Source: Persicobacter psychrovividus (GTDB taxonomy: Bacteria > Bacteroidota > Bacteroidia > Cytophagales > Cyclobacteriaceae). From it: a DNA stretch of 64,000 nt. Both the position numbers and the translations under genes were made by a program. Under the pieces are notes generated by a model that was not told the origin of the DNA, made no database searches, and saw only the letters and a list, made by a program, of their open reading frames with translations. This document shows, piece by piece, positions 1 to 64,000 of the stretch (its first letter is position 1; each line of letters opens with the position of its first letter). Where the stretch lies: the NCBI RefSeq assembly GCF_036492425.1, contig NZ_AP025294.1:248001-312000 (forward strand), given 5' to 3'.

Positions 1-978
1 TTTAAATTCGAAAAGTTCAATTTTATCTCCAGTAAATCTGTAATCTCCACTCCCTTTCAGACCAAAGCCAGAGCTGTTATTCCCTTCGAATGAACCTTCA
101 AAATTTGACCAATATTGCTCATCATCAATTAATACATCATTGGCAATATTCGGATAATTGGTTGCCCAATGATTTGGATCTTCGGCTATCCCACCTAAGG
201 CATAAAATAACTCATGAGCCTGTTCTATCGTTGCCACCTGCCAATCTGCATCTTCGAGAGAAGCCATAATAGGTACAAGGTCTTCATCATATTTATAAAC
301 ATGGCCATATTCCTCTTCATAACTATCGACTACCTCTCTTGGCCAAATTAAATACACCTTCCCACTATTGGTCGCCGTCTCCATCTTCAAATTCTCCGCC
401 ATCCAGATTTGCTCACCGATTTTCACTGTTTTGTAGATGTGGTTATCGGTATATTCCCCGAAAGTACCGAGGGTCATGGTGCCGAATTTACCGATCTCGA
501 TTTGGGCATCGGTGGTGGTTTCCTGCTCGGTGGCGTTGGCATCGGTGCTTTCAGCTACGGCACGCAAGGCAAATACTTCCAACATTTGGTCTTTGAACAA
601 GTCGGTGATCTCCGCAGAAATATAGTGGTCGCCTTCCTTGGTCAAGGTAATTTCTTTTTCTTCTTCGCCGATGGTCACGAATAATTGAGGATCGTCCATG
701 TCTGCATATTCTTTGCCCTCTTCCATCTCGAAGTGCAATTGGAATTGTACCGCATCGCTTTCAGTGAACAAATCGGCTTGGTCATTATCAGCAGGATAAG
801 TAGAACGGACATAATCTTCGGTCACTTCCAAGTGCAGGCTTGGGGTGATTTTTTCTACGGGCTCTTCAATAGGTGGCTCAGGAATTGGATCTGGCTCGGT
901 GGTTTCGCTTGAGCAGGCGCTCATCATACTCACAAAGGCCAATCCCATGGCGAAATATTTGATTGAGTTGCGTTTCAT
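1..978 (-). CDS. FISUMP-domain lipoprotein (3' end outside window)
   Basis: The reading frame is open from the window edge to an ATG at 978; another in-frame ATG lies at 987. The later start gives a clean lipoprotein signal: MKRNSIKYFAMGLAFVSMMS followed by Cys, then a Pro/Glu-rich linker. The middle part is acidic and beta-rich. Around 360-420 the protein reads VKIGEQIWMAENLKM, the hallmark of the Fibrobacter succinogenes major paralogous (FISUMP) domain, which is common in Bacteroidota surface lipoproteins. The frame is still open at base 1, so the C-terminus is missing. Export and lipidation are inferred from the signal. The ligand or function of FISUMP domains is not known to me. It has no evident link to the injection system. 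Confidence 0.8.
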   Translation of the reverse strand, partial: MKRNSIKYFAMGLAFVSMMSACSSETTEPDPIPEPPIEEPVEKITPSLHLEVTEDYVRSTYPADNDQADLFTESDAVQFQLHFEMEEGKEYADMDDPQLFVTIGEEEKEITLTKEGDHYISAEITDLFKDQMLEVFALRAVAESTDANATEQETTTDAQIEIGKFGTMTLGTFGEYTDNHIYKTVKIGEQIWMAENLKMETATNSGKVYLIWPREVVDSYEEEYGHVYKYDEDLVPIMASLEDADWQVATIEQAHELFYALGGIAEDPNHWATNYPNIANDVLIDDEQYWSNFEGSFEGNNSSGFGLKGSGDYRFTGDKIELFEFK

Positions 979-987
979 ATTATTCAT

Positions 988-3127
988 AGTTAGTATTAAT
1001 GTTAAACTTTTCGATATCCAAACATCTATAAATTATTGATGTATCTTGGGGAAAATTGATAATTTGAGCATTAGTGGGAAAGTGAAAATTGTCCCAATTA
1101 ATGACCGTTTGTAGTCGTTCAGTCGCTGCATAAACTGGGCTAATCGAGTAACCTCCTGGGGTAACCCCTAATCATCACTTCACTTTATATTGCCGACAAA
1201 TTTGTTTATTTCGCAGGTAGCAAATACAAAGACACCTTTCTACTCTTTTTGCTTAAATGGCCTTTAATAAAAGTGTGCGTTATTTACGGACTGTAGCACT
1301 ATTACCTCCTCCTTTAGACGATGCGCGCATGGAAGGCATGAACACTTATCCTGAGGGTAATATCTACTACTACAGACTACCTTATAGTTCAAGTCACAAA
1401 CTGTTGCTATAATAAGCCCATTTCAATCTGATATTTTTACACAGCCTGTCAAAAATGTATTCGTTGCAATTTAAAAACAAGGGTCATGCTCTCGTACGGC
1501 CCTTGCATGAAGGCTCCCAACCGTGAGGTCAAAATATTCGACTGGTTATTCCATTCCATAGATTAGGGTATGAACCTACCGAAAACACCAAGGCAAACCT
1601 CATTTCAGGTTTATCCATTTAATCCGGAAATAGATAATAAGTTAATTCTATACTAATCACGCTATTATATTGCGCTCTAATTCTTAAGTGTTTTAAAATT
1701 GTGAATTAAATTTTCTACATCCCAATGACCGCCATAATGAATACATATTTACGTCATAAAAGTTTAGACGCGACAAGTCAAACCCTATATTTAAAATAAG
1801 GGCTACAGACTATATCCACTAAAAATAAATTAAAATTTTACATATAAAACCAAACAAAGACTAAGCTAAATATCAACAACAAAAGTTATAACCTTTGTGG
1901 ACTAATACAGCAATAGTGTATATCATATAATACAGCTCGCAACAGGGAGCACAAAACGCACCCCTATCTGAACATAATCTTTATGATAAAATATGTAAAT
2001 ACCGTAAATTGGCAATCCAAAGAACCTGGAATCCAGCTATCAAAATGAAGACCATAAAATTTTTAAATGACCACAATGAGGTGAAACAAAACACTTTATA
2101 TCGCTGAAAATCATCACACTAAAATGCTCTTCCTCCCCATCTTTTGAGGAATAGCCTATGCTGATAACAAATAGCTGTAAACAAGTACTTTGCCCTCAAA
2201 ATAACGTCATTATAGGGTCATTTATCAAGGCATTGCTGCCCTACTGGCAAAATTTTAAAGATATGGTTGATGATAATATATAGGCAAAAAATTTTAAAAG
2301 GTTAGTAAAGGTTGATGAATTAGTATTAGAATTAGCTTGGCTCATTTACTAAAAATAACAAATTTGGGGCCTGGCTCCAAAAAAATTACCCGCCTGAATT
2401 CTAAAAATGATTGATTTACATTGACTCAAGACCTATTCTTTGAATCAGATTAAAAGTCAGCATTATAATTCAAATATCAAACTAATCCCCCTGAAATTTT
2501 TTTCATAAATGGTAGATCCACCTCAACTGGGACTAATAGATATTTAAAATATTTAGATTTTATACTCCAACGATATATTATAACATATTAGACGTTATTT
2601 CGTTCAATATTAAACTTAACATGGAGGTTGGTTCATTTTAAAGAATATATCGTATCAGGATATTATTGATATTAGGTACTACTCCAATCCAGTGATCAAC
2701 ATAAATAAAAAAGTGATACATAGCACTACTTAATACAAATATGCCCCTAATGAACCATAGTCGATTTTCCACCTCTACAGCGCCCCCCTACCCTTTATAT
2801 GCAGTAGGATCCTTTATCCATAGATTAAGGGTAGCTTTTCGAAAATATACATCCCAGTCAAAAGCCAGATTTCTACCGCCGCAAGGAGGTTGCATAAAAC
2901 GTCCGTACCGAAAGGAACAAAAAATTTTTACAGCCTATGTTAAGCTTAACGCCTCTACAAGCACTACAAATTTAGGCTTGATCCTCCTAAAAACCCTTCA
3001 CTCAATATCTTTTTGGATGTATACATCTCTCTCTTCTAAATTGAGTTAAATGGTAGACACATCGTTCTACCACCAATGTCAGCAAGTTAAGAGCATCTTT
3101 CCTGAGGTTTTGTGATTATTTAGGTCA
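988..3127. other. Gene-poor AT-rich stretch
   Basis: About 2.1 kb with no convincing gene. Stop codons are frequent in all frames. The longest open stretch (2741-3049, plus) has a composition unlike a real protein. A 51-codon ORF at 1257-1412 (plus) starts MAFNKSVRYLRT and matches nothing I recognise. The segment separates the FISUMP lipoprotein from an IS element and may be decayed DNA. Confidence 0.5.
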
Positions 3128-4946
3128 GGGGCTGTCGCAGATTCTCAGCCCTTCGTTTCAAAATAAATGTCATGGAAATTAAGTATATTAAGGTATTAAA
3201 AAAAGTACTTTTCCATGATCAAGAAGAAATTCAAATCTTACCAAAAAGATCAGGTTAGCCTGTTTCCTCTGAGTTTTGGGGAGCTGGTTCCGCCAGGGCA
3301 TATCGCAAGGGTGATTGATTGTTTTGTTAATGGGCTGTCAATGGATTTGTTGGCTCGTTACTTTACAAATCAAGGAGGGAACGCTCCCTATAACCCTCGT
3401 ATGATGATGAAGCTTTTGCTTTTTGGTTATCAGAGTGGAGTTTTCAGTAGTCGCAAAATTGAGGCATTTACCTATGAGTCGATTCCGTGCCTTTGGCTTT
3501 GTGGTGGCGAGCATCCTGATCATGCGACGATTGCTCGATTTCGGAGTCTCTATTTTCTCGATATTTTTCAGGATGTCTTCGTTCAGCTGATTCTTTTACT
3601 TGTGGAGAAAGGGCTTGTGAATCTTGAGGACTATGTGCTTGACGGCACTAAGCTTGAGGCTGATGCGAACAAGTATAAAATGGTCTTTAAGAAAAATGCA
3701 TTTCGATACAGTAAGATGGTTCGTGAGAAAATCATAGCACTCTTTGCTGAGATAGATGAGATCGAAAAGCAGTCGGAGGAAGAGGCTAAAAAGGGGCATA
3801 AAATGGATTGTGAAGATTTCTCAAGTGAAGAGGTTTATGCTAAAGCACAAGAAATTGAAAAGTCAATTAACGAGGATTTGCCACCGAAGGAAAAGAAGAA
3901 AATCGAAACCCGATGTAGGCATCTGAAAAAAGGAGCAGATAAGCTAAAAGGTTACGAAGATCAGCTTCAAGAGCTTGGAGAGCGGAATTCTTACTCAAAA
4001 ACAGATATAGATGCGACATATATGCGGATGAAAAATGATGAGTCGCGTCCAGGATATAACGTGCAAGTGGGTACAAACGGAGAGTTTATTACTGGGGCTA
4101 CAGCTCATCAAAATGGTGGTGATTCAGCGTGCACGATAGATCATTTAGAGGAGCGATCAAAGATGCTTGAACAGGTCAACTTGGATTCAATGCCAGAGAC
4201 TTTGACGGCTGATGGGGCTACGGAACAGAAGCTGTATTTGATTATTTAGAACAAAACGGGGTGAGTCCGAACGTTAAATTTACAGGTTATTACAAGGAGT
4301 CGAAGAAGACATTTAAGGAGGATATTTCGAGGTGGCAGAACATGCTTTATCATGAAGAGGGTGACTATTATGAGTGCGCCAACGGTCGGAAGTTAACGTG
4401 GAAAAAGCATAATATTGTAACAAACAAAAGCGGTTATGAATCACATCGGGATGTATATGAATCAGCTGATTGTTCGGACTGCCCGTTTAGGGAAAAGTGC
4501 TTTTCGATGAAGGGTAAAGTTAAGCAGATTGTGGTAAACAGGAACTTTCAACGGCACAAAGAACGAGCCCGACGAACCATCAAATCCGAAGAAGGAGGAG
4601 AGAAAATGAGAATGCGAGGCCATGATATCGAGACGGTATTTGGCCACATCAAACACAATTTAAAATTCAAAAGATTCATGCTACGCGGACTTGAAAAAGT
4701 CGGTGCAGAACTTCTATTGCTTTCACTTTCTTACAATCTTTCGAAAATGGCCAAATACAGTAAAAAGGCCTTAATTCGAGTTTTACTTTTTGTGTTTTTC
4801 GGAGAATGGATAAAAAAAGGCTTCAAGAGGTTCGAATTTCACTCTCAAAGCCTGTTTTTTATTCAAAATCAATTTTTGTACAAATTTTAAAAATCGTGGT
4901 AAAATTCCATTTTTACCCGATTTTTGAAGGGTTATGCGACAGCCCC
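3128..4946 (+). mobile_element. IS1182-family element, copy 1 (transposase frameshifted)
   Basis: The element is bounded by imperfect terminal inverted repeats beginning GGGGCTGTCGCA. It is 1819 bp long and nearly identical to the 1820-bp copy at 52687-54506. The one difference I found is a missing G in the run at 4214-4217 (four Gs here, five in the other copy). No target-site duplication is obvious in the flanks. Confidence 0.85.
3215..4890 (+). pseudogene. IS1182-family transposase, broken by a 1-nt deletion
   Basis: Two consecutive frames (3215-4249 and 4261-4890) together correspond to the intact 558-residue transposase at 52774-54450. The N-terminal part is the DUF772-like region. The first catalytic Asp lies in VLDGTKLEADANKY. 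The second is in the TADGGYGTE motif, and the frame breaks exactly there, where a G is missing from the run at 4214-4217. The Glu region (HDIETVFGHIKHN) lies in the second frame. The truncated first product lacks the last catalytic residue, so this copy is probably inactive unless ribosomes slip on the G run or the intact copy acts on it in trans. A sequencing error in the homopolymer cannot be excluded. Confidence 0.85.
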
Positions 4947-5352
4947 AAGAAAAACCCCGAAGGGATGCAATAACTTAGCCCGGGGTACCACCCCTGGAAA
5001 GTGAACGACAAAATGCGGAGCCCTGAAATGGTAAAATAAGAATTTCTACACAAACAAAAAGTTGTACCCTTTCAGGCTTTCAGGGTATAAAAATGAGATT
5101 TCGAGAGGTTTCACCCCTCGCTATGTAATGCGCCCACGCGGAATATAAAGATAGATAGTTTATTTACACCCAAATGACCTTTCAACTTATACCTCTCCGT
5201 ACTCCCTTTGATTTACCTGCTTTAAAGTCATAATTTCGAATAATGATCAGCTGTTTCTTAACTTAATGACATTGGGTCTACCACCACAGGGGCCAATGAA
5301 AATTTGGCAGGCAGGTCAACATTTATAGTTATGCTAAAACCTCCAAAGTTCA
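4947..5352. repeat. Hairpin-rich intergenic spacer
   Basis: No gene is visible. Bases 4955-5120 contain several short GC-rich palindromes in otherwise AT-rich DNA: CCCGAAGGG, GGGGTACCACCCC, a CCCT...AGGG pair near 5070-5088, and CGAGAGGTTTCACCCCTCG. The pattern resembles dispersed intergenic repeats of Bacteroidota, and one of the hairpins could end transcription. The segment lies between an IS element and the end of the LRR array. Confidence 0.35.
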
Positions 5353-6507
5353 TCAATACCACTCATAGCCTTTTTCAAACTGCTCCTGACTTACCGGCAA
5401 TCCTTCAAAGGATTTGTCATAATTCATATACAGATGCAGACGACACTTCTTTTCCCTACTGATGTCAAACATTTCTACGGGTAGATTTTCTTTTGAAATA
5501 GCATTTCCTTGAACATTAATGTATTGTAAATTCGGCATTCGCCCAAAAGCCTTGGGTAAGGTTTTTAGTTCATTTCCATCCATCGTTAAATTTCTCAGCT
5601 TTTGAAGCTTAACAATTTTTTCAGGAATTTCCGAAATTTGATTACCCCATAATTGGAGGTCTTCCAAAGTTTCGATCTCAAAGACATAATTAGGGATAGC
5701 CGTCAGTTTGTTATGTCCTAAATTCAAGCTTTTCAAGTTTTTGCAGTGTGCAATTTCCTTGGGGACAGGGATGGTTTTTGGTTTGCTATTGGGATTATAG
5801 ACGCCCGTTCCTGGGCTGGCAAAAAACCTAAAATTCAACTCCTCCAAGGAATCTTGTTTCCCTAAATTGGGGGAAATGTAAGAGAGATGGTTGCAGTCCG
5901 TCATCCAAATTTTCTTGATCTTCATGGTGGAAATCTCATCTGGGATAGAATCGATGGAGTTTTTTGATAAAAAAAATTCTATGGCTGGGGAGTTAGGATC
6001 TTGCTTGATGATGGGAAACTTAGTGATTTTAGTTTTTTGTAAGTACAGTTTTTTAAGCTTGGGAAAATTCAATGGTGTTTGTATTACAGAAATAGGGTTA
6101 TCTGCTAAGTCTATAACCTCTAATTGTTGCATTTTTAGAAGCTGTTGCGGGAAATGTTTAAAATTATTTTCTGATAAGAAAAATTTAGAGAGAGGCAGAT
6201 TACATATCCAATCTGGTAATTCACTTAAGTTATCTCCATGTAAAAGCAACAAAACTTTTAATTTGCTAAAAGCAAGTAACTCAACAGGAATTTCACCATT
6301 AGATAGACTATCGATAGCAACTAATCTAACCAAACCATCTTCATTTTTTTCAAAATCAGCAAGGGGATGACGCTCTTTAATTGCTTTTATCGCCTTTAAC
6401 TCTTTTTCATAAACCTCCTTAGATATTGTCCTTTTTTTCTCAGAATTACATGCAGAGGTGAATATCGTAAAAAGAACAAATACCAAGTAAATTACCTTAT
6501 TCATCAT
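5353..6507 (-). CDS. LRR lipoprotein, unit 6 (last of array)
   Basis: A 384-residue protein. I chose the start at 6507 (MMNKVIYLVFVLFT) because it begins one base after the stop of the preceding module and gives a lipoprotein signal ending FTSAC. About ten leucine-rich repeats follow, of the LxxLxLxxNxIxxxP type (for example LKSLNLGHNKLTAIP). The middle carries the FASPGTGVYNPNSKPKT variant that is also found in units 3 and 4. It ends KGYEWY without the GRQY extension, like unit 2 but unlike the others, probably because no further module follows. LRR domains bind proteins, so a cell-surface or periplasmic binding partner of the module protein is plausible. That is inference. Confidence 0.85.
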   Translation of the reverse strand: MMNKVIYLVFVLFTIFTSACNSEKKRTISKEVYEKELKAIKAIKERHPLADFEKNEDGLVRLVAIDSLSNGEIPVELLAFSKLKVLLLLHGDNLSELPDWICNLPLSKFFLSENNFKHFPQQLLKMQQLEVIDLADNPISVIQTPLNFPKLKKLYLQKTKITKFPIIKQDPNSPAIEFFLSKNSIDSIPDEISTMKIKKIWMTDCNHLSYISPNLGKQDSLEELNFRFFASPGTGVYNPNSKPKTIPVPKEIAHCKNLKSLNLGHNKLTAIPNYVFEIETLEDLQLWGNQISEIPEKIVKLQKLRNLTMDGNELKTLPKAFGRMPNLQYINVQGNAISKENLPVEMFDISREKKCRLHLYMNYDKSFEGLPVSQEQFEKGYEWY

Positions 6508-6508
6508 C

Positions 6509-7213
6509 TTATTTATTGGTAGTGAAGTTAAAATAGTAAAAATCATACTGCTGGTGTAAATGGAAAAGTGGAAACAAAACCAATTGCTCAAAATCCCTGA
6601 TTGTGAATTTTTTCTGTCTCACCCGCTCATTATCTAACTCCCCCCAAAACCCCTTCGGTCCCTCAGCTTTAAGGGCATATTTGGCATCCTCCGCACTAAT
6701 AGTCATCAACTCACTCTCCATCTCTTTCCAAGTTGCCACCTCCGCATTTTCCTTAATGGGTCGGAAGAAGTTCTCAACAATTTTTTCCAATGAACTTTGG
6801 TGTTCCTTTTTGTAATGCTCCCATTGGGGATTGCTGGCATATGTTGGGTTTTGGGCTTGGTATGGGTCCCAGAATTGTGCTTTCATCATATCACGGTCGT
6901 ATTTTTCGGCTTCTTGGTCTTTGAGGCCTTTGTTGTTTCTTTCTTGTTGGATTTTTTCAAAAAATTGATCCTTTTGGTCTTTGGCGTGTTTGCCCATGGC
7001 GCCACTAACGTAGGCATTATAGATGGTCGAGATATAGGAGAGCGTGTCGGTGGCGGGTTCAATATGAAAAACACGTTCATATTCCGCCTGGAAGTCCATG
7101 CCTCCTGCAAGGGAACCATAACCACCCTGCCAAAGGGTTCGCTTGGCTTTGATGTCAAGCGTGCCCGTGCCTCCTATTTCATAGAACTGGGGGATCAATT
7201 GCCCTTTTTCCAA
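6509..7213 (-). CDS. Orphan C-terminal module, unit 6 (5'-truncated, probably silent)
   Basis: It matches the last ~250 residues of the 1333-residue protein at 15922-19923. Homology starts at 7249, directly after the stop codon of the LRR gene of unit 5 and in the same frame. There is no ATG; the first usable start is a TTG at 7213 (EKGQLIPQFYEIGG). The stretch between FWGE and the KKFTIRDFEQL region differs in every unit. The end, FPLFHLHQQYDFYYFNFTT, is conserved. With no start codon or evident RBS it is probably a recombination donor rather than an expressed gene. Translation by reinitiation or stop-codon readthrough from the LRR gene remains possible. Confidence 0.65.
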   Translation of the reverse strand: MEKGQLIPQFYEIGGTGTLDIKAKRTLWQGGYGSLAGGMDFQAEYERVFHIEPATDTLSYISTIYNAYVSGAMGKHAKDQKDQFFEKIQQERNNKGLKDQEAEKYDRDMMKAQFWDPYQAQNPTYASNPQWEHYKKEHQSSLEKIVENFFRPIKENAEVATWKEMESELMTISAEDAKYALKAEGPKGFWGELDNERVRQKKFTIRDFEQLVLFPLFHLHQQYDFYYFNFTTNK

Positions 7214-7249
7214 TACAAAGGTGGCGCTGAAGTTGATGGAGAGGTTGCC

Positions 7250-8392
7250 TTAATACTGTCGGCCATACCACCTATACCCCCTCTCAAATTGCTCCTGACT
7301 TACCGGTAAACCTTCAAATGATCTATCTTGAAACATATTAAGGAGTAGAGAACAACGTTTTTCCCTGCTGATGTCAAACATTTCTACGGGTAGATTTTCT
7401 TTTGAAATGGCATTACCCCAGACAGATATGGTTTCTAAATTTGGCATTTGCCCAAAGGCTTTAGGTAGGGTTTTCAGCTGATTATTTGTAACATAAATTC
7501 TTCTTAGCTTTTGAAGTTTGGAAATCTTTTCCGGAATTTCTGAAATCTTATTCCCTCTAAACCCCAAAATTTCCAGACTTGGGATCTCAAAAACATAATC
7601 TGGAATGCTTGTTAGCTCATTGTATTCCAAATCCAAATTTTTCAAATTTTTACAATGTTTTATTTCCTCAGGTATTGGAATTGTTCTTGGAATACTATTT
7701 CGATTGTAAAAAGCTGTCCCGAACTCCGCATTAAAACTAAAATTCAGTTCCTCTAAGGAATCTTGTTGCCCTAAATTGGGAGAAATATAAGTGAGTTGAT
7801 TACAGTCTGTCATCCAAATTTTCTTGATCTTCATGGAGGAAATCTCATCTGGGATAGAATCGATGAGGGTTTCTGCTAAATGAAAATAAATAGCAGGTGA
7901 GTTTTCTTCTTGCTTGATGATGGGAAATTTGGAAATTTTTGTTCCTGGCATCCAGAACTTCTCCAACTTAGGAAAATAAAGTGTATCATCTATTGAACTT
8001 ATAGGGTTCTCAGTCAAAACAATAAGTTCCAATTGGTTCATTTCCAAAAGTTGTTTAGGAAAATGCTTAAATTTATTTTTTCCTAAATAAACTTCTGTTA
8101 TCGCTAATTTACTTATCCAAGGAGGTAACTCACTAAGGCTGCCATGTAATGAGATTGCCTTTAAATGTTTAAATTTCTTTATTTCCAAAGGGATCTCACC
8201 ATCATGTAAACTATCTATAAATATATAATCGACAGTTCCTTTTTCAGTTTTGGTGAACTGCAGTGTCGGATGCTTTTCCATTAAAGAATTAATGATGCTT
8301 ACTTCTTCCTCATCTACAAATTGGTCTTTTTTATCTGTTGAGCATGATAAACAAGCAAGTAAACCAATCAACAATACACTTAACTGCTTCAT
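7250..8392 (-). CDS. LRR lipoprotein, unit 5
   Basis: A 380-residue protein. The start at 8392 (MKQLSVLLIGLLACLSC) lies one base after the stop of its partner module and gives a lipobox at CLSC. The N-terminal LRRs are specific to this unit. The central repeats carry the FNAEFGTAFYNRNSIPRT variant shared with units 1 and 2. The last 40 residues (CSLLLNMFQDRSFEGLPVSQ) are shared with unit 4, so the gene is a mosaic. It ends RWYGRQY, and the next module begins in frame immediately after the stop. Outer-membrane or periplasmic anchoring is inferred from the signal. Confidence 0.85.
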   Translation of the reverse strand: MKQLSVLLIGLLACLSCSTDKKDQFVDEEEVSIINSLMEKHPTLQFTKTEKGTVDYIFIDSLHDGEIPLEIKKFKHLKAISLHGSLSELPPWISKLAITEVYLGKNKFKHFPKQLLEMNQLELIVLTENPISSIDDTLYFPKLEKFWMPGTKISKFPIIKQEENSPAIYFHLAETLIDSIPDEISSMKIKKIWMTDCNQLTYISPNLGQQDSLEELNFSFNAEFGTAFYNRNSIPRTIPIPEEIKHCKNLKNLDLEYNELTSIPDYVFEIPSLEILGFRGNKISEIPEKISKLQKLRRIYVTNNQLKTLPKAFGQMPNLETISVWGNAISKENLPVEMFDISREKRCSLLLNMFQDRSFEGLPVSQEQFERGYRWYGRQY

Positions 8393-8393
8393 A

Positions 8394-9107
8394 TTATTGC
8401 TTTTTAGTGGTGAAATTAAAATAGTAAAAGTCATATTGTTGATGCAGCTCAAACAACGGAAACAAAACCATTTCCTCAAATTCATTGATTGTAAATTTCT
8501 TAGTATATAAATCCCTATCTAATATTCTTCGCTCTCCCCAAAACCCCTTAGGCCCACCTTTCCCCAAAACATAATCTGCATCAACCGCACTAATCGTCAT
8601 CAACTTGTCCTCCATCTCTTCCCACTTTTCAACCTCCGCATTTTCCTTAATCGGTCGGAAGAAATTCTCAATGATGTTTTCCAATGAGCCTTGGTGTTGC
8701 TTTTTGTAGTGCTCCCATTGGGGATTGCTGGCATATGTTGGGTTTTGGGCTTGGTATTGGTCCCAGAATTGTGCTTTCATCATATCACGGTCGTATTTTT
8801 CGGCTTCTTGGTCTTTGAGGCCTTTGCTGTTTCTTTCTTGTTGGATTTTTTCAAAAAATTGATCCTTTTGGTCTTTGGCGTGTTTGCCCATGGCGCCACT
8901 AACATAGGCATTATAGATGGTCGAGATATAGGAGAGCGTGTCGGTGGCGGGCTCAATATGAAAAACACGTTCATATTCGGCCTGGAAGTCCATGCCTCCT
9001 GCAAGGGAACCATAGCCACCCTGCCAAAGGGTTCGCTTGGCTTTGATGTCAAGCGTGCCCCTGCCTCCTATTTCGTAGAACTGGGGGATCAACTGCCCTT
9101 TTTCCAA
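8394..9107 (-). CDS. Orphan C-terminal module, unit 5 (5'-truncated, probably silent)
   Basis: Paralogous to the C-terminus of the 1333-residue protein. Homology begins at 9143, right after the stop of LRR unit 4, in the same frame. Only a TTG at 9107 could serve as start. The unit-specific tip (RRILDRDLYTKKFTINEFEEM) precedes the conserved aromatic-rich end QQYDFYYFNFTTKKQ. It carries MGKHAKDQ like the full-length gene, whereas unit 4 has MAKGAKDQ. The LRR gene of unit 5 follows after one base. Most likely a silent donor cassette. Confidence 0.65.
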   Translation of the reverse strand: MEKGQLIPQFYEIGGRGTLDIKAKRTLWQGGYGSLAGGMDFQAEYERVFHIEPATDTLSYISTIYNAYVSGAMGKHAKDQKDQFFEKIQQERNSKGLKDQEAEKYDRDMMKAQFWDQYQAQNPTYASNPQWEHYKKQHQGSLENIIENFFRPIKENAEVEKWEEMEDKLMTISAVDADYVLGKGGPKGFWGERRILDRDLYTKKFTINEFEEMVLFPLFELHQQYDFYYFNFTTKKQ

Positions 9108-9143
9108 AACAAAGGTGGCGTTGAAGTTGATGGAGAGGTTGCC

Positions 9144-10304
9144 TTAATACTGTCGGCCATACCACCTATACCCCCTCTCAAATTGCTCCTGACTTACCGG
9201 TAAACCTTCAAATGATCTATCTTGAAACATATTAAGGAGTAGAGAACAACGTTTTTCCCTGCTGATGTCAAACATTTCTACGGGTAGATTTTCTTTTGAA
9301 ATGGCATTGCCCCAAACTGAAATGGTTTCTAAGTTGGGCATTTGCCCAAAAGATCTCGGAAAAGTTTTGAGGTTATTGTTAGGCAGATAAATATCTTTTA
9401 ATTTTTGAAGCTTCACAATTTTCTCAGGAATTTCCGAAATCTGATTATCCCACAATTCTAAATTTTCCAAGCTTTCAATTTCAAAAACATAATCAGGGAT
9501 GGCTGTCAGTTTGTTATGTCCTAAATTCAAGCTTTTCAAGTTTTTGCAGTGCGCAATTTCCTTTGGTACAGGCACCGTTTTGGGTTTGCTATTGGGATTA
9601 TAGACACCCGTACCCGGACTGGCAAAGAACCTAAAGTTCAACTCTTCCAAGGAATCTTGTTTTCCTAAATTAGGGGAAATGTAAGTGAGTTTGTTACAGT
9701 CCGTCATCCAAATTTTCTTGATCTTCATGGAGGAAATTTCATCAGGGATAGAATCGATAAGAGTCTCTTTAAAATGGAAATCTATGGCTGGGGAGTTAGG
9801 ATCTTGCCTGATGATGGGGAATTTGGAAATTTTTGTCCCTGGCATCCAAAGCATTTTTAAATTAGGAAGATCTAAGTCAAAATCAATAGAAGATATAGGG
9901 TTGTCTCCTAAATGTATTCCCTCCAACTTTTTCATTTTTAGTAGTTGTTGAGGAAATTCGCTAAGATTATTATTAGGTAAGTATATTTTACGGAGAGGTA
10001 GTTCGCTAATCCATTCAGGCAATGCGCTTAAATCAGTTCCATCCACAAGTAAAATTTCTATTTTTTTGAAAAACAGCAATTCTTTTGGTAGTCTACCATT
10101 ATTTAGACTATCAAAATACACTACATTTACTAAGCCATTCTCGTCTTTTTCAATATCTGCGTTAGGGATTTTCTTAAGGATTGCTTTTATAGCATTTCCT
10201 TCCATTTCAAGGTATACTGGAGGAATACTAATTTTATCTTCTGGGTTGCATGAGCAGATAAAAAACGCAAATAGAGTGATAATCAAATATTTAATTTTAC
10301 TCAT
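9144..10304 (-). CDS. LRR lipoprotein, unit 4
   Basis: A 386-residue protein starting at 10304 (MSKIKYLIITLFAFFICSC), four bases after the module stop. The residues after the lipidated Cys are acidic (NPED), as in surface-exposed Bacteroidota lipoproteins. Its central part (FASPGTGVYNPNSKPKT, then KDIYLPNNNLKTFPRSFG) is almost the same as in unit 3. Its C-terminal 40 residues match unit 5 instead. This switch of similarity along the gene points to recombination among units. About ten LRRs; predicted ligand-binding, no enzymatic motif. Confidence 0.85.
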   Translation of the reverse strand: MSKIKYLIITLFAFFICSCNPEDKISIPPVYLEMEGNAIKAILKKIPNADIEKDENGLVNVVYFDSLNNGRLPKELLFFKKIEILLVDGTDLSALPEWISELPLRKIYLPNNNLSEFPQQLLKMKKLEGIHLGDNPISSIDFDLDLPNLKMLWMPGTKISKFPIIRQDPNSPAIDFHFKETLIDSIPDEISSMKIKKIWMTDCNKLTYISPNLGKQDSLEELNFRFFASPGTGVYNPNSKPKTVPVPKEIAHCKNLKSLNLGHNKLTAIPDYVFEIESLENLELWDNQISEIPEKIVKLQKLKDIYLPNNNLKTFPRSFGQMPNLETISVWGNAISKENLPVEMFDISREKRCSLLLNMFQDRSFEGLPVSQEQFERGYRWYGRQY

Positions 10305-10308
10305 CGAC

Positions 10309-11019
10309 TTATTTTTTAGTAGTGAAATTGAAATAGTAGAAGTCGTATTGCTGATGTAAATGAAAGAGAGGGTATAGTACGGTTTCCTCAAACTCAACAA
10401 TGCTAAATTTCTTTTTATCAATTATTGAACCTTCCAATTTCCGCTCTCCCCAAAACCCCTTAGGCCCACCTTTCCCCAAAACATAATCTGCATCAACCGC
10501 ACTAATTGTCATCAACTCACTCTCCATCTCTTTCCAAGTTGCCACCTCCGCATTTTCCTTAATGGGTCGGAAGAAATTTTCAATGATTTTTTCCAATGAG
10601 CCTTGATGCTCCTTTTTGTAGTACTCCCATTGGGGGTTGGAGGCGTATGTTGGGTTTTGAGCTTGGTATGGGTCCCAGAATTGTGCTTTCATCATATCAC
10701 GGTCGTATTTTTCGGCTTCTTGGTCTTTGAGGCCTTTGCTGTTTCTTTCTTGTTGGATTTTTTCAAAAAATTGATCCTTTTGGTCTTTGGCTCCTTTAGC
10801 CATGGCGCCACTAACGTAGGCGTTATAGATGGTCGAGATGTAGGAGAGCGTGTCGGTGGCGGGCTCAATATGAAAAACACGTTCATATTCCGCCTGAAAG
10901 TCCATGCCTCCTGCAAGGGAGCCATAGCCACCCTGCCAAAGGGTTCGCTTGGCTTTGATGTCAAGCGTGCCCGTGCCTCCTATTTCATAGAACTGGGGGA
11001 TCAACTGCCCTTTTTCCAA
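10309..11019 (-). CDS. Orphan C-terminal module, unit 4 (5'-truncated, probably silent)
   Basis: Matches the C-terminal ~250 residues of the 1333-residue protein from 11055, immediately after the stop of LRR unit 3 and in frame with it. There is no ATG, only a TTG at 11019. It differs from its paralogues by MAKGAKDQ and by the tip RKLEGSIIDKKKFSIVEFEE. LRR unit 4 follows after four bases. Probably a donor cassette. Confidence 0.65.
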   Translation of the reverse strand: MEKGQLIPQFYEIGGTGTLDIKAKRTLWQGGYGSLAGGMDFQAEYERVFHIEPATDTLSYISTIYNAYVSGAMAKGAKDQKDQFFEKIQQERNSKGLKDQEAEKYDRDMMKAQFWDPYQAQNPTYASNPQWEYYKKEHQGSLEKIIENFFRPIKENAEVATWKEMESELMTISAVDADYVLGKGGPKGFWGERKLEGSIIDKKKFSIVEFEETVLYPLFHLHQQYDFYYFNFTTKK

Positions 11020-11055
11020 AACAAAGGTGGCGCTGAAGTTGATGGAGAGGTTGCC

Positions 11056-12216
11056 TTAATACTGTCGGCCATACCACCTATACCCCCTCTCAAATTGCTC
11101 CTGACTTACCGGCAAGCCCTCATAAGATTTATCATTACTCATATACAAAAGCAAGGCGCATTTCTTTTCCCTGTTGATGTCGAACATTTCTACGGGTAGA
11201 TTTTCTTTTGAAATGGCATTTCCCCAGACTGATATGGTTTCTAAATTTGGCATTTGCCCAAAAGATCTCGGAAAAGTTTTGAGGTTATTGTTAGGCAGAT
11301 AAATATCTTTTAATTTTTGAAGCTTCACAATTTTCTCAGGAATTTCCGAAATCTGATTATCCCACAATTCTAAATTTTCCAAGCTTTCAATTTCAAAAAC
11401 ATAATCAGGGATGGCTGTCAGTTTGTTGTGCCCCAAATTCAAGCTTTTCAAGTTTTTGCAGTGTGCAATTTCCTTGGGTACAGGCACCGTTTTGGGTTTG
11501 CTATTAGGGTTAAAAACACCCGTACCCGGACTGGCAAAGAATCTGAAATTCAGTTCTTCTAAGGAATCTTGTTTTCCTAAATTAGGGGTAATGTAAGTGA
11601 GTTGGTTGCAGTCTGTCATCCATATTTTCTTGATTCTCATGGAGGAAATTTCATCTGGAATAGAGTCGATGGGGGTTTCTGCTAAGTGAAAATCTATGGA
11701 TGGGGAGTTGGGTTCTTGCTTGATGATGGGAAATTTGGTGATTTTTGTCCCTGGCATCCAAAACTGTTTTAATTTGGGGAAGTTGAGAGTTTCGTTTACT
11801 GAACTAATAGGATTGTCATTTAATACGATAACCTCTAAAAGGGTCATGTTCAACAACTGATCAGGAAATTGATTAAATCTATTATTTGGTAGATAGATAC
11901 TTTTTAATGGTAATTTGCTAATCCATTCGGGTAGTTCACTTATTTCACCGTCATAAAGCATAAGCATTTTCAAAGAATCAAACAGCTGTAAATCAACAGG
12001 TACCTCACCATTTCTTAGGCTATCGATATAAATATCACATACTAAACCGTTATCATCTTTGTAAATTTTAGCATTTCCATATTTACTCTGTATTCTTTCT
12101 ATAACCCTTTGTTCTTTATCATAAATATCCTGAGGTATATCTACATTCTTTTCGGGTTCACCACATGAGAGAAAAAGAATAAATGGGATGATAATGAAAT
12201 TTTTTATATCACTCAT
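11056..12216 (-). CDS. LRR lipoprotein, unit 3
   Basis: A 386-residue protein from the ATG at 12216 (MSDIKNFIIIPFILFLSC), four bases after the module stop, with a lipobox at LFLSC followed by GEPE. The LRR N-half is unit-specific. From FRFFASPGTG to PVEMFDI it follows unit 4 nearly residue for residue. It then switches to the ending KKCALLLYMSNDKSYEGLPV found in unit 1. This is the clearest mosaic breakpoint in the array. Ends RWYGRQY. Binding role inferred from the LRR fold. Confidence 0.85.
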   Translation of the reverse strand: MSDIKNFIIIPFILFLSCGEPEKNVDIPQDIYDKEQRVIERIQSKYGNAKIYKDDNGLVCDIYIDSLRNGEVPVDLQLFDSLKMLMLYDGEISELPEWISKLPLKSIYLPNNRFNQFPDQLLNMTLLEVIVLNDNPISSVNETLNFPKLKQFWMPGTKITKFPIIKQEPNSPSIDFHLAETPIDSIPDEISSMRIKKIWMTDCNQLTYITPNLGKQDSLEELNFRFFASPGTGVFNPNSKPKTVPVPKEIAHCKNLKSLNLGHNKLTAIPDYVFEIESLENLELWDNQISEIPEKIVKLQKLKDIYLPNNNLKTFPRSFGQMPNLETISVWGNAISKENLPVEMFDINREKKCALLLYMSNDKSYEGLPVSQEQFERGYRWYGRQY

Positions 12217-12220
12217 CGTC

Positions 12221-12715
12221 TTATTTTTTAGTAGTGAAATTGAAATAATAGAAATCATACAGCTGCTGTAAATGGAAGAGAGGAAACAAAACTAAAGTTT
12301 CAAACTCCTCTACTGTAAATCTCTTAGCCTTAATCATTTTGCTATCAAATCTACGCTCTCCCCAAAACGCCTTCGGCCCTTTCGCTTTAAGCGCATATTC
12401 GGCATCAACCGCACTAATCGTCATCAACTCACTCTCCATCTCTTCCCACGATTCAACCTCCGCATTTTCCTTAATCGGTCGGAAGAAATTCTCAATGATC
12501 TTTTCCAATGAGCCTTGGTGTTCCTTTTTGTAGTGTTCCCATTGGGGATTGCTGGCGTATGTTGGGTTTTGGGCTTGGTATGGGTCCCAGAATTGTGCTT
12601 TCATCATATCACGGTCGTATTTTTCGGCTTCTTGGTCTTTGAGGCCTTTGTTGTTTCTTTCTTGTTGGATTTTTTCAAAAAATTGATCCTTTTGGTCTTT
12701 GGCGTGTTTGCCCAT
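12221..12715 (-). CDS. Orphan C-terminal module, unit 3 (further truncated)
   Basis: Only 164 residues from an ATG (MGKHAKDQKDQF). Homology to the other modules extends to 12772, where it stops inside TDTLSYISTIYNA. The first ~65 residues seen in the other modules are absent, and a palindromic insert (12773-12859) lies there instead. The tip (RRFDSKMIKAKRFTVEEFET) is unit-specific and the aromatic C-terminus is conserved. Unlike its siblings it has an in-frame ATG, but that Met is internal to the family, so expression is still doubtful. Confidence 0.6.
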   Translation of the reverse strand: MGKHAKDQKDQFFEKIQQERNNKGLKDQEAEKYDRDMMKAQFWDPYQAQNPTYASNPQWEHYKKEHQGSLEKIIENFFRPIKENAEVESWEEMESELMTISAVDAEYALKAKGPKAFWGERRFDSKMIKAKRFTVEEFETLVLFPLFHLQQLYDFYYFNFTTKK

Positions 12716-12772
12716 GGCGCCACTAACGTAGGCATTATAGATGGTCGAGATATAGGAGAGCGTGTCGGTGGT

Positions 12773-12859
12773 TCATTAGTTCAAGCGTCCCGCTTGGACT
12801 AATTTCTGATCCAAGCGTGATGCTTGAACCAGAGTAAACTGGTTGATTCAGAGGCTACC
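12773..12859. repeat. REP-like double hairpin inserted in unit 3
   Basis: The sequence holds two adjacent palindromes. The first runs TTAGTTCAAGCG / CGCTTGGACTAA around a 3-nt loop (near 12777-12803). The second is CAAGCGTGATGCTTG with flanking complementarity (near 12812-12830). It replaces the module start found at this point in the other units. Paired imperfect palindromes of this sort resemble REP/BIME-type elements moved by RAYT transposases. No such transposase is in the window. Confidence 0.6.
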
Positions 12860-14005
12860 CTAATACCACTCATACCCCTTCTCAAATTGCTCCTGACTTA
12901 CCGGCAAACCTTCAAAGGATTTATCATAAAACATGTACAAATGCAAGTAGCATTTCTTTTCCCTACTGATGTCGAACATTTCTACAGGTAGATTTTCTTT
13001 TGAAATGGCATTCCCCCAAACAGAAATGGTTTCTAAATTCGGCATTTGCCCAAAGGATTTAGGTAGGTTTCTCAACTGATTATTTGTAACATATATTCTT
13101 CTTAACTTTTGAAGTTTGGAAATCTTTTCCGGAATTTCTGAAATCTTATTCCCTCTAAAGCCCAAAACTTCCAAGCTTGGAATTTCAAAAACATAATCTG
13201 GAATGCTTGTTAGCTCATTGTATTCCAAATCCAAATTCTTCAAATTTTTACAATCCCTTATTTCCTCAGGTATTGGAATTGTTCTTGGAATACTATTTCT
13301 ATTGTAAAAAGCTGTCCCGAACTCCGCATTAAAACTAAAATTCAGTTCCTCTAAGGAATCTTGTTTTCCTAAATTAGGGGAAATGTAGGTGAGTTGATTA
13401 CAGTCTGTCATCCAAATTTTCTTGATCTTCATGGAGGAAATCTCATCTGGGATAGAATCGATAGCAGTTTCAGCTAAGTGAAAGTAAATCGCAGGAGAGT
13501 TAGGATCTTGCTTGATGATGGGAAACTTGGTGATTTTAGTTACAGGCATATAAAGCACCTTTAAATTGGGGAAATACAAAGTATCATCAATTATTTCAAT
13601 TGGGTTATTTCTTAACTGGATAGCCTCTAAGCTATTCATTTTTAGAAGCTGTTTAGGGAAGGACTCAAAGTCATTATCCCCCAAATAAATTTGAATTAAC
13701 CGTAACTCACTTATCCAATTCGGTAAGTCACTTAAATTTCCATCCATCAGTAAAATTTTTAAAGAGTCAAATAATTGTAACTCGGTTGGTACTTCACCAT
13801 TGGTTAGACTATCAAGAGATACTTTGTAAACAAGATCATTATCATCTTTGTATATTGAGGCATTAGAATGCAATTTCTTTATAATTTCTATTGCCTTTTG
13901 TTCCTTATCATATACCTCTTGTGGTATATTTATTTTATTTTCGGAAATGCACGATGAGAATAATATCATCAAACAAGTGAAGACCATATATTTTGCCCTA
14001 TTCAT
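12860..14005 (-). CDS. LRR lipoprotein, unit 2
   Basis: A 381-residue protein from the ATG at 14005 (MNRAKYMVFTCLMILFSSC), four bases after the module stop. The LRR centre carries the FNAEFGTAFYNRNS variant shared with units 1 and 5. The C-terminus ends KGYEWY as in unit 6, not RWYGRQY. Units 2 and 6 are the two LRR genes not followed by an intact module, so the GRQY extension appears to be created by the repeat junction. Confidence 0.85.
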   Translation of the reverse strand: MNRAKYMVFTCLMILFSSCISENKINIPQEVYDKEQKAIEIIKKLHSNASIYKDDNDLVYKVSLDSLTNGEVPTELQLFDSLKILLMDGNLSDLPNWISELRLIQIYLGDNDFESFPKQLLKMNSLEAIQLRNNPIEIIDDTLYFPNLKVLYMPVTKITKFPIIKQDPNSPAIYFHLAETAIDSIPDEISSMKIKKIWMTDCNQLTYISPNLGKQDSLEELNFSFNAEFGTAFYNRNSIPRTIPIPEEIRDCKNLKNLDLEYNELTSIPDYVFEIPSLEVLGFRGNKISEIPEKISKLQKLRRIYVTNNQLRNLPKSFGQMPNLETISVWGNAISKENLPVEMFDISREKKCYLHLYMFYDKSFEGLPVSQEQFEKGYEWY

Positions 14006-14009
14006 CACC

Positions 14010-14720
14010 TTAATGTTTAGTCGTGAAATTGAAGTAATAAAAATCATATTGTTGATGTAGATGAAAGAGAGGATACAATACCAATGCCTCAAATTCCTTA
14101 ATAGTAAATTTCTTTTCTAACACCTCGTTTTCAAATATATTTTTACCTCCCCAAAACGCCTTAGGCCCACCTTTCCCCAAAACATAATCTGCATCATCCG
14201 CACTAATAGTCATCAACTCACTCTCCATCTCTTTCCAAGTTGCCACCTCCGCATTTTCCTTAATCGGTCGGAAGAAATTCTCAATGATGTTTTCCAATGA
14301 GCCTTGGTGTTGCTTTTTGTAGTGCTCCCATTGGGGATTGGAGGCGTATGTTGGGTTTTGGGCTTGGTATTGGTCCCAGAATTGTGCTTTCATCATATCA
14401 CGGTCGTATTTTTCGGCTTCCTCATCTTTGAGGCCTTTGTTGTTTCTTTCTTGTTGGATTTTTTCAAAAAATTGATCCTTTTGGTCTTTGGCTTCTTTGG
14501 CCATGGCGCCACTAACGTAGGCGTTATAAATGGTCGAGATATAGGAGAGCGTGTCGGTGGCGGGCTCAATATGAAAAACACGTTCATATTCGGCCTGAAA
14601 GTCCATGCCTCCTGCAAGGGAACCATAGCCACCCTGCCAAAGGGTTCGCTTGGCTTTGATATCAAGCGTGCCCGTGCCTCCTATTTCATAGAACTGGGGG
14701 ATCAACTGCCCTTTTTCCAA
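14010..14720 (-). CDS. Orphan C-terminal module, unit 2 (5'-truncated, probably silent)
   Basis: Matches the end of the 1333-residue protein from 14756, directly after the TGA stop of LRR unit 1 and in frame. The other junctions use TAA. The only candidate start is TTG at 14720. Distinguishing residues are MAKEAKDQ and the tip GKNIFENEVLEKKFTIKEFE. The conserved end reads FYYFNFTTKH. It is the first repeat behind the expressed pair and therefore the nearest recombination donor. Confidence 0.65.
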   Translation of the reverse strand: MEKGQLIPQFYEIGGTGTLDIKAKRTLWQGGYGSLAGGMDFQAEYERVFHIEPATDTLSYISTIYNAYVSGAMAKEAKDQKDQFFEKIQQERNNKGLKDEEAEKYDRDMMKAQFWDQYQAQNPTYASNPQWEHYKKQHQGSLENIIENFFRPIKENAEVATWKEMESELMTISADDADYVLGKGGPKAFWGGKNIFENEVLEKKFTIKEFEALVLYPLFHLHQQYDFYYFNFTTKH

Positions 14721-14756
14721 AACAAAGGTGGCGTTGAAGTTGATGGAGAGGTTGCC

Positions 14757-15920
14757 TCAATACTGTCGGCCATACCACCTATACCCCCTCTCAAATTGCT
14801 CCTGACTTACCGGCAAGCCCTCATAAGATTTATCATTACTCATATACAAAAGCAAGGCACATTTCTTTTCCCTTCTAATATCAAACATTTCTACGGGCAG
14901 ATTTTCTTTTGAAATGGCATTTCCCCAAACTGAAATGGTTTCTAAGTTGGGCATTTTCCCAAAGGATTTAGGTAGGGTTTTCAGCTGATTATTTGTAACA
15001 TAAATTCTTCTTAACTTTTGAAGTTTGGAAATCTTTTCCGGAATTTCTGAAATCTTATTCCCTCTAAAGCCCAAAATTTCCAAGCTTGGGATTTCAAAAA
15101 CATAATCTGGAATGCTTGTTAGCTCATTGTATTCCAAATCCAAATTTTTCAAATTTTTACAATGTTTTATTTCCTCAGGTATTGGAATTGTTCTTGGAAT
15201 ACTATTTCGATTGTAAAAAGCTGTCCCGAACTCCGCATGAAAACTAAAATTTAATTCCTCCAATGAATCTTGTTGTCCTAAATTAGGGGATATGTAAGTG
15301 AGATTGTTGCAGTCCGACATCCAAATTCTTTTGATCTTCATGGAGGAAATTTCATCAGGGATAGAATCGATAAGAGTCTCTTTAAAATGGAAATCTATGG
15401 CTGGGGAGTTAGGATCTTGCCTGATGATGGGGAACTTGGTGATCTTGGTATTTGGCAACCAAAATGTTTGCAAGTTCGGGAAATAAAGTTGATCATCTAT
15501 TGAAACAATTGGATTGCTCCTTAAAACTATAAGCGACAAACTACTCATACTTAGAAGCTGTTTTGGAAATTGATTGAAATTATTATTACCCAAATAAACT
15601 TCAGACAAAGGTAATTTACTAAACCATTCAGGTAGTTCACTCAATGAACCGTCATTAAATAATACAATTTTTAAATTATCAAAACGTTGTAACTCTATAG
15701 GTAACTCTCCATTAGATAGACTATCAATTGCAACCAAGGTAACAAAACCATTATCATCTTTTTCGAAGTCGGCATTAGGGTATTGTGCCTTTATAGCCTC
15801 GATCGCCTCTTGTTCCTTTTCATAAACTGCTTGAGGAATTTTACTATTTTCCCCGGAAGTACAAGATGAAATGATCATAAGAAAAATGGAGAAAATTAGG
15901 TGTTTTATTTTTCTGATCAT
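14757..15920 (-). CDS. LRR lipoprotein, unit 1 (partner of the full-length protein)
   Basis: A 387-residue protein. The start at 15920 (MIRKIKHLIFSIFLMIISSC) lies one base after the TAA of the 1333-residue gene, so the two are certainly cotranscribed and probably translationally coupled. It has a lipobox at IISSC and about ten LRRs. The central variant is FHAEFGTAFYNRNS, and the C-terminal 40 residues are shared with unit 3. It is the only LRR gene of the array sitting behind a complete upstream gene. By analogy with polymorphic toxin loci it could be an immunity or receptor-type partner. Nothing in the sequence proves toxicity of the upstream protein. Confidence 0.88.
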   Translation of the reverse strand: MIRKIKHLIFSIFLMIISSCTSGENSKIPQAVYEKEQEAIEAIKAQYPNADFEKDDNGFVTLVAIDSLSNGELPIELQRFDNLKIVLFNDGSLSELPEWFSKLPLSEVYLGNNNFNQFPKQLLSMSSLSLIVLRSNPIVSIDDQLYFPNLQTFWLPNTKITKFPIIRQDPNSPAIDFHFKETLIDSIPDEISSMKIKRIWMSDCNNLTYISPNLGQQDSLEELNFSFHAEFGTAFYNRNSIPRTIPIPEEIKHCKNLKNLDLEYNELTSIPDYVFEIPSLEILGFRGNKISEIPEKISKLQKLRRIYVTNNQLKTLPKSFGKMPNLETISVWGNAISKENLPVEMFDIRREKKCALLLYMSNDKSYEGLPVSQEQFERGYRWYGRQY

Positions 15921-15921
15921 C

Positions 15922-18900
15922 TTATTGCTTGGTTGTAAAATTGAAATAATAAAAATCATATTGTTGATGTAGATGAAAAAGTGGAAATAATACCAGTGTC
16001 TCAAATTCTTCAATAGTAAACTTTTTTATATTTATATCCGTTTTCGTGAAATTTCGCTCTCCCCAAAACCCCTTCGGTCCGCCTTTCCCCAAAACATAAT
16101 CTGCATCAACCGCACTAATGGTCATCAATTCATCCTCCATCTCTTCCCACGATTCCACCTCCGCATTTTCCTTAATGGGTCGGAAGAAATTCTCAATGAT
16201 TTTTTCCAATGAGCCTTGGTGTTCCTTTTTGTAGTGTTCCCATTGGGGATTGCTGGCATATGTTGGGTTTTGGGCTTGGTATGGGTCCCAGAATTGTGCT
16301 TTCATCATATCACGGTCGTATTTTTCAGCTTCTTGGTCTTTGAGGCCTTTGTTGTTTCTTTCTTGTTGGATTTTTTCAAAAAATTGATCCTTTTGGTCTT
16401 TGGCGTGTTTGCCCATGGCGCCACTAACGTAGGCATTATAGATGGTCGAGATATAGGAGAGCGTGTCGGTGGCGGGCTCAATATGAAAAACACGTTCATA
16501 TTCCGCCTGGAAGTCCATGCCTCCTGCAAGGGAACCATAGCCACCCTGCCAAAGGGTTCGCTTGGCTTTGATATCAAGCGTGCCCGTGCCTCCTATTTCG
16601 TAGAACTGGGGGATCAATTGTCCCTTTTCCAAAACAAAGGTGGCGTTGAAGTTGATGGATAAATCACCTCCTATTCGATTTACCTTTTTGTTTTGGGCTT
16701 CATGCAATTGGTTAATGGCAATTGGCTTTTTCTGATATTTTTCAAATATATGTTGTTTGTTTTTCAGGTACGTTACATAGTTGCGCTTCGCCGCGCGCTC
16801 AAAACCATCCTGTTCCATATTGGGTAGCGCAAGTAAAGTCTGCCCCAAACCATTGTAACTGTTACCCAATAAGCTTAATAAATCCGTAAACAGCCCCTTA
16901 CCTTTTAGTAAATCCTGAATCTGCCCGACCGTTTTTTTGATATTTTCAGCGAGATGGGCTACGCCATCTTTTGTTTTGGAGATTTGATCTTTGAAGGTCT
17001 TCAAATGTGTTTTCAAGGATTCCAAATCTGCCATATCTTTGAGTAGCCCAAACAAATCATCGAGTGAAATTTCCAAGGAAAACGTCAGGTACTGCCCATT
17101 ATTGTCCTTATTGGCGTCATAGGCAATATTGGAATAGGTGATGTCCAAGGGACCAAAATTGGTCTGATAATTGGACACGATGGCTGCATTTGCAAATTCC
17201 GCAGACTGGTTTTTGCTATTTGTTCGGTTCACCTTTTGACCAATATAGCCTGGTGCAAGGGTTTCATGGCTGCTGATCATACTGCTGTTTTTGCCCAAGC
17301 CACTGTCTTTATAGGTGGCACTTAAGTTGGGCTCTTGCTGATTTTTGATCAGCTTGGGAGCCGTCATGGCATTTTTGCGAACGTCTTCATCATCAAAATA
17401 CTGAATGAATTTAGGTAAATAGGCACCATTGCCCAATAGGGCGACATAAAGGTCATGGTTAAGGGCTGCCGCAAAATGATCGATATGGTCATAGGCATGG
17501 GTTTTTCCCATGATTTTAAAGGATTTGCTGGCCCTGAGTTGGGTAAAATACAAATCAAGGCCACCTTCGATTTCACCTTTGAGGGAGGTGGTGGCGGTAA
17601 TGCCCAAATCGTAGCCCTGTTCGAGTGATGCCATGCTTCGGGCGGTCAGGCGAAGGTAGAGTACCAATAAAGCCCTGCCTTCGAGGTAAACGGCGAGATT
17701 GAAAGTCAGACTGCCACCGCCATATTCATGGTAGAGCGATTTTAATATTTTAGCAAAATCTTCGGGCTGATAATTCCCCGCATCAATCTGTAGATCCCCC
17801 AAGCTATTGACCCGAATGGCGGCCGATTGAATCTGACGCAATCGGCCATTGATCAGGTGATAGTACAAACTTTGGGCATACACCTGCTCTGCGGGCGCAT
17901 GGATCACCTGCCCTACCCGTAGGATCGCCTTTACCCCATTATAATGGGTGATCATTCCACGGGAATCAATCTCTTCCCAACTGGGGTTATAATATTTTAA
18001 ATCATCGATGGTGATGCCCCATTGTGCCGCAAGCGCAGAAAGACTGTCGCCCGCCTGCACCACATAGGCATAGAGCGGACTGCCCTCAGCACTGTGCTGA
18101 AATTTGACATAACTGCCGTTGGGCAATTGAGCGACCTGCAGATTCCAGTCCTGATCGGTATTGACCTGAAACTGATCGGTCAGCTCCTTAACACCTTCAC
18201 CGTGGAGATCATAATCACGGGCAGTCAGGTAAGCCATTGCCGTCGCTAAGCTATCATTAGAAAGCGCATAGAGTGGCACACGATAAGACACATTGTTGCC
18301 TGCCAAACCGACGGTTTGCGGTATGAACTGTGTGCCTACTTGCAGTCTGGTCAGGTCTTTCAAATTATCGATGATCTCCCCCCCATAATTGTTTAGGTAG
18401 GCTTGCTTGAATGCGGCAATATTAGCCGGGTGCAATCGCAAGGATGCCAGGGTTGAAAAGAGCTCATACTGATCGACGACCTGCTTTTGGGAAGAGGCCT
18501 TATTTATTGCATTAAAGGCCCTATCGGCCAATTGCTCTGCATTTAGTCCATCCCAAAATTTGACTTTGGGCAATAGTTTTTCTTCTTCCTTGATGCCTTG
18601 TTCTTCTTTCTCAGAAAGAAAATTAGAGGCATCGAATTCTTTCACCTGCAAGGCTTCCTGAATGCCCCTCAGACAAGCTCTATCCTCAGCAGACATGTTT
18701 CTCCAAACAAATTCGTCATAATATTCCCTCCGTTTTTTATGGATCGCTTGTTGTAGCGTGATGTCAGGCATCTGCATTCGGAATGCCTCTTGCAACTCAA
18801 AAATAGCACTGGCATCCCCCTCAAGTTCAAAGACCTTTTGATGGATTTCCCTAAGCTGTGGCATCAAATTGTCTGAGCTGTTCACCCATTGAGCAATCGT

Positions 18901-19923
18901 TTCGGCTACTGCATTTACATCCACATTTGAACGGTCAAGCAATAGGCTGCCCTTCTCCAACCAACGACCATGCCCCTGCTGATTTAGCTCGTAGATCAAG
19001 GTGCCGGTCATCAATTTTATCGACCACTCTGGGAGTAAAACCCGTTGGCCTTGTTGTAAAAATTTCTCCTGTTGGTTATCATTATCGATATACCTACCTC
19101 CTTTGCCCAATGACCAGCCATTGACGGTCAATAAATCCATCAGGGACAGCTGGAATTTATCCTGTAAATGCGCAAAGCCTTCGCCCTTGCCCATATAATA
19201 GGTATAATCCAGCATCTCTGTTTCCGTCCGTTCAATCACCAAAACCCCTTCGGGTCTATTTTGTGCATTCAATTCAGGAAGTTGCTCCGCCTTAGCGACC
19301 GTCATCAATAATAGATTGCGCAGATCATTGTCCTGCAAATCCATCCACAAATCACCTTCATACAACAAGCGCAGTAGCTTCAGCGCATGGGCATCTCCGT
19401 CAAAAGACAGCAGTACCTGCTTGGCATCAACCATTCTTCCACTGATTAGCGCTCTTTTCAAACTGCCCGCCAGATAGTCAATCGTTTGAATATTGTGTTG
19501 ATCATTGGGTTGATCCTGTTGATACTTCAAAACCGTTGCGATTTTCTCTTTAGCCAGGGCTCTTTTACCAGTAGATGACCTCAAATCATCAAATTCAGCA
19601 TCGATCGCTTCCTTGATTGGCTTAGGCAATATCGTCAATTCAAATCTTGACAGCGCCAAAACAAATTCAACACAAAAGGCATCTTGTTGCATCCAACCCA
19701 CCTGCTCATAGGCCAAAAAAAACAGGTCAGGCTGATGAAGAAAATGCTTCTTCACCACCGCCGCCACACTCGACAGACCGCCACCTGTTTCCAGGGCCTG
19801 TTGAAGCGCTTGTTTGGCCTGTTGCCATTTAAGATCAGCATTTTCGGGCTGCATTTCTTTGCGCTGATACTGAACACTTTCTTGTTGTTTATGCGCTGGA
19901 CGACGGATATAGGTGCTTGACAT
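15922..19923 (-). CDS. Large LysM-containing protein with exchangeable C-terminus (putative injection-system cargo or surface component)
   Basis: A 1333-residue protein with no signal peptide. The N-terminus is polar and probably disordered. Residues ~150-210 and ~470-525 are helical with weak annexin-like spacing. LysM-like segments lie at ~240-300 and more clearly at ~618-680 (VVQAGDSLSALAAQWGITID). The middle is beta-rich, followed by a helical stretch (~960-1030). The last ~250 residues (from GGDLSINFNATF) are the part copied in the five orphan modules. The gene lies 320 bp downstream of the tape measure gene on the same strand, suggesting a product loaded on or into the injection machine. 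I see no HExxH or other catalytic motif, so a toxin role is only one possibility beside adhesin or tail component. Confidence 0.75.
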   Translation of the reverse strand: MSSTYIRRPAHKQQESVQYQRKEMQPENADLKWQQAKQALQQALETGGGLSSVAAVVKKHFLHQPDLFFLAYEQVGWMQQDAFCVEFVLALSRFELTILPKPIKEAIDAEFDDLRSSTGKRALAKEKIATVLKYQQDQPNDQHNIQTIDYLAGSLKRALISGRMVDAKQVLLSFDGDAHALKLLRLLYEGDLWMDLQDNDLRNLLLMTVAKAEQLPELNAQNRPEGVLVIERTETEMLDYTYYMGKGEGFAHLQDKFQLSLMDLLTVNGWSLGKGGRYIDNDNQQEKFLQQGQRVLLPEWSIKLMTGTLIYELNQQGHGRWLEKGSLLLDRSNVDVNAVAETIAQWVNSSDNLMPQLREIHQKVFELEGDASAIFELQEAFRMQMPDITLQQAIHKKRREYYDEFVWRNMSAEDRACLRGIQEALQVKEFDASNFLSEKEEQGIKEEEKLLPKVKFWDGLNAEQLADRAFNAINKASSQKQVVDQYELFSTLASLRLHPANIAAFKQAYLNNYGGEIIDNLKDLTRLQVGTQFIPQTVGLAGNNVSYRVPLYALSNDSLATAMAYLTARDYDLHGEGVKELTDQFQVNTDQDWNLQVAQLPNGSYVKFQHSAEGSPLYAYVVQAGDSLSALAAQWGITIDDLKYYNPSWEEIDSRGMITHYNGVKAILRVGQVIHAPAEQVYAQSLYYHLINGRLRQIQSAAIRVNSLGDLQIDAGNYQPEDFAKILKSLYHEYGGGSLTFNLAVYLEGRALLVLYLRLTARSMASLEQGYDLGITATTSLKGEIEGGLDLYFTQLRASKSFKIMGKTHAYDHIDHFAAALNHDLYVALLGNGAYLPKFIQYFDDEDVRKNAMTAPKLIKNQQEPNLSATYKDSGLGKNSSMISSHETLAPGYIGQKVNRTNSKNQSAEFANAAIVSNYQTNFGPLDITYSNIAYDANKDNNGQYLTFSLEISLDDLFGLLKDMADLESLKTHLKTFKDQISKTKDGVAHLAENIKKTVGQIQDLLKGKGLFTDLLSLLGNSYNGLGQTLLALPNMEQDGFERAAKRNYVTYLKNKQHIFEKYQKKPIAINQLHEAQNKKVNRIGGDLSINFNATFVLEKGQLIPQFYEIGGTGTLDIKAKRTLWQGGYGSLAGGMDFQAEYERVFHIEPATDTLSYISTIYNAYVSGAMGKHAKDQKDQFFEKIQQERNNKGLKDQEAEKYDRDMMKAQFWDPYQAQNPTYASNPQWEHYKKEHQGSLEKIIENFFRPIKENAEVESWEEMEDELMTISAVDADYVLGKGGPKGFWGERNFTKTDINIKKFTIEEFETLVLFPLFHLHQQYDFYYFNFTTKQ

Positions 19924-20244
19924 GCGAAAAAAAGGTTGATGTTACTTAATGAAAAAGTAAATTAATAATCAATATTCAATTATCTATATAATATTTTATT
20001 AAAACAACATAATATTGATATTAGATACCAATATTATACGATTTTAACCTAAACATTAACCATCTTACATCTCTTTTTAAATTCTCGAATAATAGCATAG
20101 CGAAGGGCTTCATGCTTGTCGTGTTGGTGAAATGTATTTTAAACCTTGATTACTATGATTATAAAGGATTTTAGGATTTTAAATTTCAGTAATCATGGTA
20201 ATCCCTCTAATCAAGTAAATCATGGTCAAAAAGATAGACCGATA
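19924..20244. other. Intergenic spacer before the 1333-residue gene
   Basis: About 320 bp of AT-rich DNA between the tape measure stop and the start of the large gene. It probably contains a promoter for the large gene and LRR pair. I did not find a TAnnTTTG-type element I would defend. Confidence 0.4.
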
Positions 20245-23200
20245 CTACCAACTTACTTGTATCGGACAACTCATCCATGGAAAGCGGATCACTTGATAGT
20301 TCCATGGTAGGCTATTCAAAAGGACATCCCAACTTTTCTTTTCGATATCGATTTCCCATCGTTGTTCATCGACGAGGTGAATTTTAGCTTCACGCATTAA
20401 GAATGAAGCTCTAAAATTCCCCAAACTACTTTTACCCAATTGACTCCACTGCCCAATAGCGGCTTCTAACAAGCCATCCAAGAGCTCACGTTCCTCGCTT
20501 GATAATTCATATTCTTGAGGTAATGGATGACCTGCAGGGAATTCTGTCATGATTTTATTGAGGAATAATTCGTGTTCATCGGCATGGCTCTGCCCGGTCG
20601 CCAAATATTGCAAATAAAATATCCCCTTGATCTGTTGTTCAATATTGGTCATTTCTTTGCCTTCTACTATGCCTTTCATCTTAAAAAGACGCGGAATAAA
20701 AGGCGCTAAGAGCACCAATCCACCATTTGAGATAGCGACTGTTTCGCCATGTTTCAGATTAGATTTAGCATAATCAGTAATGGACGCTTGGACTACCTTC
20801 TGATCAATGGATGCCTCAAGTTGTTGTTGTAAAATTTGAAACAGTTGCCTTGGGTCTTTTTCCAACTGCGTTAACCATTCAACTTTAGTATTGATGTTCG
20901 GCCATTGACCCGCTTTATGCCATGCTGCCTTCTGCCAAATTTCGGTCGCTGTATTCAATTTCATTTTGATCGTTTCCACCTCCCAATTCAGTCGGTCTTT
21001 ATGCCAAAAAAGGACTCTTAAAGCCTGTTCTGTTTTGCGCCATTGAGTCAACATTTGCGCCCTTTTTTCAACTAAACGGTTTGCGCCCTTTTCGAATGCT
21101 TGATGATACTGTTTTAACAATTCGTCTATGGCGGGTAACAATTGCAAGTGGAATTTTTTTACAAAGGCAAAATCTTTAGCGAAACCTTTTCCAGCCTCAA
21201 AGGTAGTTTGCGATAGCTGTTCAAAATAAAGGTCAACAGCATTGCTTGAAGTTAATTGCTCTCTAAGGGAAAAAACTTGCGCAGGACTAACGTTGGCCGA
21301 AATTGTCCATTGTACAAAGGATTTCATGAAATAATGCGTATCATCAATTTCCTGAGGATTTATTATTTTGGCTGCATTGTTCCATAAATAGAATTGAAAA
21401 TCTGAAAGCTCAAGCTTTAACTGCTTGATGATGGGGTTAAGCCTAAACAGCATTCTCTGCAATGGAATATACAGAACCCAAATATCAGAAAGCACCTGTC
21501 TGAAATTTGAGGAAGATCCTTCTAATTCTTTGACCATCAATGGGTATTTGGCCCAATATGGTAAAGTCATTAGTCCTTGTCTTATCTGACGGTTTAATGA
21601 TTCTTTCAGCAAAGCTAACTGCTCATGCTTATCCATACCTTCCAATTGTTCCTTTAGCGAAATCCATTCTGTTGGGTGTGTTTTATCCGATTTACGGCTC
21701 ATAGTGTCCACACCTTCTGGTGCTAATGCTTTCATTTTATTTTCTTCAAGCTGCTGCGAAATGGTCAATCTATTCAATAGGATGTGCTGAAGTTTTGGAT
21801 CTGTACTCCCTTTTCCAAATTCAAAATTTTGATTTTTCTGTAATCTAAAAGCCTGCGTGGCTGCATCTGACCATCGATTTAATAGGTATTGCTGTTGATC
21901 AGCTTGGTCGTTCAGCTGATCAAAACAAGACAGGAATACATAAGCTTGCCAAGGCGTCTTTTGGGTATCTCTTAAAAGTTGATCGAGGGTAGCTTTGGCT
22001 AAGTTTACCTGACTATGCTGTGTAATGGTATTCGGATAAGCCTTTATGGCCTTTTCAAAATCTTTTGGCTCTTTAAACAAGTCCCTTACCAAGGCCCAAT
22101 ATTGCTGAACACTACCTTTTTGAGTCCTTACTTCCACCCATAAAACTTTAAGGACTATTTGCAATTCAGCAGAATATGGTTGAAGTTTTGAAATCGCCTC
22201 AACGGTTGATACATTTTTCCACAATGTCATTAATGAGGTCAAATCAGCTTGTTTTATTGCTTTGATTTCCTCAAAAATATGCGTTTCTAATGGATACCAA
22301 TTTACTCCAATTGAACGAATCAAGGGCCAGTTAAAAAGTAGCGACAGGTAAAATAATTCCTTGTCCTTAGGTGGCGTAAATTCCGTTATTTGTCGGCTTA
22401 GAAAAGCTTTTAACACCTCACTATTGGAGGTAAAATCTTCTTTGAAAGACTTCAATGACTTTTGGTTTTTATCTCCCTGATGAACTAAGGAATCAAAAAG
22501 CCATTGAATAATCATCGGCTTCAATAATTCGTGTTTTTTGGTAACCAATGAATGGAAGGGCCACAAACTCAATAAAATCGACTCGCGTAACATTGGCCTA
22601 TGTAATGCGATAGATTGCAGGTACATGCTTGGATAGGACTTCTCGATCAACCAGTACTTTGCTTGTTGATAAGTGGTAGGCAATTGTATAAAAAAGTGGT
22701 GCCAATCAGTAAACTCCAAAGCGTTATTCAGCAACTTTTCGAATAGCACTGCTGTCTCTGATGTATTTTGCTGATAGCCATTCTGAAAGCATCGCTCCAG
22801 CCCCAACAATAACCATTCATTGGATTTTTTGACTACCGAACCAAAGGCCGACAATAGGGTCTGGAATGGATATTGGCGTAGCAAAACCTGAAGGTGCCTT
22901 TCTTTCCAAGTCCATGATGGAAGTAGTGACAACAGTTGATCAAGCGCAAGATCTTCCCATTGACCATCAATCAATTTTGTACCTTCATTGAGGAAAAGTG
23001 CAAATGCCTGAGCTCGACTTTGAGTCAATGACTGGAACTTTTGTTGGCTGTCGGGTAACTCTTCCCATGCTTTGGCGATGACAGCCTGAAGTTCTTCTGG
23101 CATTTCCCATGCATCGTCCAAAAAGTTGAAAGTACAATCAATTTGTAATTGATCAATGCTCAGGTTTCCAAACTCATTATTTTCTATCCATTGCAACAAT

Positions 23201-23337
23201 GCCTGTTCGAGTTGAGGTAACAATATTTTTCGAATTTGGTGGTTGATGTCATCAAGAAACTCATCAAGCTTATCCTGACGATCAAATTCCATATCCACAT
23301 TTAGTCGATCAATTCTAACCAGTCTTTCTTCTTTCAT
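20245..23337 (-). CDS. Contractile injection system tape measure protein (Afp14/Pvc14-like)
   Basis: A 1030-residue, largely helical protein. The start MKEERLVRIDRLNVDMEFD leads into the N-terminal region typical of CIS_TMP proteins (a strand, then IRKILLPQLEQALLQWI). The C-terminus has the family's closing block: SSLGNFRASFLMREAKIHL, then a short acidic strand, LLNSLPWNYQVIRFPWM, and a terminal Trp. In Afp and PVC particles this protein sets tube length from inside the tube. The gene begins 44 bp after the 333-residue gene and lies in the same run as the cap and GH18 genes. Confidence 0.88.
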   Translation of the reverse strand: MKEERLVRIDRLNVDMEFDRQDKLDEFLDDINHQIRKILLPQLEQALLQWIENNEFGNLSIDQLQIDCTFNFLDDAWEMPEELQAVIAKAWEELPDSQQKFQSLTQSRAQAFALFLNEGTKLIDGQWEDLALDQLLSLLPSWTWKERHLQVLLRQYPFQTLLSAFGSVVKKSNEWLLLGLERCFQNGYQQNTSETAVLFEKLLNNALEFTDWHHFFIQLPTTYQQAKYWLIEKSYPSMYLQSIALHRPMLRESILLSLWPFHSLVTKKHELLKPMIIQWLFDSLVHQGDKNQKSLKSFKEDFTSNSEVLKAFLSRQITEFTPPKDKELFYLSLLFNWPLIRSIGVNWYPLETHIFEEIKAIKQADLTSLMTLWKNVSTVEAISKLQPYSAELQIVLKVLWVEVRTQKGSVQQYWALVRDLFKEPKDFEKAIKAYPNTITQHSQVNLAKATLDQLLRDTQKTPWQAYVFLSCFDQLNDQADQQQYLLNRWSDAATQAFRLQKNQNFEFGKGSTDPKLQHILLNRLTISQQLEENKMKALAPEGVDTMSRKSDKTHPTEWISLKEQLEGMDKHEQLALLKESLNRQIRQGLMTLPYWAKYPLMVKELEGSSSNFRQVLSDIWVLYIPLQRMLFRLNPIIKQLKLELSDFQFYLWNNAAKIINPQEIDDTHYFMKSFVQWTISANVSPAQVFSLREQLTSSNAVDLYFEQLSQTTFEAGKGFAKDFAFVKKFHLQLLPAIDELLKQYHQAFEKGANRLVEKRAQMLTQWRKTEQALRVLFWHKDRLNWEVETIKMKLNTATEIWQKAAWHKAGQWPNINTKVEWLTQLEKDPRQLFQILQQQLEASIDQKVVQASITDYAKSNLKHGETVAISNGGLVLLAPFIPRLFKMKGIVEGKEMTNIEQQIKGIFYLQYLATGQSHADEHELFLNKIMTEFPAGHPLPQEYELSSEERELLDGLLEAAIGQWSQLGKSSLGNFRASFLMREAKIHLVDEQRWEIDIEKKSWDVLLNSLPWNYQVIRFPWMSCPIQVSW

Positions 23338-23381
23338 CCTTTAATCCTCAAAAAATAATGCTATACCTGTTCATTTATTAC

Positions 23382-24383
23382 CTAAAGCACAATCAGCATC
23401 TTCGCTTCCACTGTCACTTTTCCGTCTTCTCTATTAACAGTGACATGCTCTGCTCTGAATTTAGGCATTTTGGCCCTGACCAAGCGCAGTCCCTTGCCTG
23501 CGGAAGCTTCCCCTTTCAAAGCCAAAACTCGGTCATCAGCAAAATAGACCTCCAAGGCTTTCTGACTACTAATGACTGTGGCTTGTTTTCCTTCAAAGTT
23601 AATCTCTTCGCTTAAATACTTTTCTTTGGTCTGACGATCTTCTAACTGTAAATTTTTCCAATGACCATCGTGCACTATTAGGTATTTGTGAATGGCTTTT
23701 CGCGTGGGGATACTGAAAAAATTCATGGAATGGTTTAAAGGCTGATCATCGGCTAAGCGCTTCAACATCTTTTCAACGGTTGGTGCGTCAAAGCGAATTT
23801 CAATTAAACCAATAGGTCTTTTCAAGTTCGGAGCACTGCCCGCATAGCCTTGCCCAGTACTTTGTCCATCTTTGTTCAAAACTACACCTTGCCCCGAGGT
23901 CAAGTTAATTGAGCTCGCCGGTGCCCCGTGAAATTGTCCATTGTAATAAACTTCTTGATACTCCTCTCCTGCTCCTATTGGCAAACTATTCACCTCTTGT
24001 ACCCAATCTTGTGTTTGGAGTTCATGACTATGTTCCCCTGCTTTAAAAGGATTAATTTGTTGATAAAAAAAATGTCCTATCTGCTTGTTCATGGGCCAGT
24101 TCGTCGAAGAAAAAGCATCGGGCGAGTTATTGTACACTTGTACAAATACACTAAAGCTCCCCAAGGATTCAAGATGCCATTGAAGTCGGATCAGGTTCGC
24201 ACGATTATATAATAACAAGTATTGGTCTTTATCCTGCTTAAATACCCAGTCTAATTGAGGTAATAAAGCCACACTATGTGGTGAAATGCGCAAATCAAAA
24301 TCACGGCTTTGATCCTGAGCATAATACATTTGCCTCATTTGCAGGCTAAGCAGTGGTAAATATTGTAATTGAAGATCCAGCAT
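23382..24383 (-). CDS. Conserved-position protein of unknown family between cap and tape measure
   Basis: A 333-residue protein starting MLDLQLQYLPLLSLQ. It has no signal peptide, membrane segment or catalytic motif that I recognise. The sequence alternates hydrophobic and polar residues, suggesting a beta-rich fold. The C-terminal ~60 residues (ALKGEASAGKGLRLVRAKMP) look like a separate small domain. It starts two bases after the cap stop and is followed by the tape measure gene, so it belongs to the injection-system operon. A structural or assembly role at the cap end is possible but purely positional. Confidence 0.6.
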   Translation of the reverse strand: MLDLQLQYLPLLSLQMRQMYYAQDQSRDFDLRISPHSVALLPQLDWVFKQDKDQYLLLYNRANLIRLQWHLESLGSFSVFVQVYNNSPDAFSSTNWPMNKQIGHFFYQQINPFKAGEHSHELQTQDWVQEVNSLPIGAGEEYQEVYYNGQFHGAPASSINLTSGQGVVLNKDGQSTGQGYAGSAPNLKRPIGLIEIRFDAPTVEKMLKRLADDQPLNHSMNFFSIPTRKAIHKYLIVHDGHWKNLQLEDRQTKEKYLSEEINFEGKQATVISSQKALEVYFADDRVLALKGEASAGKGLRLVRAKMPKFRAEHVTVNREDGKVTVEAKMLIVL

Positions 24384-24385
24384 AT

Positions 24386-24931
24386 TTATAAGATATTAGC
24401 TCCTAAACCTCGAACACGACCTGAAGGCGCCGAAAAGTCCTGATCGAAAGTAACAATTCTGACTTTAAACAAGGCCGATGGCCAATACCTGCCACCGTGC
24501 ATTCCCCAAAGGTTACTCATGCCCAACATCTCTTCCTGGTGAAATTCAAAAGTTAACTTTTCAATGCTTGAATCCAACCCCAAATCGGCTCCTGTAACAC
24601 TTTGATTAGCCTGAAAAAAATGAATCAACCCTGAGATCGTTTTCAAAGATTCCTGATAATTACCCTCCATGCCTACGGCACTAAAAAGTAATAATAATTT
24701 CAAATGATAAGGCTTGTTTTCACCATGAGACAAACGAGGAGAACGCCCATTGACCTGTTCTCTCTCAATATTCGCCAGGGTGATCACCAGCTGATCCGTA
24801 TCAAAAACCACTGGTTTTCCTTCCTGATCTACCAAATTCCCCAAAACAACCTGGGGTTCCTGTTGTGTAAAGTGGCTACGAAAATAATCTTCTACCGCTT
24901 CTTGTAAGGCGGACATAACTTGATCAATCAT
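24386..24931 (-). CDS. Cap protein, Pvc16/Afp16-like (DUF4255)
   Basis: A 181-residue protein. The start MIDQVMSALQEAVEDYF, the motif LANIEREQVNGRSPR and the block HLKLLLLFSA are those of the DUF4255 (Pvc16_N) family. The gene ends in a typical single-domain form. In Afp/PVC the protein caps the distal end of the tube and sheath and stops polymerisation. Its ATG overlaps the stop of the GH18 gene by one base (TAATG), which indicates coupled translation. It is two bases from the next gene. Confidence 0.85.
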   Translation of the reverse strand: MIDQVMSALQEAVEDYFRSHFTQQEPQVVLGNLVDQEGKPVVFDTDQLVITLANIEREQVNGRSPRLSHGENKPYHLKLLLLFSAVGMEGNYQESLKTISGLIHFFQANQSVTGADLGLDSSIEKLTFEFHQEEMLGMSNLWGMHGGRYWPSALFKVRIVTFDQDFSAPSGRVRGLGANIL

Positions 24932-26688
24932 TAGGGTAAATCTTTTTCTGCTACGGACCTGTAGCTGTAAATTAAAAATAAGATAGTGGAGATAAGAACG
25001 CCTAACATTAAATATTTAGTTTCTTGATAACCTAAAAACTTTAGACCGAACAGTACAAAAAGCCCCGCAATGAGTAGTAAAATAATGGTTATCCCCTTGA
25101 AAGCAAGCATCTTATATCTTTTAAGTCTATAACCGAATCGATACAAAAAGAAAAAACCCACCATGGATACCCCAAACATTCCCCCAATAATTCCCATCAG
25201 TGGCCGTGGGTTCGTGATTAATGTTTTCGGATTTTTCAGCACCCGAAGCGAATAAAAAGCATATCTGCGAAAATTCCTCATGAACTTGTTCCAAATCCCA
25301 GAGGCCGTGCGAGCTTCTTGCTCAGCAAAGTGTTCCGCTAACAATTCCCACAGTTCGGTATAGCCATTATCAAAGCCTAAAGCCCAAATACCTACGCCAC
25401 CGATATTTTTATTGTTAATCCACTGATACTTTTTAGCCAAAGAGGTAGAATCCTCAAACCAAATCTGTCGGTATGTATTATTTTGATCTCGAAAAACATA
25501 ATATTTAGAATCACTGATCTGATCATAACAACAGGTCTGACGCCCATATTTATTCATAATTTTTCTATAAGTCCAATAACCTTTAAAATGCTTTGTCTTG
25601 GAAGGAAACAGCAGATCCTCTGTTTCCCACTCTGCACCATAGTAAGGAATACTTAACAGTAATTTACCAGCAGCGATACCACTCGCAAGATACTGATCCA
25701 CTGCTCGTTCCAAATTATACTCCCACCAAATATTTCCACTTGATAATGGCGCTACAGGACCCGCTACCGTAGAGTTACTACCGTGGAACTCATAGCCCAT
25801 TATGATAAATAGATCGACATGAGGTTGCAGAGCCGACACATTATAAACATTGTGAAAATCAAATGCAGGTAAAGCGATAGTAAGTTGATAATCGGGACGC
25901 TGCATGCGCATTGTGGTAGCCAAATCAATGATAAAATTAGTCATTGCTCCTTGGTCTGATGCGCCAATGTTCTCAAAATCAATATTCAGACCATCGGCAT
26001 TCCTTGCTTTGAGCAATGAAATAGCCGTTTTAATAAAGTGTTTTTGTGCAGGGAGACTGTTTAGAAATTTTTGATTGTTCCTTTCCCCAAAATTGGTAAC
26101 AGTTAAAAGTGCCTTTTTTCCATGGGCTTGTACCGAATCAATTAAAGCAGTGGTTTTCCAATCGTGAATAGAATGGTATCCCCCCGTTATAGGGTTCAAT
26201 TCGTAAGAGAAATAGGCAATATGGCTCATCAAAGAATAATTATAGCTCTTGTATGCTGAACCCATCCAATAGGGATGCCACCCAAAAACAGCAGTATTAG
26301 CTTTAAGGTCGTGATTTTTTTTATAAACCGACTGATGACCAATCCCTTGCTTTTTATCAAATGTAACCTCAGACTCTGATTCTTGTGCAAAAGGGCTCTG
26401 CTTGACCGCCTCCTGTCGCTTAATAAAAGCAGCAGTATCTATGGCAACCTCAGCCTCCTGCGCCGAACGGCCTTCGATTTCACGCAGGGAGTCAATCTTA
26501 ATCAATAATCTTATTGAATCAACATTACGCTGTTGTAATTTTGACCGAATAATAGAATCTTCTATAAACTTAATATTGCTTTCTCTGTCAACAATGGATT
26601 CTAACTGATCTGTCAATGATCGGTTTTGAGCTTTTAGGCAGACCGTAGAGAAGCATAAAAGTAAAAGTATAATTACTTTAAATTTCAT
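24931..26688 (-). CDS. GH18-type glycosyl hydrolase with signal peptide and C-terminal membrane segments
   Basis: About 585 residues. The start at 26688 (MKFKVIILLLLCFSTVCLKAQ) gives a Sec signal; a TTG three codons upstream is less likely. After a ~100-residue linker, the GH18 barrel runs from about 130 to 470, with the catalytic motif DGLNIDFE at ~232-239 (Glu as acid/base). The C-terminus holds three or four hydrophobic helices (~499-580), so the enzyme domain is tethered to a membrane and faces the periplasm. Family members cut chitin or peptidoglycan-like N-acetylglucosamine chains. Because it is translationally coupled to the cap gene, I infer a role in wall remodelling or particle release. 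Cargo is less likely because of the membrane anchor. Confidence 0.82.
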   Translation of the reverse strand: MKFKVIILLLLCFSTVCLKAQNRSLTDQLESIVDRESNIKFIEDSIIRSKLQQRNVDSIRLLIKIDSLREIEGRSAQEAEVAIDTAAFIKRQEAVKQSPFAQESESEVTFDKKQGIGHQSVYKKNHDLKANTAVFGWHPYWMGSAYKSYNYSLMSHIAYFSYELNPITGGYHSIHDWKTTALIDSVQAHGKKALLTVTNFGERNNQKFLNSLPAQKHFIKTAISLLKARNADGLNIDFENIGASDQGAMTNFIIDLATTMRMQRPDYQLTIALPAFDFHNVYNVSALQPHVDLFIIMGYEFHGSNSTVAGPVAPLSSGNIWWEYNLERAVDQYLASGIAAGKLLLSIPYYGAEWETEDLLFPSKTKHFKGYWTYRKIMNKYGRQTCCYDQISDSKYYVFRDQNNTYRQIWFEDSTSLAKKYQWINNKNIGGVGIWALGFDNGYTELWELLAEHFAEQEARTASGIWNKFMRNFRRYAFYSLRVLKNPKTLITNPRPLMGIIGGMFGVSMVGFFFLYRFGYRLKRYKMLAFKGITIILLLIAGLFVLFGLKFLGYQETKYLMLGVLISTILFLIYSYRSVAEKDLP

Positions 26689-26762
26689 ATGATACAAATA
26701 AAATATTATTTTTAATTTAAATTTATCTAAAATAGTATTTCAACTACAACTTATTTAACAAT

Positions 26763-27320
26763 ATGCGATACCTATATTTAGCTTTATGTATGATTTTTTT
26801 CTCTTGGCCTGCTGTTGTCCTTGGTCAACAAATGCCTTCCGTTCTTTCTAAACTTCATGCCAATTTTGATGCCGAAACCCCCCAGGGCAACAGCTACAAA
26901 GTGTTTGTCTTTCAGCACCGTAAATCATGGAGTTTACTCATTGATTATGGACAAAATAATATTCTCTCATTCGATTATGATTTAAAGACTGATCAGATTA
27001 AGCCCAATAGCGAATTATTCACCACTAACCTTATAGCAATTATCAACAAGAAGCTGATTAAAGCCAAACAATATAAAAAGGAGCGCCTAATCTCAGATAT
27101 GCCCATCAAAGGAAAATATAAGCTGCACCGTAAAGGCAAAGGAGTTTACGAGTCCATGTTATTCATGGAAACAGGAAAAAAACCCACACCATGGGTGGTC
27201 AAGGCAGCCTTAACCCTTATAAAACCATTTACCTTTGTATTTGATAGCCATTTAAAAAAAGCAAAGACTAGTGTTAACAAAAATATTCAAAAATCAACTG
27301 ACACTTTACTTATCAGCTAA
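26763..27320 (+). CDS. Small secreted protein of unknown function
   Basis: A 185-residue protein with a clear Sec signal (MRYLYLALCMIFFSWPAVVLGQ) and a basic, Lys-rich mature part. No domain recognised. It lies on the opposite strand from its neighbours. It is divergent from the GH18 gene, with 74 bp between starts, and its last 15 bases overlap the end of the nSTAND1 gene. The shared divergent spacer suggests co-regulation with the GH18-cap operon. Confidence 0.65.
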   Translation: MRYLYLALCMIFFSWPAVVLGQQMPSVLSKLHANFDAETPQGNSYKVFVFQHRKSWSLLIDYGQNNILSFDYDLKTDQIKPNSELFTTNLIAIINKKLIKAKQYKKERLISDMPIKGKYKLHRKGKGVYESMLFMETGKKPTPWVVKAALTLIKPFTFVFDSHLKKAKTSVNKNIQKSTDTLLIS

Positions 27321-30300
27321 ATCTAAAGGTGTTTCATCCACCACGCTGGGGGAAATACGCGAAGTATCTCCCCTATTTAATTCTTCCATCTCGTCGTTAT
27401 TAATTCCCCTTGTTTTTTGATAAGGGATATCATCTGCGACGTAGGTTTGCCACTCCTGCTCTTCTAAATTTCGAGTTAGAAGCCTATTTAACTCCATCGC
27501 CATATCTGGAATTTTTATGGGCCATTTCCTGATTAGATTATCCTTACATCCTGCAAGTAAATATCGGCCATCACCACTAAAGGAGATTGACCAAACCCAA
27601 TCTTTATGATCATCCAATATTACAGGTTGATCATTGATATTAACCAAATCCCAAATACGCACGGTACGATCAAAGCTACCCGAAGCTAAATATTTGCTTT
27701 TAGGACTGAAATTCAGATTGTTGACCCTTGATTTGTGGCCACGAAATTCACTCGTCAACTTCTTGGCTTGTAAATTATACAAATACACTACACCATGCTC
27801 ACTCCCACAGGCTAATCGCTCACCTATCGGATCGATGGCCAAGGTAATTGCAGCCGTTTTAATCTCAAATAAATCCTCGATTTGGCCACTATGTAGGTCA
27901 AGGCATTTAACGTGCCCATTAACATTACCGAAATAAACCACAGGTTTAAAAGGGTGCATGGCCAGTGTATTAATTTTATGCTCCTCTTTATAAATAGATT
28001 CAACAGTTTTACTTTTAAGATCAAATTTAAAGACCTCCCCAGTTGCTGTAAGTACAGATGCCAATTGTGAGTGGTTACCTACCTTTATCATCCAGCTTTC
28101 TTTATTTTCAAAAGGGACACTCACAGGGACCTGCTCACTATGCTTTAGGTCAAATAAAAGAATAAACTCATAAGCACCTCCGACCAAAAGATATCGGCCA
28201 TCCGCCGAGAGGTCCATCGTTTGATGCACCATCTGAGGGGAATCAAAAATCAATTCAGGAGTATTATTTTCCCATCGAATAATCTTTCCATCTGAGGCTG
28301 CAGAATACAGGGTATTATCCGCCCTTTCTGCACAAATTGATCGGACATTGAACTGATGACCAAGCAAATCATTATAAGCTTCTTTTTTCAGCCGCTTTAA
28401 GCCATAATAAAGCCCATTATAAATATCAGGGTCAAAAAGTTTACCCCCATTTTGCTGAAAGAAATTATATGCCTGCAGGGCAACCAAAGCTTGCGTGGTA
28501 CTATCAGAAATTTGCCTTGACTTGATTGTCATTGATCGGGCCACAGAAAGCAGCCTCAATCGGTATGCTTTTTCACCTTGATCTATGGCCAGTTGCTCAG
28601 CCAATTGTGCCTGTCGCCCATTTTCTTCAGCAACTTTCTGCTGTTCACGGGCCAACTCACTCTGTTCAACGGCAATTTGAGCCTGAAATTGTGCTACAAC
28701 CATTGCTGAATCGGCTTTTTGCGCAGATTGTTCAGCAAGTTCTGCGGAAACCTGCGCTGCATCTCGTTGGGTTTCTGCCTCCAAGGATTTTACCGCCGCA
28801 ATTCGCCTTTGTTGCTCTGCATAAAACAAAAACATTAGTGCAATGACAATTCCAAGCAACAAAACTGCAGCCACTATACGAGCGATCCACAATCGACGCT
28901 TTTGCTGTTTTTCTTTTAGTTGTTGAACACGCTCATATTCCTGCTCACTATATTCTAAAAATAACATACTACGCTCAAAAGCACTATGATATCTTAACCC
29001 CCATGCCATCGTAGGAGCCTGCCGTTTTCGCCAATTGATTGCCAGATCCAAATCCGGAGGAAGCCAAAGACCTGAACTACCTTTTTGATGCATTTCTGCG
29101 GCTTCAGCCAAACGTAAATACATTTTCACCGATTCAGCCTCTTCTTCCACCCAAATACGTAACATCTCCCATATTCGCATCAAGCTCTCGTGCGAAATAT
29201 CAATCATCGTATCGATCTTGATTTCTTGGTCGCTTGAAGGCATCAGTAAGGTAGTACCCGGCTTTCGGAAAACTTCAACCACTTTAATGACCTGTTCCTC
29301 GGCTTCATTAAGCACCAAGGCAATTTCCTGAATCGAGCTCGGTTTCCGTACTCCCCGGCCCTCTCCCCGCTTTTCAGTGATCGTTTTAAACAGCCCCTGA
29401 CATACCTTTTTCCCATGTTCATCCAAACCATTGTAAACTTCATTGGCATGTAGCGACATGGCATGTTCCATCGTACCAATTGCTAAATAATGTTTCATGG
29501 AAATTTGCCCTTGACCTTGATTGACGAACTGCCAATGGTCAAAGGTTCTCATCATGGCATGTTGCATAATAGGTAGGTGGTCACCCTTTTCTCCCATATG
29601 CTCCAAAACCTTATCCACAAGATCTGAAGAAACTTTAACACCGATGAATTTAAGCGGCTCTTCAATAGCCCTTCGTCTTTCGTTTCGTGTCATCTGAGGA
29701 ATCAGAAACTGACTTTTATTTACCTCTTTGGTCAGTGCAGGAAATTGTGCGCAATCACCAATAAAATCAGACCGAATGGTTAAAATTGTATATAAAGGAG
29801 GTTGAGGCTGTTGTAATGTGTGCAACAACATCTGAATAAATTGATAAGCCTGATCCTGTAGATTCAGTTGATAGCGAAACAATTCCTCAAACTGATCAAT
29901 AAATAATAGAATCTTTTTATTGGTTGCTGACTGAAGTTCAAGTAAAACTGATGATAGAAAGGCCTTATCATCCAACATATGACGCTCCAATTCCTCTACC
30001 GTTTCATAAATACCGACGGGCTTCATATATGGCATCAGCATTTCGGCCAAGCCCCAAACAGGTTGATCTCCAAATCGATAATTTAACAATATCCACTCCT
30101 GCTCACCACCATATGTATTCAATAATGTTGGAATGGCACCACAGTAAACAAAAGACGATTTTCCAATGCCTGAATTACCTACTATACTCACAAAATGATT
30201 TTGCCATAATTTCTCCACAACCTCCCCAGACTGATCTTCACGTCCAAAAAACAGGTGATGCTCATCCATATTGAAAGGGCGTAACCCTGGATAGGGATTC

Positions 30301-30347
30301 ATAGACGTACTCGGCTCGATAACGGTACTTTGGCTTGAAATTTCCAT
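27306..30347 (-). CDS. nSTAND1 NTPase with transmembrane helix and WD40 repeats
   Basis: A 1013-residue protein. Residues ~18-35 (NPYPGLRPFNMDEHHLFFGR) are the entry signature of nSTAND1 domains. The Walker A motif is GNSGIGKSS (~57-65) and Walker B is KILLFIDQFEELF (~145-157). A helical region is followed by a single membrane helix (ARIVAAVLLLGIVIALMFLF, ~490) and a coiled coil rich in Ala/Gln/Glu. About 5-7 WD40 repeats follow (for example LASGSFDRTVRIWDL). STAND proteins are signal-sensing switches that oligomerise on activation. The gene lies 11 bp downstream of the HEAT/cNMP membrane protein gene and inside the injection-system locus. A regulatory or firing-control role is inferred. Confidence 0.85.
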   Translation of the reverse strand: MEISSQSTVIEPSTSMNPYPGLRPFNMDEHHLFFGREDQSGEVVEKLWQNHFVSIVGNSGIGKSSFVYCGAIPTLLNTYGGEQEWILLNYRFGDQPVWGLAEMLMPYMKPVGIYETVEELERHMLDDKAFLSSVLLELQSATNKKILLFIDQFEELFRYQLNLQDQAYQFIQMLLHTLQQPQPPLYTILTIRSDFIGDCAQFPALTKEVNKSQFLIPQMTRNERRRAIEEPLKFIGVKVSSDLVDKVLEHMGEKGDHLPIMQHAMMRTFDHWQFVNQGQGQISMKHYLAIGTMEHAMSLHANEVYNGLDEHGKKVCQGLFKTITEKRGEGRGVRKPSSIQEIALVLNEAEEQVIKVVEVFRKPGTTLLMPSSDQEIKIDTMIDISHESLMRIWEMLRIWVEEEAESVKMYLRLAEAAEMHQKGSSGLWLPPDLDLAINWRKRQAPTMAWGLRYHSAFERSMLFLEYSEQEYERVQQLKEKQQKRRLWIARIVAAVLLLGIVIALMFLFYAEQQRRIAAVKSLEAETQRDAAQVSAELAEQSAQKADSAMVVAQFQAQIAVEQSELAREQQKVAEENGRQAQLAEQLAIDQGEKAYRLRLLSVARSMTIKSRQISDSTTQALVALQAYNFFQQNGGKLFDPDIYNGLYYGLKRLKKEAYNDLLGHQFNVRSICAERADNTLYSAASDGKIIRWENNTPELIFDSPQMVHQTMDLSADGRYLLVGGAYEFILLFDLKHSEQVPVSVPFENKESWMIKVGNHSQLASVLTATGEVFKFDLKSKTVESIYKEEHKINTLAMHPFKPVVYFGNVNGHVKCLDLHSGQIEDLFEIKTAAITLAIDPIGERLACGSEHGVVYLYNLQAKKLTSEFRGHKSRVNNLNFSPKSKYLASGSFDRTVRIWDLVNINDQPVILDDHKDWVWSISFSGDGRYLLAGCKDNLIRKWPIKIPDMAMELNRLLTRNLEEQEWQTYVADDIPYQKTRGINNDEMEELNRGDTSRISPSVVDETPLDLADK

Positions 30348-30358
30348 ATTAGAACATT

Positions 30359-33300
30359 TTATACATGTAGTGCTTCAGCAGAGTTGAGTCGATTTTCTGC
30401 ATGATATATTAATGGTAACAATAAGGCTTGGTTACCCATTAAGTGCTGATTTAGTGATTCCGCAGTCCAATAAAATAACCGACTATTCGTAATGGCCGAC
30501 ACAACCCCTGTTTGTTCAGCCTGATCCAACATATATGGTAAAAACAACTCTCCTGCAGTAAGACTTAACTGTTGATCCACTGTCTTTAAACTTATTTCAC
30601 CACGCTCTACAAGAAAAGCACTCATTTCTCCAGATTGACGCTGCCAAATAACTTCACCGGCCTGCGCAGTTAGCTCTATCATAGTGGCCGCCATCGGCCT
30701 TAAATCAATTCCACTCACCCGCTTAAAAAAAGTGGTATGTTGTAACAGCTTAATTTTGTCAAATTGACTTAAGAAAGGTCGATTGGCATCCTCATCAGCA
30801 CCCATTAAGGCACGGCCAGCAAAATTAGCATTGGCAATAAAACGGAGCGCAATTCTATTGAAAGACCCCTCATCTATCTGCTTTAAACATTGTGCCGCAG
30901 TTTCCGCCAACAACACATCAGGATTCACTAAGTTAGCCACAAATATTCGGTGACTTTGTTTGGAATGATAACTTTTAAGCAATTGCATCGCTACTGCCTT
31001 AGTCCAACGATTCACATACCGATAATCACGTAAAACGAGCGTCTGAAGTAGCTGCTCATAAGGTAGTGAATAGGTCAAGTAAAAGTCACGTAATTGCTTG
31101 ATCTTTTCTTCAGGGCTGTACCTACCCAAAATAGGCATAACAGTGGCTTTCATTTCATCATCAAGCAACCAATCCAATAGTTCTATTGCATAAGATTGCT
31201 GCTCATATACTGGACTAAATAAATTATCTCGAACTAAAGCCATGGAATCTGAATCAAAAATTAATGTCAACATCTTCAATATATCTGAATAGTTATCTTT
31301 AATCTCCTGCTTCAGAGCAACAAGCAACCCCTCATCTCCTTGGTACTGCTTTACATCCTCACGCACTTGTAAGTTCCACAACGTTACTTGCACAAGTTCA
31401 AAGATTTCTCGACGAATTTTCAGGTGTTTTTCACCAGACAGGTTACGCTGATAATTCACCAGCTGTTGCAATGCAGCCGAAGATACCGAAGGCTGAGGGT
31501 ACTCCAGCAAATTAAGTAACTCATCAATTGCATTTTCACTTTTCAAAGCACCATAAATTCGTACTATACCTATTTGGATAACCTCTTTCTGCCCCGGCAT
31601 CCTGAAAAAGGATTTAAGAAGGGGCATCCAATTCGTTTTGGATAGTGATACCGTATTGGCAATACTGTGATGTAGCCCTTCCCACTTCAACAATTGTAAT
31701 AGCTGCCGGCATACATGTTCCTTCTCAACAGCAACCGATGCCTCAATTGCAGCTTTTTTCACTAAATAATCTTCATCCAAAAAAAGCTTAGGAAAAAAGC
31801 GATGTTGATCTTCCAGAGAAGCGTTCGATAATAAATGAGCTCCTTTTCGTCTTTCATGAGGTAACTGACTGTCAACCATCTGAAAGGAGAATTGCAGATG
31901 TTCACATTTAAACTTGAATCGCTCAAGATCTTCAGTTGTTATTAAAGCCAATTGTTGAAATTCTGAAAACGAAAAACGGTCAGTAGTTATTCGGTCCTTA
32001 AGAAAAGGAAGTGCTGAAATCAAACCACGCCATCGTAATTGCCCTAATATAAAGCCCTCTTCAGGTCCCTGATAATGCTCTCGAACCCATTTAAGCAATA
32101 ATTGCTCTCCTTTTATATGATTAATATCGAGTAGTAAATTTCCGAGGAAGGCATCCGGTTGCTGCTCAAGTTGAGCTATCAGAAATTGTTCAGCATCTAC
32201 CCGTTTAGCTAATGAATTGGGCCGCTCCGGTTGTTCTTGATCCATCACATCACGTAAGGCTTTTTTGTATCTCGCATTAACCAATTTAACAAATAGCCAA
32301 ATCAATAAAAAAGGCGAAATAACCAACAGCCCCGATCGGTAGCCAGAAAACCATACAAGGTCTTTTAAAAAAATTAAATAAACATACGTAATCCCCCCTC
32401 CTATAACAAAACCTGATCGGAGAATCTTGTTGACATAATCTATCCTAACGGCAACAGGATAGGCAACCATGTAAATTTTGATGGTAGGATAAATTAAACC
32501 ACCCATTAAAAGTTGCATCATGAAAAAAGTGAAAAATATGAATAGAAAATAAAGCAAGTGGGTGGGCTCTTCAGGAGATCCACCAAATTGCCAACCAATT
32601 AATGGGGTGGCTAACGAGAGCAGAGACAACAAAACAACACTCACCTCCAAACTATATGACAAGCCATATCTTCGATTCAATAATGGTCTGACATAAAATT
32701 CTAACAATAATTGTAACGGAAGAACCAATGCCACCAAAGCATAAAAATTATGCAGGCCCTCCTCTTCTCCTGGATACCTGAGCAAAAAGGCACCCCAAAA
32801 AAAAGAATGAAATACAAAAAATGAACAGGTAGTAACAGCCAATAAAAAGACCAAGCTCAGGAAAAATTTATTTCGGAACAACTTACTCACCGTATTGTCT
32901 TGGTCTAATCTCATCAAATTTTGCCGAAAATCAGAAAGCGCTGTAATTTTTAGGTGCAATCCCAAAGCCACAACAAAAATTATGAGTTGTAATACGCCGC
33001 CTGTCTGGGAATTTAACCACCAAGATGAGGAGGTATTGTCAAGAAATAGTAACCCTAAAAACATGGCACTTGCCAAAAGTTGTTTTAAAAGTGTAATAGG
33101 GTTGCCTTCTTTAACTAGACGAGCATGATCTGAATAAATTTCGCTGAGCTGTTCAATGAGCATTTGATGGAGCAACCAAAACAAAGGTCCGAATAAGGTA
33201 TACGGTAAATATACCACTGCATCGACTAACTTTGGAAGACTTTCAAAAGAAGATAAAAAGTAATAAAATGAACCCAAAATAACCAATAGGAATCCATGAG

Positions 33301-33505
33301 TGACGGCAAGATTAAACCTATTCTGTAGCAACGAGAATAATTTACTTCCCACCCACATTAATGGAAGAGACAATAACAAGTTAAGCAGTATATTGTCAAC
33401 GGCGCCCTTGTAAAAGAGCTCATTTACCCATTGTATCTCATACAGTATTATACTAATACTCAACAGAAAACCATAGGAAAGTAATTGTGATGTCTTCAAA
33501 CTCAT
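30359..33505 (-). CDS. Polytopic membrane protein with HEAT-like region and cyclic-nucleotide-binding-like C-terminus
   Basis: A 1048-residue protein. The first ~420 residues contain about ten hydrophobic helices (for example FLLVILGSFYYFLSSF), in an arrangement like MFS or ATP/ADP-carrier proteins. The middle (~450-900) is helical with HEAT-like spacing. The end (~915-1040) resembles a cyclic-nucleotide-binding domain (AGEVIWQRQSGEMSAFLVERG), although the phosphate-binding cassette is not well conserved. Such fusions are known in bacteria as Npt1/Npt2-like carriers with soluble tails. It is the first gene of the leftward block and is cotranscribed with the nSTAND1 gene. A sensor function tied to the injection system is a guess from context. 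Confidence 0.7.
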   Translation of the reverse strand: MSLKTSQLLSYGFLLSISIILYEIQWVNELFYKGAVDNILLNLLLSLPLMWVGSKLFSLLQNRFNLAVTHGFLLVILGSFYYFLSSFESLPKLVDAVVYLPYTLFGPLFWLLHQMLIEQLSEIYSDHARLVKEGNPITLLKQLLASAMFLGLLFLDNTSSSWWLNSQTGGVLQLIIFVVALGLHLKITALSDFRQNLMRLDQDNTVSKLFRNKFFLSLVFLLAVTTCSFFVFHSFFWGAFLLRYPGEEEGLHNFYALVALVLPLQLLLEFYVRPLLNRRYGLSYSLEVSVVLLSLLSLATPLIGWQFGGSPEEPTHLLYFLFIFFTFFMMQLLMGGLIYPTIKIYMVAYPVAVRIDYVNKILRSGFVIGGGITYVYLIFLKDLVWFSGYRSGLLVISPFLLIWLFVKLVNARYKKALRDVMDQEQPERPNSLAKRVDAEQFLIAQLEQQPDAFLGNLLLDINHIKGEQLLLKWVREHYQGPEEGFILGQLRWRGLISALPFLKDRITTDRFSFSEFQQLALITTEDLERFKFKCEHLQFSFQMVDSQLPHERRKGAHLLSNASLEDQHRFFPKLFLDEDYLVKKAAIEASVAVEKEHVCRQLLQLLKWEGLHHSIANTVSLSKTNWMPLLKSFFRMPGQKEVIQIGIVRIYGALKSENAIDELLNLLEYPQPSVSSAALQQLVNYQRNLSGEKHLKIRREIFELVQVTLWNLQVREDVKQYQGDEGLLVALKQEIKDNYSDILKMLTLIFDSDSMALVRDNLFSPVYEQQSYAIELLDWLLDDEMKATVMPILGRYSPEEKIKQLRDFYLTYSLPYEQLLQTLVLRDYRYVNRWTKAVAMQLLKSYHSKQSHRIFVANLVNPDVLLAETAAQCLKQIDEGSFNRIALRFIANANFAGRALMGADEDANRPFLSQFDKIKLLQHTTFFKRVSGIDLRPMAATMIELTAQAGEVIWQRQSGEMSAFLVERGEISLKTVDQQLSLTAGELFLPYMLDQAEQTGVVSAITNSRLFYWTAESLNQHLMGNQALLLPLIYHAENRLNSAEALHV

Positions 33506-34368
33506 CTTCTTTAAAAATACCTTTAGGCCCCAATAAAGTCCAGAAGTGGGAACATTTTAATCCCTACTTCCCTACCACTATATCGAATATTCCCAAAGAC
33601 ATTAATCATGTCTAAACTAAAAATATTAAAGATCAAACGTGTCTAATACTTAATACTCGCAATAAAACTTGGAGTATCATAGAAGTGATTGTGGCATATT
33701 TTCAGAGAATAGCACCCACTATTGTTGAAAATTTTGCCATAATCAGTTCCAATACCCTGATTTACCAGTGGAATGGTCTATTAGATAAACACGGTTTTAA
33801 CCTATGTTGTCGAAAATTTTAAATGTTGCCCATTGAAAAAAAGGACACAACCTTTGCTGGAACGTTGTATGTAACGTTCTTACTATGAGTTATAAAAATA
33901 TTCGATAGCCTACTCTTACGCTGCAAAATAAATAACAAATAGGCACAGAGACGGCCTAACTATAAACATTTTGTAATAAGAGCTGTGACTTAAAATCACT
34001 TTATTCGACTGTTTAATATAAATCAACAAGAAGATGGGAATTGATCAATTAAACTGTAACAAATCACAATTTGCAAAACTATCTGCGATATTTCAAAAAA
34101 TTAGTCTCTTTTATTTTAAACTTTTTGATCACATTTAAGCATTTAAAAATCACCTATACACCCTATTTTTTTCGAGATACTACCTACAACTTTATCCAAT
34201 CCACCTCCTTATTGGGCAAAGGGCAAAGTCGCTATTTTTGCAAGATTCTTTTGGTTTATATATTGATTTTTTGCTATTTGCTATTGATTTACATTGAATA
34301 CAACTCTAAAATAGACCTATAACTTTGAGCTTAGTTTGATTATATATAACTAATTTATCAATTTTATT
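33506..34368. other. Divergent intergenic region between the two injection-system blocks
   Basis: An 863-bp AT-rich spacer with outward-facing genes on both sides. It must carry promoters for both blocks, making it the natural control region of the locus. A short open stretch at 34071-34322 has low complexity and no ATG start, and I do not regard it as a gene. Confidence 0.6.
34294..34327 (+). promoter_or_regulatory. Possible Bacteroidota-type promoter of the sheath operon
   Basis: TAACTTTG at 34320-34327 fits the -7 consensus TAnnTTTG of Bacteroidota. A TTG at 34294-34296 could be the -33 element, though the 23-nt spacing is slightly long. Transcription would start about 35 nt before the sheath ATG. 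Confidence 0.4.
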
Positions 34369-35949
34369 ATGGTTCAAAGACTCGCAACACCGGGGGTTTA
34401 CATTGAGGAAAAGCAAGCCTTTGGTAATGCTGTGGCTGGTATTCCGACTGCTGTACCTGCATTTATCGGTTATACTGAATTTGCTCAAAGAGAGGGAAAA
34501 TCCCTCATTTTAAAGCCTACTCGAATTCGCTCATTAACGGAATTTCACAAACATTTTGGTAAGGGAGCGCACACTTCATTTTCAGTAAAAAAAATTGAAG
34601 GAGACGATTTTGATATAAAAATCGCTACAAACAAATATGTGGCTGCATTATCACAATCACATCGCTTTACTTTTTACGATTCGCTAAGAATGTTCTTTGC
34701 TAATGGGGGAAGCGATTGTTATGTTGTTTCGGTAGGTACTTACACCAACGAAATTACCAAAACAGTAAAAGCTCCCTTGGGTAAGGATGGGAAAGATAAT
34801 GGAAAAACAACGCTTGTACAGGAGCGTGTTGCTAACAGCATTTCAAAAAAACAACTTGAAGCAGGTTTAATATCACTTATAGGAGAAGAAGAACCTACTC
34901 TTCTTGCAATTCCTGAGGCAGTACAATTGACAAAACCAGATTGTTTCGCACTCCAACAAGCCATGCTGATGCATTGTGGGCAGCAGATGAAAAATCGATT
35001 TGCTATTTTAGATGTCCACGGCGGCACCAATGCCCGTTCTTATGACGCTCAGGATGTAATTACACAATTCAGGGAAGGTATTGGGGGGAACAACCTGAAC
35101 TACGGGGCCGCTTATTACCCTTGGGTTAACGCCAGTATCGTTCAAGCTGATGAAATTGACTTCACTTTCTTTGAAAACAAAGAACTATTGGAGAAAATTC
35201 TTATTGAAGAAGCAGACCTAATTAGCGACTCGCCCAAAAAGGCCAATGAACTTAAAGAGGAAATCAAAAAAATAAGTGACTCCTCAACCAAAATAGCACA
35301 GCTAAATCAGACCCTGTTGACAATCAGTCCAGCGTATAAGAATCTTCATAATAGTATCAGAAAACAGCTTAATGTGATGGCTCCATCAGCGGGTGCTGCA
35401 GGGGTAATGGCCATGGTGGATGCTCAAAGAGGCGTCTGGAAAGCTCCTGCCAATGTTGGTTTTGCAGGTGTGATCGAGCCTTCGGTAAAATTAACACAAG
35501 AAGATCAAGAAGACCTCAATGTTACCGTTACTGGTAAATCAGTAAATGCTTTACGGACTTTCATCGGTGAGGGTACGACAGTATGGGGAGCAAGAACCTT
35601 AGACGGAAACAGCAGAGATTGGCGCTATATAAATGTTCGTAGAACGCTGATATTTATAGAACAATCCATAAAGTATGCGGCCAAGGCATACATCTATGAA
35701 CCAAATACCGCTAATACCTGGATACTTATACGAGGAATGATAAACTCATTTTTAAATGACCTCTGGAAGCAAGGCGGATTGGTTGGTCTGAATCCATCTG
35801 ACGCTTACCAAGTGGAATTAGGCTTGGGTACCACTATGACACAAGAAGATGTGCTTGATGGAATAATGAAAATCACTATCAAGGTTGCTATAAGTAGACC
35901 TGCAGAGTTTATCGTGCTTACCTTCCAACAAAAAATGCAAGAGAACTAA
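34369..35949 (+). CDS. Contractile tail sheath protein (Afp2-4/Pvc2-4-like)
   Basis: A 526-residue protein. It opens with LATPGVYIEEKQAF, the classic sheath N-terminus, followed by AVPAFIGYTEFA. The C-terminal domain (from ~400) contains WRYINVRRTLIFIEQSIK, FLNDLWKQGGLVG and the final strand FIVLTFQQKM. These make the interlocking handshake arms in contractile sheaths. A Lys/Glu-rich insertion (~280-320) is additional. There is only one sheath gene here, against three in Afp and PVC. It is the first gene of a 13-kb plus-strand operon, and the tube gene follows 43 bp on. Confidence 0.93.
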   Translation: MVQRLATPGVYIEEKQAFGNAVAGIPTAVPAFIGYTEFAQREGKSLILKPTRIRSLTEFHKHFGKGAHTSFSVKKIEGDDFDIKIATNKYVAALSQSHRFTFYDSLRMFFANGGSDCYVVSVGTYTNEITKTVKAPLGKDGKDNGKTTLVQERVANSISKKQLEAGLISLIGEEEPTLLAIPEAVQLTKPDCFALQQAMLMHCGQQMKNRFAILDVHGGTNARSYDAQDVITQFREGIGGNNLNYGAAYYPWVNASIVQADEIDFTFFENKELLEKILIEEADLISDSPKKANELKEEIKKISDSSTKIAQLNQTLLTISPAYKNLHNSIRKQLNVMAPSAGAAGVMAMVDAQRGVWKAPANVGFAGVIEPSVKLTQEDQEDLNVTVTGKSVNALRTFIGEGTTVWGARTLDGNSRDWRYINVRRTLIFIEQSIKYAAKAYIYEPNTANTWILIRGMINSFLNDLWKQGGLVGLNPSDAYQVELGLGTTMTQEDVLDGIMKITIKVAISRPAEFIVLTFQQKMQEN

Positions 35950-35992
35950 TCTTGCAATTAATTTAATTTAAAATAAAAAATCGAAATAGATT

Positions 35993-36430
35993 ATGGCAAA
36001 TGAACTTTGGCCAATACCTAAGTTTCACTTCACTGTTGAGTGGGAAGGTGGGGAATCAGGTTTCCAAGAGGTATCAGGGCTTGAAATGGAATCTCAATTC
36101 ATTGAATATCGCTCCGGAGACGACAATACTTTTGTCACCCAGAAAATACCAGGTTTGAAAAAACATGGTACCGTTACATTAAAGAAAGGTACGTTCCGTG
36201 GTGATAATCAAATGTGGGAATGGTTCACCGATGTACAAACCAATCCTAACAGACGGATGGATGTGACGATCAGTCTTTTAGATGAAGAAAATTCACCTGT
36301 GATTGTTTGGACGATCAGAAACGCCTTTCCCGTAAAGGTGACCGCTACCGACCTTAAGGCTGATGCTAATGAAGTAGCAGTAGAAACGATCGAACTAGCA
36401 CACGAGGGTATAGAACAAGAAGCACAATAA
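35993..36430 (+). CDS. Tail tube protein (Afp1/Pvc1-like, gp19 family)
   Basis: A 145-residue protein of the T4 gp19-like tube family: PIPKFHFTVEWEGGESGFQE, then SGLEME, KKHGTVTLKKGTF and a closing strand VAVETIELAHEG. The usual length for the family is ~140-150. It forms the inner hexameric tube within the sheath. Gene order sheath-tube-tube matches other Bacteroidota injection systems. The next gene starts four bases after its stop. Confidence 0.93.
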   Translation: MANELWPIPKFHFTVEWEGGESGFQEVSGLEMESQFIEYRSGDDNTFVTQKIPGLKKHGTVTLKKGTFRGDNQMWEWFTDVQTNPNRRMDVTISLLDEENSPVIVWTIRNAFPVKVTATDLKADANEVAVETIELAHEGIEQEAQ

Positions 36431-36434
36431 ACTT

Positions 36435-36920
36435 ATGTGGAATAACCCCAATTTAGGTTTCCATTTTATTGCCAAGGTAATTGACCCAGTGGGATCAATT
36501 ACTTTGGGTAATAAATTTATGCCTAATGAGTCGGATGCCCGTTTCAGTGAAATATCAGGTTTAGAAGCCGACGTTATAACGCAGGAAATTATTGAAGGGG
36601 GAGAAAACCGATTTACTTATCAGGTGCCTTCTGCAATAAAATATAGCCCATTGGTGCTTAAAAGAGGCAAAACCAGCCAGCATTCCGCTTTGGCCGCATG
36701 GTGTTCACGAACATTAGATTATGGTTTGATTGGTGTAGAGCTAAAACATATTGTAATTATGCTTTTAAATGAACACCAAGAGCCTGTGAATGCATGGATT
36801 TGTGAATACGCCTATCCTAAAAGCTGGAAAGTGAGCTCTTTCAATGCGATGGAGAATAATATTGTGGTCGAATCCATGGAGTTTGTATATCGAAAATTTC
36901 AAGCCATTCCTATTAGCTAA
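36435..36920 (+). CDS. Second tube protein (Afp5/Pvc5-like tube initiator)
   Basis: A 161-residue gp19-family protein, diverged from the gene upstream: FSEISGLEADVITQEI, SPLVLKRGKTSQ and VVESMEFVYRKF. In Afp/PVC a second gp19 paralogue in this position forms the tube ring joining the spike and baseplate to the main tube. The assignment as initiator rests on gene order. Confidence 0.88.
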   Translation: MWNNPNLGFHFIAKVIDPVGSITLGNKFMPNESDARFSEISGLEADVITQEIIEGGENRFTYQVPSAIKYSPLVLKRGKTSQHSALAAWCSRTLDYGLIGVELKHIVIMLLNEHQEPVNAWICEYAYPKSWKVSSFNAMENNIVVESMEFVYRKFQAIPIS

Positions 36921-36925
36921 CAAAC

Positions 36926-37087
36926 ATGATTGAAATTAAACAGCTCAATATTAACATAAAACTAAAATCAGAGCGCTCAAATGGAAAAAAGGAACATCAG
37001 GCCATTGTTGACTTGCCGATTAAGGATATAGTTCGTGAATCAACCCGACAAGTACTTAAAGAAATTCAAAAGAAAAAAATTCGGTAG
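36926..37087 (+). CDS. Small DUF5908-like protein (Afp6/Pvc6 position)
   Basis: A 53-residue protein starting MIEIKQLNINIKLK, with a charged linker and an amphipathic C-terminal helix ending QKKKIR. It begins 5 bp after the tube gene stop and ends 2 bp before the next ATG, so it is well embedded in the operon. Short proteins with an IEIKxLxI start in this place belong to the DUF5908/Pvc6 group. Its role is unknown. It is easily missed because of its size. Confidence 0.7.
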   Translation: MIEIKQLNINIKLKSERSNGKKEHQAIVDLPIKDIVRESTRQVLKEIQKKKIR

Positions 37088-37089
37088 AT

Positions 37090-37731
37090 ATGGCCTCTAA
37101 GCTTAAATTTTTTAACACCGCTGACCAAGCAGACAATAGTGCTTTTTCGGAAGTTTTAGTAAAAATAGAAAATAGAGAATATAAAAAAGGTAAAGATTGG
37201 CTTGAGGTACAAATCAATCCTGAAAACATTAGTATCAACTCAGCCTCAGTAACAAATAATCAAAACAAGATAGATACTCCTGTACAAGAGTTGAAATTTG
37301 AGTTAATATTAGATAATACAGGGGTAATTCCGGCGAATATGAATTACACCATCAATCAGTTTACTCAAAAATTTCATGAAATGTGTGTTGCTAAACAGAA
37401 CTTATATGCACCCCCAATTTTCATTGAATGGGGAGACACCGTTGAGTTCATAGGAACGCTGGTACAATACAACATTCATCATGAACTATTCTCTCAATTA
37501 GGCTCCCCCCTTAGAACAAGGATTGAAACGACATTTAGAGGTAAAATATATAAAGAAAGTGATGGCATAAACTTCAGTAAAATTATCAATAAAGCTAAAG
37601 ATATTATGGTGCAGCTAAGAAATGGAGATAGCATTAGCAATATAACCATGCGAACCACTGGAGACAGTAGTTTGATTGCAACAAATGCTAAATTAAATAA
37701 CTGTTCTAGCTTAAGAAAAACTAAACCCTAA
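37090..37731 (+). CDS. CIS_tube baseplate-hub protein with short LysM (Afp7/Pvc7-like)
   Basis: A 213-residue protein. The N-terminal ~160 residues match the CIS_tube fold: EVQINPENISINSASV, the strand ELKFELILDNTGVIP, and FIEWGDTVEFIGTLVQ. The end (~178-210) is a LysM-like segment (VQLRNGDSISNITMRTTGD) that stops early, so the usual C-terminal LysM is shortened. In Afp/PVC this protein links the tube to the spike. It lies two bases after the DUF5908-like gene. Confidence 0.83.
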   Translation: MASKLKFFNTADQADNSAFSEVLVKIENREYKKGKDWLEVQINPENISINSASVTNNQNKIDTPVQELKFELILDNTGVIPANMNYTINQFTQKFHEMCVAKQNLYAPPIFIEWGDTVEFIGTLVQYNIHHELFSQLGSPLRTRIETTFRGKIYKESDGINFSKIINKAKDIMVQLRNGDSISNITMRTTGDSSLIATNAKLNNCSSLRKTKP

Positions 37732-37737
37732 TAAATA

Positions 37738-39474
37738 ATGAACTTGAGAAACCGATGCCATCAAAAGTGTGAGATTAATATTAATGGGGTGCATAGAACT
37801 GAATTAGATGAGTTAATCGAACAAGTTTGCATTTATAAGAATATCAACCAATTAAATTACGCAGATATAACCCTTCGTAATGCCATCAAAAATAACAAGC
37901 GACAAGCACAAAAAATCTACGCAGAAATGCAAACTGGCGACCAAATAATTATTTCCGCTGTTGATACCACCGCTACAGAGCTATTTGAAGGTGTTCTTAT
38001 GAGTATAAACCACCAATTCGATCAAGGAGAGTCAATAATTGTTCTTTCAATAATCGATCGAGCGGTAAAACTTAAAGGCAATAAAAATTTTAGAATTTTT
38101 ATTAATAAAAGTGATGAAGAAATCATTCACCAAATTTGTGATGAACAGGAAATATCGCTTCAAGTAGATGCAATAACCCCTTCTCACGAACAATTGCTTC
38201 AATATCAGCAAACTGATTGGTCATTTCTATTGCAAAGAGCTAAAGAAACAGGTTGCTTTATAGCTAATAATAGGGGGCAACTTCAGATTTATCAACCACA
38301 CAGCAGTTCGCTGCAGACCTTGGAAATTATCATAGATAAGTATGTAAAATATGACTTATCAGTCACCATCAATCAGCAAATAGAGGGATGTGCCGCTTAT
38401 GGATGGAGTGCTGATGACCAAGAAATGGTCGAAAGTTCTACTGCTACAACAACACCATTGAAACATCCCCTCATTTCGGAAAAATCAGCGGAAATAGCAG
38501 GAGGTTCATCTTACAAGATCAGTAGCAATCAACCGCATGCAGTCGATCAGTTAGAAATGACAGCAACAGCAAAAGAACAACTTCGGAAGCTTGATCAAAT
38601 ACAAGGGACTATAACAATCCCTACTACCGAAGATATTCAAGTGGGCTGCATCGCCTGCCTCGAAGGTGAGGATCATGCAATGCAGGGCGAAATGTTTGTT
38701 GGAGGAGTGATGTATACCTATGAAGAACACATGTGGATTAGCCAGTTACAAATAGGCCTTCCTGAAGTTCTCGACCAAAACCAGGACGAGGCTTTAAACG
38801 CTACATTCATTGGGATTGTAAAAGCCTTAGAGGGTGACCCAATGGGTCAATTTCGTATTGCTGTCACTTTACCTTCCTTCCAACAGGACGACTTTCAGGT
38901 TTGGGCCCGTATGGCGCACCAAAATGCTACTCTTTCTGCTGGAAGCTGGATCATACCTTCAGTAAATGATGAAGTATTATTGACATTTCTTGATGGCAAA
39001 ATGGAAAGTCCAGTAATAATAGGAAGCCTCTACAACAAGGTGAATACACCTTCTGATGATTTCATATTAAATGACGACAATTTTATAAGAGGATGGCTTA
39101 GTCCAAATAAATTAAAAATAATTATGGATGATGAGCTTAATGCCATCACAATAGAAACTACATCAGGCAACAAAATTACCCTCAATGATAAAGAAGAGTC
39201 CGTTCAAATCAATGATATGCATGGCAATGAGAGCATTTTAAACAAGGAAGGTATTAGTTTGCACGCCGTTAAAGATATTAACTTTACGGCTAAAGCGGAT
39301 ATCAATCTAAGTGCAGCTGGAAAGCTCACAGTTGAAGCCTCACAGGATATTGCTATTGAAGGTATGAACATCAACCATAAGGCAGCGTCTACATTGGTGG
39401 CAGAGGCTGCAAATCTTGAGCTTAAAGGATCAGGGCAAACGATTATTAAGGGTGGAATTGTAATGATAAATTAA
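37738..39474 (+). CDS. VgrG/gp5-gp27-like spike protein (Afp8/Pvc8-like)
   Basis: A 578-residue protein. The N-terminal ~340 residues resemble the gp27/VgrG hub domains. An OB-fold follows at about 360-440 (FIGIVKALEGDPMGQFRIAV, then SPVIIGSLYNK). The C-terminus is a repetitive beta-helix needle with alternating hydrophobic residues (KADINLSAAGKLTVEASQDI). No extra effector domain is fused. It would form the trimeric central spike, tipped by the PAAR protein encoded next, one base downstream. Confidence 0.9.
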   Translation: MNLRNRCHQKCEININGVHRTELDELIEQVCIYKNINQLNYADITLRNAIKNNKRQAQKIYAEMQTGDQIIISAVDTTATELFEGVLMSINHQFDQGESIIVLSIIDRAVKLKGNKNFRIFINKSDEEIIHQICDEQEISLQVDAITPSHEQLLQYQQTDWSFLLQRAKETGCFIANNRGQLQIYQPHSSSLQTLEIIIDKYVKYDLSVTINQQIEGCAAYGWSADDQEMVESSTATTTPLKHPLISEKSAEIAGGSSYKISSNQPHAVDQLEMTATAKEQLRKLDQIQGTITIPTTEDIQVGCIACLEGEDHAMQGEMFVGGVMYTYEEHMWISQLQIGLPEVLDQNQDEALNATFIGIVKALEGDPMGQFRIAVTLPSFQQDDFQVWARMAHQNATLSAGSWIIPSVNDEVLLTFLDGKMESPVIIGSLYNKVNTPSDDFILNDDNFIRGWLSPNKLKIIMDDELNAITIETTSGNKITLNDKEESVQINDMHGNESILNKEGISLHAVKDINFTAKADINLSAAGKLTVEASQDIAIEGMNINHKAASTLVAEAANLELKGSGQTIIKGGIVMIN

Positions 39475-39475
39475 T

Positions 39476-39763
39476 ATGGCTTTTGCAGCAAGAATATCAG
39501 ATAATCACCTGTGTCCTATGACTTCAGGGCCGGTACCTCATGTCGGTGGGCCGATCAGCATAGGAGAAGCGACCGTCTTAATTGAGGCCATGCCGGCGGC
39601 ACGGGCAGGAGATTTAGCCGTCTGTATTGGCCCTCCTGACACCATAGCCAATGGGTCCGCGACGGTCTTGATTGGTGGCAAACCAGCAGCAAGAATGGGG
39701 GACAGCACTACCCATGGGGGGACTATTGTAACCGGTGCTACAACCGTAATAATTGGAGGGTAA
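39476..39763 (+). CDS. PAAR spike-tip protein (Afp10/Pvc10-like)
   Basis: A 95-residue PAAR protein containing the eponymous motif twice (MPAARAGD, KPAARMGD), Gly-rich turns, and the conserved Cys and His residues expected to bind the metal ion (HLCP, CIGPP, THGG). It sharpens the spike built by the preceding VgrG-like protein. No toxin extension is attached. Confidence 0.92.
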   Translation: MAFAARISDNHLCPMTSGPVPHVGGPISIGEATVLIEAMPAARAGDLAVCIGPPDTIANGSATVLIGGKPAARMGDSTTHGGTIVTGATTVIIGG

Positions 39764-39764
39764 T

Positions 39765-40151
39765 ATGGATAATAATTTAGGAACAGGATGGGCATTTCCT
39801 GTAAATTTTGATCAGGAGGATACTATCAAATTAATTAATAGTAAGGAAGATATTGAACAAAGCCTTCATATTTTATTATCAACAAAGCCTGGAGAGCGAC
39901 CACTATTCTTTGATTTTGGCTGTGATCTTCACCGGATGACCTATGAGAATATTAATGAAGAACTAAAAATAGCTATTCGAAAAATCATAGCCGAAGCTAT
40001 TAATAAATTTGAAAAAAGGATTACATTAAATGATATTATCATTGATGAAAATCAAAGCACGTCAGGTCTCCTTAATATTATGATTGAGTACACCATCAAC
40101 CAAACACTACTGACAACAAGTTACATCTACCCTTTTTACTTTGAAAATTAA
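39765..40151 (+). CDS. gp25-like baseplate wedge protein (Afp9/Pvc9-like)
   Basis: About 128 residues. I chose the ATG at 39765, one base after the PAAR stop, over an upstream TTG at 39753 that overlaps it. It carries the gp25/GPW signature: GTGWAFPVNF, SLHILLSTKPGERP, and FDFGCDL. This is the conserved wedge component that triggers sheath assembly in contractile systems. Its stop overlaps the next ATG (TAATG). Confidence 0.9.
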   Translation: MDNNLGTGWAFPVNFDQEDTIKLINSKEDIEQSLHILLSTKPGERPLFFDFGCDLHRMTYENINEELKIAIRKIIAEAINKFEKRITLNDIIIDENQSTSGLLNIMIEYTINQTLLTTSYIYPFYFEN

Positions 40152-43100
40152 TGGCCATGAATATTGACTATACAAACCATAGAGTAGGTAGTGTACAAGC
40201 AGAAAGAAAATTTACTGCCTTAGACCCAAACTATGTCAAAATTGATGAGCTTCAGACTCATGACCTTCTATATATAATAAAAAATTTCTCGAAAATTATT
40301 TCGTATTATAAAAATGGCAGAACATCTAACCTCTATATAGATAATATCCTTAAAGATGAAATATTTGTGCTTGCTGAGATTATAAATTTTGAGGATCATA
40401 TTCTAAGTGAAAAATTCATATCCTCTTTCGAAAAGTTTAAAAAATTTAACCGCCCAGAAAAAAAGGACAAATACAAAAATCTATGCTTCACAAGCATATT
40501 TGAGGGGGCCAAAACACTCAATAAATGGGTTATTTTCTTGAAAGAAAATTATCCTGTATACAATAAAGAATCAAATATATTATCAACTATAAGAGAAAGT
40601 ATTAGTAACAAAATTGCCCCATTATGGGCAACATTCATACAAATGTATGAGCCAAAATTTATAGAAGATTTTGACCTATGCTGGAAAGAAACACATGAAA
40701 CTTCACAAAATAAAAATATCAATATTGAGGATATTTTTAGTAATATAATTGATGTATTTATTCAATTAAAGCAAACAGCCCCTTCTCTATTGCTTTACTC
40801 ACTTAATGAAAACACCCATAAACCACATATCAGCCTATTACTGACATTTTTAGAATTCTACAAACTACCTCAAAAACAAATCAATAAACTTGGTCTCATC
40901 CACTTAGAACATTATTATAAAAAAATCCTTCAGCAATCACCTTACAGCCACCAACCGGATCGTACCTATATTCAGATAAATTTGGATCGAGGAGCTAAAG
41001 CAGTGCGTATTAAGCAGAGTACACCTTTTGTCGCCGGTGAAACCAAAGAAGGGAAAAAACTATTATATAGGGCTGAATACCCTACTATCATCTCACAAAC
41101 AAAAGCCGTTCAAGGTATCGTTTTCCATAAAAGCAGCTCCATTAAATTATATCTTGGTGAAGAACTCCAACTTGTTAATGGCCTGTACAACACACAATTT
41201 AATATCCTTGATTACGAGCAAAAAAGCCCCACAAAACAGGCTATTGCCATTCCACCATTTGGGGAAGAACAACAAAAAGATTCTGATCAAAGCTTTCAAA
41301 TGGAAAAGGCAAATATGGGTTTGGCCATTGCAAGTCCAATATTTCGTTTATCTGAGGGGGAAAGACATATATGCATCCGCTTTATATTAACCGAGAGTTC
41401 CTTTATACACTTCAAACAATTATTAAGTAAGCTTAAAAGCGAGGAAAAGGAAAGTGAAGATAGCCTGTATGCTAAGGCAATTCTTGAAATATTCGATTTA
41501 TACATCACAAGTCCATCAGGTTGGCACACTGTAAGCGAGCAAAAAGTAAATGTTCACACCCATGATTGTTGTTTAGAGATTAACTTATACCTAAAATCGA
41601 CGGATCCTAAATGGGGGGATTACAATGCGGACATACACTCGAAAGGCAAAGCAAAAAACTTTCCGATGATCTACTTAAAGGTAAGAAGTGATAATTATAT
41701 CTATGGATATAGCCTATTACAACCTTTACAGTTTTCCTCGATCAAGATCAAAGCTAATGTTCAGGCTGTCACTCAAATGAACATCTTTAATCAAATAGGT
41801 AGAGTCAATCATGAAAGTCCCTTTCAAGCCTTTGGGCCAACACCCAAAAAAGGAGCGTACTTACTAATTGGGAACAATGAAATTTTCAATAAAAAGCTTG
41901 ATAGCCTATCCGTAAATATCTATTGGTTTCAGCTACCAGAAACAGCAGAGGGGCTATTCGGAATATACAAAAATTACCCGCAAAAATGGGATAATCGCTC
42001 CTTTAAAGGAAATATATATATACTCCAAGATGGAAAGTGGGTAATCCTCCCTCAAGGATCGCAGTACTTTTTTCAAACGACAGATGCACAATATCCTGAT
42101 CCACAAGCCAAAGGACCATTACAAAAATATACACAATGGAAGTTCGATCAACTGTCTAAATTAGAAATACCACATCAATTTGATAACATTAACCAACAAG
42201 GAAGCTATGATAAACTTTCTAAAAGAGGTTTTATTAAAATTGAATTAGACCAACCTAACGAAGGCTTTGGCCATCTCGTGTATCCGGCAATTCTTACAGA
42301 AATAACTACACATAACGCCCAAACTTCGTTTTTTAAAAAAGCAAAAAAGAAGGCCGTACCTGACCATCCATACACGCCGCAAATAGAGGGGATCTCTATC
42401 GATTACACTACAAGTCAAGAAATTCATGGACTCAATGAAGCTTTTGTAAACGGAAGAAAAAACCTCAACTTTGAATTATACCATTTTCACCCATATGGCC
42501 ATGAGCGCGTATTTCCGAACAATAATTCAATAGCACCAACTTTCTTACCACAAATTAATTATGATGGCGCTTTGCATATTGCCTTGGAAAACATCAATCC
42601 ACCTGAGACCATTAATCTGTTCTTTGAAATGACGGAGGCTTCCAATGCCACCTCAGAGGACAATCCTCCGTATATTGAATGGGCATTTTTATCTGAAAAT
42701 AAATGGCATCAAATTTCCTCCGATGCCATACTTCTAGATACCACACAGGGATTCCTAAAAACAGGTATAATACAGGTTAATATACAACAAAATATCCCTC
42801 AAAAGCATACAATTTTTGACCAACAATATTTTTGGATACGTGCAAGTGCAACTGGAAATATCCATGTAAGTTCAAAAATTAAACAAATCAGCACTCAATT
42901 TATTAGTTTGAAAGCAGATAGCAATACTAATATTGGCGAAAAATACACTAGCCAACAACTACCTCCTTATCAAATCAAAAGAGGGCTAACACATATAAAA
43001 GGGATCAGGAATATAAAACAACCGCTCCCATCTTATGATGGTGTACCTGAAGAACAATATAAAAACTTTACCTTTAGAATCGCCGAAAGACTTCGACATA

Positions 43101-43780
43101 AACAACGCGCAATTACATGTTGGGATTTTGAAAGATTAGTCCTTGAAAAATTTCAGCAAATAAACCAAGTACAATGTTTACCAAATCTAAGCACAAAAAA
43201 CGCCGAGGTCACCAATGCGGTCCTAATCATTGTCAGTCCTTACACTATCCAAAATAATAAGCTAGTTTCAAGTGAATTGCTTTTTCAGATTAAGGCCTAT
43301 CTATGCAAATTAACCTCTTCCTTTTGTCAAATCGAGGTCAGTAATCCTACTTACGAGAAAATAAAGGTTTTGACTTCCGTAAAGTTCAAGGAGGGGCATC
43401 ATAATGGTGCCTCAATTCTGAAACTTCATCAGGAAATCTCAGCCTTTATCGATGGTCCATCGGTTAACGACCGTCCATTAAATTTAGGGGGTCACTTAAA
43501 TATGACAGACCTAAAGAGCTACCTTGGAACTTTACCTTATGTTAATTATTTGACAAAATTCTCAATCGTACAAACAGCACAAAAATACAACGGACAGTAT
43601 ACACTAATTGATACTGCTCGCATGAAAGGTGATCAACTTAAGGCTACACATCCATGGAGTATATTAATTTCTGCCGATAACCACCAAATTGAATTAATCT
43701 CCGATGAATACGATACGTCTGCACAACAAGCAGGAATTTCACACTTGGCCTTAGGAGATGATTTCATCATTGAACAATAA
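40151..43780 (+). CDS. Large baseplate J-like protein (Afp11/Pvc11-like)
   Basis: A 1209-residue protein. The C-terminal third has the baseplate-J features: FTFRIAERLRHKQRAITCWD, DFERLVLEKF, and a late beta-alpha-beta region (YEKIKVLTSVKFKEG). The N-terminal part is specific to injection-system versions. The codons are visibly richer in A and T than in the leftward block. It forms the wedge that surrounds the hub and contacts the sheath. It overlaps the gp25-like gene by one base. Confidence 0.85.
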   Translation: MAMNIDYTNHRVGSVQAERKFTALDPNYVKIDELQTHDLLYIIKNFSKIISYYKNGRTSNLYIDNILKDEIFVLAEIINFEDHILSEKFISSFEKFKKFNRPEKKDKYKNLCFTSIFEGAKTLNKWVIFLKENYPVYNKESNILSTIRESISNKIAPLWATFIQMYEPKFIEDFDLCWKETHETSQNKNINIEDIFSNIIDVFIQLKQTAPSLLLYSLNENTHKPHISLLLTFLEFYKLPQKQINKLGLIHLEHYYKKILQQSPYSHQPDRTYIQINLDRGAKAVRIKQSTPFVAGETKEGKKLLYRAEYPTIISQTKAVQGIVFHKSSSIKLYLGEELQLVNGLYNTQFNILDYEQKSPTKQAIAIPPFGEEQQKDSDQSFQMEKANMGLAIASPIFRLSEGERHICIRFILTESSFIHFKQLLSKLKSEEKESEDSLYAKAILEIFDLYITSPSGWHTVSEQKVNVHTHDCCLEINLYLKSTDPKWGDYNADIHSKGKAKNFPMIYLKVRSDNYIYGYSLLQPLQFSSIKIKANVQAVTQMNIFNQIGRVNHESPFQAFGPTPKKGAYLLIGNNEIFNKKLDSLSVNIYWFQLPETAEGLFGIYKNYPQKWDNRSFKGNIYILQDGKWVILPQGSQYFFQTTDAQYPDPQAKGPLQKYTQWKFDQLSKLEIPHQFDNINQQGSYDKLSKRGFIKIELDQPNEGFGHLVYPAILTEITTHNAQTSFFKKAKKKAVPDHPYTPQIEGISIDYTTSQEIHGLNEAFVNGRKNLNFELYHFHPYGHERVFPNNNSIAPTFLPQINYDGALHIALENINPPETINLFFEMTEASNATSEDNPPYIEWAFLSENKWHQISSDAILLDTTQGFLKTGIIQVNIQQNIPQKHTIFDQQYFWIRASATGNIHVSSKIKQISTQFISLKADSNTNIGEKYTSQQLPPYQIKRGLTHIKGIRNIKQPLPSYDGVPEEQYKNFTFRIAERLRHKQRAITCWDFERLVLEKFQQINQVQCLPNLSTKNAEVTNAVLIIVSPYTIQNNKLVSSELLFQIKAYLCKLTSSFCQIEVSNPTYEKIKVLTSVKFKEGHHNGASILKLHQEISAFIDGPSVNDRPLNLGGHLNMTDLKSYLGTLPYVNYLTKFSIVQTAQKYNGQYTLIDTARMKGDQLKATHPWSILISADNHQIELISDEYDTSAQQAGISHLALGDDFIIEQ

Positions 43781-43784
43781 TACT

Positions 43785-44528
43785 ATGAGTTTGAAGAATA
43801 GAGCCACACTTAAAGATTTTTTTAACAGAGGAAAATTACCAACAGCGTCAAATTTTCATGACTTAATAGACTCTGTGGTCAATAAAGTCGACGACGGAAT
43901 GTCTAAAACAATGGAGGACGGGTTAATGTTATCTGCTGTAGGAGCCTCCGAAAAACTCATCTCCTATTTTAAAAATATCGAAGACAGAAGCCCAGCATGG
44001 AATGCCGCCGTAGATAAGGCTACAGCAAGCTTACATTACAAAAATGCTCAAGGGGATCCTGTTTTGAGCCTTAGCCAAAATGGTAATGTAGGTATCCAAA
44101 ACCGCAACCCTTCCTTTGCACTCGAAGTCAATGGGGTCATTGGTAGCCCTGCCAGAGAGGGAACCGCTTACAGAGGGCATATCCCCGCTGATGGAAAATG
44201 GCATACCATCGTAGGAGACCTTAATGGATGTCACCTATTTGAGGTTGTCGCTGGAGTAGGGAAAAAGAAAACCGGCCGATATGCAATGATTTACGCAAAA
44301 GCAATGAGCACTTATGGAAAATCAAAAAATACTATAGAAGCTACACACGCACATTACGGCATACGTCTTAATAAAATTCAATTAAGATGGACAGGAGAAA
44401 CCTATAATTACCAGTTACAGATGCGCACCCGAACAGATTACAATGGCGCTTTTCATATTCAATATCACATTGCAGAACTTTGGCAAGACACCTTCATGGA
44501 TAATTGTATAATTAATGAAAAAAAGTAA
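43785..44528 (+). CDS. Fibre-like or appendage protein of the injection system
   Basis: About 247 residues from the ATG at 43785 (MSLKNRATLKDFFNRGKLPT), 4 bp after the baseplate gene; an upstream start at 43758 would overlap that gene. The N-terminus looks like a particle attachment segment. Residues ~85-125 (LSLSQNGNVGIQNRNPSFAL) match the short beta motif used in phage tail fibres. The C-terminal ~130 residues form a compact beta domain (TGRYAMIYAKAMSTYG). It sits between the two large baseplate genes and may be the host-contact element, replacing a classical Afp13 fibre. Assignment by position and motif. Confidence 0.6.
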   Translation: MSLKNRATLKDFFNRGKLPTASNFHDLIDSVVNKVDDGMSKTMEDGLMLSAVGASEKLISYFKNIEDRSPAWNAAVDKATASLHYKNAQGDPVLSLSQNGNVGIQNRNPSFALEVNGVIGSPAREGTAYRGHIPADGKWHTIVGDLNGCHLFEVVAGVGKKKTGRYAMIYAKAMSTYGKSKNTIEATHAHYGIRLNKIQLRWTGETYNYQLQMRTRTDYNGAFHIQYHIAELWQDTFMDNCIINEKK

Positions 44529-44667
44529 AGAATTAAATATCAAGATCACACATCAAGAGGCTACTCTCATTTTTTCAGCCCTTGCGAAAAGACCTTTTGA
44601 AGAGGTCTTTGAACTAATTGGTAAATTAAACTTTCAAATCACCGAACAAAGTAGTAAAGAAGTATAA
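44515..44667 (+). CDS. 50-residue conserved-position protein in the baseplate operon
   Basis: Starts MKKSKELNIKITHQEATLIF, overlapping the end of the fibre-like gene by 14 bp. It ends 6 bp before the next ATG. It is helical with one amphipathic strand at the start. No family is known to me with certainty; similar short proteins with a LNIxIxxQEAxLI start occur in Bacteroidota phage-like operons. The overlap on both sides and clean codon structure support it as real. Confidence 0.6.
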   Translation: MKKSKELNIKITHQEATLIFSALAKRPFEEVFELIGKLNFQITEQSSKEV

Positions 44668-44673
44668 GAAGTC

Positions 44674-47265
44674 ATGGACCAAGTAAAAAACATATTGGAT
44701 TTCAAAGAAATTTTTAACTACGGTAGAAAATTATTAGGAGAATTTGGGGGAGCATACTGGACAGACCATAATATTCACGATCCAGGGATTACGGTATTGG
44801 AGCAATTAGCCTTAGCTACCGCAGATATGATTTATCGAGCGGAAAGAAATCCAGGACAGACTATTTTTCCTTTTGAGAATATACAAAACACACTACTTTC
44901 TGCTGAACAATCATTTCCATCAGAAGCTGTTACTGAAAATGACCTTCGAAAGATTATTTTTGACCAAATTCCTGAAGCCAGAAATGTTTGGGTAAGAAAA
45001 GTTGAGGATGCAAATAAGATAAAGGGGCTATATGATATTTTGGTGGATATTGACAAGTCTGACCTGATCACCACTACAGAACTGTCCATAATTAAGCATA
45101 AAATATCTCAAATTTTTCATCAACATAGAAATCTTGGAGAAGATTTAAAACATGTAATTATCCTTGAGCATTTACCGATAAACTTATCAGGGCAAATTGA
45201 GATTGAAGACCACTATCAAACTGAAACTGTATTGGCTAATATATATGCACAAATTGAACTCTTCATTCGTCCAAAAATGACCTATTATCACTCTAAAGGT
45301 GATAATGGGCATGGATTAAATTTAGCACAAAAACTAAATGGCCCTCTACTCAAAAATGGAATAATTTTAGATAAACAACTTAAACCCAAATTAAATCGCA
45401 TACTTTCATCGGAAATTATGAAAATAATTCTGGATACAGTAGGAGTGAAACGATTGAAAAACTTTAAAATCGAGAGTAACAAAACTGTTTTTGTAGATCA
45501 AATAGATATACAGGGAAATGTCAAACCAACATTAACTTTGCCTCTTCAAACGGAAGACTATAAACTTCAAGTCAAAAAGCAGAATGAAGGTTATACCCCC
45601 ATTGATTTTGCTACGTTTTTTCGAAAATATAAAGAAAAATCAAGTTTAATACCTCCAACACCTAATACCACCACAAAAGAGGTAGAAAGAGCGGAAAAAA
45701 AAGAAGATTTGGCATTTTATCATTCTATTCAGCATGATTTCCCTTCTGTTTATCGCCTTGGAGAAGATGGCATAGGGGCTAATGCTCCCCAATATAAAAA
45801 AGACACTGTTTTACAATTAAAAGGATATTTACTGCTATTAGAGCAACTGATGGCAAATTTTTTTGGACAACTTGAGCATGTAAATAAATTATACTCATAC
45901 AGTGATATTGACAATAGTACTTACAATTTTATTCCAATGAAAGGTATTCCATTATTTGAAGAGCTAATTCAAGGGGCTAATCAAGATCAATACCCACTTC
46001 TGTTAAAAAAACTTGGAGAAACGATCGACAATAGACAATTACGAAAAAGTAGATTTCTTGATTATCTTTTAAATATTTATGGAGAAGAAGTTCCAAATTA
46101 TTTAGATCATACATCAGAATTTATAGGTAAAAAGAACCTTTTCAAGCACTTAAAAGAAATTCAACTAAATAAAAATAAAGGATGCAAAACTGTCGATCAA
46201 ACTTATATACCAGCAGGAATTATTCAAAAAGTCAACCACTTTTTTAACCTTAATTCTCAAGCACTTGTTTGCATGAATGACTATTGCATTACATCAGATA
46301 AGGAGGTAAAGCTTGAGAGTCTAAAAATGCCAATTCATACAGACGTAGATTTTATCGATGAAGATGATCTTATTGAGGTAAATATAGATCCAAAGTTTAG
46401 ATTAAAGAATCAAGATATCCCTGACTGGGTGCTTCAAAGTGGCAAAGACTTGTCAAATTATTTACTTAATTTTAAAGATGGAAAAGTCGTTTATTTACAA
46501 CACCACCAAACTAAAAAAATTTATAAGTTGGCAGTTTTACGCAATAAAAAAGATGCCATAAACTATATTTATAACTCACAACACCTCCTAAACCACCTCA
46601 ATAAAATATCGAACTCAATATCGATGATTGAGCATATTCATTTACGACCCCAATCTGGGGAGGAAAATTTTGGGATCATTTTAAAGGATGAAAACGATAA
46701 AAATGCATTAGCTTCAGTAAACACATATTCTATTGAAAATAGAAGTAAAGCAAAAGATCATATTTATGATAGTCTTAAAGTATCATCGAATTTTAAAGTT
46801 ATAAATAATGGGGATCAAACATTCTCAATTTCCTTTAAGGACCCAAACCACGATATAGAATTTGAAGGTATAAAGAAAGAAATATCAGTCGAAATTGCGC
46901 ATCAACAACTTGATCGAATCGTGTATTATTTTAAACATGTATCAAAACATGTTTTTGAAAAAAAAATAATTAATTATTTCTTTCAGTACCAAAATGGGAA
47001 AAGAGTAAATGAACAAGCTATTAATTATTCATGCACAGCATTTTTCCCTCTTTGGCCCTCCCCGATATCCCAATCCTCATATCAAGAAAAAATAATTAAT
47101 TATATATATGAGCATAAACCAGCTTACGTAAGCATATACTTTAAAGGTTTAATTTATCAAGATTGGATAATCTATATGAAGGAAAAAAATAACATGCTAT
47201 TTTCAGAAAATAATGCAACGAAGCAATCCGCAAGACAAGCATTAACGAATTTAGTTTTCAACTGA
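44674..47265 (+). CDS. Second large baseplate protein (Afp12/Pvc12-like)
   Basis: An 863-residue protein. The N-terminal motif AYWTDHNIHDPGITVLEQLA is characteristic of the Afp12 group of baseplate proteins. The C-terminal part (FFPLWPSPISQSSYQEKIIN and HKPAYVSIYFKGL) resembles the closing domain of the family, so the gene looks complete. It is the last gene of the operon. An IS630 element begins 41 bp after its stop, and any further injection-system genes once present are not here. Confidence 0.82.
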   Translation: MDQVKNILDFKEIFNYGRKLLGEFGGAYWTDHNIHDPGITVLEQLALATADMIYRAERNPGQTIFPFENIQNTLLSAEQSFPSEAVTENDLRKIIFDQIPEARNVWVRKVEDANKIKGLYDILVDIDKSDLITTTELSIIKHKISQIFHQHRNLGEDLKHVIILEHLPINLSGQIEIEDHYQTETVLANIYAQIELFIRPKMTYYHSKGDNGHGLNLAQKLNGPLLKNGIILDKQLKPKLNRILSSEIMKIILDTVGVKRLKNFKIESNKTVFVDQIDIQGNVKPTLTLPLQTEDYKLQVKKQNEGYTPIDFATFFRKYKEKSSLIPPTPNTTTKEVERAEKKEDLAFYHSIQHDFPSVYRLGEDGIGANAPQYKKDTVLQLKGYLLLLEQLMANFFGQLEHVNKLYSYSDIDNSTYNFIPMKGIPLFEELIQGANQDQYPLLLKKLGETIDNRQLRKSRFLDYLLNIYGEEVPNYLDHTSEFIGKKNLFKHLKEIQLNKNKGCKTVDQTYIPAGIIQKVNHFFNLNSQALVCMNDYCITSDKEVKLESLKMPIHTDVDFIDEDDLIEVNIDPKFRLKNQDIPDWVLQSGKDLSNYLLNFKDGKVVYLQHHQTKKIYKLAVLRNKKDAINYIYNSQHLLNHLNKISNSISMIEHIHLRPQSGEENFGIILKDENDKNALASVNTYSIENRSKAKDHIYDSLKVSSNFKVINNGDQTFSISFKDPNHDIEFEGIKKEISVEIAHQQLDRIVYYFKHVSKHVFEKKIINYFFQYQNGKRVNEQAINYSCTAFFPLWPSPISQSSYQEKIINYIYEHKPAYVSIYFKGLIYQDWIIYMKEKNNMLFSENNATKQSARQALTNLVFN

Positions 47266-47352
47266 AAAAGTAAAAACGGACACTATCCCACAAAGTGTGT
47301 AAACTAGTGCAACAGCCCTTAAATTTAGCATGATTTTTTCTTGAATCACTAT

Positions 47353-47850
47353 ATGGGAAGAAAAACATCTATTGTCATTGATCTGACGGAGCGAGAAAAG
47401 ACACTACTATTTAAAATTATTGGTAGTGGGAAGACGCCTTCAAATATTCGTCGCCGAGCCTCATTTGTTTACCTTTTTCATCAAGGGTTAAGCTTTAAAG
47501 AGATTTGTAAAACTGAAAAAGCAGATCCCAACACAGTGAAAAGATGGCTTAACAAATGGGAGGCAATCAATGAGTTAGATGAAACCCAAAATAAAATAGG
47601 AGACGCTGAATTTATCCGACTTATTCATGAACGATTAACTGATTCTAAAAGAAGCGGAAGGAAACCTCGTTTAACTGTCGAAGAAAAAATTCGAGTGCAA
47701 ACATTGAGTTGTGAAGACCCTCAAGATTATGATGTTCCAATCACTGAATGGTCTCATGAGTCTTTGAGTGAGCAAGCGAAGAAAATGGGAATCGAAATCT
47801 CATCAAGTCATGTTGGTCGACTTTTAAAAAAACGAATTAAGTCCTCATAA
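47353..47850 (+). CDS. IS630 element A, ORFA (helix-turn-helix part)
   Basis: About 165 residues from the ATG at 47353 (MGRKTSIVIDLTEREKTLLF). It is the DNA-binding half of an IS630-family transposase with two helix-turn-helix regions (GLSFKEICKTEKADPNTVKR). It ends shortly after an A7 run (47826-47832), where a -1 shift would enter the catalytic ORFB. Since ORFB is interrupted, this copy cannot make a complete transposase. Confidence 0.75.
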   Translation: MGRKTSIVIDLTEREKTLLFKIIGSGKTPSNIRRRASFVYLFHQGLSFKEICKTEKADPNTVKRWLNKWEAINELDETQNKIGDAEFIRLIHERLTDSKRSGRKPRLTVEEKIRVQTLSCEDPQDYDVPITEWSHESLSEQAKKMGIEISSSHVGRLLKKRIKSS

Positions 47851-48301
47851 AACTGAATATTGGATACATCCAAAAATAGGTGACCAACAGGAGCATAATG
47901 ACCGTGTTTCTGATGTTTGCAGTGTTTATTTGGAGCAATCAGACGACGTTGTGACTATTTCTGTGGATGAAAAGACGGGTATTCAAGCTAAACAAAACAT
48001 AAAAATAACCACGGCGAAAAGCGGTCAAGTTAAGCGAGTAGACCCAGAATACAAGCGGAACGGAACGACCTGTTTAATCGCAGGCATGAATATAATGGAC
48101 GGCGAGGTCACCAAATATCAACTTGGACAGACTCGGAATGAGGAGGATTTTTGTAAATTTATAGAGTCGATCATCGATAAATACCCTAACAAAAAAATCG
48201 TTTTTGTTGCAGACCAACTTAATACACATAAATCAGAGTCATTAGTCAAGCTCATTGCTGATAAAATAAATTATGACAGTGATTTAGGTAAGAAAGGCCG
48301 G
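47834..48301 (+). pseudogene. IS630 element A, ORFB 5' part, interrupted
   Basis: The catalytic half in the -1 frame after the A7 run, reading NELSPHKTEYWIHPKIGDQQ. It has the first Asp (TISVDEKTG) and the second Asp (VFVADQLNTH). It is cut at 48301 by the IS21 insertion. The continuation lies at 50827-50854 and 52138-52367. Confidence 0.8.
48297..48301 (+). other. IS21 target duplication, left copy
   Basis: GCCGG occurs here and again at 50822-50826, directly flanking the element. Joining the flanks at one copy restores the IS630 sequence. Confidence 0.8.
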
Positions 48302-48413
48302 TGGATACAACGGAGCAAGCTGACACCCCCTAACGCTCCGATTTTTGGACGAGAATAACGGAGCAAGCTGACACCCCTATTGTTGAAGAATTAATTGCAC
48401 TATACCAAGTATA

Positions 48414-50000
48414 ATGTCGGTAAAAAATACTTTTTTGGGTAATCAACCAAAAAGTATAGGCATGGCAGGCAAACCGATCACTATGAGTAAATTACGCCAG
48501 ATTATTCGGATGCTTCATCAGGGTCGCTCACAAAAGTCGATTCACCTAAGCACGCGGGTGAGCATCAACACCATCAAGGCTTATCGACGCAAGCTAAAAA
48601 AGTCAGGTAAGCCGATTGACTATTTTCTGAGTCAGGATGAATTATCGCTGAGTAAGTTCTTTTCTTCGGGCGATCCGGCCTATAAGGATATTCGTTATGA
48701 ACAAATGAAGGAGCTTTTACCCAGTTTATCGCAAGAGCTTGGCAAGAAAGGGGTTACCAAGGGACTGCTTTGGCAGGAGTATATTGAAGGGCATCCTGAT
48801 GGCTACAAATATTCGCAATTTTGCTTTCATCTCAGGCGTTATATGCGTCAGAAGCACCCCAATTTACCTCTGGATCACCTTCCGGCAGACAAGCTTTATA
48901 TCGATTATGCAGGTGCAACTTTACCTTATATTGATGCCGAAACGGGTGAGGTGATCAACTGCCAGGTCTTTGTGGCCTGCCTTCCGTACTCGGATTATTG
49001 TTTTGCGATGGCCGTTCCGTCGCAGACGACCGATGACTTTATTTTTGCGCTAAAATGCTGTTTGGAGCATCTTGGGGGTGTTCCGAAGGCGCTTGTGCCG
49101 GACAATTTGAAAGCGGCAGTAGTTCAAACCAACCGTTATGAGCCCAAGATCAACAGGGTTTTGGAGGATTTTGCGAACCATTATGGGACCGTAGTGGTAC
49201 CGGCACGTCCGAGGAAGCCACAGGACAAGGCTTTGGTCGAGAACCAGGTCAAGTTGATCTATCAACGAGCCTATGCCAGAATGCGTAATCAGCAATATTT
49301 CAGTCTTCAGGAGCTCAACAATGCCCTTATTTCTTACATCGGAAAACACAACCAAACGCGGATGCAGAAACGTGATTACTGCCGAACAGAGCAGTTTGTT
49401 TCCAAGGAAAAGCCACTACTTTCACCGCTTCCCGATCAGCCTTTCGAGATCAAATATTATCGAAATTACACTGTTGCGCAGAACGGACATGTGCTCATGG
49501 GCATCGATCAACGGCATTACAGCGTCCCTTTTGAATACATCGGGCAGAAGGCTCAGCTGATTTATACCGATACGATTGTCAATATTTTTGTCCAGTCCAA
49601 ACTGGTTGCTACCCACCGAAGGAATAAAACCAGTGGTTACACAACCAACAAAGACCACCTGTGTTCGCAGCACCAACACTATCGATCCCGCAGTACGGAT
49701 AACTACCTGAAAAAGGCCAGTATGTGCCCTGAGCTGGAACGGATGATGGAGGTGATGATCTCAAAAAAACAATATCCTGAGCAGCTTTTTAGGAGCTTTG
49801 ACGGCTTACTCAACCTGATGCGATCCTACCCTAAAGAGCACTTCGAAACGGCCATTAGGATGGCTATTGAGGCAGAGCAATACAACTATACTTTTGTCCA
49901 GAATGTACTACGAAACAAAACCTATATCAACAGCAGTCCACCACCTCAAACCCCTTTGCCCCAACATGAAAACACCCGAGGAAAATCTTATTACAACTAA
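48414..50000 (+). CDS. istA: IS21-family transposase IstA
   Basis: A 528-residue transposase. It has an N-terminal helix-turn-helix (MSKLRQIIRMLHQGRSQKSI) and an integrase-like DDE core: Asp in KLYIDYAGATLPYI, Asp in ALVPDNLKAAV, and Glu in DKALVENQVKLIYQR. The C-terminal beta domain (HVLMGIDQRHYSVPFEYIGQ) is also standard for IstA. The frame is intact and istB follows 9 bp on, so the element is probably active. Confidence 0.93.
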   Translation: MSVKNTFLGNQPKSIGMAGKPITMSKLRQIIRMLHQGRSQKSIHLSTRVSINTIKAYRRKLKKSGKPIDYFLSQDELSLSKFFSSGDPAYKDIRYEQMKELLPSLSQELGKKGVTKGLLWQEYIEGHPDGYKYSQFCFHLRRYMRQKHPNLPLDHLPADKLYIDYAGATLPYIDAETGEVINCQVFVACLPYSDYCFAMAVPSQTTDDFIFALKCCLEHLGGVPKALVPDNLKAAVVQTNRYEPKINRVLEDFANHYGTVVVPARPRKPQDKALVENQVKLIYQRAYARMRNQQYFSLQELNNALISYIGKHNQTRMQKRDYCRTEQFVSKEKPLLSPLPDQPFEIKYYRNYTVAQNGHVLMGIDQRHYSVPFEYIGQKAQLIYTDTIVNIFVQSKLVATHRRNKTSGYTTNKDHLCSQHQHYRSRSTDNYLKKASMCPELERMMEVMISKKQYPEQLFRSFDGLLNLMRSYPKEHFETAIRMAIEAEQYNYTFVQNVLRNKTYINSSPPPQTPLPQHENTRGKSYYN

Positions 50001-50009
50001 ACCAACATT

Positions 50010-50732
50010 ATGTATTCATTAATCGAAAAACAGCTATCAGAGCTTTCATTCAAAGGAATGAGCCTGCAGTGGGAGACGCTCAGGCAAAGCAAACAGCTTC
50101 ATGAATTGAGCCTTACCGACGGGCTGAACCTGCTGCTTCAGGCAGAAGCAGACCACCGGCAGACCAACAGGGAAAAACGCCTGATAAGGACAGCTAACTT
50201 TCGCTACCAGGCCAGTGTTGCCGAGCTACACTTTGATACCAACAGAGGGCTTGACAAGGGGCAGGTTATGCAACTGGCTACCGGAGAGTACATTGGAAAA
50301 GGACAATCCGTACTTGTAACTGGAGCCACCGGATGTGGTAAAAGTTTTGTTGCCTCAGCGTTGGGCTATCAGGCATGTACCCAAGGAAATAGCACCCTCT
50401 ATTTTAACTTCAAAAAGCTGATGGCCAGTCTGAAGGTTGCCCGAATAGACGGTACGATTGCCAAATTATTTGTCAAACTTGCCAAAGCCGACCTGCTCAT
50501 AATCGATGACTTTGGTCTGCAAAAACTCGACGCACAACAGCAACAAGACCTAATGGAGGTGATTGAAGACCGACATGCTCGAAAGTCCACCATTATCATC
50601 AGCCAGATGCCCGTAAGCGACTGGTATGAGATCATCAACGAACGAACCATCGCCGATGCTATTTTGGACCGTTTGGTACATACCTCCCACAGGATAGAAT
50701 TAAAAGGCGAAAGTAGGAGAAAATTAAGTTAA
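50010..50732 (+). CDS. istB: IS21-family helper ATPase IstB
   Basis: A 240-residue AAA+ protein of the IstB/DnaC type. Walker A is GATGCGKSFVASALG, Walker B is LLIIDDFGLQ, and the later arginine-containing segment ends VHTSHRIELKGESRRK. It loads on target DNA and recruits IstA. Intact. Confidence 0.93.
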   Translation: MYSLIEKQLSELSFKGMSLQWETLRQSKQLHELSLTDGLNLLLQAEADHRQTNREKRLIRTANFRYQASVAELHFDTNRGLDKGQVMQLATGEYIGKGQSVLVTGATGCGKSFVASALGYQACTQGNSTLYFNFKKLMASLKVARIDGTIAKLFVKLAKADLLIIDDFGLQKLDAQQQQDLMEVIEDRHARKSTIIISQMPVSDWYEIINERTIADAILDRLVHTSHRIELKGESRRKLS

Positions 50733-50882
50733 CTTGAAAACAAACTTCTGCCATTCCCCGAACTGAAACAGGGGGGTGTCAATATGCCCGTTAGGGGGTG
50801 TCAATATGAACGGTATATCCAGCCGGTGTGGAATATTAAAGACGATGAAGTCTAGTGCGATAACCCTTAAATACCACCCGAT

Positions 50883-51612
50883 TTAAAACCCACCAAAACA
50901 CCACTCAATTGGCTTTTTCCATCTTTCATTGTAATACTCAATATAGTTGGTGATTTTTCTTTCTAAATTAGGGACCGAGTTAAATTGCCCATTACGAATT
51001 ACATGCTTCTGTAAACGGCCAAACCAATTCTCTATTTGGTTCAACCAAGAGCAATGTTTTGGAGTATATTGAAATCTGATTTTATGGTCTTTATCCTCTA
51101 AAAATTCCATCCTGGACTTCATCGTCTTTAATACTCCACACCGTCCTTTCTTACCTAAATCACTGTCATAATTTACTTTATCAGCAATTAGCTTGACTAA
51201 TGACTCTGATTTATGTGTATTAAGCTGGTCTGCAATAAAAACGATTTTTTTGTTAGGGTATTTATCGATGATTGACTCTATAAATTTACAAAAATCCTCC
51301 TCATTCCGAGTCTGTCCAAGTTGATATTTGGTGACCTCGCCGTCCATTATATTCAGGCCTGCGATTAAACAGGTCGTTCCGTTCCGCTTGTATTCTGGGT
51401 CTACTCGCTTAACTTGACCGCTTTTTGCTGTGGTTATTTTTATGTTTTGTTTAGCTTGAATACCCGTCTTTTCATCCACAGAAATAGTCACAACATCGTC
51501 TGATTGCTCCAAATAAACACTGCAAACATCAGAAACACGGTCGTTATGCTCCTGTTGGTCACCTATTTTTGGATGTATCCAATATTCAGTTTTATGAGGA
51601 CTTAATTCATTT
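50883..51612 (-). CDS. IS630 element B, ORFB (catalytic part, read by -1 frameshift)
   Basis: A continuous catalytic frame following the A7 slip site. The acidic triad is visible: Asp in TISVDEKTG, Asp in VFIADQLNTH, and Glu in WLNQIENWFGRLQK. It ends WCFGGF. There is no ATG near its start, so it should be made as an ORFAB fusion by programmed frameshifting, as is known for many IS630 elements. An internal TTG at 51512 is a less likely start. Confidence 0.75.
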
Positions 51613-52089
51613 TTTTAAAAGTCGACCAACATGACTTGATGAGATTTCGATTCCCATTTTCTTCGCTTGCTCACTCAAAGACTCATGAGACCATTCAGTG
51701 ATTGGAACATCATAATCTTGAGGATCTTGGCAGCTTAATGTTTGCACTTGAATTTTTTCTTCGGCAGTTAAACGAGGTTTCCTTCCGCTTCTTTTAGAAT
51801 CAGTTAATTGTTCATAAATAAGTCGGATAAATTCAGTATCTCCTATTTTATTTTGGGTTTCATCTAACTCATTGATTGCGTCCCATTTATTAAGCCATCT
51901 CTTCACTGTATTGGGATCTGCTTTTTCATTAGCACAAATCTCTTTGAAGCTTAACCCCTTATTAAAATGGTACACAAATGAGGCTCGGCGACGAATATTT
52001 GAAGGCGTCTTCCCACTATTAATAATTCTAAATAGTAGTCTCTCTTCTCGCTCCGTCAGATCAATGACAATAGATGTTTTTCTTCCCAT
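51607..52089 (-). CDS. IS630 element B, ORFA
   Basis: The helix-turn-helix half of the transposase from the ATG at 52089 (MGRKTSIVIDLTEREERLLF). It ends at TTAAAAAAATGA, where the A7 run (51610-51616, minus strand) would allow a -1 shift into ORFB. Confidence 0.75.
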   Translation of the reverse strand: MGRKTSIVIDLTEREERLLFRIINSGKTPSNIRRRASFVYHFNKGLSFKEICANEKADPNTVKRWLNKWDAINELDETQNKIGDTEFIRLIYEQLTDSKRSGRKPRLTAEEKIQVQTLSCQDPQDYDVPITEWSHESLSEQAKKMGIEISSSHVGRLLKK

Positions 52090-52137
52090 ACAGTGATTCA
52101 AGAAAAAATCATGCTAAATTTAGGGGGTGTAGCACTA

Positions 52138-52367
52138 GGATGGAATTTTTAGAGGATAAAGACCATAAAATCAGATTTCAATATACTCCAAAACATTGCT
52201 CTTGGTTGAACCAAATAGAGAATTGGTTTGGCCGCTTACAGAAGCATGTAATTCGCAATGGGCAATTTAACTCGGTTGCTAATTTGGAAAGAAAAATCAC
52301 CAACTACATTGAGTATTACAATGAAAGATGGAAGAAGCCAATTGAATGGTGTTTTGGCGGATTTTAA
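52138..52367 (+). pseudogene. IS630 element A, ORFB 3' part
   Basis: The remaining ~76 codons of the element A catalytic domain (RMEFLEDKDHKIRFQYTPKH, then WLNQIENWFGRLQKHV with the third acidic residue). They are separated from the 5' part by the two nested elements. It ends WCFGGF as in copy B. Confidence 0.8.
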
Positions 52368-52397
52368 ACCGTGTGGTATTTAAGGGTTGTAGCACTA

Positions 52398-52537
52398 GAT
52401 ACCTGTGTTGAAAAATATGATGCTGATTTAATTTGGTCTAAATTTTCAGATACTTTCCTTAAATAGTCGTTCTGATTAATTGTAGAATTACATCCAAACA
52501 ATGAAATTACTAAAATCAAAATAATTCCGTTTTTCAT
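52398..52537 (-). pseudogene. Lipoprotein gene truncated by IS630 element A
   Basis: Starts MKNGIILILVISLFGC, a lipoprotein signal, and continues YLRKVSENLDQIKSASYFST before running into the IS end after about 46 codons. The rest of the gene is not on the far side of the IS, where the injection-system operon ends instead. A deletion or rearrangement therefore accompanied or followed the insertion. The start of Bacteroidota thioredoxin-like lipoproteins is similar, but the fragment is too short to be sure. It is the outermost gene of the cassette array. Confidence 0.65.
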
Positions 52538-52571
52538 TTTATATCGTTTAAAGTTAATCTGTAGTCTTTCC

Positions 52572-52686
52572 CTGCTTTTGCACACAACGTTTAGTATATG
52601 GCAAGTAGGGCAGTAGAAAGCGATGAACTTTCGAATTTGCACTGAGCCAAATCGTTGTATTTTATTTTTACCTTTTCATCTTAAAA
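52572..52686 (-). repeat. attC-like site a, distal half (split by IS1182 copy 2)
   Basis: The stem arm CAACGTTTAGTATATGGC at ~52585 pairs with GCCCTATTTGCTATATACAG at ~54550, on the far side of the IS. The IS entered the centre of the palindrome. Confidence 0.6.
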
Positions 52687-54506
52687 GGGGCTGTCGCAGA
52701 TTCTCAGCCCTTCGTTTCAAAATAAATGTCATGGAAATTAAGTATATTAAGGTATTAAAAAAAGTACTTTTCCATGATCAAGAAGAAATTCAAATCTTAC
52801 CAAAAAGATCAGGTTAGCCTGTTTCCTCTGAGTTTTGGGGAGCTGGTTCCGCCAGGGCATATCGCAAGGGTGATTGATTGTTTTGTTAATGGGCTGTCAA
52901 TGGATTTGTTGGCTCGTTACTTTACAAATCAAGGAGGGAACGCTCCCTATAACCCTCGTATGATGATGAAGCTTTTGCTTTTTGGTTATCAGAGTGGAGT
53001 TTTCAGTAGTCGCAAAATTGAGGCATTTACCTATGAGTCGATTCCGTGCCTTTGGCTTTGTGGTGGCGAGCATCCTGATCATGCGACGATTGCTCGATTT
53101 CGGAGTCTCTATTTTCTCGATATTTTTCAGGATGTCTTCGTTCAGCTGATTCTTTTACTTGTGGAGAAAGGGCTTGTGAATCTTGAGGACTATGTGCTTG
53201 ACGGCACTAAGCTTGAGGCTGATGCGAACAAGTATAAAATGGTCTTTAAGAAAAATGCATTTCGATACAGTAAGATGGTTCGTGAGAAAATCATAGCACT
53301 CTTTGCTGAGATAGATGAGATCGAAAAGCAGTCGGAGGAAGAGGCTAAAAAGGGGCATAAAATGGATTGTGAAGATTTCTCAAGTGAAGAGGTTTATGCT
53401 AAAGCACAAGAAATTGAAAAGTCAATTAACGAGGATTTGCCACCGAAGGAAAAGAAGAAAATCGAAACCCGATGTAGGCATCTGAAAAAAGGAGCAGATA
53501 AGCTAAAAGGTTACGAAGATCAGCTTCAAGAGCTTGGAGAGCGGAATTCTTACTCAAAAACAGATATAGATGCGACATATATGCGGATGAAAAATGATGA
53601 GTCGCGTCCAGGATATAACGTGCAAGTGGGTACAAACGGAGAGTTTATTACTGGGGCTACAGCTCATCAAAATGGTGGTGATTCAGCGTGCACGATAGAT
53701 CATTTAGAGGAGCGATCAAAGATGCTTGAACAGGTCAACTTGGATTCAATGCCAGAGACTTTGACGGCTGATGGGGGCTACGGAACAGAAGCTGTATTTG
53801 ATTATTTAGAACAAAACGGGGTGAGTCCGAACGTTAAATTTACAGGTTATTACAAGGAGTCGAAGAAGACATTTAAGGAGGATATTTCGAGGTGGCAGAA
53901 CATGCTTTATCATGAAGAGGGTGACTATTATGAGTGCGCCAACGGTCGGAAGTTAACGTGGAAAAAGCATAATATTGTAACAAACAAAAGCGGTTATGAA
54001 TCACATCGGGATGTATATGAATCAGCTGATTGTTCGGACTGCCCGTTTAGGGAAAAGTGCTTTTCGATGAAGGGTAAAGTTAAGCAGATTGTGGTAAACA
54101 GGAACTTTCAACGGCACAAAGAACGAGCCCGACGAACCATCAAATCCGAAGAAGGAGGAGAGAAAATGAGAATGCGAGGCCATGATATCGAGACGGTATT
54201 TGGCCACATCAAACACAATTTAAAATTCAAAAGATTCATGCTACGCGGACTTGAAAAAGTCGGTGCAGAACTTCTATTGCTTTCACTTTCTTACAATCTT
54301 TCGAAAATGGCCAAATACAGTAAAAAGGCCTTAATTCGAGTTTTACTTTTTGTGTTTTTCGGAGAATGGATAAAAAAAGGCTTCAAGAGGTTCGAATTTC
54401 ACTCTCAAAGCCTGTTTTTTATTCAAAATCAATTTTTGTACAAATTTTAAAAATCGTGGTAAAATTCCATTTTTACCCGATTTTTGAAGGGTTATGCGAC
54501 AGCCCC
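52687..54506 (+). mobile_element. IS1182-family element, copy 2 (intact)
   Basis: An 1820-bp element with inverted repeats starting GGGGCTGTCGCA at each end. It is nearly identical to copy 1 (3128-4946) but has five Gs at 53773-53777 and an uninterrupted transposase. It is inserted inside an attC-like palindrome. I saw no clear target duplication. Confidence 0.88.
52774..54450 (+). CDS. IS1182-family transposase (intact)
   Basis: A 558-residue transposase. The N-terminal DUF772-like region (PYNPRMMMKLLLFGYQSGVF) is followed by a charged coiled insertion (~170-260), then the DDE core: Asp in VLDGTKLEAD, Asp in TADGGYGTEAV, and Glu in HDIETVFGHIKHN. The Cys-rich segment SADCSDCPFREKCF is typical of the family. 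It probably mobilised both copies in the window. Confidence 0.9.
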   Translation: MIKKKFKSYQKDQVSLFPLSFGELVPPGHIARVIDCFVNGLSMDLLARYFTNQGGNAPYNPRMMMKLLLFGYQSGVFSSRKIEAFTYESIPCLWLCGGEHPDHATIARFRSLYFLDIFQDVFVQLILLLVEKGLVNLEDYVLDGTKLEADANKYKMVFKKNAFRYSKMVREKIIALFAEIDEIEKQSEEEAKKGHKMDCEDFSSEEVYAKAQEIEKSINEDLPPKEKKKIETRCRHLKKGADKLKGYEDQLQELGERNSYSKTDIDATYMRMKNDESRPGYNVQVGTNGEFITGATAHQNGGDSACTIDHLEERSKMLEQVNLDSMPETLTADGGYGTEAVFDYLEQNGVSPNVKFTGYYKESKKTFKEDISRWQNMLYHEEGDYYECANGRKLTWKKHNIVTNKSGYESHRDVYESADCSDCPFREKCFSMKGKVKQIVVNRNFQRHKERARRTIKSEEGGEKMRMRGHDIETVFGHIKHNLKFKRFMLRGLEKVGAELLLLSLSYNLSKMAKYSKKALIRVLLFVFFGEWIKKGFKRFEFHSQSLFFIQNQFLYKF

Positions 54507-54582
54507 GGTGTTTCAAATAACTACTGAACTTTCCAAACCCACTAATCGCCCTATTTGCTATATACAGTGTTACCAGCTTTTT
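54507..54582 (-). repeat. attC-like site a, proximal half
   Basis: Contains the stem arm GCCCTATTTGCTATATACAG (~54550), complementary to the arm at ~52585. It directly follows the gene ending at 54591. The heptamer match is weak here. Confidence 0.6.
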
Positions 54583-54590
54583 CTTTATCC

Positions 54591-55052
54591 TTAATCTTCA
54601 TAGTGTCCATCATGTCCGCTGGCTCTTGTCAGACTTTCTCCATTTTTAAATACAAGTTGAAGTCCGTGTTCTTCTTCCCAAGAACAACCGCATGACACAC
54701 ACAAATAATACTTACCCTCATCTTCCCAGTCAATTATTATTTCATTAGGATTTACGAAATTCCATATATCACTCATAGAGGAAATGTTTAGGTCTTTGCA
54801 ATATCCATGTTTTAAAGTCTGGGCATAGTAATCGTATACAATTTGACTATCAGCCAAACGCAGCTCTTTGTCTTTGTTTAGAAAGCTCTCCAATACCTTG
54901 TCAGCTTCATTTAAATATGGTTCATACTTTGCTTCTACAAAACTTACTTTGAGCTCTTTGTTGTCAAAATATGGAATTGAAATTGGAACGCTCTCAAATA
55001 AATCCTCATCATAATCACATGGCAATAGTTCGCCTGTTATTCTTGATTTCAT
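54591..55052 (-). CDS. DUF6985-like cassette protein
   Basis: A 153-residue soluble protein. The C-terminal block VSCGCSWEEEHGLQLVFKNG followed by SGHDGH is the signature I associate with DUF6985, a family often found near polymorphic toxins and in gene cassettes. Function unknown. It shares one cassette with the 97-residue gene upstream (10 bp spacing). Confidence 0.65.
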   Translation of the reverse strand: MKSRITGELLPCDYDEDLFESVPISIPYFDNKELKVSFVEAKYEPYLNEADKVLESFLNKDKELRLADSQIVYDYYAQTLKHGYCKDLNISSMSDIWNFVNPNEIIIDWEDEGKYYLCVSCGCSWEEEHGLQLVFKNGESLTRASGHDGHYED

Positions 55053-55062
55053 ATCGCTTTAA

Positions 55063-55356
55063 TTAGTCAGTGTTAATTGCTGCCAAAACCTCAAATTTGA
55101 TTCGGTTTTGACTTGATGTAGAAGCCGATTTAGTAGTAGATGCTCCTGCACTAAAAACTTGAACGACAGAAACCTTTCCTCCTAAATCATCTTTGTTTTC
55201 TTCATTAGAAGTTATCGCAATGTCAAAGTCAATTTTCGTGTATTGATTTCTTACTCCTTCTAAGGAATTAGATTTTTCTTTCACATAGGAATTCCCTTCC
55301 AAGATTCCATCTGTGATTTGTTTGATTGTTTCTGATATAAAATCTTTTAATTCCAT
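55063..55356 (-). CDS. Small cassette protein (possible Trypco2-like)
   Basis: A 97-residue protein starting MELKDFISETIKQITDGILE, followed by a beta segment (TKIDFDIAITSNEENKDD) and ending with RIKFEVLAAI. The helix-then-strand layout resembles Trypsin-co-occurring domain proteins (Trypco2), a tentative match from memory. First gene of its cassette. Confidence 0.55.
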   Translation of the reverse strand: MELKDFISETIKQITDGILEGNSYVKEKSNSLEGVRNQYTKIDFDIAITSNEENKDDLGGKVSVVQVFSAGASTTKSASTSSQNRIKFEVLAAINTD

Positions 55357-55373
55357 GATCTCTTATATTGCTG

Positions 55374-55567
55374 GTAACGGTTAGTATAAGAAACGTAAGT
55401 GATTTCGAAGCTCTTACCTGTCAAGTTGCACTGAGCCAAATTTGCGATTAGACACAAATTTAGAGTTTCAAAACTAACCGTCAAATCGCAGATTTGGCGG
55501 AGCTGAATAAATGAGAAAAAGCCTCGTTAACCACTGAGACACTTATGTTTTTTATACGTTGTTGGCG
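55374..55567 (-). repeat. attC-like site b
   Basis: Arms TAGTATAAGAAACGTAAGTG (~55382) and CACTTATGTTTTTTATACG (~55540) pair. A long variable centre contains a secondary palindrome (CCAAATTTGCGATT / AAATCGCAGATTTGG). Confidence 0.7.
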
Positions 55568-55571
55568 TGAG

Positions 55572-56117
55572 TTATTCCTTAATTTCAATCATTAATTCAC
55601 TATCCTTTAGCAATTCTCTAATCAGATTAAAGCTATCCCTTGAGATAAATCCAATCGCAGAATCACTTTTTATTGTCAAGCTATAAATGACATAATCATC
55701 TGTATCAAAAATACTATTAACATTGTCAATTGAGTATTCAACGTCTTTGTTGTCATATATTTGAAAATCTAGCTGAGGTCTTAAATGGTTACAATCATAG
55801 TTTATTAAAAGAACACTGATTTTTGACCATAAATCATCTTGATTATTAATCTTTCTCGTCAATTGAAGGTAAGATTCTGTTATTAAATCATAGAAAACAT
55901 AGGTGCCAATATTTTTGCTTTTTTTGTCTAAATGACTCCTTTCGCTATCCATATAACCAAATCTATATTTGCTGTTTTCAAATGCAGAGTCCTTATCATT
56001 CGTAATCTTCAAGAGAGTTTCTTTCATAAAGTCTCTTTGATCTTGATGTGGTATAATCAAATCCAAGGCTTTGAGTAACTCTTCCGTGCTGTTATTTTTC
56101 TTTTTAAAGCCAAACAT
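55572..56117 (-). CDS. Cassette protein of unknown function
   Basis: A 181-residue, acidic, soluble protein starting MFGFKKKNNSTEELLKALDL. No signal peptide, membrane segment or known motif. The stop lies a few bases from attC site b and the start ~70 bp from site c, as expected for a single-gene cassette. Confidence 0.6.
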   Translation of the reverse strand: MFGFKKKNNSTEELLKALDLIIPHQDQRDFMKETLLKITNDKDSAFENSKYRFGYMDSERSHLDKKSKNIGTYVFYDLITESYLQLTRKINNQDDLWSKISVLLINYDCNHLRPQLDFQIYDNKDVEYSIDNVNSIFDTDDYVIYSLTIKSDSAIGFISRDSFNLIRELLKDSELMIEIKE

Positions 56118-56185
56118 GTTTTTATCTATTCATAATCAAGCAGGTCAATTTAAATTGACCGTTTGTTATCGTCTTGTTTATTCAC

Positions 56186-56383
56186 GCCAACGTTCTGTGT
56201 ATGGACAGTAGGGCAGATTCGAAGCACTTCACTTTCGGTTTACCACTAAGCCAAAACAAACGTTTTTGCTTTTAATTTTCTTTTTGTTAAACGTCAAAAC
56301 TTTGTTTTGGCGTTGCCTGCTCAAAGAACAGGTCTTTCAATTTATCTCCAAACGCCCTATTGGCTATACACTTTGTTGGGCAA
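56186..56383 (-). repeat. attC-like site c
   Basis: Minus strand: TTGCCCAACAAAGTGTATAG opens the site and CTGTCCATACACAGAACGTT closes it. The heptamers are GCCCAAC and GTTGGCG. The centre holds nested palindromes (AAACAAAGTTTTGACGTTT region). Repeated exactly as site g. Confidence 0.78.
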
Positions 56384-57126
56384 CGTTATTTTATTTTAAC
56401 CTTTTCTATAACATGGCTGTATTTTTCGCCAATTGATTTTAGCAATTCATTAATGATTCGAACTGTGTTTTTTAGACCAATATCCATTACAACAGAGTAG
56501 TGAGCATCACTTTTGGTCAGACTCGATATAAACTCAATCTCTTTCCCTTTTTTATCCTTATTCCATACACGGTGAAAATCTTGAAGAAAGTCGTTCATAG
56601 AGTTAATGGTTTCTTCAGGTACGTCCGCTTTAAAAAATACTTCTAATTCAACATCGGGAATCAATAGGTAGAAATATTCCGCATTAAACCCGAATCCATT
56701 TTTTTCTGCTTTACTTTTTTTATAAGGTGCAATATGAGGTTCTACTTTGTCTTTTAACGATTCGTCCTCCCATTTAAAATCAATTGAGTCAGAAGATACT
56801 TCACTTTTGTGAGCAAGTTCAAGTTCAAGTCCTATTTGATTAGTCTTCCAACTTATAGTTGTTGGTATAGACCATGAAGTTGGAGTTATAAACTCAATAG
56901 TGGCTATAACTTTGTCCTTTTCTTTTCGGATGTCCATAGGTATCATGCCAACCATTAGTTGAAAATTGTGTTTTTGAAATTGTTTAATTCCAGTGTTATC
57001 ACCTTTTTCCAATAGTTGTTGACTCAATTCTTTCTTGAAGGACTGGTGTAATTCTCCACCAAACTCATCAAAAAACATTGTCCAATCATATGCCATGTAT
57101 ATCTTTTTTTAATGTTGCCCAACGGT
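56188..57126 (-). repeat. Duplicated cassette, copy 1
   Basis: The 939 bp here match 59261-60199 with no difference that I found. The duplicated segment runs from one attC cleavage point to the next, i.e. exactly one cassette (gene plus site). Confidence 0.88.
56386..57096 (-). CDS. Duplicated cassette protein of unknown function, copy 1
   Basis: A 236-residue soluble protein starting MAYDWTMFFDEFGGELHQSF. It has alternating strands in the middle (KVIATIEFITPTSWSIPTTI) and a helical C-terminus (INELLKSIGEKYSHVIEKVK). I do not recognise the family. An identical protein is encoded at 59459-60169. A coiled helix pair and edge strands would suit a small binding protein, but no function can be assigned. 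Confidence 0.7.
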   Translation of the reverse strand: MAYDWTMFFDEFGGELHQSFKKELSQQLLEKGDNTGIKQFQKHNFQLMVGMIPMDIRKEKDKVIATIEFITPTSWSIPTTISWKTNQIGLELELAHKSEVSSDSIDFKWEDESLKDKVEPHIAPYKKSKAEKNGFGFNAEYFYLLIPDVELEVFFKADVPEETINSMNDFLQDFHRVWNKDKKGKEIEFISSLTKSDAHYSVVMDIGLKNTVRIINELLKSIGEKYSHVIEKVKIK

Positions 57127-57250
57127 CTCGGCTATGAACAGTTGGGGATTTTATGCCCTTACTTTTCGGTCTGACACCGACCTTTGTTTTATGTTTATAC
57201 TTTCGTTTTATAACTTTCGCCCCAATTGTTTATAGCCATTGTTGGCAACA
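57114..57250 (-). repeat. attC-like site d
   Basis: One of the cleanest sites: GCCCAACGGTCTCGGCTATG (plus) pairs with CAATTGTTTATAGCCATTG, with the boundary heptamer GTTGGGC on the minus strand. About 137 bp. Confidence 0.8.
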
Positions 57251-57255
57251 GTTTT

Positions 57256-58047
57256 TTATTCATAATATTCATATTGATATTCTTCTTGTCGTATCAAATC
57301 TCCTTCTCTGTCTTTAGAAATAACTTTCATCAATAGTCCATTAGAATATTCATAAATACTTTGACTGAGTACAGTTCCTTTTTTGTCGGTCTTCGTATTT
57401 TTTAAAATCTGACCGATTTTGTTCCGTTCGTATTGAAAAATGATTGAATCCATATTTTGATAAACAAATTCACCATTTTCATACTTATACTTCAGTTTGT
57501 TATCAGCGTTAAATCCAAAGACTATTTTCCCTTTCTTTTTATAGAAGAATTCTATTTCGTTGTCAATATTGGTGACTTTACTTATTCGATTTTTTTTATA
57601 ATGGTAGAATTGGGATTCCTCTAATAAAAAGTCAGCTGAGTTTGAACTTTTATAAAAATCCCGGCTTTTTATAAGTCTATTGTCAGAATCATATTCGTAT
57701 TCGGTAAGGTCCTGGTCGTTTTCGTCTAACCAAGTCCATTCAGTTCGAATAGTTTGATGGTTGTCATTATACTTATAATTGACTTCCCAAGCTGCTGTTG
57801 AGTTATTATAAAATTCTTTTTCCCACACTATATCTCCATTTTTTGCGAAATTTTGAATTAGCTCAACATAGTTTTCTTTAATATCTCCTTTTTTGTCAAA
57901 TTCCTTAGTAAGAACTTTTAATGACTTTACTTTATTATTCCTAAAAATTTCGTGGTACGAATTATCCAAATCATAGAAATCCTTTTCCTGTCCAAAAGAT
58001 AAAACTGGAATTAAAAGAAGTAATATGAAGTTTAGTGTTTGGTTCAT
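57256..58047 (-). CDS. Secreted cassette protein with repeated Tyr/Glu-rich strands
   Basis: A 263-residue protein. The signal peptide MNQTLNFILLLLIPVLSFGQ is clear. The mature part has repeated short strands such as TEYEYDSDNRLIKSRDFY and SIYEYSNGLLMKVISKD, reminiscent of YD or MORN-like beta repeats. The start lies ~7 bp from attC site e, so the leader is very short. Function unknown. Being exported, it differs from the other cassette genes. Confidence 0.65.
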   Translation of the reverse strand: MNQTLNFILLLLIPVLSFGQEKDFYDLDNSYHEIFRNNKVKSLKVLTKEFDKKGDIKENYVELIQNFAKNGDIVWEKEFYNNSTAAWEVNYKYNDNHQTIRTEWTWLDENDQDLTEYEYDSDNRLIKSRDFYKSSNSADFLLEESQFYHYKKNRISKVTNIDNEIEFFYKKKGKIVFGFNADNKLKYKYENGEFVYQNMDSIIFQYERNKIGQILKNTKTDKKGTVLSQSIYEYSNGLLMKVISKDREGDLIRQEEYQYEYYE

Positions 58048-58053
58048 TCAAAT

Positions 58054-58244
58054 TGGTGCCAACGGTGTGTATATGGTGCGATGGGGATTTGATCCTGCCG
58101 AAGCTGGCGGTTTATTTCCAAGCCCAAGTTTTGAATCTGTTATATTTGCTCTGCTAAACCGATTCAAAACTTGGGCGATGGTTGATTTGGATTTGAGGTT
58201 TCATCACCCACAGAACCCCCTGTGCACTATATATAGTGTTATCT
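58054..58244 (-). repeat. attC-like site e
   Basis: Arms GTGTATATGGTGCGATGGGG (~58066) and CCCCCTGTGCACTATATATAG (split around 58216-58238) pair. The centre contains the inverted pair CCAAGTTTTGAATC / GATTCAAAACTTGG. The left arm is the same as the half site at 62075. Confidence 0.75.
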
Positions 58245-58246
58245 CT

Positions 58247-58695
58247 TTTTCATCGTTCCTAATTTCATAGAATCGATGAGTTTTGTTCTGATAGTCTAAT
58301 CGTCTTTCTATTCACGTAACTTATTATAAAATATAGGTTTCGATTTATTGATGTTAGGTGCGTCCAATTTTTACGTTTAGCGATCACCGTTGTTGAAAAA
58401 AATGTATGAAAGTCTGCGGCTTGAAACCATTTATGGTCACACTAAATTGAATTGAAAAAATGCTGAATCACGTTTAGCTGATATTCGATTTTTTACTTTG
58501 TAAATCGGAAGCCAAAAACCATTTATGGTCAATCTAATATTTTTGAAATTCCCAACCCTTCCGACACCCCAATTTTCAAAACAACGCTGAGTTAATTTTG
58601 ACAAACTCTTGTTATACTTCTATTTATTAACACTTTACCTTAAAGTATTCACGCATATGTTCATTCTGATGACCAAGATAGACCGCTATTTTTAG
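58247..58695 (-). other. Cassette without an evident gene
   Basis: About 450 bp between two attC-like sites with stops in all frames. It contains ACCATTTATGGTCA twice (near 58428 and 58519), a short hairpin motif. A decayed gene or a non-coding cassette (promoter or small RNA) are both possible. Confidence 0.5.
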
Positions 58696-58698
58696 CAG

Positions 58699-58887
58699 AG
58701 ATAACGGTGTGTATATAGTGCGCAGGGGATTTTATCCTTCCAAAGCTGGCGGTTTATTTCCAAGCCCAAGTTTTGAATCTGTTTTATTTGCTCTGCTAAA
58801 TCGATTCGAAACTTGGGCGATGGCTGATCTGAATATGAGGTTTCATCACCCACCAAAACCCCTGTGCGCTATATATAGTGTTGTTCC
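58699..58887 (-). repeat. attC-like site f
   Basis: Arms GTGTGTATATAGTGCGCAGG and CCTGTGCGCTATATATAGTG pair almost perfectly. The centre is closely related to that of site e, including the CCAAGTTTTGAATC palindrome. Confidence 0.78.
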
Positions 58888-59048
58888 TTGTCTTTACGTC
58901 TTGCTTTAAGACTATGATTTTGTTATATCGATTTTCGTTGTTGCAACTTTCAACAACATTACAACCCGCTAATCTTTTCACCCAATCAATTATCACACGG
59001 CTGTGTTTTCAATCTATTTTAATTTTGCTCGATAACAAATGCTAAGGA

Positions 59049-59231
59049 TTACCCCCCTTCTATATTCTTGAGCAAAATCCCTGTTGTAGTCGAGTCAATT
59101 TTAATTTTTGATACGTCTGAAGCATTTGAGTCTGCTCCTCTCCTACCAATCAAGTTTTCTACTACTGTTGAATCACTGCTTCGTTTTGATGATGATTGAA
59201 ATTTTGGTATCCTCGTTTCGTTCTGTTTGTT
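59049..59231 (-). pseudogene. Remnant of a cassette gene
   Basis: About 60 codons reading STVVENLIGRRGADSNASDV and ending GILLKNIEGG, without an ATG between the attC site and the frame. Probably the 3' end of a lost gene. The rest of this cassette (58888-59048) has no gene that I can see. The first 34 bp of the cassette recur at 63612-63645. Confidence 0.35.
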
Positions 59232-59258
59232 GAAATCTGATGACCGACGTGGATTGGG

Positions 59259-59457
59259 AACAACGTTCTGTGTATGGACAGTAGGGCAGATTCGAAGCAC
59301 TTCACTTTCGGTTTACCACTAAGCCAAAACAAACGTTTTTGCTTTTAATTTTCTTTTTGTTAAACGTCAAAACTTTGTTTTGGCGTTGCCTGCTCAAAGA
59401 ACAGGTCTTTCAATTTATCTCCAAACGCCCTATTGGCTATACACTTTGTTGGGCAAC
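59259..59457 (-). repeat. attC-like site g (copy of site c)
   Basis: Same sequence as site c, carried along by duplication of the whole cassette. Confidence 0.78.
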
Positions 59458-60199
59458 GTTATTTTATTTTAACCTTTTCTATAACATGGCTGTATTTTTC
59501 GCCAATTGATTTTAGCAATTCATTAATGATTCGAACTGTGTTTTTTAGACCAATATCCATTACAACAGAGTAGTGAGCATCACTTTTGGTCAGACTCGAT
59601 ATAAACTCAATCTCTTTCCCTTTTTTATCCTTATTCCATACACGGTGAAAATCTTGAAGAAAGTCGTTCATAGAGTTAATGGTTTCTTCAGGTACGTCCG
59701 CTTTAAAAAATACTTCTAATTCAACATCGGGAATCAATAGGTAGAAATATTCCGCATTAAACCCGAATCCATTTTTTTCTGCTTTACTTTTTTTATAAGG
59801 TGCAATATGAGGTTCTACTTTGTCTTTTAACGATTCGTCCTCCCATTTAAAATCAATTGAGTCAGAAGATACTTCACTTTTGTGAGCAAGTTCAAGTTCA
59901 AGTCCTATTTGATTAGTCTTCCAACTTATAGTTGTTGGTATAGACCATGAAGTTGGAGTTATAAACTCAATAGTGGCTATAACTTTGTCCTTTTCTTTTC
60001 GGATGTCCATAGGTATCATGCCAACCATTAGTTGAAAATTGTGTTTTTGAAATTGTTTAATTCCAGTGTTATCACCTTTTTCCAATAGTTGTTGACTCAA
60101 TTCTTTCTTGAAGGACTGGTGTAATTCTCCACCAAACTCATCAAAAAACATTGTCCAATCATATGCCATGTATATCTTTTTTTAATGTTGCCCAACGGT
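59261..60199 (-). repeat. Duplicated cassette, copy 2
   Basis: 939 bp matching 56188-57126. The flanks on both sides differ from those of copy 1, starting exactly at the attC boundary heptamers. Confidence 0.88.
59459..60169 (-). CDS. Duplicated cassette protein of unknown function, copy 2
   Basis: Identical in protein sequence to the gene at 56386-57096 (236 residues, MAYDWTMFFDEFGG...). Identity without silent changes points to a recent copying event, by integrase-type cassette movement or by recombination between attC sites. Confidence 0.7.
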   Translation of the reverse strand: MAYDWTMFFDEFGGELHQSFKKELSQQLLEKGDNTGIKQFQKHNFQLMVGMIPMDIRKEKDKVIATIEFITPTSWSIPTTISWKTNQIGLELELAHKSEVSSDSIDFKWEDESLKDKVEPHIAPYKKSKAEKNGFGFNAEYFYLLIPDVELEVFFKADVPEETINSMNDFLQDFHRVWNKDKKGKEIEFISSLTKSDAHYSVVMDIGLKNTVRIINELLKSIGEKYSHVIEKVKIK

Positions 60200-60325
60200 T
60201 TAGGCTATGATTTCGTTGTGGAAATTGTCTGCAGACATTTCCGCTTATGGAACCATGCCGGATTAAATGTAATTAAGTTTAAGTTTAGGACAAAGCCACA
60301 ATGAATTATAGCCATTGTTGTGTGT
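60187..60325 (-). repeat. attC-like site h
   Basis: GCCCAACGGTTTAGGCTATG (plus) pairs with AATTATAGCCATTGTTGTG. Boundary heptamer GTTGGGC on the minus strand. About 139 bp. Confidence 0.78.
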
Positions 60326-60329
60326 AGTA

Positions 60330-61097
60330 TTATCTCCATAGTCTTTTCCACCACGGTGTCTTAGACTCTAATTTGTTTTCGTTTGACTCGATAATTATTT
60401 CTTTCTCAATGCTCTTTATTTCAGAGTTGATATTATCTTTTTTAAGTTCAATTTCAGAATAATAATTGGCAGATTCTTTAAATTTTAAATAGTCTTTTTC
60501 ATTTTCAAAATAAATGAATTGAATCCACTCTTCACATATATAAAGTAAATGACCTTTTATAAGCGCTCCATTCAATTTGGGCAATAATTCTTTTAAGATA
60601 AAACTTGATTTAAGTGTTCCATCTTCGAAATAGTCATCATGAGTTATTTTATATATGTTATCATTAACACTGAACTCTAACGTGACTGATGTTTGATTCT
60701 TATTTTCATCATAAGTTGATTCACTTATTATTTTGTAGACAAAATTATTCTTAGTAATTCTGCTAATTTCAGACAGCATTTTTGATAACGTATTTTCTTT
60801 TGATTCTGAAAAATAATTTTCAAATACAAAAGTTGCTATGTCATTACTTAGGTATTCATCTACACTATCAAATGATTTATTAGTTTTACCTCCTAATTCT
60901 CTAATAATAATATCAACGTAATAATTTTCTGAGAAGAAAGATGGAATTGTCAGATCAATATACCCTTTTTCAGTAGTGTTTACATAAAGTTTTAAATCTC
61001 TATAAAGGCAGTCCAAGTGGTCTTGGTTATAATTGATATTCAGCTCACTAATTTGGTTCAGTAATTTGGTGAAATTTTTATCTTCTTTATAAGTCAT
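60330..61097 (-). CDS. Cassette protein of unknown function
   Basis: About 255 residues from the ATG at 61097 (MTYKEDKNFTKLLNQISELN). An earlier ATG at 61133 would read through the attC-like site and is less likely. It is a soluble, acidic protein with alternating helices and strands, and ends with the basic segment TPWWKRLWR. No family recognised. Stop 5 bp from site h. Confidence 0.6.
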   Translation of the reverse strand: MTYKEDKNFTKLLNQISELNINYNQDHLDCLYRDLKLYVNTTEKGYIDLTIPSFFSENYYVDIIIRELGGKTNKSFDSVDEYLSNDIATFVFENYFSESKENTLSKMLSEISRITKNNFVYKIISESTYDENKNQTSVTLEFSVNDNIYKITHDDYFEDGTLKSSFILKELLPKLNGALIKGHLLYICEEWIQFIYFENEKDYLKFKESANYYSEIELKKDNINSEIKSIEKEIIIESNENKLESKTPWWKRLWR

Positions 61098-61126
61098 TAT
61101 AGAATTATTTATACAGTCATTTATTA

Positions 61127-61262
61127 CACACAACGGCTCGAATATATGTAGTGCGGGATTTCAAGGCACTTCACTTTCAAACCGCTACTTTATCTATTAA
61201 TTGATCTAATGTTTAAATTAATTAAATCACCCCGCATTACGTATATTTATTGTTGTGGGTAT
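61127..61262 (-). repeat. attC-like site i
   Basis: Arms ACACAACGGCTCGAATATAT and ATATTTATTGTTGTG pair, extended by GTAGTGCGGG / CCCGCATTAC. About 136 bp. Confidence 0.75.
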
Positions 61263-61267
61263 GTTGC

Positions 61268-61587
61268 TTATTCATTTGTTTCAATTATTTCAGCTTCTCC
61301 AATCCGATTTGCTCCTTCATGAATCCACCAAATCCTACCAATTGAGATGAAACTTCTAATGTCGAATAAATCCAGAAATTCTATTTTCACAATGGAAGAT
61401 TCTCCTAGCAAAATCCATTCTCTATTATTAAAAGTAATCTGCCCGATATACGTTTGTTTTAATTTACCATTCTCATATTCGAAACATGATTTGGTCTATA
61501 TTCTGTTTTAATTCCAGTTACTCGACCACCTTTGTCAGTCGAGTAAAGTGTCAATTTTGCTTTTATATCAAAAGAGCCTGTACGCAT
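61268..61587 (-). pseudogene. Cassette gene related to EF-Tu C-terminal domain, frameshifted
   Basis: It reads MRTGSFDIKAKLTLYSTDKG and YRPNHV. The frame is then lost near 61482, where one T appears to be missing, and resumes as YENGKLKQTYIGQITF... to IGEAEIIETNE. The joined product (~106 residues) has the layout of an elongation-factor Tu C-terminal beta barrel (GYRPxH, then IREGxRxIGxG-like WIHEGANRIGEAEI). Small free-standing relatives occur in Bacteroidota cassettes. Second gene of its cassette, five bases after the preceding stop. Confidence 0.6.
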
Positions 61588-61592
61588 AAATT

Positions 61593-62057
61593 TTATTCTC
61601 TTTTACTGAATTTATCCCAATACAATCGACAAATCGATTCAAGCTCCTCAATTGTCATAACGTTTTTATTATGGTCAAATAGTCTAAAATCATTTGCAGA
61701 TATAATTAAATTTCCGCCACAATAGTCCAAGTCTGTATCATGTTGATTGCACGTAATCAAAACGTAATCATCTTCAATTTCAGAGGATAATATTTCCAAA
61801 TCCACTTTTAAATACTCTTCATGGCTTTTGAATTCAATTTTCTTTAAGTCAATTGGATTCATCCATGGGTCAAAATCCAGTTTGTTTACACAAATCAAGT
61901 CGACATAAAAATTTTCAAAGTCTGGATTAATCAATTCTGCCAGATAATTACATTGAATGGTCAAGATCAATTTATTTAAATCACCTTGACAATCAACAAT
62001 TCCTCCATCATGAAAAATTGAGAAAACATCTCTTATATTGTTAATCATAGTATCCAT
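61593..62057 (-). CDS. Cassette protein of unknown function (immunity-like composition)
   Basis: A 154-residue acidic soluble protein starting MDTMINNIRDVFSIFHDGGI (a second Met at 62048 is an alternative start). The rich Asp/Glu content and size resemble immunity proteins of contact-dependent toxins, but there is no specific motif. First gene of a two-gene cassette with the frameshifted EF-Tu-like gene. Confidence 0.6.
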   Translation of the reverse strand: MDTMINNIRDVFSIFHDGGIVDCQGDLNKLILTIQCNYLAELINPDFENFYVDLICVNKLDFDPWMNPIDLKKIEFKSHEEYLKVDLEILSSEIEDDYVLITCNQHDTDLDYCGGNLIISANDFRLFDHNKNVMTIEELESICRLYWDKFSKRE

Positions 62058-62074
62058 GTGCGTTTCTCGAAATT

Positions 62075-62113
62075 ACCCACAACGGTGTGTATATGGTGCG
62101 ATGGGGATTTGAT
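62075..62113 (-). repeat. attC-like site j, one arm only
   Basis: CAACGGTGTGTATATGGTGC and the following 20 bases equal the left arm of site e. The partner arm is missing. An IS element begins at 62114. Confidence 0.65.
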
Positions 62114-63608
62114 TAGCCTGTCGAATATTTTCAAAAAACATGTACACGAGTTAAGCAGCCATTTGAACGCTCATCATTGCTTTTGCCACGGCTTCCTTAT
62201 CTTTGATTTCTGCCACTTTTACGGTGTCAAATCCTGAAACAAGTTCGGCAATTTCATTTTCTTTCACAAAAAATAAGGGAATGGTCAGCAAGTGGTTGGT
62301 GCACATTTTCTGTGGGTGGCTGCTCATTTTTGATTTGTACTTTCCGAATACGCTTTCGATGATAGCACTGCAACAAAAAGGGATGTCTTCACCAATCGTT
62401 TTATAGGTTTTATGAAAATAATGAGTGATTTTTTCTCTGAATATAGTTGGCCGATCCCCTTCGAGTTCTTCCATTTTTTGAGTTAATTTCAAAATAGTTT
62501 TGTGACTTATCCCTTCCGTTCTGCCAACCGACAATATTTCTTTGATCACTGGGGTCAAAGATATCAAATCCTTGATGAAAGGTGCGTGATCACTGATTTG
62601 GAGGAGGCTCAAAGCCACACCTTTGCTTTCTTCGGCGACAATTTTCAGCTCAGGACCGACCTTTCTAAACCACTTTTCATATTGCCCAAGCTGATGAAAC
62701 CTACAATGATGCCTTACTTTTGGAGGGGCCAAATGTGCATATTCCCCACACGCTAAATCTTTTCTGAGTTCACCAACCCATTTGATGAAATTCTTATAAT
62801 CATCTGTATCGTTATATAGATTTTTCAGTGTCCTTGATACTTCATGGGTGATATCCGAAACATGATCAAGCCCCAGCAAGGCTGTAGCCTTAAGTAAATT
62901 AGAACCTTTATCGCTTAGGACATATTGAATTTTCAGCTTCTGAACGAGTGGTTGAAGTTCCTTATAAATTACATCTGCCGACCAACCTTTTTTCGCACCA
63001 AGATAAACCAAGTGACAGTCCTCAAAACGTAATGTACGCTGCTGGTCAGAAACCGACACAGGAACGGCAAGTACCAAAAACAATTTCTTCCCGTTGAATG
63101 AAATGCTTTCATCACAAATCAAAACACATGGCCGCTCAGGTGAAAATGGTTCGATGGCCTGCATTCCTGCTTTTTTTAACCAATTATCAATCGTCGAATG
63201 GTCAGGGCATTTACTATCTATGTGCATTTGTTGAATGAAAATACGCAATACCGTCTCACTATCACGAAGACTCATGCTGGTTTCAGTATGTAAAATTAAA
63301 GCCAAAGTAATAATGGCCGAACAGTAGCTGTGGTGCTTGATTTTTTTCCCACCAAACTCCGACTTGTTTTTAGACTTTTCCTCTTTGTACTTCTTTTCCC
63401 AAAAAGAAGCCCGAGCCTTATACCTTTTAATTTTGATACTGTCGTTTCGCCTTTTTCGTTTGGCTCTTTCTGTTGACTTTTTCTTTTTTAGAGATTGTTT
63501 GTTATTTTTAAAACTCAAAGCGATTCTGGTAAGGTTGAATGACGGTTTGGACACTCAAATTTAACCTTTTTTCTGGAATCGCTTTTTTTGTGAATTTTCG
63601 ACAGGCTA
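62114..63608 (-). mobile_element. IS element of unassigned family in the cassette array
   Basis: A 1495-bp element with terminal inverted repeats TAGCCTGTCGAA at both ends and one transposase gene. The attC-like arm to its left has no partner to its right, so the insertion is associated with loss of flanking DNA. I see no target duplication. Confidence 0.75.
62151..63554 (-). CDS. DDE-type transposase, family not assigned
   Basis: A 467-residue protein. The basic N-terminus (LKKKKSTERAKRKRRNDSIK) suits DNA binding. A possible acidic triad is Asp in VLICDESISFNGKK, Asp in YVLSDKGSNLLKA, and Glu in SAIIESVFGKYKSKM. The spacing fits an RNase-H-like DDE transposase with an insertion between the second Asp and the Glu. 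I cannot place it in IS66, IS4, ISL3 or IS1182 from memory. The frame is intact. Confidence 0.78.
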   Translation of the reverse strand: MSKPSFNLTRIALSFKNNKQSLKKKKSTERAKRKRRNDSIKIKRYKARASFWEKKYKEEKSKNKSEFGGKKIKHHSYCSAIITLALILHTETSMSLRDSETVLRIFIQQMHIDSKCPDHSTIDNWLKKAGMQAIEPFSPERPCVLICDESISFNGKKLFLVLAVPVSVSDQQRTLRFEDCHLVYLGAKKGWSADVIYKELQPLVQKLKIQYVLSDKGSNLLKATALLGLDHVSDITHEVSRTLKNLYNDTDDYKNFIKWVGELRKDLACGEYAHLAPPKVRHHCRFHQLGQYEKWFRKVGPELKIVAEESKGVALSLLQISDHAPFIKDLISLTPVIKEILSVGRTEGISHKTILKLTQKMEELEGDRPTIFREKITHYFHKTYKTIGEDIPFCCSAIIESVFGKYKSKMSSHPQKMCTNHLLTIPLFFVKENEIAELVSGFDTVKVAEIKDKEAVAKAMMSVQMAA

Positions 63609-63636
63609 GGCGAAATCTGATGACCGACGTGGATTG

Positions 63637-63770
63637 GGAACAACGGTTTGCATATGGCTTGTGGCGGTTTCGAAGCACTTTCCTGTCCACCGAGACCAAA
63701 GCTGGCTACAGAGCGAAAACCTTGCTAGCAGCCGTTCACCCGCCATAAGCTATATGCGTTGTTGTGGTGC
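63637..63770 (-). repeat. attC-like site k
   Basis: Arms CAACGGTTTGCATATGGCTT and AAGCTATATGCGTTGTTG pair, extended by GTGGCGG / CCGCCAT. About 134 bp. Confidence 0.78.
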
Positions 63771-63776
63771 GTTTTT

Positions 63777-64000
63777 TTATTCTTCTATAATTAATGAATC
63801 AACAATTTTCCAATGTCCGTTAATTCTATTTAATCTCATGTTTATTGTAATTCCTTCAACTGGATAGTCCATTTGCAGTCTCAAATTGTCTCCACCATAA
63901 GTCCAATCACCAATGTTCAAATAAGCATTAATTTTCTTCTCTTTAATGGTCAGTTCGTCCATGACTTGAACTTGTTGTCCAAATTTCTGTAGTCCATTTA
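63777..64000 (-). CDS. Cassette protein of unknown function (5' end outside window)
   Basis: The frame is open to the window edge. The visible part reads NGLQKFGQQVQVMDELTIKE, then INAYLNIGDWTYGGDNLRLQ, and ends GHWKIVDSLIIEE. It looks like a small beta-rich fold with a final strand, similar in shape to NTF2-like proteins, but this is only an impression. Stop 6 bp from site k. The Met at 63962 is probably internal. Confidence 0.6.
   Translation of the reverse strand, partial: NGLQKFGQQVQVMDELTIKEKKINAYLNIGDWTYGGDNLRLQMDYPVEGITINMRLNRINGHWKIVDSLIIEE

Follow-up and report, generated by a model that had tools for sequence, protein, structure and literature searches.

In the orphan cdiA-CT/cdiI and rhs silent cassettes, C-terminal fragments generally lack translation starts and are each accompanied by a partner gene, and the partners can be expressed; the motifs VENN and PxxxxDPxGL mark the boundaries in these CDI and Rhs systems, according to the account of Poole et al. 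(2011, PMC3150448). At the MafB/MafI loci of Neisseria, mafB-CT cassettes without an initiation codon are located downstream of a complete gene, every cassette has a partner gene behind it, and exchange has been inferred from genome comparison (Jamet et al. 2015, PMC4287609). Zhang et al. (2012, PMC3482391) list LRR proteins among the immunity proteins of polymorphic toxins (Imm-LRR), both in mixed polyimmunity loci and adjacent to T5SS toxins. In extracellular contractile injection systems (eCIS), immunity genes are reported beside only some of the toxins, and their lack is termed an "intriguing mystery" (Geller et al. 2021, PMC8213781). The lumen cargo proteins Cgo1 and Cgo2 of AlgoCIS are encoded in the eCIS cluster of a marine member of the Bacteroidota and carry DUF4157 (eCIS_core) (Xu et al. 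2022, PMC8894135).

The window analyzed in this study is a stretch of 64,000 nt from Persicobacter psychrovividus (GCF_036492425.1, contig NZ_AP025294.1, positions 248,001 to 312,000, forward strand), and all coordinates are window positions. As shown in Table 1, a head gene and its LRR gene are followed by five units of a tip copy and an LRR gene, all on the minus strand; ORFs and repeat analysis confirm this arrangement of one complete gene pair and five C-terminal copies, which had been proposed in a sequence-only reading of the same DNA. Across 300 nt, the six tip copies share 85 to 94% identity with the reference copy, and their start-to-start spacing is 1789 to 1912 nt; the repeat is therefore not due to chance. 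In the four full orphan copies, the copied part begins 9 nt past the preceding LRR stop codon at the position of head codon ~1089, which means that ~245 codons are copied. The ~250 codons claimed in the earlier reading thus apply to these four copies but not to copy 3, which has lost the first ~62 tip codons, matches head residues 1151 to 1332 only, and has other DNA upstream (12773 to 12859). All five orphan tip copies remain open where present, and a TTG located a few codons inside four of the five makes their translation possible. The orphan LRR genes retain start codons and signal peptides, as judged by eye, and the true start of the LRR partner of the head is probably the ATG at 15920, directly past the head stop codon. 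The adjoining gene proved to encode a contractile injection tape measure protein, as had been claimed. The eCIS gene set of the window comprises a sheath, two gp19-type tubes, a CIS tube, a VgrG/GPD-like hub, gp25, and Pvc16; tblastn detected no AAA ATPase gene in the window.

Table 1. Features of the head-LRR array and the neighboring eCIS genes (window positions)
Feature	Position	Strand	Basis
Head gene, 1333 aa	15922..19923	-	ORF and translation, Pfam, profile comparison
Head part recurring in the copies, from codon ~1089	15922..16659	-	Sequence comparison
Hypervariable ~13-residue segment of head tip (residues ~1289-1301)	16021..16059	-	Comparison of copies
LRR lipoprotein partner of head	14757..16013	-	ORF, Pfam
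Orphan tip copy 2, lacking the head start (ORF 14010-14720)	14010..14747	-	Sequence comparison
LRR lipoprotein 2	12860..14092	-	ORF
Orphan tip copy 3, 5' part missing (ORF 12221-12715, 164 aa)	12221..12772	-	Sequence comparison
LRR lipoprotein 3	11056..12258	-	ORF
Orphan tip copy 4, ORF from first TTG	10309..11019	-	ORF, sequence comparison
LRR lipoprotein 4	9144..10421	-	ORF
Orphan tip copy 5, ORF from first TTG	8394..9107	-	ORF, sequence comparison
LRR lipoprotein 5	7250..8485	-	ORF
Orphan tip copy 6, ORF from first TTG	6509..7213	-	ORF, sequence comparison
LRR lipoprotein 6	5353..6591	-	ORF, Pfam
eCIS tape measure protein, directly upstream of head	20245..23337	-	PF19268, E=3e-59
Pvc16-like gene and GH18 protein, beside tape measure gene	24386..26697	-	Pfam
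eCIS structural genes: sheath, tubes, CIS tube, VgrG-like hub, gp25	34369..40151	+	Domain search

What can be read from the DNA, namely, the anatomy, the repeats, a constant-variable-constant profile, recombination among units, variation on the concave LRR face, recurrence, and eCIS linkage at some loci, makes it fairly probable that the locus is a polymorphic effector/immunity system associated with an eCIS, in which an LRR lipoprotein provides the immunity and a silent-cassette array allows diversification by cassette exchange. The head protein consists of an N-terminal domain (residues ~44 to 126), a LysM domain (620 to 646), a conserved middle, and the C-terminal tip domain. The N-terminal domain is common to eCIS_core proteins (hhalign, 96.3%, E=1.9e-9), which, together with the eCIS linkage, argues for such an effector; single-sequence BLASTP gave no significant match between this domain and eCIS_core proteins. 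LysM is the sole Pfam domain of the head above its cutoff. The absence of a match to eCIS_core itself (PF13699, E up to 0.1) counts against the effector/immunity reading, as does the tip, in which no toxin fold or catalytic motif was recognized by Pfam, by a PDB sequence search (no relatives, best E=1.4), or in a structure model. The AlphaFold2 model of the tip, computed from seven near-identical sequences, has a mean pLDDT of 37 and a pTM of 0.28, values too low for a fold to be read. The best Pfam match of the tip alignment has an E value of 0.00057, and EF-hand_15, the sole Pfam match common to several tip members (6 of 18), was rejected for the window tip, where it scores below the cutoff (20.2 versus 27 bits). 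Filamentous hemagglutinin, RHS repeat, and MafB domains were not found in the head by Pfam. The head gene is presumably expressed; a Bacteroidota promoter pattern has no match at its start and one chance-like match inside it, at 18830.

Over 155 tip residues, identity among the window tip copies is 93% or higher (pN 0.024 and pS 0.168 for residues 1 to 155), and dN/dS is 0.13 in this constant part. Within the species, hypervariability of the tip is confined to ~13 residues near its end (pN 0.44, pS 0.68), and both this segment and the N-terminal half of the LRR protein (pS 0.62 to 0.82) are near saturation even at synonymous sites, whereas the LRR C-half is far less variable than the N-half. 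This constant-variable-constant profile, evident from the aligned window units, and a similar one in the genome G318 (flanks 95 to 100% with one 90-nt bin at 93%, core down to 58%) favor an effector and its immunity protein. Recombination among the units points in the same direction, with the observed site compatibility reached by 0 of 500 permutations; within the tip constant region alone, recombination was not detected (23 sites, 356 of 500 permutations). The LRR proteins of the window are more variable on the concave face (entropy 1.48 versus 0.69, repeats 1 to 4, p=7e-5), as is the six-LRR array of G280 (p=1e-5), and this too supports the reading. On the other hand, the enrichment fails to reach significance in the three genes of G318 and the four of G389, and pN/pS of the concave codons is 0.61, thus below 1. 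Tip and LRR N-half distances are uncorrelated across the six units (Mantel, r=-0.16, reached by 470 of 720 permutations), which also counts against the effector/immunity reading, although both are near saturation; the correlation between tip and LRR C-half distances is weak (r=0.40, 54 of 720 permutations).

Twelve genomes of the order carry the head-LRR pair, with a total of 17 head loci. The LRR gene lies directly 3' of the head at 15 of these loci, the other two stopping at contig ends, and 30 of 34 partners carry the strict lipobox pattern, both of which favor the effector/immunity reading. A CIS tape measure gene is present in 11 of the 12 genomes. Five of the 17 loci, in four genomes (the window genome, G318 with two heads, G389, and G280), are beside eCIS structural genes, and in the last three, which belong to a second family, the pair stands at the end of an eCIS gene run. 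The other 12 loci are away from eCIS structural genes; four of them adjoin an eCIS-type AAA gene, and at eight neither was present in the DNA examined, two of these being short or broken contigs. These 12 loci, and the eight among them, weigh against an eCIS effector. They also agree in part with the situation in which the sequence-only reading would have regarded the array as incidental, namely, a pair widespread without an injection-system neighborhood and without downstream copies, but the tape measure genes in 11 of the 12 genomes oppose that conclusion. Orphan tip-LRR arrays occur in the second family as well (one genus, three genomes), where the unit boundaries of G318, G389, and G280:C2 differ from those of the window, and G280:C1 is a partner-only array with five extra LRR genes, which suggests that the partners are useful on their own. 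One tip copy of G389 appears frame-shifted by eye. In the same-species genome G049, the tip differs from all six window tips, and the start of the LRR partner differs likewise (by eye, with the first 81 residues visible); such variation between strains favors a polymorphic effector, whereas the finding that G049 keeps tip and LRR genes with no eCIS found does not. The idea of a device that varies an injected or surface-exposed tip together with its partner is thus supported by the recurrence of pair and arrays, by the eCIS linkage in the second family, and by the differences in head tip and partner between the two genomes of the species.

The head alignment A5, from which the incomplete head G389:C415 (running off its contig) was excluded, gave 10 matches as a profile against 395 genomes of the phylum, one of them the window genome. 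The other nine were rejected as head carriers because they match only ~505 to 657 of A5, around the LysM region. G254, G328, and G339, which matched at the order level, were not counted as heads since the match is limited to the N-domain. No phage record matched, and one plasmid record did.

If the locus is an effector/immunity system, the head protein would be loaded as a large eCIS cargo, and its C-terminal domain would be the active, putatively toxic part. The LRR lipoprotein would sit in the producer's own envelope, bind the hypervariable segment of the cognate tip, and neutralize it, so that kin would be spared and strains with another allele would not. The orphan tips, which are without the head's start, may serve as a store of alternatives. 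Since there is little variation in the tip flank, and far less in the C-half of the LRR protein than in its N-half, homologous recombination could transfer a single block, made up of the tip end and the LRR N-half, into the head, and such switching may be live; orphan LRR genes could add immunity against foreign alleles. More tentatively, the locus may hold an allorecognition code borne by a contractile particle, in which a surface LRR lipoprotein uses its concave face to read the hypervariable ~13-residue segment on the tip of the injected protein. Matched pairs would be swapped as blocks between the expressed head and silent cassettes, and one recombination step would thus change "badge" and "reader" together.

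Kin recognition by ligand and receptor, which we regard as unlikely, would make the tip a ligand that the particle displays or delivers, and its surface receptor would be the LRR lipoprotein, with matching alleles marking self and triggering docking, exchange, or restraint. The restriction of variation to a short segment in a constant domain without a recognized toxin fold, and an LRR lipoprotein partner that varies on its concave face, would suit this explanation; however, the head-LRR order, the start-less orphan copies, and the partner-only arrays closely match toxin/immunity loci, and, LysM aside, Pfam detected no domain for adhesion or display in the head. Antigenic or target-range variation is improbable. 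In this case, changes in tip and LRR would serve to escape or match hosts, prey, or phages, and the LRR protein would be paired with the tip for structural reasons, as its chaperone or anchor. Silent cassettes with recombination also typify antigenic variation systems, but there is no need for a chaperone to be a lipoprotein, and it is hard to see what purpose arrays of LRR genes alone would serve. The least probable explanation is that the 3' end of a two-gene operon was duplicated in tandem by accident and now drifts with no function; it is already disfavored, despite the lack of the head start in the copies, the decayed 5' end of copy 3, and the frame-shifted G389 copy. Synonymous divergence in the core far exceeds that in the tip flank, which simple duplication and drift would not produce, and the open window copies, the low dN/dS of the constant tip part, and the arrays with other unit boundaries also stand against this explanation.

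Judged from its sequence, the layout resembles a kit of exchangeable parts, either weapon and antidote or means of self-recognition, and it recurs in relatives of this marine bacterium. Many eCIS toxins are without visible immunity genes in the survey of Geller et al. (PMC8213781), and the window locus bears on that gap. In this lineage, a candidate effector linked to an eCIS is accompanied by a diversified partner at the same locus and by a store of cassettes, which makes an antibacterial (kin) use of these eCIS directly testable; LRR lipoproteins would thereby gain a function in immunity or recognition next to an eCIS, and the candidate binding pairs offer natural matched and mismatched combinations for studying the evolution of binding specificity. 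In the open-licence literature searched, no paper joining eCIS, an LRR partner, and immunity was found.

Compared with the described systems, the window head differs from Cgo1 and Cgo2 in that it lacks DUF4157 but has a partner and an array (PMC8894135). A cargo-like gene at an eCIS locus, here at 5 of the 17 head loci, with an adjacent candidate immunity gene resembles the toxins of Geller et al., whose main text does not contain the words "LRR," "leucine," "orphan," or "tandem" (PMC8213781). As in Imm-LRR, an LRR protein is encoded directly after a polymorphic C-terminus; unlike in the window, no eCIS link or paired cassette array is described for Imm-LRR in the relevant parts of that study (PMC3482391). 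The start-less cassettes 3' of a complete gene, with a partner gene after every cassette, are shared with MafB/MafI, although the window head has no MafB domain, and neither an eCIS nor an LRR lipoprotein partner appears on the MafB side in the corresponding sections of that report (PMC4287609). The constant N-terminal carrier with a variable C-terminus and an adjacent partner gene is that of polymorphic toxins, and C-terminal cassettes without the head's start and with their own partner genes are located downstream both in the window and in the second family. Like the CDI and Rhs loci, as Poole et al. present them, the window has a full-length head, its partner, and then mostly start-less C-terminal fragments with partners (PMC3150448). 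Unlike in those loci, the head contains neither VENN nor PxxxxDPxGL and no CDI or Rhs domain, its partner is an LRR lipoprotein, and the carrier gene is eCIS linked; whereas the whole C-terminal domain differs in CDI and Rhs systems, the window array varies only a short tip segment and the N-terminal half of the partner.

The window (G000:C3:248001-312000) is part of a 6.15-Mb genome and, as the sequence-only reading had described, contains one full head gene with its LRR lipoprotein gene, followed on the same strand by five further units of tip (the C-terminal part of the head) plus LRR gene, which end at 5353. The tip copies are spaced 1789-1912 nt apart. Four full orphan tips begin 9 nt past the stop codon of the preceding LRR gene, at approximately head codon 1089 and without the head's start, and a TTG is located a few codons into the full orphan copies. 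Tip copy 3 is 5'-shortened; i.e., its first ~62 codons are gone and are replaced by a short stretch with inverted-repeat sequence (by eye). The likely start codon of the LRR gene is positioned 1-4 bases past the tip stop codon in all six units.

Coordinates of the array, its surroundings, and related loci elsewhere
Feature	Coordinates	Strand	Remarks
Head pair and five orphan units	5353-19923	-	
Head ORF	15922-19923	-	1333 aa, single LysM domain (Pfam)
Inverted-repeat stretch, tip copy 3	12773-12859		
GH18 protein	24931-26697		relatives in eCIS gene runs of G318, G389, G280, ~43% identity
nSTAND-WD40 protein	27306-30347		relatives in same three runs, ~31% identity
HEAT-like protein	30359-33505		relatives in same three runs, ~23% identity
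Transposase genes	3215-4890 and 47341-54450		both sides of eCIS/array region
ORF pairs of like size, consecutive	56386-61133	-	236 aa + 263 aa, 236 aa + 267 aa; likeness judged by size
LRR match clusters, window's genome	C3:205693-226849, C2:885886-888620		outside window; possibly other partner arrays
Diverged tip + LRR pair	L068 173-2436	+	opposite strand, beyond G318 array
eCIS_core proteins with PG-binding, pesticin-like/LysM, and SLT domains	L077 5368-8943, L077 10588-13452, L079 7371-9980		first and third share the head's N-domain

Tip residues 1-155 are at least 93% identical (mean 96%) among the head, the five copies, and the tip of the same-species genome G049, and in this constant part pS is 0.17 and dN/dS is 0.13. 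At 13 aligned residues near the tip end, pairs have 1-7 of 11-13 in common; pS is 0.49-1.02 for the final 57 tip codons, 0.62-0.82 for the N-half of the mature LRR protein, and 0.35-0.78 for its C-half, the last few codons excepted. Because synonymous sites have also diverged, the divergence of the tip end and LRR gene is more than selection on the protein alone, and the low pS in the constant tip versus the high pS in the tip end and LRR gene is the signature of old alleles within a recently shared frame. Mean identities of nucleotide bins are 92-99% over the first 480 nt and 50-67% in the core (the variable tip end and the LRR N-half), with a single bin at 79%. The LRR C-half is a mosaic, in which the most frequent split is {1,2,5} versus {3,4,6}. 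A site-compatibility permutation test rejected the absence of recombination (0/500) for the unit as a whole and also for its LRR C-half and its core; the same test did not detect recombination in the constant part of the tip alone, which has 23 sites only. Tip and LRR N-half distances, both near saturation, are not correlated over the six units (r=-0.16).

By eye, each of the 34 partners examined starts like a signal peptide and has a cysteine close by, and 30 of them match a strict lipobox pattern. In the six window proteins, variability is higher on the concave than on the convex face, both in LRR repeats 1-4 (1.48 versus 0.69 bits, p=7e-5; pN/pS, 0.61 versus 0.33) and in all repeats (0.97 versus 0.42, p=6e-8). 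With motif-defined repeats, the concave excess is significant for the window genes (p=1.5e-5) and for a set of six G280 genes (p=1.1e-5), and not for the three genes of G318 (p=0.31) or the four of G389 (p=0.18). This excess, measured within these partner sets, may be partly general to LRR proteins.

The window head protein (P0001), used as the query, matched 7 of 196 genomes of the family, and head profile A1 matched 9 of 390 genomes of the order, including the window genome and three genomes matched in the N-domain only. In total, 17 head loci were found in 12 of the sampled genomes examined, from five genera: one each in the window, G049, G010, G029, G063, G120, and G149 and two each in G255, G268, G280, G318, and G389. 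The LRR gene follows the head at 15 loci, and the other two (G389:C415 and G268:C78) stop at a contig end; at G268:C78, the C-terminal homology carries on in a separate overlapping ORF. The G010 locus corresponds, by match coordinates, to Aureibacter tunicatorum plasmid pAT2. No head gene was found outside the order at this sensitivity in 395 sampled phylum genomes, where only the LysM region gave matches besides those of the window genome.

G318, G389, G280, and G255, which belong to one genus, also carry additional units. In G318, the head, LRR, and AAA genes are followed by two units of a 169-aa tip, LRR, and AAA, and the core bins of this array fall to 58%, with flanks at 95-100% (one bin, 93%). 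G389:C331 has a head and LRR gene, then three units of a tip of about 110 aa plus LRR gene, with the frame shifted in one tip (by eye). A single truncated tip with LRR gene is found at G280:C2 and six consecutive LRR genes without tips at G280:C1. G255 carries two additional LRR genes at one locus and one at the other, with remnants of tips seen by eye. At G010:C1, an LRR gene is preceded by an isolated tip match that contains stop codons. Since unit make-up differs among the four relatives and from the window, the arrays are suggested to have arisen more than once.

As for variation between strains, which the sequence-only reading had put up for checking, the locus differs between the window and G049, a fragmented metagenome-assembled genome classed as the window's species. 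The G049 head is 94% identical to the window head from residue 235 onward, preceded by transposase-like ORFs (by eye); its tip differs from all six window tips, and the LRR ORF, seen for its first 81 residues, also differs (by eye). At a second contig end lie the C-half of an LRR gene and a broken copy of the tip. G049 gave no tape measure match and, over 9.1 kb of the window eCIS region, no long match; thus, the head is broken in the sole head-bearing genome seemingly without an eCIS, a single case in a fragmented assembly.

In the window, the head does adjoin a contractile injection tape measure gene, as proposed: directly upstream on the same strand, the CIS tape measure protein (PF19268) comes first, followed by an unknown gene, Pvc16, and GH18, with the nSTAND-WD40 and HEAT-like proteins (HEAT match under its cut-off) farther upstream. 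The plus strand encodes the sheath, two gp19-type tubes, the CIS tube, a VgrG-like hub, and gp25, along with three genes that are large or unknown. A tblastn search of the 64-kb window with the AAA ATPase of G318 as the query found no such gene; relatives are present elsewhere on the contig. The transposase genes on both flanks suggest that the eCIS/array region is a mobile or variable island. The ORF pairs beyond, which have no Pfam match, are probably a tandem duplication.

Recurrence of the pair beside tape measure or eCIS genes was confirmed in part. In G318 and G280, the head and LRR genes come at the end of an eCIS run that spans sheath to HEAT protein and encodes proteins related to those of the window; in G280, an AAA gene lies in between. 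The G389 run leads into a head, where the contig stops, and in G318 another head-LRR pair flanks the eCIS on its opposite side. The pair is beside an AAA ATPase gene in G010, G029, and G255:C12 and two ORFs away in G268:C93, and these ATPases are related to AAA genes of G029, G149, G063, and G010 that adjoin a tape measure gene or are no more than ~1.3 kb away from one. The DNA examined at the remaining eight loci (G049, G063, G120, G149, G255:C1, G268:C78, G280:C2, and G389:C331) shows no eCIS or AAA neighbor, G049 being a 6.9-kb contig and the G268:C78 contig ending at the locus. A tape measure match, the stand-in for an eCIS in genomes whose loci were not read, is present in 11 of the 12 head-bearing genomes, against 79/196 family and 103/390 order genomes. 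Because the 12 genomes represent five genera and such matches occur in 45/84 genera of the family sample and 48/130 of the order sample, this co-occurrence is weakened by relatedness, and gene position is more telling. The head N-domain (44-126) matches a domain of eCIS_core proteins from another family by profile (E 3e-9 to 2e-7) and hhalign (96.3%, E=1.9e-9), which was not seen with single-sequence BLASTP; of the three proteins sharing this domain, two were checked for eCIS_core. The L077 and L079 eCIS_core proteins are probable eCIS effectors in another family.

A predicted lipoprotein as the partner points to the envelope as the probable site of tip action. The eCIS would serve as the carrier, the LRR lipoprotein as the immunity protein, and a short recognition segment would confer specificity; a precedent is the colicin-DNase exosite, where an otherwise constant toxin bears its immunity specificity on a small variable patch. 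The system's toxicity, loading, binding, and switching are putative, by analogy. The likeness to orphan toxin/immunity layouts of Rhs, CDI, and MafB loci holds. Excerpts of two reports describe CDI/Rhs orphan modules and MafB silent cassettes with orphan toxins lacking starts (PMC3150448, PMC4287609) and orphan CDI immunity genes that can be expressed (PMC3150448). The window array has the architecture of these modules and cassettes, as far as the excerpts describe it, and by analogy would most likely use the same mechanism with new parts.
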